Assembly (NCBI GenBank): GCA_025964455.1
Contig: JAOPYU010000075.1
Span: forward strand, 1 to 19,893
Length of the DNA: 19,893 nt
From: Thermoleophilia bacterium
Lineage (GTDB): Bacteria; Actinomycetota; Thermoleophilia; Gaiellales; SKUG01
Direction: 5' to 3'
Shown here piece by piece: positions 1-19,893 of the stretch (positions are counted from its first letter, which is position 1; the number at the start of each line of letters is the position of its first letter). Below the pieces are notes generated by a model, which worked only from the letters and a program-made list of their open reading frames with translations, was not told where the DNA came from and made no database searches. Made by a program: the position numbers and the translations under genes.

Positions 1-733
1 TCTCGTTGACCTGCGCCTTCCATCGATGTGCGACCGGCTCGGTGTGGCCGGCGCCGGAGACGACGACGACGTGGTCGTGCAGCTGGCGGGCGAACTCGAG
101 CGCCGGCGGCTGGCTGCCACCGTGCTCGGGACCCGTGCCGACGTGCTCGTCGACGACGAGCGTCGCGCCGGCGATCGCCTCGTCCACGACACGGGCGGCG
201 TCGGTGACGATGCCGAGCGGCTCGACGGTACCGATCAGCGCGCCGAACACCACGCCGACCGCGGCGCGCGGCTGCAGGCCGCTCGGCAGCTCGACGACCG
301 GCACATCATTGGCGCGGGCCCGCTCGGCGAGCTCCCCACCGGTGGTGACCACGGCCGCGACGACGGAGCGCGCGAGTGCCTGGTCGAAGCAGGCGAGCGT
401 CTCGCTCGTGGCGCCCGAATAGGAGACGCACACGACGCGGTCCTCGTCGGTGACCCAGCCGGGCAGGTCGTAGCCCTTCACGGCGACGACGGGCGCCTGC
501 ACGTCGGCAGCAGCCGGGAGCAAGTCGGCGCCGACACCGGAGCCACCCATGCCGCACACGACGAGCGTGCGGGGCGTCGCGCCGCGATCTCCGGGCCAGC
601 TGGTCGCGATCTCGTCACGCACGGCTTCGGCGCGGGCGAGGCCGTCGGCGAGCTGCGCCGGCATGGCGGCAACGGTGCCGAGCATGTCGGAGATGTCATG
701 GGCGAGGAGTGATTCGAGCGAGGCGGTCGTCAT
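1..733 (-). CDS. Bifunctional phosphoglucose/phosphomannose isomerase (SIS domain), 3' end outside window
   Basis: This protein probably interconverts glucose-6-P, fructose-6-P and mannose-6-P in the cytosol, feeding nucleotide-sugar synthesis. The frame stays open from the ATG at 733 to the window edge, giving about 244 residues of a family usually near 330-370. The first SIS domain is clear: CGMGGSGVGADLL at about 60-72 and SYSGATSETL at 104-113, followed by QPRAA near 154. Near the edge, PVAHRWKAQVNE matches the RWK.Q.NE segment of the bifunctional PGI/PMI family; classical PGI does not have this arrangement. The start is supported by TAGGGT ending 7 bases upstream, a leaderless-type box; a weak AGGG is the only Shine-Dalgarno candidate. 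It lies 69 bases downstream of the nucleotidyltransferase gene and is probably co-transcribed, perhaps with its own promoter too. The second SIS domain cannot be seen. Confidence 0.88.
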   Translation of the reverse strand, partial: MTTASLESLLAHDISDMLGTVAAMPAQLADGLARAEAVRDEIATSWPGDRGATPRTLVVCGMGGSGVGADLLPAAADVQAPVVAVKGYDLPGWVTDEDRVVCVSYSGATSETLACFDQALARSVVAAVVTTGGELAERARANDVPVVELPSGLQPRAAVGVVFGALIGTVEPLGIVTDAARVVDEAIAGATLVVDEHVGTGPEHGGSQPPALEFARQLHDHVVVVSGAGHTEPVAHRWKAQVNE

Positions 734-740
734 GCGAGCG

Positions 741-746
741 ACCCTA
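741..746 (-). promoter_or_regulatory. Candidate -10 box for leaderless transcript of the isomerase gene
   Basis: On the minus strand GATAGGGT contains TAGGGT, a TANNNT box, ending 7 bases before the ATG at 733. That spacing would put the transcript start at or next to the A of ATG. No -35 element is recognisable. It would be an internal promoter within the nucleotide-sugar group. Known for actinobacteria: TANNNT boxes at this distance mark leaderless genes. The assignment here is inference. Confidence 0.45.
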
Positions 747-802
747 TCGCGCCACCCTGCAGCTCGCCCAGCACGCGTGCGAAAACCTGCGCGCAGCGTC
801 GC

Positions 803-1795
803 TCAGCGTTTGATGGAAGTGGGGACCGGCGCCACGACGCTCCCTGCGGGAACGTTCTCGGCCGGCTCGACCCGTGCGCGCTCGCCGATGATCGAATCCA
901 CGACCGTCGCCTCGCGGCCGATGAGGGCGCCTTCCAGCACGACGGAGCCGCCCACGTAGGCGCCATCCTCGACGATCGCGAACGAGCCGATCGACGTGCC
1001 GGGACCGAGCTCGGCGCCGTCGGCGACCTTCGCCTCGGGGTGCACCCAGGTGCGGTAGTCGTAGCTGGGCTCGATGCCTTCGATGCGCCCGGCGAGCGCA
1101 TCGGCGTGCGCCGCCCGGTACGACTCGTGGGTGCCGATGTCGTTCCAGTAGCCGTCGGAGCCGATCGCGTGGAGGCCCTTGCCCACGAGCTGAGGGAACA
1201 CCTCGCGCTCGATGTTCACGCGAGCGCCCTGGGGCACGAGCTCGAACACGGCGGGCTCCAGGACGTAGGTGCCGGCATTGATGAAGCGGTCGTCGCCGGC
1301 TTCCTCGAGCGTCGGCTTCTCCAGGAATGCGAGCACCTCGTGGTCGTCGCCCGTGCGCACGAGTCCGTAGCGCGTCGGGTCCTCCACCGGTGTCAGCGCG
1401 ATCGTGGCGACGGCGCCGAGTCGTTCGTGCTCGGCGATGAGGCCGGTGACATCGAGGTCGGTGAGCACGTCGCCGTTGCACACGAGCAGGCGCCGGTCGG
1501 CGATCCCGAGCTCGCGCGCGGCGAACGCGATGGCACCAGCGGTGTCGAGAGGCTCGGGCTCGAGGGCGTACGTCAGCTCCATGCCGAGCGCTGCGCCGTC
1601 GCCGAAGTAGCGGCGGATCTCATCCGGCAGGAATCCGCAGGCGAACGTCACCGCGACGACGCCGTGGCGCTGCAGGAAACGCAGCTGGTGCTCCAGGAAC
1701 GGCACGCCCAGGATCGGCAGCATCGGCTTGGGCCGCGTGTCGGTGAGCGGCTGCAGGCGTGTCCCGCGACCGCCGACGAGGATGATCGCGTGCAT
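803..1795 (-). CDS. Mannose-1-phosphate guanylyltransferase-like NDP-sugar pyrophosphorylase
   Basis: This is a sugar-1-phosphate nucleotidyltransferase that activates a hexose-1-phosphate with NTP. The 330-residue protein opens with the signature GGRGTRLQPLTDTRPKPMLP at 8-27 (pyrophosphorylase loop and Lys). It then has NGDVL at 107-111 (metal-binding Asp109), FLEKP at 157-161, NAGTYV at 173-178 and YWNDIGT at 216-222. From about 250 to 320 it carries hexapeptide left-handed beta-helix repeats, as in GDP-mannose pyrophosphorylases. The start ATG at 1795 overlaps the TGA of the dehydrogenase gene by one base (TGATG), so translation is probably coupled; longer in-frame starts inside the dehydrogenase gene are unlikely. 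The neighbouring phosphomannose isomerase favours a mannose-1-P substrate, but glucose-1-P cannot be excluded from sequence alone. Confidence 0.88.
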   Translation of the reverse strand: MHAIILVGGRGTRLQPLTDTRPKPMLPILGVPFLEHQLRFLQRHGVVAVTFACGFLPDEIRRYFGDGAALGMELTYALEPEPLDTAGAIAFAARELGIADRRLLVCNGDVLTDLDVTGLIAEHERLGAVATIALTPVEDPTRYGLVRTGDDHEVLAFLEKPTLEEAGDDRFINAGTYVLEPAVFELVPQGARVNIEREVFPQLVGKGLHAIGSDGYWNDIGTHESYRAAHADALAGRIEGIEPSYDYRTWVHPEAKVADGAELGPGTSIGSFAIVEDGAYVGGSVVLEGALIGREATVVDSIIGERARVEPAENVPAGSVVAPVPTSIKR

Positions 1796-3156
1796 CAGTG
1801 CTCCGAGCCGGCGGCGGCAGCGCCGGATTCGTCCTCGGCGCGACGTCGCGGCGTGCCGACGACGGAGCCGGGCCGACCGATGCCCTCGTAGGCGAGCCCG
1901 GCGTGGGACGCCTGCGTCTGGGTGAACAGGTTGCGACCGTCGACGAGCAGCGGGGTGCGCAGCGCCTCGCGCACGCGCACCAGGTCGAGCTCGGCGTACT
2001 CGGGCCACTCGGTAATGAGGACCGCGGCGTCGGCGCCGTCGAGCATGTCCATCGGGTCGTCGAAGATCTCGACGTTGCGCAGCAGCGGACGTGCGACCTC
2101 GTTGGCGACGGGGTCGTGCGCGCGGACGATCGCACCCTCCGCCAGCAGCCGGGAAGCGATGACGAGGCTGGCCGCCTCCCGCATGTCATCGGTGCCGGGC
2201 TTGAAGGCGAGCCCGAGCAGTGCGATCGTGCGGCCGTTGAGCGAGCCGAGGTGCTTCTTGAGCTTCGCCACGAGGCGCCGCTTCTGCAGCTCGTTGACCT
2301 CCATCACCGCGTTGAGGATCTGGAAGTGGTAGCCGCTGTTGCCGGCGAGCTGCTTGAGCGCCGAGACGTCCTTGCCGAAGCACGAGCCGCCGAAGCCGAT
2401 TCCCGCGCGCAGGAAGTGTCGCCCGATGCGTTGGTCCAGGCCCATGCCCTCGGCGACCTGCAGCACGTCGGCGCCCGTCTCCTCGCACACGTTGGCGATC
2501 TCGTTGATGAAGCTGATCTTGGTCGCGAGGAAGGCGTTGGAGGCGACCTTGATCATCTCGGCCGTCGCCACGTCGGTCCGCACGATCGTGGATTCCAGCG
2601 GTGCGTGCAGCTTGGCCATGCGCTCGACTGCCTCGGCGTCGTCGCCGCCGATCACGACGCGGTCGGGGGACATGAAGTCCGCGATCGCGTCGCCCTCCTT
2701 GAGGAACTCCGGGTTGGAGACGTAGCGCACGTGGCCGAGGCCGCGTGCATCGAGCAGTGCCTGCATGCGGGCGCCAGTGCCCACCGGCACCGTCGACTTC
2801 ATGGCGAGCACGACGTTGCCGGTGTCAGCCGGCAGCTCGTCGATCACCTGCTCCACGCGGGAGAGGTCGGCATCGCCGGAGTACATGGGCGGCGTGTTGA
2901 CGCAGACGAACACGATCGAAGCGCGCTCGGTGACGTCGCGGATGTCGGTCGTGAAGGTGAGGCGCTGCGCGTTGCGCTTCACGAGGTCGGCGAGGCCGGG
3001 CTCGTAGATGGGGATGCGTCCGGCGCGCAGGTCCTCCACCTTCTCGGGAACGATGTCGCGGCAGACGACGTGGTAGCCGAGTTCGGCGAAGCAGGCTGCG
3101 GAGACGAGGCCGACGTATCCGACGCCGACCACTCCGATCACGGGCGAGGTAGTCAT
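1795..3156 (-). CDS. ugd: UDP-glucose 6-dehydrogenase
   Basis: This enzyme oxidises UDP-glucose to UDP-glucuronate with two NAD+ in the cytosol, providing acidic sugar for capsule or wall polymers. The 453-residue length fits the family. Visible features are the Rossmann motif GVVGVGYVGL at 8-17, NTPP at 87-90, NPEFLKEGDA at 148-157, the Lys203/Asn207 segment (MIKVASNAF), the catalytic cysteine Cys259 in GFGGSCFGKD, and the C-terminal domain with LGLAFKPGTDDMREA at 314-328. GDP-mannose dehydrogenases share this layout, but FLKEGDAI and the overall length suit Ugd better. The start at 3156 is supported by TAGGGT ending 6 bases upstream; AGGG within that box could also act as a ribosome site. 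It heads the ugd-nucleotidyltransferase-isomerase group. The last ~40 residues are a polar Ala/Arg-rich tail. Confidence 0.93.
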   Translation of the reverse strand: MTTSPVIGVVGVGYVGLVSAACFAELGYHVVCRDIVPEKVEDLRAGRIPIYEPGLADLVKRNAQRLTFTTDIRDVTERASIVFVCVNTPPMYSGDADLSRVEQVIDELPADTGNVVLAMKSTVPVGTGARMQALLDARGLGHVRYVSNPEFLKEGDAIADFMSPDRVVIGGDDAEAVERMAKLHAPLESTIVRTDVATAEMIKVASNAFLATKISFINEIANVCEETGADVLQVAEGMGLDQRIGRHFLRAGIGFGGSCFGKDVSALKQLAGNSGYHFQILNAVMEVNELQKRRLVAKLKKHLGSLNGRTIALLGLAFKPGTDDMREAASLVIASRLLAEGAIVRAHDPVANEVARPLLRNVEIFDDPMDMLDGADAAVLITEWPEYAELDLVRVREALRTPLLVDGRNLFTQTQASHAGLAYEGIGRPGSVVGTPRRRAEDESGAAAAGSEH

Positions 3157-3162
3157 GCCCGA

Positions 3163-3168
3163 ACCCTA
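3163..3168 (-). promoter_or_regulatory. Candidate -10 box for leaderless ugd transcript
   Basis: TAGGGT on the minus strand ends 6 bases before the ugd ATG (3156). This fits the TANNNT box seen before leaderless actinobacterial genes and would start the RNA at or beside the ATG. No clear -35 hexamer lies 17-18 bases upstream. An alternative reading is that its AGGG serves as a weak ribosome site. Confidence 0.45.
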
Positions 3169-3223
3169 CCCCGGGATCCGCGATTCGACCGTCCGTGGGC
3201 GTGCGCAGGGGCCGGGCGCCTGC

Positions 3224-5308
3224 TCAGGCGGGCGGCACGTGCAGGCGGGTGACGCGCTCGCAGTCGCGGGCGACGATGTCCTCGGGCTGCGCCAGGACCG
3301 AATCGATGCCGGCGCCGCAGGAGATGCGATCGACCTTGGAGTCGAAGCGGGTGAGGTCCGCATGCTGGGCACCGGCGCCCAGGCGCGGCGCATCGGCGCG
3401 GGCGGTGCCCTTGTACCAGCCGATGCCGCGGGGCCCGACCAGGACGGCCTGGAACCACGTCGCGGAGCGATTGTCGGCGGCATCGCGCACCTGCGTGAAC
3501 ACGCCGTGCCAGCCGGCACCGAGCGGGAGCATGACCGCCCCCGGGCTCGAGATGGAGCGCCAGGCGCCCCAGGTCCCGCGCTCGGTGGCGAAGCGCACCT
3601 GCGTGGCCGCGACATCGTCGGTGGCGCCGACGCTGACGGTGAGACTGCGTCCGCGGAACACCTGCACCGGCATCGACACGCGCAGGATCGTCGGGCGCGT
3701 TCGGTCGCCGCTGCCGGCGCCGCCGCCGTTCACGACCGGGCCGGTCGGGGTCGGCTCGACGGGTGCGGGATTGGTCGGCGTGGGCTGCGGCTGCGGCTGC
3801 GGCTGCACGACGACCGGCGCGGCGACGCGCTGGATCGTGACGCCGCGCGCGGCGGACACGTTGCCGGCTGCGTCGCGGACCTCAACGGAGATCGTGTGCG
3901 CACCGATGCGGTCGGTGAGCGTCCAGGCAACACTCGTAGCGTTGGCCCGCCATGCGCTGGCCGCGCCGTCCTCGATGATGCGCAGGTCGCGCACGCCGAC
4001 GTTGTCGGTGGCGGCGATGGAGAGCGTCACGTCGCGCGCCGGGGCGGTGATCGACGAGGGCGCGCCGAGCTGCGTCACGGTCGGCGGCGTGGTGTCCGCC
4101 ACGACGGCGGTTGCCGTGCCGCCCATGGGTCCGCCACCTTCGCTGTCAGCGCCCGCATCGGAGTAGCCGGCCGGGGGCGTCATCGCGATGCGCCCCTGCG
4201 GGAGATGGAAGACGCCTGCGCGATCGACGGCCATGCCGTGGATCGGATCGTCATCGCGGGAGATCGCAGTGATGGTGCCGCGGTTGGCACCGTCCTGGCT
4301 GAATCGTCGAACCTCGATCGTGCCGCCCGCGATGCCGGCGTACTCGCCGTTGGACGCGTAGCAGGAGGTGTTCACCACGAGCAGCTCACCGCGCGGTGAG
4401 AGCGCGACGTCGTAGGGCGCCGCGAGCCAGCCGGTCCCCTCGCCACCGAAGCAGCCACCGCCACGCGACGGGTCGGTCTGCGCGGTGTTGTAGCCGATCG
4501 CGCGCACTGCCGAGTAGCTGCCGTCAGCGGCGCGGTCGAAGCGCTGGACGCGGGAGTTGTTGATGTCGGCGACGAAGACGCGTCGTCCATCGGCGGTCAC
4601 CGTCAGACCGCCGAAGCTGCCGTGCGCGTCACCGAGCGCCCACGAGTAGGAGACCTTGCGACCGAAGCGGGTGACGAGCGACCCGTCGGGCCGATACTTG
4701 ACGATGGCGTTGTCGGTGCACTCGGTGCTGCCGTCCTGGCAGGTCCACAGTCCGGCCGACAGGTAGATGTTGCCCTCAAGATCGGTGGTGATGAACTGGC
4801 CGCGAGCCTTGTACACCGCGGCGCCGCCGCCGGACCCCGGGAAGTTCGCGAGCGACCACTCGGCCTGCGAGCGTGCCAGGTAGCTGCCGTCGGCCTGGCG
4901 ATCGAAGCGGTACACCGTGAAGTTGGAGTAGCGCACGACGTAGACGAAGGAGCCATCCGGCGAGGGCGCGACGTCGCTGGCGCGGTAGTTGGCACCGTTG
5001 CGGTCGAAGTCGAGCGGGATGCGACCGACCTTGGCGCCGGCCTGGTCGAGGATCGCCACGTTGTGGTCCCAGTACTCGGTGCCGTCGGCGCGGCCGCTGC
5101 GCGAGCAGGCGAGGTACAGGCGCCCGGCGGCATCGAGCTGGCCGGAGCCGCGCTCGGCGTTGTCGCGCGTGTCGGCGGGGTTGCCACCGCCACACGCCTC
5201 GGCGCGTGCGGCCCAACCGGCAGCAGATGCACCGGAGGGCAGGGCCACGAGGGCGAGGAGGCAGAGCAGGAGGAGTGCAGGGAGGCGCGTCACTCCTCTA
5301 TCGAACAC
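3224..5308 (-). CDS. Secreted beta-propeller (NHL-like) protein with two Ig-like domains and Cys-rich tail
   Basis: This is an exported protein of unknown function, probably for surface binding or structure. A signal peptide (hydrophobic 9-24, then GASA) precedes residues 30-380, where repeats of the D..G.vyV.d..n.Rv.rFd type (for example 111-136, 170-182, 237-258, 297-311, 356-370) indicate a propeller. An Ig-like module follows at about 405-495 (DTTPPTVT...ATDN...VRDAAGN), then a PQPQPQPTPT linker at 502-511 and a second Ig-like module at 535-625. The C-terminal RISCGAGIDSV...DCERV (661-685, Cys664 and Cys683) resembles tails common in Solirubrobacterales secreted proteins. The GTG at 5308 has no ribosome site; GTG at 5293 would shorten it by five residues and is about equally possible. 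No catalytic residues are recognised. Confidence 0.8.
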   Translation of the reverse strand: MFDRGVTRLPALLLLCLLALVALPSGASAAGWAARAEACGGGNPADTRDNAERGSGQLDAAGRLYLACSRSGRADGTEYWDHNVAILDQAGAKVGRIPLDFDRNGANYRASDVAPSPDGSFVYVVRYSNFTVYRFDRQADGSYLARSQAEWSLANFPGSGGGAAVYKARGQFITTDLEGNIYLSAGLWTCQDGSTECTDNAIVKYRPDGSLVTRFGRKVSYSWALGDAHGSFGGLTVTADGRRVFVADINNSRVQRFDRAADGSYSAVRAIGYNTAQTDPSRGGGCFGGEGTGWLAAPYDVALSPRGELLVVNTSCYASNGEYAGIAGGTIEVRRFSQDGANRGTITAISRDDDPIHGMAVDRAGVFHLPQGRIAMTPPAGYSDAGADSEGGGPMGGTATAVVADTTPPTVTQLGAPSSITAPARDVTLSIAATDNVGVRDLRIIEDGAASAWRANATSVAWTLTDRIGAHTISVEVRDAAGNVSAARGVTIQRVAAPVVVQPQPQPQPTPTNPAPVEPTPTGPVVNGGGAGSGDRTRPTILRVSMPVQVFRGRSLTVSVGATDDVAATQVRFATERGTWGAWRSISSPGAVMLPLGAGWHGVFTQVRDAADNRSATWFQAVLVGPRGIGWYKGTARADAPRLGAGAQHADLTRFDSKVDRISCGAGIDSVLAQPEDIVARDCERVTRLHVPPA
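3783..3806 (+). repeat. Four tandem GGCTGC hexamers inside the propeller/Ig gene
   Basis: Four exact copies of GGCTGC lie in tandem. On the coding (minus) strand they encode alternating Gln-Pro in the linker between the two Ig-like modules. Copy number could change by whole hexamers without breaking the frame, so linker length may vary between strains. Confidence 0.8.
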
Positions 5309-5328
5309 CGGTTTTTGCAGATCGTCAA
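5300..5328 (-). promoter_or_regulatory. Possible promoter of the propeller/Ig gene (TTGACG ... TTCGAT)
   Basis: On the minus strand TTGACG (5328-5323) and TTCGAT (5305-5300) are separated by 17 bases. They sit in the 49-base gap after the LCP gene and run into the annotated start of the propeller gene. The -35 is good; the -10 is poor, lacking A at its second position. If real, the RNA would begin about at 5293, favouring the GTG there as a leaderless start. The local AT-rich stretch stands out from its surroundings. Confidence 0.3.
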
Positions 5329-5357
5329 TACAATCTGGCTACCGGATCGAACGAGAG

Positions 5358-7319
5358 CTACGTGAGCGGCTTCACGCCGTCGGCGATGGCGAGCATCGTC
5401 TCGTTCGTGAGCTTGTCGAGCACCGTGTTGGAGACCCAGTACGTCCCCGCACCCTGGCGCCAGGCGACCATGTGCAGCTTGGTGCCGTTGAAGTACAGCT
5501 GATACGTGCGACCGTCCGGGCGGCGGACCTCACGGGTCGCGCCTTCCAGGATCGGCGGGTTCGGCCAGCTCGTCGCCTGCACGCCGTAGTAGTCGAAGTC
5601 GCTGATCTTCGCGACGAGGCGGTAGGCGTCGTAGATGGTCTTGGTGCCACGCCCGATGCTGAACTGGTACTGGTGGACCTCCTGGAAGGTCGACCCCGTC
5701 GCGCGCACCGTCGGGTACATGATCGGCAGGCCCTTGGTCGTGACGTCGAGGAACTCCTCCCGACCGTAGTTCGCGTCGACCGTCACGTTCGCCGACGACT
5801 TGTCGGGCACCACGTTGCCCGAGTAGTCCTCGCCGCCGGTCGGGCCTTCGTCGGTGCCGACGGTCCCGTCGTTGGTCCCGGCCCCGCCCAGCTGGGTGCC
5901 GGTGCGCCCGACCACGACGAGCAGCTTGGTGGTGAAGGCGTTGGAGGCGTCCTTGGCCGCGACCGTCGCACCCTCGATGCGCGAGGCGAGCGCGTCCGCC
6001 GCGGGCTCGTCCGCCGGCGTCCCGTAGAACACCTTGGTGCTCGCGTAGGTCTGCGCGTCGGCGTTGGCCTGCGTTGGATCGACCCGGTACCCGGCCGTCG
6101 ACAGCTGCTGGGCCATGGTGCGCGCCACGCCGCTCGTGCCGGAGCCGTTGAGCACCTTCACCGTGACCGTCGAGGGCGCGGGAGCCACGGGCGCCGCCTC
6201 GTCCTCCGCCTCGGTCGCGTCGGGGGTCTCATCCGTTGCGGTCACGGGCCGCTTGCCGACCAGCTGGTCGGCCGACTTCTCCCGCGCGTCGGCGCTCGGG
6301 GCGAGGAACGCCTTGACCGCCGCATCCATCTTTGCCTGGTCGAAGACGACGATGCTGGCACCGTTGCTGGCCTCGCCCACCTCGCCGTCGTACTCGACCG
6401 TGAACACGTCCTTGGAGTCGAGCGCGAGCCCGAGCCGCAGGTAGTCGTAGAGCACGCGGACGTCGATGTCGTTGCCGCCGCCCGCCACGACCTCGGTGTT
6501 CTTGCGGAAGACACGGAACAGCCCCGGCACGTTCTTGGAGAGGCTCGACTTCGCGACCTGCTTCTTGAGCCCCGCGAGCACCAGCTGCTGGCGCGCGATG
6601 CGGTGGAAGTCCGTGTCGTTGTGGCGGTAGCGCGCGAAGTCGAGCGCGTCGCGCCCGCCGAGCAGCTGGTACCCCGGCTTGATGTCGATGTCGTCGTAGC
6701 CGGTGTTGGGCGGGTTGAAGTACGTGTGGTCGACGTCCACCCAGACGCCACCGAGCGTGTCCACGACGCCACGGAAGCCCGTGAAGTCGACGTTCATCAC
6801 CATGTTCACGTCGAGGCCGGTGATCGACTTGATCGTCTTGACCGACAGGGCAGGGCCACCGTCCGTGTACGCGTCGTTGATCTTCTTCTCGCCCTGGCCC
6901 GGGATCTCGACGTAGAGGTCGCGCGGGAACGACAGCATGCTGATCGTCTTGCGCTTCGGGTCGAGGCGCACGAGCAGCATCGTGTCGCTGCGCTGGGTCT
7001 TGTCCTCGACCGAGTACTTCCGCTGGTCGCTGCCGAGCAGCAGGATGTTGGTCGGCTTGCCCGGGAGCGGCTTGACGAGCTGGTCCTGCGCCGCCTGCAT
7101 CTGCGCCGTGCGCGGCGTGACGAGGTCCGCGATCTCGTGCTTGGCGTAGAAGAACGCCGCCGCGACGGCACCGAGCAGCACGGCGAGCGCGACGAGCAGC
7201 ACGAGGCCGAGCCGACGGAGCGCACTGCGCGTGCGGCTGCGCGGATCCGCAGCCTGCGGGGCCGAGACGTCGTCCTGTGCGAACACCGGGCGATCGCGTG
7301 TGGGGGGAAGAGGCGACAT
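5358..7319 (-). CDS. LytR-CpsA-Psr (LCP) family glycopolymer transferase with extra C-terminal domain
   Basis: LCP proteins move undecaprenyl-linked glycopolymers onto peptidoglycan on the outer membrane face. Counting from the ATG at 7319 (653 residues), a polar N-terminus leads to one membrane helix at about 37-58. The LCP domain at about 88-250 has NILLLGSDQR, RSDTMLLVRLDP (Arg110, Asp112), SFPRDL (Arg133, Asp134) and the DALDFARYRH segment near 224-233. A LytR_C-like domain at about 384-470 carries VKVLNGSGTSGVA. A further ~150 residues end in a W-containing stretch and an MLAIADGVKPL helix, which is not part of standard LCP proteins. A GTG at 7382 in the same frame would add 21 residues; neither start has a ribosome site. 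TATCGT at 7368-7363 could be a -10 box lying downstream of that GTG, so I prefer 7319. Confidence 0.88.
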   Translation of the reverse strand: MSPLPPTRDRPVFAQDDVSAPQAADPRSRTRSALRRLGLVLLVALAVLLGAVAAAFFYAKHEIADLVTPRTAQMQAAQDQLVKPLPGKPTNILLLGSDQRKYSVEDKTQRSDTMLLVRLDPKRKTISMLSFPRDLYVEIPGQGEKKINDAYTDGGPALSVKTIKSITGLDVNMVMNVDFTGFRGVVDTLGGVWVDVDHTYFNPPNTGYDDIDIKPGYQLLGGRDALDFARYRHNDTDFHRIARQQLVLAGLKKQVAKSSLSKNVPGLFRVFRKNTEVVAGGGNDIDVRVLYDYLRLGLALDSKDVFTVEYDGEVGEASNGASIVVFDQAKMDAAVKAFLAPSADAREKSADQLVGKRPVTATDETPDATEAEDEAAPVAPAPSTVTVKVLNGSGTSGVARTMAQQLSTAGYRVDPTQANADAQTYASTKVFYGTPADEPAADALASRIEGATVAAKDASNAFTTKLLVVVGRTGTQLGGAGTNDGTVGTDEGPTGGEDYSGNVVPDKSSANVTVDANYGREEFLDVTTKGLPIMYPTVRATGSTFQEVHQYQFSIGRGTKTIYDAYRLVAKISDFDYYGVQATSWPNPPILEGATREVRRPDGRTYQLYFNGTKLHMVAWRQGAGTYWVSNTVLDKLTNETMLAIADGVKPLT

Positions 7320-7385
7320 AAGGGGCGGAGCGGGACCGCCGTTCGGCGACGATCTACCGAAAACGATACCGCACCCGTCCACGAC

Positions 7386-7400
7386 GCCGCGTCGCGCGGC
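7386..7400 (-). terminator. Weak hairpin after the M20 peptidase gene
   Basis: GCCGCG-TCG-CGCGGC forms a 6-bp all-GC stem with a 3-base loop, starting 10 bases past the stop codon of the M20 gene. No U-tract follows. U-less hairpins are proposed terminators in actinobacteria, but a short GC stem is easily found by chance at this base composition. Confidence 0.25.
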
Positions 7401-7410
7401 TCAGGAACTG

Positions 7411-8640
7411 CTAGAGAAGCGAGCGGTGTTCGTCCGCGTTCTGCTCGTCGCGGGCGTACTCGTTCGGCACCCGACCGGCGAGCTGCTCGGCGTCGGCGGC
7501 CACCGAGTGGAGGAAGTCGAGCAGGGCGAGGCGATAAGCGCGCAGCGAGCGGATCGAGACCTTCTCCGCGGGCCCGTGGTGTCCGGAGCCGATCGGCCCG
7601 AACTCGACGCTGGGGATCCCCCGCTGGAGGAAGTAGGTGCCGTCGTTGGTGCCGTCGCGCCCCACGAGCTGGACGTCACCTTCGGCGTGGCCGCGGATCG
7701 CCTCGCGCAGGCGGATCAGGAAGGGGTCCTTGGTGTCGACCTTCGCCGGCGGGCGACGGAAGGTCTCGATCACGCGGCAGCCCGGCACGGCGAGTGACAT
7801 GAGCTCCTCGCGCACGCGCTCTACCGGCTGCTCCGGCAGGTAGCGGATGTCGACGTCGAGCACGCAGCGCTCCGGCACCTGGTTGATGCGATCCCCGCCG
7901 CTGATGCGGCCGAGGTTGATGGAGGGGCGATCGTAGAACCTCGAGCTCTCCTGCGCGAAGGGCAGCAGCTTGAGGCGGTCGAAGATGTCCATCGCGCGCT
8001 CGATCGCGTTCACGCCGAGCCACGGTGTGGCGCCGTGCGCGCCGCGCCCCTCCACTTCGATGCGCACGTCGAGCACGCCCTTGGCCTGGATCCCGACGTG
8101 CAGGTCGGTCGGCTCGCCGCACACGACGAAGTCGCCGACCAGGCCGCGGTTGACCGCAGCCTCGGTGCCGCGGATCTCCTTGGGCTTGTCGTCTTCCTCG
8201 TCCGGTACGCAGAGCAGGCGCACGCGGATCGGCAGCGGCGGATCGAGCGCGGCGAGGTCTGCCATGACGCAGAACATCGCGGCGGTCGCGCCCTTCATGT
8301 CGTACGCGCCGCGGCCCCAGAGGAACTCCGAGTCCACGTGCGGGATGAACTGCTCCTTCTTGCCCGGCACCACGTCGAGGTGGGCATGGAGCACCACGGT
8401 GACGGGGCCCTCGCCCACGGTCGCGTCGAGGATCGGCAGGCCGTCGAGGTCGAAGGTGCGCGCCCGCAGGTCGTGCCCCTCGAGCCACCCCAGCGCGAAG
8501 TCGGTGCAGGTTCGGATGCCGTCGTCGTGGGAGCTGTCGAAGCTGATCAGGCGCTGGGCGACCTGCAGTTCGTCGGCCGAGCATGGCGCGATGGCGCAGG
8601 CGTCGGTGGGCACGGCGAGCTGTTCTGGATGGAGCGTCAC
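7411..8640 (-). CDS. M20 family metallopeptidase (ArgE/DapE-like amidohydrolase)
   Basis: This cytosolic, probably di-zinc, enzyme removes an acyl or aminoacyl group from a small substrate. The 409-residue length fits the family. Expected metal and catalytic positions are visible: LHAHLDVV (His87, Asp89), GRGAYDMKG (Asp114), VPDEED (Glu148 catalytic, Glu149 ligand), CGEPTD (Glu176) and GSGHHGPAE (His355). The lid/dimerisation domain lies at about 190-300 with GRGAHGATPWLGVNAI. Substrate is not decided: acetylornithine, succinyl-diaminopimelate and peptides are all possible, and no arginine or lysine pathway genes are nearby. The start is a GTG without a ribosome site; TACGGT ends 9 bases upstream. 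The C-terminus after about 385 is polar and not conserved. It follows the protease gene with a 33-base gap. Confidence 0.88.
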   Translation of the reverse strand: MTLHPEQLAVPTDACAIAPCSADELQVAQRLISFDSSHDDGIRTCTDFALGWLEGHDLRARTFDLDGLPILDATVGEGPVTVVLHAHLDVVPGKKEQFIPHVDSEFLWGRGAYDMKGATAAMFCVMADLAALDPPLPIRVRLLCVPDEEDDKPKEIRGTEAAVNRGLVGDFVVCGEPTDLHVGIQAKGVLDVRIEVEGRGAHGATPWLGVNAIERAMDIFDRLKLLPFAQESSRFYDRPSINLGRISGGDRINQVPERCVLDVDIRYLPEQPVERVREELMSLAVPGCRVIETFRRPPAKVDTKDPFLIRLREAIRGHAEGDVQLVGRDGTNDGTYFLQRGIPSVEFGPIGSGHHGPAEKVSIRSLRAYRLALLDFLHSVAADAEQLAGRVPNEYARDEQNADEHRSLL

Positions 8641-8649
8641 GAGGGGTGA

Positions 8650-8655
8650 ACCGTA
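8650..8655 (-). promoter_or_regulatory. Candidate -10 box before the M20 gene
   Basis: GATACGGT on the minus strand contains TACGGT, a TANNNT box, ending 9 bases before the GTG start at 8640. It shares the GATA lead-in with the boxes before the isomerase and methyltransferase genes. The spacing is slightly longer and would give a leader of only a few bases. It lies between the protease stop and the M20 start. Confidence 0.3.
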
Positions 8656-8673
8656 TCCGATCGGCGGTGGGTG

Positions 8674-10674
8674 CTAGGCGACCGAGGCGCGGAAGCGCCG
8701 GACGATGGCGGTGCCGCCTGCGCGAACCCGCACCTCGACGGTCACGCGCTCGCCGATGCGCAGGCCACGGCTCAACCTCGCGTCGTAGGCGAACCAGCCG
8801 CGGCGTGGCGAGCCGGTGCCGCGCAGGTGCGAGGTGCGCGGGAGGGAGCGTCCGGAGTGGAGCACGCGCGTGCCGACGCGCACGATCACCTGCACGTTGG
8901 CGCTCGGCTCGGTGGCGGCGTAGCCGATGCGCAGGCGCGCCGATCGACCACCCGCGCGGACGGCGCCGCTCGTGACCCAGGCGCCGAGGCGCGGTGCGAT
9001 GCGATAGGTGCGGGGCGCACTCGTGACGAGCTGGCCCTCGCCGTTGCGCGCGACGACCTGCCAGCGGTAGGTCCCGCTGCGCCACGCACTGGTCGGATGT
9101 GCAAGCGCCCGTGCACCCGCGGCGACGGCGCGGTCGTGGCGTGCGCCACCACCTGTCAGCAGCACCTTGGCGGAGCTCCAGCCGGCCGGCAACGACCAGG
9201 CCAGCACCGGCGGTGCCCCGACGAGTCCGCCGGCACGAGGCGCGTCGAGGCGGGCGCCGTCGAGGCCGGGACCGCCACCCTCGGCGGCTCCGATCGCGAA
9301 CATGGCGGCGTTGGCGTTGAGGATGCCGCCGGAGACGGTGCGGCTCCGCAGCGAGCTGGTCGGCACGACGCTCGAGATGAGCCGGGCTCGCAGGTCGGCG
9401 GCCGTCGCCTCGGGGTGGGCTGCCGCGATGAGCGCGGCGGCGCCGGATGCGTAGGGCGCCGAGAACGAGGTCCCGGTGACGGTGCGGTAGGCATTGCCCG
9501 GCGCAGCGGTGAGGATGCCTTCGCCGGGCGCGGCGATGTCGACGCCGGTCGCTCCGTAGTTGGACCACGACGACCAGTTGCCGAGCCGCGAGCTGCTCGT
9601 CACCGACAGGATGCCGGGCAGCTCGTAGCCGGACGGAAAGTCGGGCGTCTCGGGCGCGTCGTTGTTCATGCCCTGGCCGGCGGAGTCGCCGTTGCCTGCG
9701 GCAGCGATGACGATCGTGCCCTTGGCGTTGGCGTAGGCGATGGCGTCGAGTTCGGCCTGGGAGAAGCAGGAGGTGGTGCCGCCGCAGCCGAGCGAGATGT
9801 TGATGACGTCGGCACCCTCGTCGGCCGCGTAGCGGATCGCTGCGAGGTAGCCGCTCATCGAGAAGCCGCCGGCAGAGTCGCGGAACACCTTGAGCGGCAT
9901 GATCCGCGCGTCGGGTGCGAGCCCGGCCATGCCGGCACCGCTCGCGGCGATGATGCTCGCCACCGCCGTGCCGTGGCCGACGCGGTCGACCTGGGCGCCA
10001 GTGCTCGAGCCCGAGAAGTCGCGCCCGGGCAGCACCCGACCTGCGAGGTCGGGATGGGATGCGTCGACGCCGGTGTCGATGACGGCCACCACCGCGCCGG
10101 CACCGGTGCCGACCTGCCACGACTCGGGGCCGTCGACGTCCTGGTCGCTCGACTGGGACAGCGCCCACTGGTCGCCGATGCGGGGTGCGCCGACCGGGCC
10201 GTTGCGCAGCTCGGTGCCGCCGACCGTGGACCCGATGCCGTCGTCGTGGGAGCCGGGCGCGTCGGCCGTGCCGGTTCGTGCGCCCGTCGCCGGGGCGGGA
10301 TCCTCGGGCGCGTCGGGGGTGTCGTAGGGAAGTCGCGGGAGCACCGGCTCCACCGCGGTCGCGCCGACGTCCGCGAAGGCGGCTTCGGCCTGACGCGCTG
10401 CGACCTCGTCGCCGAGGTCGACCTCGTGCCATCCCCCGGCGAGTTCGGCGCCGGCCTTGCCGCCGCCCAGGCGTCGCGCAGCGGTGTCGAGCTTGGCTGC
10501 CGAGGCCCCCTGCACGAGCCAGCGTTCGTGCGTGCCCTCGAACACGAGCCGGTCAGGGGCTGCCCCGCCTCGACCGCCGACGCCGGCAAGCTGCGCCACG
10601 GCTACTGCCATGCAGAGCAGCAGTCCGAGCGCGAGCACGGAGCGCGCGAGTCGACGACGCGGGGGGCGCAACAT
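8674..10674 (-). CDS. Secreted subtilisin-like serine protease (S8 family)
   Basis: This is an exported endopeptidase. Arg-rich residues 1-10 and a hydrophobic segment at 11-30 form a signal peptide or anchor. Residues 40-115 look like an inhibitor-type propeptide, followed by a Pro/Asp/Gly linker and a GDQWAL...W motif before the catalytic domain. The triad is intact: Asp200 (AVIDTGVD), His234 (GHGTAVASI) and Ser403 (GTSFSAPYASGAAAL), with oxyanion Asn328 (AAAGNGD). Cys297 and Cys303 could form a small disulfide. After about 430 there are roughly 230 residues of beta-rich sequence, including a fibronectin-like YRWQVVARNGEG segment near 535-550, and a final basic beta domain. The ATG at 10674 has no ribosome site or TANNNT box. 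It lies 47 bases downstream of the carboxylate-amine ligase gene. The substrate is unknown. Confidence 0.93.
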   Translation of the reverse strand: MLRPPRRRLARSVLALGLLLCMAVAVAQLAGVGGRGGAAPDRLVFEGTHERWLVQGASAAKLDTAARRLGGGKAGAELAGGWHEVDLGDEVAARQAEAAFADVGATAVEPVLPRLPYDTPDAPEDPAPATGARTGTADAPGSHDDGIGSTVGGTELRNGPVGAPRIGDQWALSQSSDQDVDGPESWQVGTGAGAVVAVIDTGVDASHPDLAGRVLPGRDFSGSSTGAQVDRVGHGTAVASIIAASGAGMAGLAPDARIMPLKVFRDSAGGFSMSGYLAAIRYAADEGADVINISLGCGGTTSCFSQAELDAIAYANAKGTIVIAAAGNGDSAGQGMNNDAPETPDFPSGYELPGILSVTSSSRLGNWSSWSNYGATGVDIAAPGEGILTAAPGNAYRTVTGTSFSAPYASGAAALIAAAHPEATAADLRARLISSVVPTSSLRSRTVSGGILNANAAMFAIGAAEGGGPGLDGARLDAPRAGGLVGAPPVLAWSLPAGWSSAKVLLTGGGARHDRAVAAGARALAHPTSAWRSGTYRWQVVARNGEGQLVTSAPRTYRIAPRLGAWVTSGAVRAGGRSARLRIGYAATEPSANVQVIVRVGTRVLHSGRSLPRTSHLRGTGSPRRGWFAYDARLSRGLRIGERVTVEVRVRAGGTAIVRRFRASVA

Positions 10675-10721
10675 GCACTGCGCATCGGCAGCGAGGCCTC
10701 TGCGCTTGAACCCGCTTCAGG

Positions 10722-11906
10722 TCAGTCCAGCTGGGCGGTGTCGTGCACGAGCTGGCGAGCAGCAGCGTGGGTCGACTTGCCACCGGCCAGCCAGGCCTCG
10801 AGCTGCCGGCTGGCACCGGTCCGATCAAGCATGCCGGCGACGCCGTCGAACCACTCCTTGGCACCGAGCCGGGTGGCGACGGATTCGGTCCGGTCGAGCA
10901 TCCGGGCGACCAGGTGCCGGGTCGGCACGAGGGTGTCGGTCTCGAAGTCCACCATCTCGCCATCGAGGCCGTGGCGAGCGGCGCTCCACCGGTTCTCCTC
11001 GATGAGCAGCTGCGGCACGAGTGGCGGCAGCGGCACGCCGGCGTCGAAACGGTCACCGTGCCATGCGACGAGCGCCTGGATGAGCGCGGCGAGCGCCGTG
11101 GTGTCGCGCAGGCGACTCTGTGCATCGCAGATGCGGATCTCGATGGTGCCGAAGTCGGGGTGCGGGCGCACGTCCCACCACACGTAGGTGTGGTCGGGGA
11201 TGAGGCCGGTGCGGGCGCCGCGGTCGAGCAGCGCCTGGTACTCGTCCCAGCCACCCGGCATCGCCGCGGGCATGCCGCTGCGCGGGAAGGCGTCGAACAC
11301 CTTGATCCGCGAGGACTGCAGGCCCGTGGTCGCGCCCTGCCAGAACGGCGAGTTGGCGCTCAGCGCGAGCAGCAGCGGCAGGTCGGTGCGGATGGCGTTG
11401 AAGACGTAGGCGCACTTGTCGGCGGAGTCGACTCCGACGTGCACGTGCATGCCGAAGATGAGCTCGCGCCGCGCAACCCACTGCAGCCGCGCGACGATGT
11501 CGCGGTAGCGCTGCTGGTCGGTGATGAGCTGGTCCTCCCAGCCCGAGACCGGCGTGGTACCGGCCGAGGCGACGACGGCACCTGCCTGCTCCGCGGCATC
11601 GAGCACCGTGCGGCGCAGTGCACGCAGGTCCTCGTGCGCGGTCGAGATGTCCTTGCACACGACGGTCGAGGTCTCCACGACGCTCTGCATGAGCTCGTGC
11701 TTGACCTGCGCGCCGCGCCCCTCGGGCAGCGTCGCGAGCAGGGCATCGACCACCGGCACGAGCTCCATCGTCTCGGGATCGAGGAGCTGGAACTCCTCCT
11801 CGACGCCGAGCGAGTACGCCGTCGAGGTACCGAATCCACGGATCCGGCGGGCCTGGGTGCTGGTGCTTGCGGCAGTTACGACCATGAAGTGACGGTTTCC
11901 CGCCAC
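10722..11906 (-). CDS. GCS2-type carboxylate-amine ligase (YbdK-like glutamate-cysteine ligase family)
   Basis: This ATP-dependent enzyme joins a carboxylate to an amine; several relatives make gamma-glutamylcysteine, though often weakly. Family landmarks in the 394 residues are SLGVEEEFQLLD at 32-43, HELMQSVVE at 70-78, FGMHVHVGVD at 151-160, ANSPFWQG at 184-191, RPHPDFGTIEIRICD at 247-261 and EENRWSAARHG at 303-313. Length matches YbdK/EgtA-type proteins (about 370-430). The listed start is a GTG with GGAG only three bases away; the ATG at 11885, seven codons downstream, is a good alternative without a ribosome site. It follows the homocysteine methyltransferase-like gene by 66 bases, which hints at a sulfur amino acid or thiol context. 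The true substrate cannot be read from sequence. Confidence 0.88.
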   Translation of the reverse strand: MAGNRHFMVVTAASTSTQARRIRGFGTSTAYSLGVEEEFQLLDPETMELVPVVDALLATLPEGRGAQVKHELMQSVVETSTVVCKDISTAHEDLRALRRTVLDAAEQAGAVVASAGTTPVSGWEDQLITDQQRYRDIVARLQWVARRELIFGMHVHVGVDSADKCAYVFNAIRTDLPLLLALSANSPFWQGATTGLQSSRIKVFDAFPRSGMPAAMPGGWDEYQALLDRGARTGLIPDHTYVWWDVRPHPDFGTIEIRICDAQSRLRDTTALAALIQALVAWHGDRFDAGVPLPPLVPQLLIEENRWSAARHGLDGEMVDFETDTLVPTRHLVARMLDRTESVATRLGAKEWFDGVAGMLDRTGASRQLEAWLAGGKSTHAAARQLVHDTAQLD

Positions 11907-11972
11907 CTACTCCGAGCAAACGCGACGCGGGGCCAATGGCATGGCCGTGGCGACCGATTCGCAGGGCGCATC

Positions 11973-12770
11973 TCAGGCCTCGGCGAGCGCCGCGATCGTC
12001 TCCGGGGTGGTGCCACAGCAGCCGCCGACCAGTGACACGGGAAGGTCGGCGACCAGCTCCATGGTCGCATCGCGCCAGTCCTGGGGCCGGGCAAGTGGCC
12101 ACGTCGTCGACTGGCCGGGCGCGCGATCGAACGGCACCCCGGCGCTCGGCATCACCCATGCTCGCTCGCGCAGCTCGCACAGCTCGCTGAGCAGGGGGCG
12201 CAGCCCGGTCGGCCCTTCGCAGCAGTTGAGGCCGACGTGCACCTCCTCCGGGGCGTCGGCCGCGAGCTCGAGCACCCAGCGCTGCGCGGCGGCGCCGACG
12301 CTCGGTGCGACGGAGCAGCCGAGGCGCACGTCGACGTCGCGGACACCGGCTGCGACCTCCGCCCACGCCGCCAGGAAGGCGTCGGCGATCGAGCGATCGG
12401 TGATCGTCTCCACCTGGATGCCCCTCGCCCCGTCGTCGAGCAGCAGCTCCAGGTCGCGCCAGTAGTCGCGCGGCTCGTCCGAGCCGGGGCCGATCGTCGC
12501 GGCCACGAGGATCTCGCCGCTCGACACCGTCGCGGCCGCCTCGCGCGCGCACGCGAGTGCAGCGAGCTGCAGCTGGGCGCGACGGCGCTCGCTCGAGCGC
12601 ATCCAGGCGAGGAATGCGTTGGTCTGGAGGGACGTCGCGCCAGCGTCCAGGTACGCGACGTGGGCGGCGATGACGACGGCGGGCTCGCGCAGGCACAGGT
12701 CATCCGCGGTCTCGTCGCCTCGCAGATGCCGCTCGAGCAGCGTTCCGTATGCCCCGTCGTGGATGCGCAT
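11973..12770 (-). CDS. Homocysteine S-methyltransferase family protein
   Basis: Members of this family transfer a methyl group to homocysteine (or a related thiol) using zinc held by three cysteines. The 265-residue protein has the family start DGAYGT at 5-10, GATSLQTNAF at 44-53, ATIGPG at 91-96, HVGLNCCEG at 178-186 (zinc ligand Cys183) and the paired cysteines in GGCCGTTPETI (Cys251, Cys252). It is slightly shorter than typical members (about 300). The ATG at 12770 is chosen over an upstream in-frame start at 12917 because family similarity begins exactly there and TAGCGT ends 7 bases before it. The longer version would also run through the divergent gene. The methyl donor (S-methylmethionine, SAM, betaine or other) is unknown, and no cobalamin domain is attached. 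Confidence 0.87.
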   Translation of the reverse strand: MRIHDGAYGTLLERHLRGDETADDLCLREPAVVIAAHVAYLDAGATSLQTNAFLAWMRSSERRRAQLQLAALACAREAAATVSSGEILVAATIGPGSDEPRDYWRDLELLLDDGARGIQVETITDRSIADAFLAAWAEVAAGVRDVDVRLGCSVAPSVGAAAQRWVLELAADAPEEVHVGLNCCEGPTGLRPLLSELCELRERAWVMPSAGVPFDRAPGQSTTWPLARPQDWRDATMELVADLPVSLVGGCCGTTPETIAALAEA

Positions 12771-12777
12771 CGCCGTG

Positions 12778-12783
12778 ACGCTA
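12778..12783 (-). promoter_or_regulatory. Candidate -10 box for leaderless methyltransferase transcript
   Basis: GATAGCGT on the minus strand contains TAGCGT, a TANNNT box, ending 7 bases before the ATG at 12770. It lies in the 40-base divergent gap shared with the swivel-protein gene. On the plus strand TAGGGC (12799-12804) sits 6 bases before that gene's ATG (12811), a near-match lacking the final T. The two promoters would overlap, so their firing may be linked. Confidence 0.45.
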
Positions 12784-12810
12784 TCGGGTCGCGATGGGTA
12801 GGGCAGGGCG

Positions 12811-14367
12811 ATGCCGAGATCAGACACGCCGGTCAGGACGCCACGCTGGAGCCACGAAGTCGTCGAGGAGACGCTCGACGGGGCACGCCTGCTCACGGTG
12901 AGCGTGGTGGATCGCACGATCCATGGCTGGTGGGATCAGCTGGCACGCGACTGCCGCATCCCGGCGCGGCGCTGGCGACGGTGGTGGCCCCACGGGACTG
13001 GCCCGGTGGTGGCGATGATCGAGGGCCGTCCAGCCTTCGACGAGGCAGCATGGACCCAGTTCGCCTCGCTTGTGCCGGGCGCCGTGGTCCTGCGGCGCCG
13101 GACCGCCGAGGCCTTCGGCATCGCGCCCGGTGAGCTCGCGCCTCCGGGGAGGGGCCCGGGGCGGCTGGCCGACCTGGTCGATGCCAGACGTCGCCGCGGC
13201 CACCTGCGGCGGAGCGAGCGCCGGCTGGAAACGGATCTCGCGACGATGCGCGCGCGCCTCGACGCCCAGCTGGACGCCGCGCTCGCCGACGGCGACGACG
13301 GGACACCCGTGGCGTCCTTGCCGGCGTACGCACTGGCGGCCCGGATTGCAGCGCTGGTCGCGACGGGCGATCTCTGGGCTCCGGCGGGGATCGTCGATGT
13401 CGCGGGTGGCGAGGCGACCGCGACGCTCATGCGCCTGCTCGTCGCGGCCGGGCGCAGTCCGGGGGCGGCACTGCTCGACGCAGCGCAGCTCAGTGCGGGC
13501 GGCGGCCGCGCAGTTGATCCGTCCATGGACGCGCTCGCCGCCCTCGCCGAACTGTCACGCGATGCTCGGCGCGATGCGCTCGCCGAGCTGCTCGCGGGGC
13601 GCGTCGGGTGGCGCGCATGGCGAGACCTGCTCCTGGAGGCCCCGCCCCTGCGTGACGATCCCGATGCGGTCCTGTCATCCGTCGACGCGCTCGCCGCGGC
13701 TCGGGATCGACCGCCGATCGACCCACTCCCCCTCGACGACCTCGCACCGCCCCTGCGTGACGCGGCGCAGCGCGCGCGTCGACTGACATCGCTGCGCGAA
13801 CAGGTCACGCGTGACCGCGCCGAGCTGCACGCCGGCATCCGAGCGTTGGCGACGCACCTCGCCGAACGCCTCGTACAGGCCGGTTCACTTCCCGATGTGG
13901 ACGCCGCCTTCGACCTGCACCTCGACGACCTGCTCGCGCTCGCTCGTGGCACGACGACTCCGTCAGCGACGCGGCTGCAGCCGGGAAGCTCCACGCGAGG
14001 ATCGTCCGCGGACCAGCTCCCTGCGCGTGGCCTCGACGGCGTCCTGCGCGGCATTCCCGCCAGCACCGGGGTCGCGACCGGACCGTCCTGCGTGCTGGAC
14101 GAGCCCACGCTCGATGCACCACTCGATGGCGCCATCCTGGTCTGCCGCGTGACCGACCCCGCCTGGATGCCGCTTCTGGCGCGCTGCGCGGGGCTCGTGA
14201 CCGAGCGGGGCGGCCCGCTCTCGCACGCGGCGATCGTCGCACGCGAGCTGGGTATCCCCGCCGTGGTCGGGGTCGCCGGCGCCCGCAGCGCCCTTCGCGA
14301 CTGCCTGAGCGTCACCGTCGATGGCGGTGCCGGCACGGTGTCGCGAGCCCCTGACGGGTCCCCCTAG
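12811..14367 (+). CDS. Stand-alone PEP-utilising enzyme swivel-domain protein (RPH/PEP-synthase C-terminal half)
   Basis: In pyruvate phosphate dikinase, PEP synthase and rifampin phosphotransferase, a swivelling domain carries phosphate on a histidine between an ATP-grasp domain and a substrate domain. Here the 518-residue protein ends with that swivel domain (about 410-512): GIPASTGVATGP, TDPAWMPLL, and TERGGPLSHAAIVARELGIP with the phospho-accepting His472. Before it, residues 315-392 form the usual Arg-rich helices ending in LHLDDLLALARG. The first ~310 residues are helical and Ala/Arg-rich and may match the substrate-binding middle of the rifampin enzyme, but no substrate site is evident. 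No ATP-grasp sequence is present here or elsewhere in the window, so it needs a partner, has lost activity, or is regulatory. The start follows a GGGCAGGGCG stretch. It is the first gene of a plus-strand group. Confidence 0.82.
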   Translation: MPRSDTPVRTPRWSHEVVEETLDGARLLTVSVVDRTIHGWWDQLARDCRIPARRWRRWWPHGTGPVVAMIEGRPAFDEAAWTQFASLVPGAVVLRRRTAEAFGIAPGELAPPGRGPGRLADLVDARRRRGHLRRSERRLETDLATMRARLDAQLDAALADGDDGTPVASLPAYALAARIAALVATGDLWAPAGIVDVAGGEATATLMRLLVAAGRSPGAALLDAAQLSAGGGRAVDPSMDALAALAELSRDARRDALAELLAGRVGWRAWRDLLLEAPPLRDDPDAVLSSVDALAAARDRPPIDPLPLDDLAPPLRDAAQRARRLTSLREQVTRDRAELHAGIRALATHLAERLVQAGSLPDVDAAFDLHLDDLLALARGTTTPSATRLQPGSSTRGSSADQLPARGLDGVLRGIPASTGVATGPSCVLDEPTLDAPLDGAILVCRVTDPAWMPLLARCAGLVTERGGPLSHAAIVARELGIPAVVGVAGARSALRDCLSVTVDGGAGTVSRAPDGSP

Positions 14368-14402
14368 GCACTCGGCGCAGGCCGTGCGACCGTGGAAGTG
14401 CT

Positions 14403-14419
14403 GCGAGCTGGAAGCTCGC
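14403..14419 (+). terminator. Hairpin between the swivel gene and the proline-rich gene
   Basis: GCGAGCT-GGA-AGCTCGC is a perfect 7-bp inverted repeat with a 3-base loop, 36 bases past the swivel gene's stop and 33 bases before the next start. No U-tract follows, so it could be a partial terminator, an RNA-processing or stability element, or a protein-binding site. It sits clear of the downstream ribosome site. Confidence 0.35.
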
Positions 14420-14442
14420 CTCGCCGCCGACCACACCGCCAG

Positions 14443-14447
14443 GGAGG
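14443..14447 (+). promoter_or_regulatory. Strong ribosome binding site of the proline-rich protein gene
   Basis: GGAGG within AGGGAGGGAACC lies 5 bases before the ATG at 14453. It decides this start over an in-frame ATG far upstream at 14321, inside the swivel gene. It is among the best Shine-Dalgarno sites in the window. Confidence 0.75.
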
Positions 14448-14452
14448 GAACC

Positions 14453-14947
14453 ATGTTCTCGCGATTGCTGCACGTCCTCGTGCTTGGCCTGCTCATGTAT
14501 CGACCGCGTCCGACCGCGCCGACGAGCGGACCACCCGTCGCGCCGCCCGGCGTCGACGATGACGATCACTTCCCGCCGATCGGCTCGCCAGACGGACCGA
14601 TCGAGATCGACATCGACCCGATCCCGGTCGGGACGATCCGACCGGACCATCCGCCGACGGCGCCGCCCGGCCACACCGGCCCGTGGCCGCCCGTGGCAGA
14701 CGGTCCGGGTGGCACGCCGCCGCCGCCCACCGGCCCGCCCGGGTTCGAAGGCACGTGGCCGCCGCGCGAGATCACGCGTCCGGGCCTGATCCCGACCCGC
14801 CCGAGCCTCGGCGACCGCATCCGCGAACTGATGCAGGCCGTCCGCGACCTGAAGGTGGATCCCCGCATGGTGCAGATGCGCATGGATGTCCAGCAGGGGC
14901 AGGCAGCCGACGGAGCGGACACGCTGCCGGATGGTGCCGTCCGCTGA
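14453..14947 (+). CDS. Small proline-rich acidic protein, unknown function
   Basis: I do not recognise this 164-residue protein. A short hydrophobic N-terminus (about 5-15, LLHVLVLGLLMY) may be a membrane anchor or weak signal sequence. Residues 18-118 are low-complexity: about a quarter proline with many Gly and Asp, PPG and WPP repeats, and an acidic DDDDHF patch at 35-40 followed by alternating IEIDIDPIP. The end (119-145) is a likely amphipathic helix (GDRIRELMQAVRDLKV). This looks like an anchored, extended spacer with a small binding helix. The strong ribosome site and its place between the swivel protein and the GGDEF-like pair argue that it is real. The long reverse-strand frame over it has no ribosome site and no recognisable domain. 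Confidence 0.7.
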   Translation: MFSRLLHVLVLGLLMYRPRPTAPTSGPPVAPPGVDDDDHFPPIGSPDGPIEIDIDPIPVGTIRPDHPPTAPPGHTGPWPPVADGPGGTPPPPTGPPGFEGTWPPREITRPGLIPTRPSLGDRIRELMQAVRDLKVDPRMVQMRMDVQQGQAADGADTLPDGAVR

Positions 14948-14974
14948 GTCTTCAGGTGCAGGGCGCGGGCGCCG

Positions 14975-15475
14975 ATGTCGCACCGGATGGACGTCTCCGC
15001 AACCTCGCCCGCGCTCCTGCTCGCCGTCGCATGCGCGACGATCGGTACCGTGCTGCTGCTGCATGCGCGGGTGCAGTCACGGCTGCTGCGCGCCCGCATC
15101 GCGACCGGTGCGGGTACGATCGTCATGGATCCGATGACGGGCCTGTTCTCGGCCGATGCCGCGTGGCAGTGCGTTCGGGCCGAGGCGAGCCGCGCGGCAC
15201 GCCTCGCGCGACCGCTCGATGTGTGGGTCGGCATCGCCCCCGACTCCGCGACGCTCGACGTGGCGGGTCGCGAGGTGCTGTTCGGCCTGCCGCCGGGCGC
15301 CATCGGTGTCCGCGTGGCACCGGACTGCGTGTGCGTGGTCACCTGTGCGGACCAGGGCGCCGTCCCCGAACACCTAAGCGATGAGCTGACCTGGACCACG
15401 CGACGCGTGCCGCTCGGCGAGGACGCTGCACTCGAGGCGTTCTCGATCGTCTCGGAGGTGCGCGATGCTGCCTGA
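14975..15475 (+). CDS. Membrane-anchored degenerate GGDEF-like protein (first of a pair)
   Basis: The protein has 166 residues. One membrane helix (about 12-30) is followed by MDPMTGLFSADAA at 51-63, which matches the D-P-L-T-G-L-x-N-R opening of diguanylate cyclase domains. An A-R-x-R-rich helix comes next. At 112-121 VRVAPDCVCV aligns with the RLGGDEFAVL region, so the GGDEF signature is replaced by APDCV. The domain is also shortened between these points, lacking the usual LDxFKxxND metal and substrate segment. Cyclase activity is therefore not expected; a c-di-GMP-independent structural or sensing role is likely. The start may be the ATG at 14975 or 14987; no strong ribosome site decides it. 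Its last 11 bases overlap the next gene. Assignment rests on pattern resemblance and should be treated as moderate. Confidence 0.6.
   Translation: MSHRMDVSATSPALLLAVACATIGTVLLLHARVQSRLLRARIATGAGTIVMDPMTGLFSADAAWQCVRAEASRAARLARPLDVWVGIAPDSATLDVAGREVLFGLPPGAIGVRVAPDCVCVVTCADQGAVPEHLSDELTWTTRRVPLGEDAALEAFSIVSEVRDAA
15454..15460 (+). promoter_or_regulatory. Ribosome binding site for the second GGDEF-like gene
   Basis: GGAGGTG sits 4 bases before the ATG at 15465, inside the 3' end of the preceding gene. It supports this start and translational coupling of the pair. Confidence 0.7.
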
Positions 15476-16052
15476 TCCCGCACTGGTCGCGCTCGGCGTC
15501 GCAGGCGGCGGCCTGCTCGCTGCCGGCCTCGTCGCACAGTTGCGCACGCACCGCGTGCGGCGACGATGGGCGGAAGTCGGACTCGGCCTCGAGGAGCGCG
15601 CGACGGGGCTCGCCTCGCTGACCGCGATTCCCGTCCTGTTCCCTGCCGAGCTCGACACGGCCCGAGCCACGGGGACCACGCTGGCGGTGCTGGTGATGCG
15701 CCGGTTCGGCGAACACCCGGAAGGATTCGGCCGGCGACTCGCCCAGGCCACCCGTGCCCACGAGACCGGCTGGCGGATCGACTACGACCTGTTCGCCGTG
15801 ACCATCGTGGTCGCCGACCGCGACGAGGCCGTGCTGGCCGCGGCGCGCCTCGGCCGTGCAGCCTGCGGCAACGAGCCTGCGGGCGACCTGCGCATCGGGA
15901 TCGCGACCTGCCCCGCCGACGCCGACGACATGTTCGATGCGATCGACGTCGCGATGCGGCGGATGCGCGGCTTCGGGATCGTCGACGCCGTCGCCAGCCG
16001 CCTCCGCGAGCTGGACGAGGGCCCCTCGCTCGCCGCCATCGAGGCCGTCTGA
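15465..16052 (+). CDS. Membrane-anchored degenerate GGDEF-like protein (second of a pair)
   Basis: The protein has 195 residues. A helix at about 6-26 anchors the N-terminus. ATGLASLTAIPVLFPAEL at 46-63 occupies the place of the LTGLxNRRxFxxxL opening. WRIDYDLFAVTIV at 103-115 aligns with the RLGGDEFAVLL strand, so GGDEF has become DYDLF. Downstream, LRIGIATCPADADD at 142-155 matches the SIGVAxxPxDG strand, and DAIDVAMRRMR at 158-168 matches the ADxALYxAK helix. The fold is thus kept more fully than in its upstream neighbour, but the catalytic loop is lost, as is the residue set for metal binding. No RxxD inhibitory site is obvious. The start is fixed by GGAGGTG four bases upstream. It overlaps the upstream gene by 11 bases and is the last gene of the plus-strand group. 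Confidence 0.68.
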   Translation: MLPDPALVALGVAGGGLLAAGLVAQLRTHRVRRRWAEVGLGLEERATGLASLTAIPVLFPAELDTARATGTTLAVLVMRRFGEHPEGFGRRLAQATRAHETGWRIDYDLFAVTIVVADRDEAVLAAARLGRAACGNEPAGDLRIGIATCPADADDMFDAIDVAMRRMRGFGIVDAVASRLRELDEGPSLAAIEAV

Positions 16053-16081
16053 CGCCCCCGTCCTGGATCTGGTTACGTTGA

Positions 16082-16096
16082 CCGCACCAGGTGCGG
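16082..16096. terminator. Hairpin between convergent genes
   Basis: CCGCAC-CAG-GTGCGG is a perfect 6-bp stem with a 3-base loop. It lies in the 69-base gap between the stop of the second GGDEF-like gene (plus) and the stop of the membrane protein gene (minus). Position and symmetry suit a bidirectional terminator; there is no U-tract on either strand. Confidence 0.4.
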
Positions 16097-16121
16097 CTCA
16101 CGTCACCGAAATCATGGGAGT

Positions 16122-17078
16122 TCAGCCACCCATGTAGAGGATGCGTCGCACCTCGAAGCGCGTGGCGCGCCAGACGAGACGTGCATTCACGAGCAGCCAC
16201 GCGACCCCGAGTAGCGGCAGCAGCGGCACCGGCGCATCGAGCAGCACCGCGGCACAGAGCACCGCGCCCAGCGCGGCGGCGGTCCGCCCGAGCGGCAGCC
16301 ACAGCAGGTGCGCGAGCCCGAGCAGCAGCCCGAGCGCGACCACGTCGACCATGCCGATCAGCCACGTCGACCCTGCGGCCGGCAGGTGCAGGACGAGCAG
16401 GTCGAGCCGCGTCAGCAGGTCCGGATCGATGGTGAGCAGTGGGGCGACGCTGGCGTCTGGTGCCCCGCCGGTCCCGCCGCCGTCGAGCAGGTCGTGCGTG
16501 ACACCGCGCTCGACGCTGTGCAGGTCCGAGACGCCGGCTGCGAGCAGCATCGGCATGAGCCACACGGCGCGTCGCACCGCGCGTGCGGCCGCGATGCCGA
16601 GGAGCGCCGCTCCCGGGGCGCTCGCGAGGGCGCCGGCGACGACATCACCTCGTGAGACGAGCAGCCCCCCGAGCGCGAGCAGCATGGCCGCGGCCCCCAG
16701 GAGCGGCAGTGCGCTGATGCGGGCGAGGGGCGCGAGCGCGGCGCACATCACGACGAGTGCGACGAGGACCGGTCCGACCAGCAGCGCATCACCGGCAGCG
16801 CCGGTGGTGGCGTCGAGCACGACGCTGCGCCACGACTCGGACGACGCGAGCCCGACCATCCCGACGAAGGCGGCGACGCCCGGGACGATCCGGCGCACGA
16901 GCACCGGCCACCGTGGCCCGTGGCGATCGGCGTCCACGAACAGCGCATCGAGGTCGCGCGCCAGCTCGCCAGCTGCACGGGCGCGCGCATCGATGCGGGG
17001 AGTGCCCTCCCCGGAGCGAGGGGCGCCGGACGTGCCAGCCAGCGGTGCGTGCTGCGACATCTCCCGAGTGTTCGGCAT
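16122..17078 (-). CDS. Multi-pass membrane protein, possible GxGD (presenilin-like) aspartyl protease relative
   Basis: The 318-residue protein has a soluble N-terminus (1-60) and about eight hydrophobic segments near 64-79, 98-118, 121-141, 146-165, 169-187, 237-258, 264-280 and 283-300. Asp185 lies at the end of one helix (AAGVSDLHSVERGVTHDLL). Asp245 lies within another (LIGMVDVVALGLLLGL), 60 residues on, after a Gly-rich loop. The final helix begins VPLLPLLGVAW. This order resembles the YD, GxGD and PAL elements of presenilin and signal-peptide-peptidase enzymes, but two motifs are imperfect (SD and GMVD). I name it only as a candidate; a transporter or simple membrane protein is possible. 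The ATG at 17078 is preceded by GAGGGGA, better than the upstream starts, which would run into the divergent lipoprotein gene 46 bases away. Confidence 0.75.
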   Translation of the reverse strand: MPNTREMSQHAPLAGTSGAPRSGEGTPRIDARARAAGELARDLDALFVDADRHGPRWPVLVRRIVPGVAAFVGMVGLASSESWRSVVLDATTGAAGDALLVGPVLVALVVMCAALAPLARISALPLLGAAAMLLALGGLLVSRGDVVAGALASAPGAALLGIAAARAVRRAVWLMPMLLAAGVSDLHSVERGVTHDLLDGGGTGGAPDASVAPLLTIDPDLLTRLDLLVLHLPAAGSTWLIGMVDVVALGLLLGLAHLLWLPLGRTAAALGAVLCAAVLLDAPVPLLPLLGVAWLLVNARLVWRATRFEVRRILYMGG

Positions 17079-17124
17079 CGCGGTCCCCTCGCTTGACCCT
17101 TCCCCCGGATGCAAAGCTGTCCGC

Positions 17125-17967
17125 ATGCGCTCGCCGCTCGCCATCGTGTCCATCCTCGTCGCCGCAACCGTCGTCGCCGTCGCGTGCGGCGGCGATCGGG
17201 AAGCGCCCCGACGCCCGGACGCGCCAGCACCGGAGCGCGATCGCGCAACGGGCACGGCGAGCACGCGAACAGCGAAGGACACCTGCGGCGCACCGCCCGG
17301 GACGGCACTGCTCGGCGCGACGGTCCCGCTCGACCGTGCGCGTCGGGCCATCGACGCTGCGGCAGCTGCCCGCACCGGGGCGGGCTCGCGGTTCCACCTC
17401 CAGCTCGCGGTCGACATCGCGCGGCTGCCGACGGCGACTGCGACGCTCTCGGGTCGCCGTCTGGCGGACAACTCGAGCACGGCTACCATCGACTGGGAGG
17501 GCGTCGCCGGCGCACTGCTCCCGACCGGCGAGCTGCGCATCGTCGACGACGTGCTCCTGCTGCGCCGCACGTCGGCGCAGCCATGGCGACGACTGGGCAG
17601 CGCGTCGGGTGTCTCGCTCGACGTGGGCCGCGAGTTGCTCGACCATCCGTTCCTGCTCCGAACCGTGCGCGCGCGACGCTCGGGCTCCACGACCGTGCTC
17701 GCGCTCGATGCGCCCGTCGAGCGGCTGCGTGCCTATGCCACGAGCGAGCGGGCCGGACCCGTCACCGACCTGCTCGCACGCGCGCGCTCGCTGCGCATCG
17801 TGGTGCGCGTCACGCGCGGCCAGCTGGTCGGTGATCGCTTCACCCTCGTGGCCCGGATCCCGCCCTCGATGGGCGGGCGCCTCGCCAATCGACCCGTGAC
17901 GATCCGCGGCGCGACCGGCTACTGCGCCCTTCGGCCCGTCGACCGCAGCGTGATCACCGCGTCCTGA
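17125..17967 (+). CDS. Putative lipoprotein, unknown function
   Basis: The 280-residue protein begins with a lipoprotein signal: hydrophobic 4-20, then VAVAC with lipid-accepting Cys21, followed by GGD. Residues 24-50 are a Pro/Ala/Arg/Thr linker. From about 65 to 275 it alternates short helices and beta strands (ATATLSGRR, ATIDWEGVAG, GELRIVDDVLLLRR, FTLVARIPP), loosely like the half-barrel fold of LppX/LprG or LolA-type lipoproteins; that comparison is a guess from strand pattern. Cys54 and Cys267 could pair. The ATG at 17125 is chosen because the signal peptide starts there; no good ribosome site is seen. It is divergent from the membrane protein gene, and its last 14 bases overlap the convergent hydrolase gene. 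Confidence 0.78.
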   Translation: MRSPLAIVSILVAATVVAVACGGDREAPRRPDAPAPERDRATGTASTRTAKDTCGAPPGTALLGATVPLDRARRAIDAAAAARTGAGSRFHLQLAVDIARLPTATATLSGRRLADNSSTATIDWEGVAGALLPTGELRIVDDVLLLRRTSAQPWRRLGSASGVSLDVGRELLDHPFLLRTVRARRSGSTTVLALDAPVERLRAYATSERAGPVTDLLARARSLRIVVRVTRGQLVGDRFTLVARIPPSMGGRLANRPVTIRGATGYCALRPVDRSVITAS

Positions 17968-18658
17968 CGCGCTCGTCGTCAGCCGTCAGCCGCGCGATCT
18001 CCGGGAGCATCACTCGCGTGTACGCGCGCGCACGCGGGAGCGTCACGATCCGGTCGTTCCACCGCACCGCGAGCCCGTGCAGCCCGCCCGGGATCCCCAC
18101 CCACTCGGCGTCGGCGCCCACCGCCGCCGCACGCTCGACCGCGCGACGCGACGCACGCAGGGATGTGCCGGGCACCAGCGGCAGGCGGTTGTCGAGCGAG
18201 CCGTGCACGACGAGCAGCCGCCGCCGACCGATCGCCTCGATCGGGATCTGGTCGGGAAACCACGGCGCCATCGCCACGAACCCGACGATGTCGTCGCCCG
18301 CGAGGTTCGCCGCACACGTCGCGCCACCCATCGACAGCGCCACGAGCACGATGCGTCTCGGGGGCACCTCGCGATTCCGCTCATGGGCGAGCGCCGCAGC
18401 GACGTCCGCGATGCCAAGGTCGAGGCGGTTCCAGGAGGTGTTGGCGTAGCGCACCTGCACCACGCGCACGTTCGAGCCAACGGCCCGCCGCACCTTCGGG
18501 GCGAGCCACGTCATGCTCGTGCTCCACCGCCCGGGGACGGGCGCCGCGGTCCCGCCACCCACCAGCAGCACGGTCGCGTCGGCGGCCTCCGGCCCATTGG
18601 TGCGCAGCTCACCGCCGGAGGGCAGCGCGATCGTGTCGTCCCAGGTGAAGTCGTGCAT
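17954..18658 (-). CDS. Small alpha/beta-hydrolase (dienelactone-hydrolase-like)
   Basis: This is a cytosolic hydrolase of unknown substrate, 234 residues from the ATG at 18658. The fold order is visible: strand VLLVGGGT near 30-37 with the oxyanion region, strand VRVVQVRYANTSW, and the nucleophile elbow VALSMGGATC with Ser109 (the first Gly of GxSxG is Ala). Asp156 follows in VVHGSLDNRLPL and His194 in GGLHGLAV, so the triad is complete. The GSxDxxxP and GxxH elements resemble dienelactone hydrolase and KANL3/Tex30-type small hydrolases. I prefer 18658 to a GTG three codons upstream because TACTGT ends 7 bases before this ATG and overlaps that GTG. No signal peptide is seen. Its 3' end overlaps the lipoprotein gene by 14 bases. 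Confidence 0.82.
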   Translation of the reverse strand: MHDFTWDDTIALPSGGELRTNGPEAADATVLLVGGGTAAPVPGRWSTSMTWLAPKVRRAVGSNVRVVQVRYANTSWNRLDLGIADVAAALAHERNREVPPRRIVLVALSMGGATCAANLAGDDIVGFVAMAPWFPDQIPIEAIGRRRLLVVHGSLDNRLPLVPGTSLRASRRAVERAAAVGADAEWVGIPGGLHGLAVRWNDRIVTLPRARAYTRVMLPEIARLTADDERVRTR

Positions 18659-18665
18659 GTTCGTC

Positions 18666-18671
18666 ACAGTA
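18666..18671 (-). promoter_or_regulatory. Candidate -10 box for leaderless hydrolase transcript
   Basis: TACTGT on the minus strand fits TANNNT and ends 7 bases before the ATG at 18658. Together with the hairpin just upstream it suggests an independent transcription unit for the hydrolase. The same bases include the alternative GTG start, which argues against using that GTG. Confidence 0.4.
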
Positions 18672-18676
18672 CGCGT

Positions 18677-18710
18677 CAGGGGCGCCGCGGGTTGTACCGC
18701 GACGCCCCTG
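18677..18710 (-). terminator. Strong hairpin after the fibronectin-like protein gene
   Basis: CAGGGGCG (18677-18684) pairs with CGCCCCTG (18703-18710), and inside it CGCGG (18686-18690) pairs with CCGCG (18697-18701). One C/A mismatch separates the two helices and the loop is six bases. The hairpin starts 23 bases past the stop at 18734 and ends 6 bases before the TANNNT box of the hydrolase gene. There is no U-tract, but the length and the exact intergenic position suit a terminator. Confidence 0.55.
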
Positions 18711-18733
18711 CACTGAACATCTTCGACCCCTGA

Positions 18734-19699
18734 TCAGCGGTCGGGCGTCCACCGAGGCGCTGCCTTCGGCGTGCGGATCAGCACCACGCGGAGCTGGCTG
18801 CGGACCATCGAGCCGTTCTTGGTGCTCTTCAGGTACGCCTGGTAGGTGAAGCGCTTCACCCGGAGTCGTCGCTCCGCGGCAGTCAGCTTCCAGACCGTGC
18901 CCACGGCGCCACCGGTACCGACGCGCGCCACCTTCAGGTACCGGGTACCCGCGGCGCTCGTCACCTTGATGTAGCTGCGCGAGGTGTCGACCGTCCCGAC
19001 GTGCGAGGCGTTGATCCTGAACGCGTAGGTCGCGAGCTTGGACGAGGCGATCTTGGTCACCCGCACGCCGCTGTTGACGAGCGCCGCCGCGCCGAGGTTC
19101 AGCTGCGATCCGTCGTCGAGCGCGGTGCCGACCACCTGCTTGGAGACGTCCTGGACGGTGTTGGCCTTGCCTTCGGGGTCGATGGCGAAGCTGCGGATCC
19201 CGCTCTTGACCTCGCCCTTCCCGTCGGCGGTCGAGGAGACCACCTGCCAGTAGTAGACCGTGCCGGGCTCGAGTGCGAGCAGCACGTCGCCGCCGTACTG
19301 GTCCGCGCCGGTCGCCCAGCGGTTGCAGCCCCAGTGGTACGCGCCCTGGTCCATCGCCCAGACGAACTGGCGGCAGTAGCGCACGGTCGTCTTCATCGCC
19401 GGATCGGTGGCGAGCAGCACCCACTTGGGCGTCTCCTGCTTGCCGGCCGCATCCTTGCTCGGGTCGAGCTGCACCATGGGCGCGCGCTCGAGGTCGTCGA
19501 AGTGGTGGCCGTCTGCGGGCACGACGAGCTTCGCGCCGACGGCGGGCGTCGTCGCCGGAGTCGCCGCGGTCGTCGCCGGCACCGCATCGGCGGCGTGGGC
19601 GTTGGGCGCCAGCGCCAGGGCGAGCCCCAGCAACATGACCGCCGTTGCGATCCGCCGCATGCCTGCCGCGTTCGATCGAATCACCGCACCGTGATCCAT
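18734..19699 (-). CDS. Secreted fibronectin-III-like protein, unknown function
   Basis: This is an exported protein of 321 residues. The basic N-terminus, hydrophobic 17-31 and NAHA|AD give a signal peptide cleaved near 36/37. An Ala/Thr/Pro linker (38-54) follows. Residues about 55-175 look like a fibronectin-type III or Ig sandwich: LVVPADG...F, VLLATDP, and LEPGTVYYWQVVSSTADG near 143-160 is the typical loop-strand of such domains. Cys109 and Cys125 could pair. The rest (180-321) is beta-rich and basic, with repeats such as SYIKVTSAAGTRYLKVARV, and I do not recognise it. The start at 19699 is set by GGGAGGAA five bases upstream (19704-19711); a longer in-frame start at 19882 would bury the signal peptide. 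A cell-surface or matrix role is inferred only from architecture. Confidence 0.8.
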   Translation of the reverse strand: MDHGAVIRSNAAGMRRIATAVMLLGLALALAPNAHAADAVPATTAATPATTPAVGAKLVVPADGHHFDDLERAPMVQLDPSKDAAGKQETPKWVLLATDPAMKTTVRYCRQFVWAMDQGAYHWGCNRWATGADQYGGDVLLALEPGTVYYWQVVSSTADGKGEVKSGIRSFAIDPEGKANTVQDVSKQVVGTALDDGSQLNLGAAALVNSGVRVTKIASSKLATYAFRINASHVGTVDTSRSYIKVTSAAGTRYLKVARVGTGGAVGTVWKLTAAERRLRVKRFTYQAYLKSTKNGSMVRSQLRVVLIRTPKAAPRWTPDR

Positions 19700-19703
19700 G
19701 GTC

Positions 19704-19711
19704 TTCCTCCC
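19704..19711 (-). promoter_or_regulatory. Ribosome binding site of the fibronectin-like protein gene
   Basis: GGGAGGAA on the minus strand ends 4-5 bases before the ATG at 19699 and decides that start. No TANNNT box lies near this start, in contrast to the leaderless-type genes. Confidence 0.75.
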
Positions 19712-19841
19712 AGGTTCCGCATGCTCGCCTCCGCTCCCTCCCATGGGACGGTCGACGGTCATGTCCACCCGTACATCGCGCTGGCCGCCTCCGGTGTTGC
19801 AGCGAATGTCGCCAGGTCCTCGGATTCTGTTCCGATGGGGC

Positions 19842-19876
19842 CGCCCCGTGGCCGCCTCTCGGCGCCCCGTGGCCGC
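19842..19876. repeat. Short direct repeat CGCCCCGTGGCCGC, two copies
   Basis: The 14-base sequence CGCCCCGTGGCCGC occurs at 19842-19855 and again at 19863-19876, a 21-base period, two helical turns. It lies in the 194-base non-coding stretch upstream of the fibronectin-like gene (19700-19893), where I see nothing else firm. It could be an operator pair or chance in GC-rich DNA. Confidence 0.4.
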
Positions 19877-19893
19877 ACTCACCAGCTCGGATG

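Follow-up and report, generated by a model that had tools for sequence, protein, structure and literature searches.

One gene in the 19,893-nucleotide stretch of Thermoleophilia DNA analysed here (the window) very probably encodes a homologue of presenilin, the Alzheimer's-linked enzyme that cleaves proteins within membranes, with the presenilin fold and an intact aspartate pair. The protein is probably an active intramembrane protease. Beyond the window, the Thermoleophilia quite possibly hold a large, largely unannotated presenilin/signal peptide peptidase (SPP)-type branch with a relaxed xD...GxxD...PxLP site. In one or more of its lineages, gene neighbourhood and fusion would tie it to membrane GGDEF-type sensors, making it a bacterial, nucleotide-controlled counterpart of SPP. 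The original prediction of a distant presenilin/SPP-like protein is supported by the invariant aspartates, the PDB matches of the class II and joint profiles and the predicted fold of both models described below. Homology, the predicted fold, the conserved motifs, the gene neighbourhood and the fusion form the basis of the argument, from which catalysis, topology, regulation and substrate class are inferred, and the degrees of confidence are a judgement and not a computed quantity.

Translation of the gene places Asp185 in GVSDLHSV and Asp245 in IGMVDVVALG, 60 residues apart as first read, and the later helix with its PLL segment is the last long helix, which begins PVPLLPLLG. Most homologue rows among those displayed start at the second methionine (residue 7, base 17,060). 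An antisense plus-strand ORF of 608 codons (16,141-17,967) overlaps the gene, and its 3' part is the lipoprotein-like neighbour. Pfam and NCBIfam scans of the 318-residue protein matched no family at E ≤ 10.

Table 1. Features of the presenilin-like gene, its neighbours in the window and the fused relatives
Feature	Position	Strand	Remarks
518-residue protein	12811-14367	plus	PEP-utiliser mobile domain PF00391 at residues 439-508, the only Pfam match at E ≤ 0.001
GG-A	14975..15475	plus	one N-terminal hydrophobic helix and a degenerate GGDEF-like domain
GG-B	15465..16052	plus	one N-terminal hydrophobic helix and a degenerate GGDEF-like domain
Presenilin-like gene (class I)	16122..17078	minus	318 residues plus stop; likely start 17060
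P-L-L-P, residues 285-288	16215..16226	minus	corresponds to the PAL segment
Asp245 codon, second putative catalytic Asp	16344..16346	minus	GxVD, aligned with Asp of presenilin-1 GLGD
Predicted β-hairpin, residues 229-242	16353..16394	minus	immediately precedes the second Asp helix; compare PMC7248309 (available part)
Asp185 codon, first putative catalytic Asp	16524..16526	minus	SDxxSV, aligned with presenilin-1 D257
Lipoprotein-like gene	17125..17967	plus	divergent from the presenilin-like gene; 4/4 loci; no Pfam match
α/β hydrolase (PF12697)	17954..18667	minus	neighbour in 3/4 loci
382-residue protein	18734-19882	minus	4/4 loci; without convincing Pfam match
GGDEF-like/presenilin-like fusion	L073:6144-7847	minus	
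GGDEF-like/presenilin-like fusion	L086:1375-3018	plus	

Relatives were collected from 5.8 billion proteins; 7,996 candidates were scored and 44 had E ≤ 1e-3. An alignment-based protein search (profile A2) returned 50 proteins in total, all of the same family (class I), and the class I set including the query comprises 52 proteins, fragments included. The class I relatives named by their source are all 'hypothetical protein', and those named by NCBI come from Thermoleophilia bacteria. A single-sequence scan of genome contigs returned 80 stretches, none of which was confirmed, and an alignment scan located four class I loci. Asp185 and Asp245, whose conservation the original prediction proposed to check, are invariant in the 45-row alignment (query included) and in all 52 class I proteins, with a spacing of at least 57-64 residues. 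The PLL/PAL segment, named in the same check, is nearly invariant: P288, like G242, is present in 52/52 proteins and P285 in 51/52. S184, S188, G242, P285, L287 and P288 are also invariant in the 45-row alignment, as are many further residues (for example D226, H231, W239 and H257), so conservation within class I alone cannot single out the two aspartates.

A class I profile search across 399 genomes from the class produced matches (E ≤ 0.1) in 54; four of these have strong class I matches and most of the others match weakly, over the C-terminal half. Local searches of loci L009-L035 gave 26 distant frames, none of them from L023 or L034, and 21 of the 26 were aligned as class II (A3), omitting the incomplete L009, L010, L012 and two L019 frames. 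Class II has the pattern D-xx-SV-x-GPT, then LGxxD, then a PALP-like segment. A single profile comparison relates the two classes with a probability of 97.7 and E = 2.5e-12. In a joint alignment of 39 rows (A4; 18 of the 52 class I and 21 class II sequences) the invariant columns are D185, S188, V189, G192, T194, G242, D245, P288 and L290, and the two aspartates are the sole invariant acidic columns. The A3 protein search gave 407 matches at E ≤ 1. Both aspartates, G242 and P288 are kept in 120/120 of the matches listed, from which the motif counts were taken and many of which lie near one query row and are therefore not independent. The aspartates are at least 45 residues apart in 118 of these 120.

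With the A3 profile, 155 of the 399 class genomes match at E ≤ 1e-3, and a sample of 396 genomes from the phylum gives 31 matches at E ≤ 0.01, of which three have E above 1e-3 and are probably noise. When ten frames of class II or related to it were scanned with Pfam and NCBIfam, no family exceeded its cut-off and there were a few weak matches, NrsF (E = 0.0015) among them. A tree of 44 rows resolves class I, class II and the fused proteins as three groups; class II has a branch support of 81/64 and the other two sit on long branches. The low support and long branches mean that the joins may be false, and no order of descent is claimed. A contig-end fragment (L010, G348:C108:1-408) matches class I at E = 2.4e-15 and carries GDLWSSLAGPT and STWVVGVVD; it perhaps represents a group intermediate between the classes.

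Profile searches of the PDB connect these proteins to presenilin. The class I profile alone found no presenilin, its one match, to an RNase P subunit, being at chance level (E = 1.8). At E ≤ 10, A3 matched only presenilin-1 (E = 8.5e-5) and presenilin-2 (7.7e-4), and A4 matched nine sequences, all presenilin-1/2 or SPPL2a, with a best E of 1.1e-4 for presenilin-1 and a weak E of 5.7 for SPPL2a. In the alignments to full-length presenilin-1 the first aspartate falls on the Asp of VYDLVAV and the next G-p on the GP of KGP, and in the same pass the second aspartate pairs with that of GLGD and PxLP with PALP. A4 scored 26.9 bits on a presenilin-1 fragment compared to -8.0 on the reversed fragment and at most -0.5 for 60 column-shuffled profiles. 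A3 scored 21.7 against a shuffle maximum of 3.6, and A2 scored -4.1, under its best shuffle of 2.1. Pfam Presenilin (PF01080) appears in 4 of the 39 A4 members, always below the cut-off (best 21.1 bits versus 34.3); DUF4267 appears in two members and SDF in one, the latter at E = 5.2e-5, which is better than the best Presenilin match. A phmmer search with the single presenilin-1 fragment found neither SPPL2a nor archaeal PSH at E ≤ 10, and the joint bacterial profile thus reaches further than presenilin-1 itself. The archaeal SPP family PF06550 matched none of four genomes of this class at E ≤ 10; as controls, it matched 4 of 14 named genomes, two of them above cut-off.

AlphaFold models of the two classes were built separately. 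Reading of the predicted secondary structure gives eight membrane helices in the class I protein, the number counted earlier, plus a non-membrane N-terminal helix (residues 28-52), and likewise eight helices in class II. The model puts D185 in predicted helix 174-191 and D245 close to the beginning of predicted helix 243-258, two neighbouring late transmembrane helices, which agrees with the adjacent helices that the original prediction called for. In structural comparisons of these predicted models, for which Foldseek E-values are weak, the best 19 matches of the class I model and the best 24 of the class II model are all presenilin family and stand well above the next. The comparison with archaeal PSH proposed at the outset came out in part: the class II model matches PSH, but PSH is absent from the best 50 of class I. 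Presenilin and SPPL2a outrank the other folds compared for each model, as does PSH for class II, and SPPL2a superposes at 3.4 Å over 183 residues (class I) and 3.1 Å over 187 (class II). PF04258 is presumably the Pfam family of signal peptide peptidase-like proteases.

The active-site motifs are relaxed, as the weak points named in the original prediction (SD for YD, GMVD for GxGD, eight helices) had it. YD is absent: the first aspartate is preceded by Ser in 52/52 class I proteins, by Val in 120/120 of the class II matches listed and by V, T or A in the 21 A3 rows. GxGD is also absent. Its first Gly and its Asp are retained in 172/172 proteins (52 class I and the 120 listed class II), and the second Gly is replaced by V (50) or I (2) in class I and by S (119) or P (1) in the class II matches listed. 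The PAL position reads PALP in 119/120 class II matches listed and P-V/L/M-L-P in 51/52 class I proteins, which retain the P, L and P but not the A.

The bacterial proteins share with presenilin-1/2 (MEROPS A22, PF01080) the predicted fold, the order first Asp, second Asp, PxLP, the first Gly of GxGD, a predicted TM6a-like helix and hairpin ahead of the second Asp helix and, in class II, the GP after the first Asp. They differ from presenilins in lacking YD and the second Gly of GxGD, and in having eight helices, a short loop and a predicted inverted orientation. They resemble SPPL2a and SPP-like proteases in a superposable predicted fold and the predicted inverted active-site orientation, but their sequence similarity is weak, their N-terminus is predicted inside and they have one helix fewer. 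Human GxGD proteases have nine helices and the YD, GxGD and PAL motifs, according to the available text of PMC7768045. Archaeal PSH/MCMJR1 differs in retaining YD and GxGD; in the part of PMC2947513 available, D162 and D220 of PSH are essential and G219A slows cleavage. Given the departures from YD and GxGD and the eight helices, the protein is classed in a divergent sister branch and not as a strict GxGD member; it most likely works like the GxGD proteases.

Orientation was assessed from the mean number of K+R per segment, using the helix limits of the models (41 class I and 38 class II rows). From N- to C-terminus the class I means are 2.3, 1.9, 1.8, 0.4, 2.0, 2.5, 1.1, 0.0 and 2.0; acidic means are 2.9 for the N-terminus, 1.7 for loop 1 and 5.6 for the long Asp-Asp loop, in which K+R is 2.5. 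In class II, K+R is highest in loop 6 (2.8) and the C-terminus (2.8), low in loops 3 and 7 (0.1 and 0.2) and almost nil in loop 2 (0.03). The charges favour, not cleanly, an SPP-type topology with both termini inside and the Asp-Asp loop outside. SPP/SPPL proteases are inverted relative to presenilin, which may explain their opposite substrate orientation (PMC7768045, available part), and helices with the N-terminus inside would accordingly be the likelier substrates.

The protein is thus probably a bacterial di-aspartyl intramembrane protease of presenilin/SPP fold. Asp185 and Asp245 would form the catalytic pair on two helices flanking the active-site loop, the PxLP at the start of the last helix would act as PAL and a substrate strand may pair at the predicted hairpin before Asp245. 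Its likeliest substrates would be helices that span the membrane once, N-terminus inside (signal peptides and type II anchors), and the nearby membrane-anchored degenerate GGDEF proteins would regulate it.

GG-A and GG-B are convergent to the presenilin-like gene in 4/4 class I loci fetched, at a distance of ≤0.3 kb in three and ~1.7 kb in L002. All nine PDB matches of the GG-B profile at E ≤ 1 are GGDEF/diguanylate cyclase proteins (best 7.1e-5), and PF00990 is found in 3 of 9 GG-B members (best E 0.0018). GG-A is weaker, with GGDEF proteins in five of seven matches (best E 0.016) and an aldolase in the remaining two; it has a DPxTGL-type start. Both differ from diguanylate cyclases in that the GGDEF signature is replaced: by eye, it is intact in none of nine GG-B and seven GG-A rows. 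A 568-residue protein of genome G001 is a fusion of GGDEF-like and presenilin-like domains, and GG-B is homologous to its N-terminal portion, with 34% identity over 171 residues (pairwise E 3e-12, genome-wide E 1.2e-10). In the 576-residue stop-to-stop frame of this fusion the joint presenilin-like profile matches residues 326-543 (E = 1e-25), and hydropathy of L073 reveals extra hydrophobic stretches between the fusion halves. G003 also encodes a fusion, in a 548-residue frame. The halves in G002 lie at contig ends and are not joined, and G004 has a GG-B-like frame, whose locus contains no presenilin-like match, and another weak match lies on contig C341. Ahead of the G001 fusion and of its G002 counterpart there is a second GGDEF-like frame, which the GG-B query detected and whose position groups it with GG-A; the same query found none in G003. 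G001 has a split trio and a fused copy, and the trio is therefore present twice, once split and once fused. The GGDEF link is absent from the class II loci inspected. GG-A and GG-B are called regulators because of the gene neighbourhood and the fusion, and their regulation of the presenilin-like protein is proposed tentatively.

The same association could mean that the GGDEF-like membrane proteins are substrates of an active protease, freed by cleavage of their single helix. Each has one N-terminal hydrophobic helix and lies near the gene in 4/4 loci. The fusions in G001 and G003 join a GGDEF-like to a protease-like domain, an arrangement more usual for a regulator, and the GG proteins appear by eye to be N-out/C-in, a presenilin-type orientation, whereas the enzyme's charges lean to SPP-type. 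A substrate role is considered unlikely. Less likely again is a presenilin-fold protein that no longer cleaves and acts in the membrane as a receptor or scaffold for GGDEF-like partners. In all 172 counted proteins YD has its Tyr replaced and GxGD its second Gly, which would fit such a role, as would the degeneracy of the partner domains. Against it, both aspartates and the L-P of PxLP are kept in 172/172, and an inactive enzyme ought to have lost one of them. That an unrelated polytopic membrane protein resembles presenilin by chance in two conserved aspartates is very improbable: class I alone has no significant sequence match and many other invariant residues, but the joint profile finds only presenilin and SPPL2a in the PDB, passes the shuffle and reversal controls, and presenilin-family chains rank top for two separately built models. 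A prepilin-peptidase-type (A24) GxGD aspartyl protease, likewise a di-aspartyl membrane enzyme of prokaryotes that carries GxGD, was rejected on helix order in both predicted models and is hardly credible, since A24 aspartates lie in soluble regions several helices apart (both points from the available part of PMC2947513), whereas here they are on neighbouring helices, a PxLP segment is present and no A24 Pfam match was obtained.

The portions of the literature searched describe presenilin-like proteases from eukaryotes and from archaea. Raut et al. 2021 reportedly deals with archaeal roots. No description of a bacterial presenilin-like protease was found in the open-licence literature searched, and the 'Bacterial presenilin homologue' of PMC8396450 is probably, from the part available, archaeal PSH misnamed. 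A bacterial branch, if true, would bear on the origin of the family and show whether the active site can function when YD lacks its Tyr and GxGD its second Gly, and the small eight-helix proteins would be models for presenilin chemistry. The GGDEF link, if true, would be a new control route for intramembrane proteolysis.

Other neighbours were noted. The signal peptide of the lipoprotein-like product is a conceivable substrate. A minus-strand row of Pfam-matched genes at 1,795-12,917 encodes a UDP-glucose/GDP-mannose dehydrogenase, an NHL-repeat protein, a LytR-CpsA-Psr protein, an M20 peptidase, a subtilase, a GCS2 ligase and a homocysteine S-methyltransferase. Of 57 loci compared, some being the same gene twice, 56 have a class II gene, and in 52 of these a UDG-superfamily gene adjoins it on the same strand; in L039:7331-8654 the class II gene and the UDG-superfamily gene (PF03167, E = 8.9e-11) are a few bases apart.
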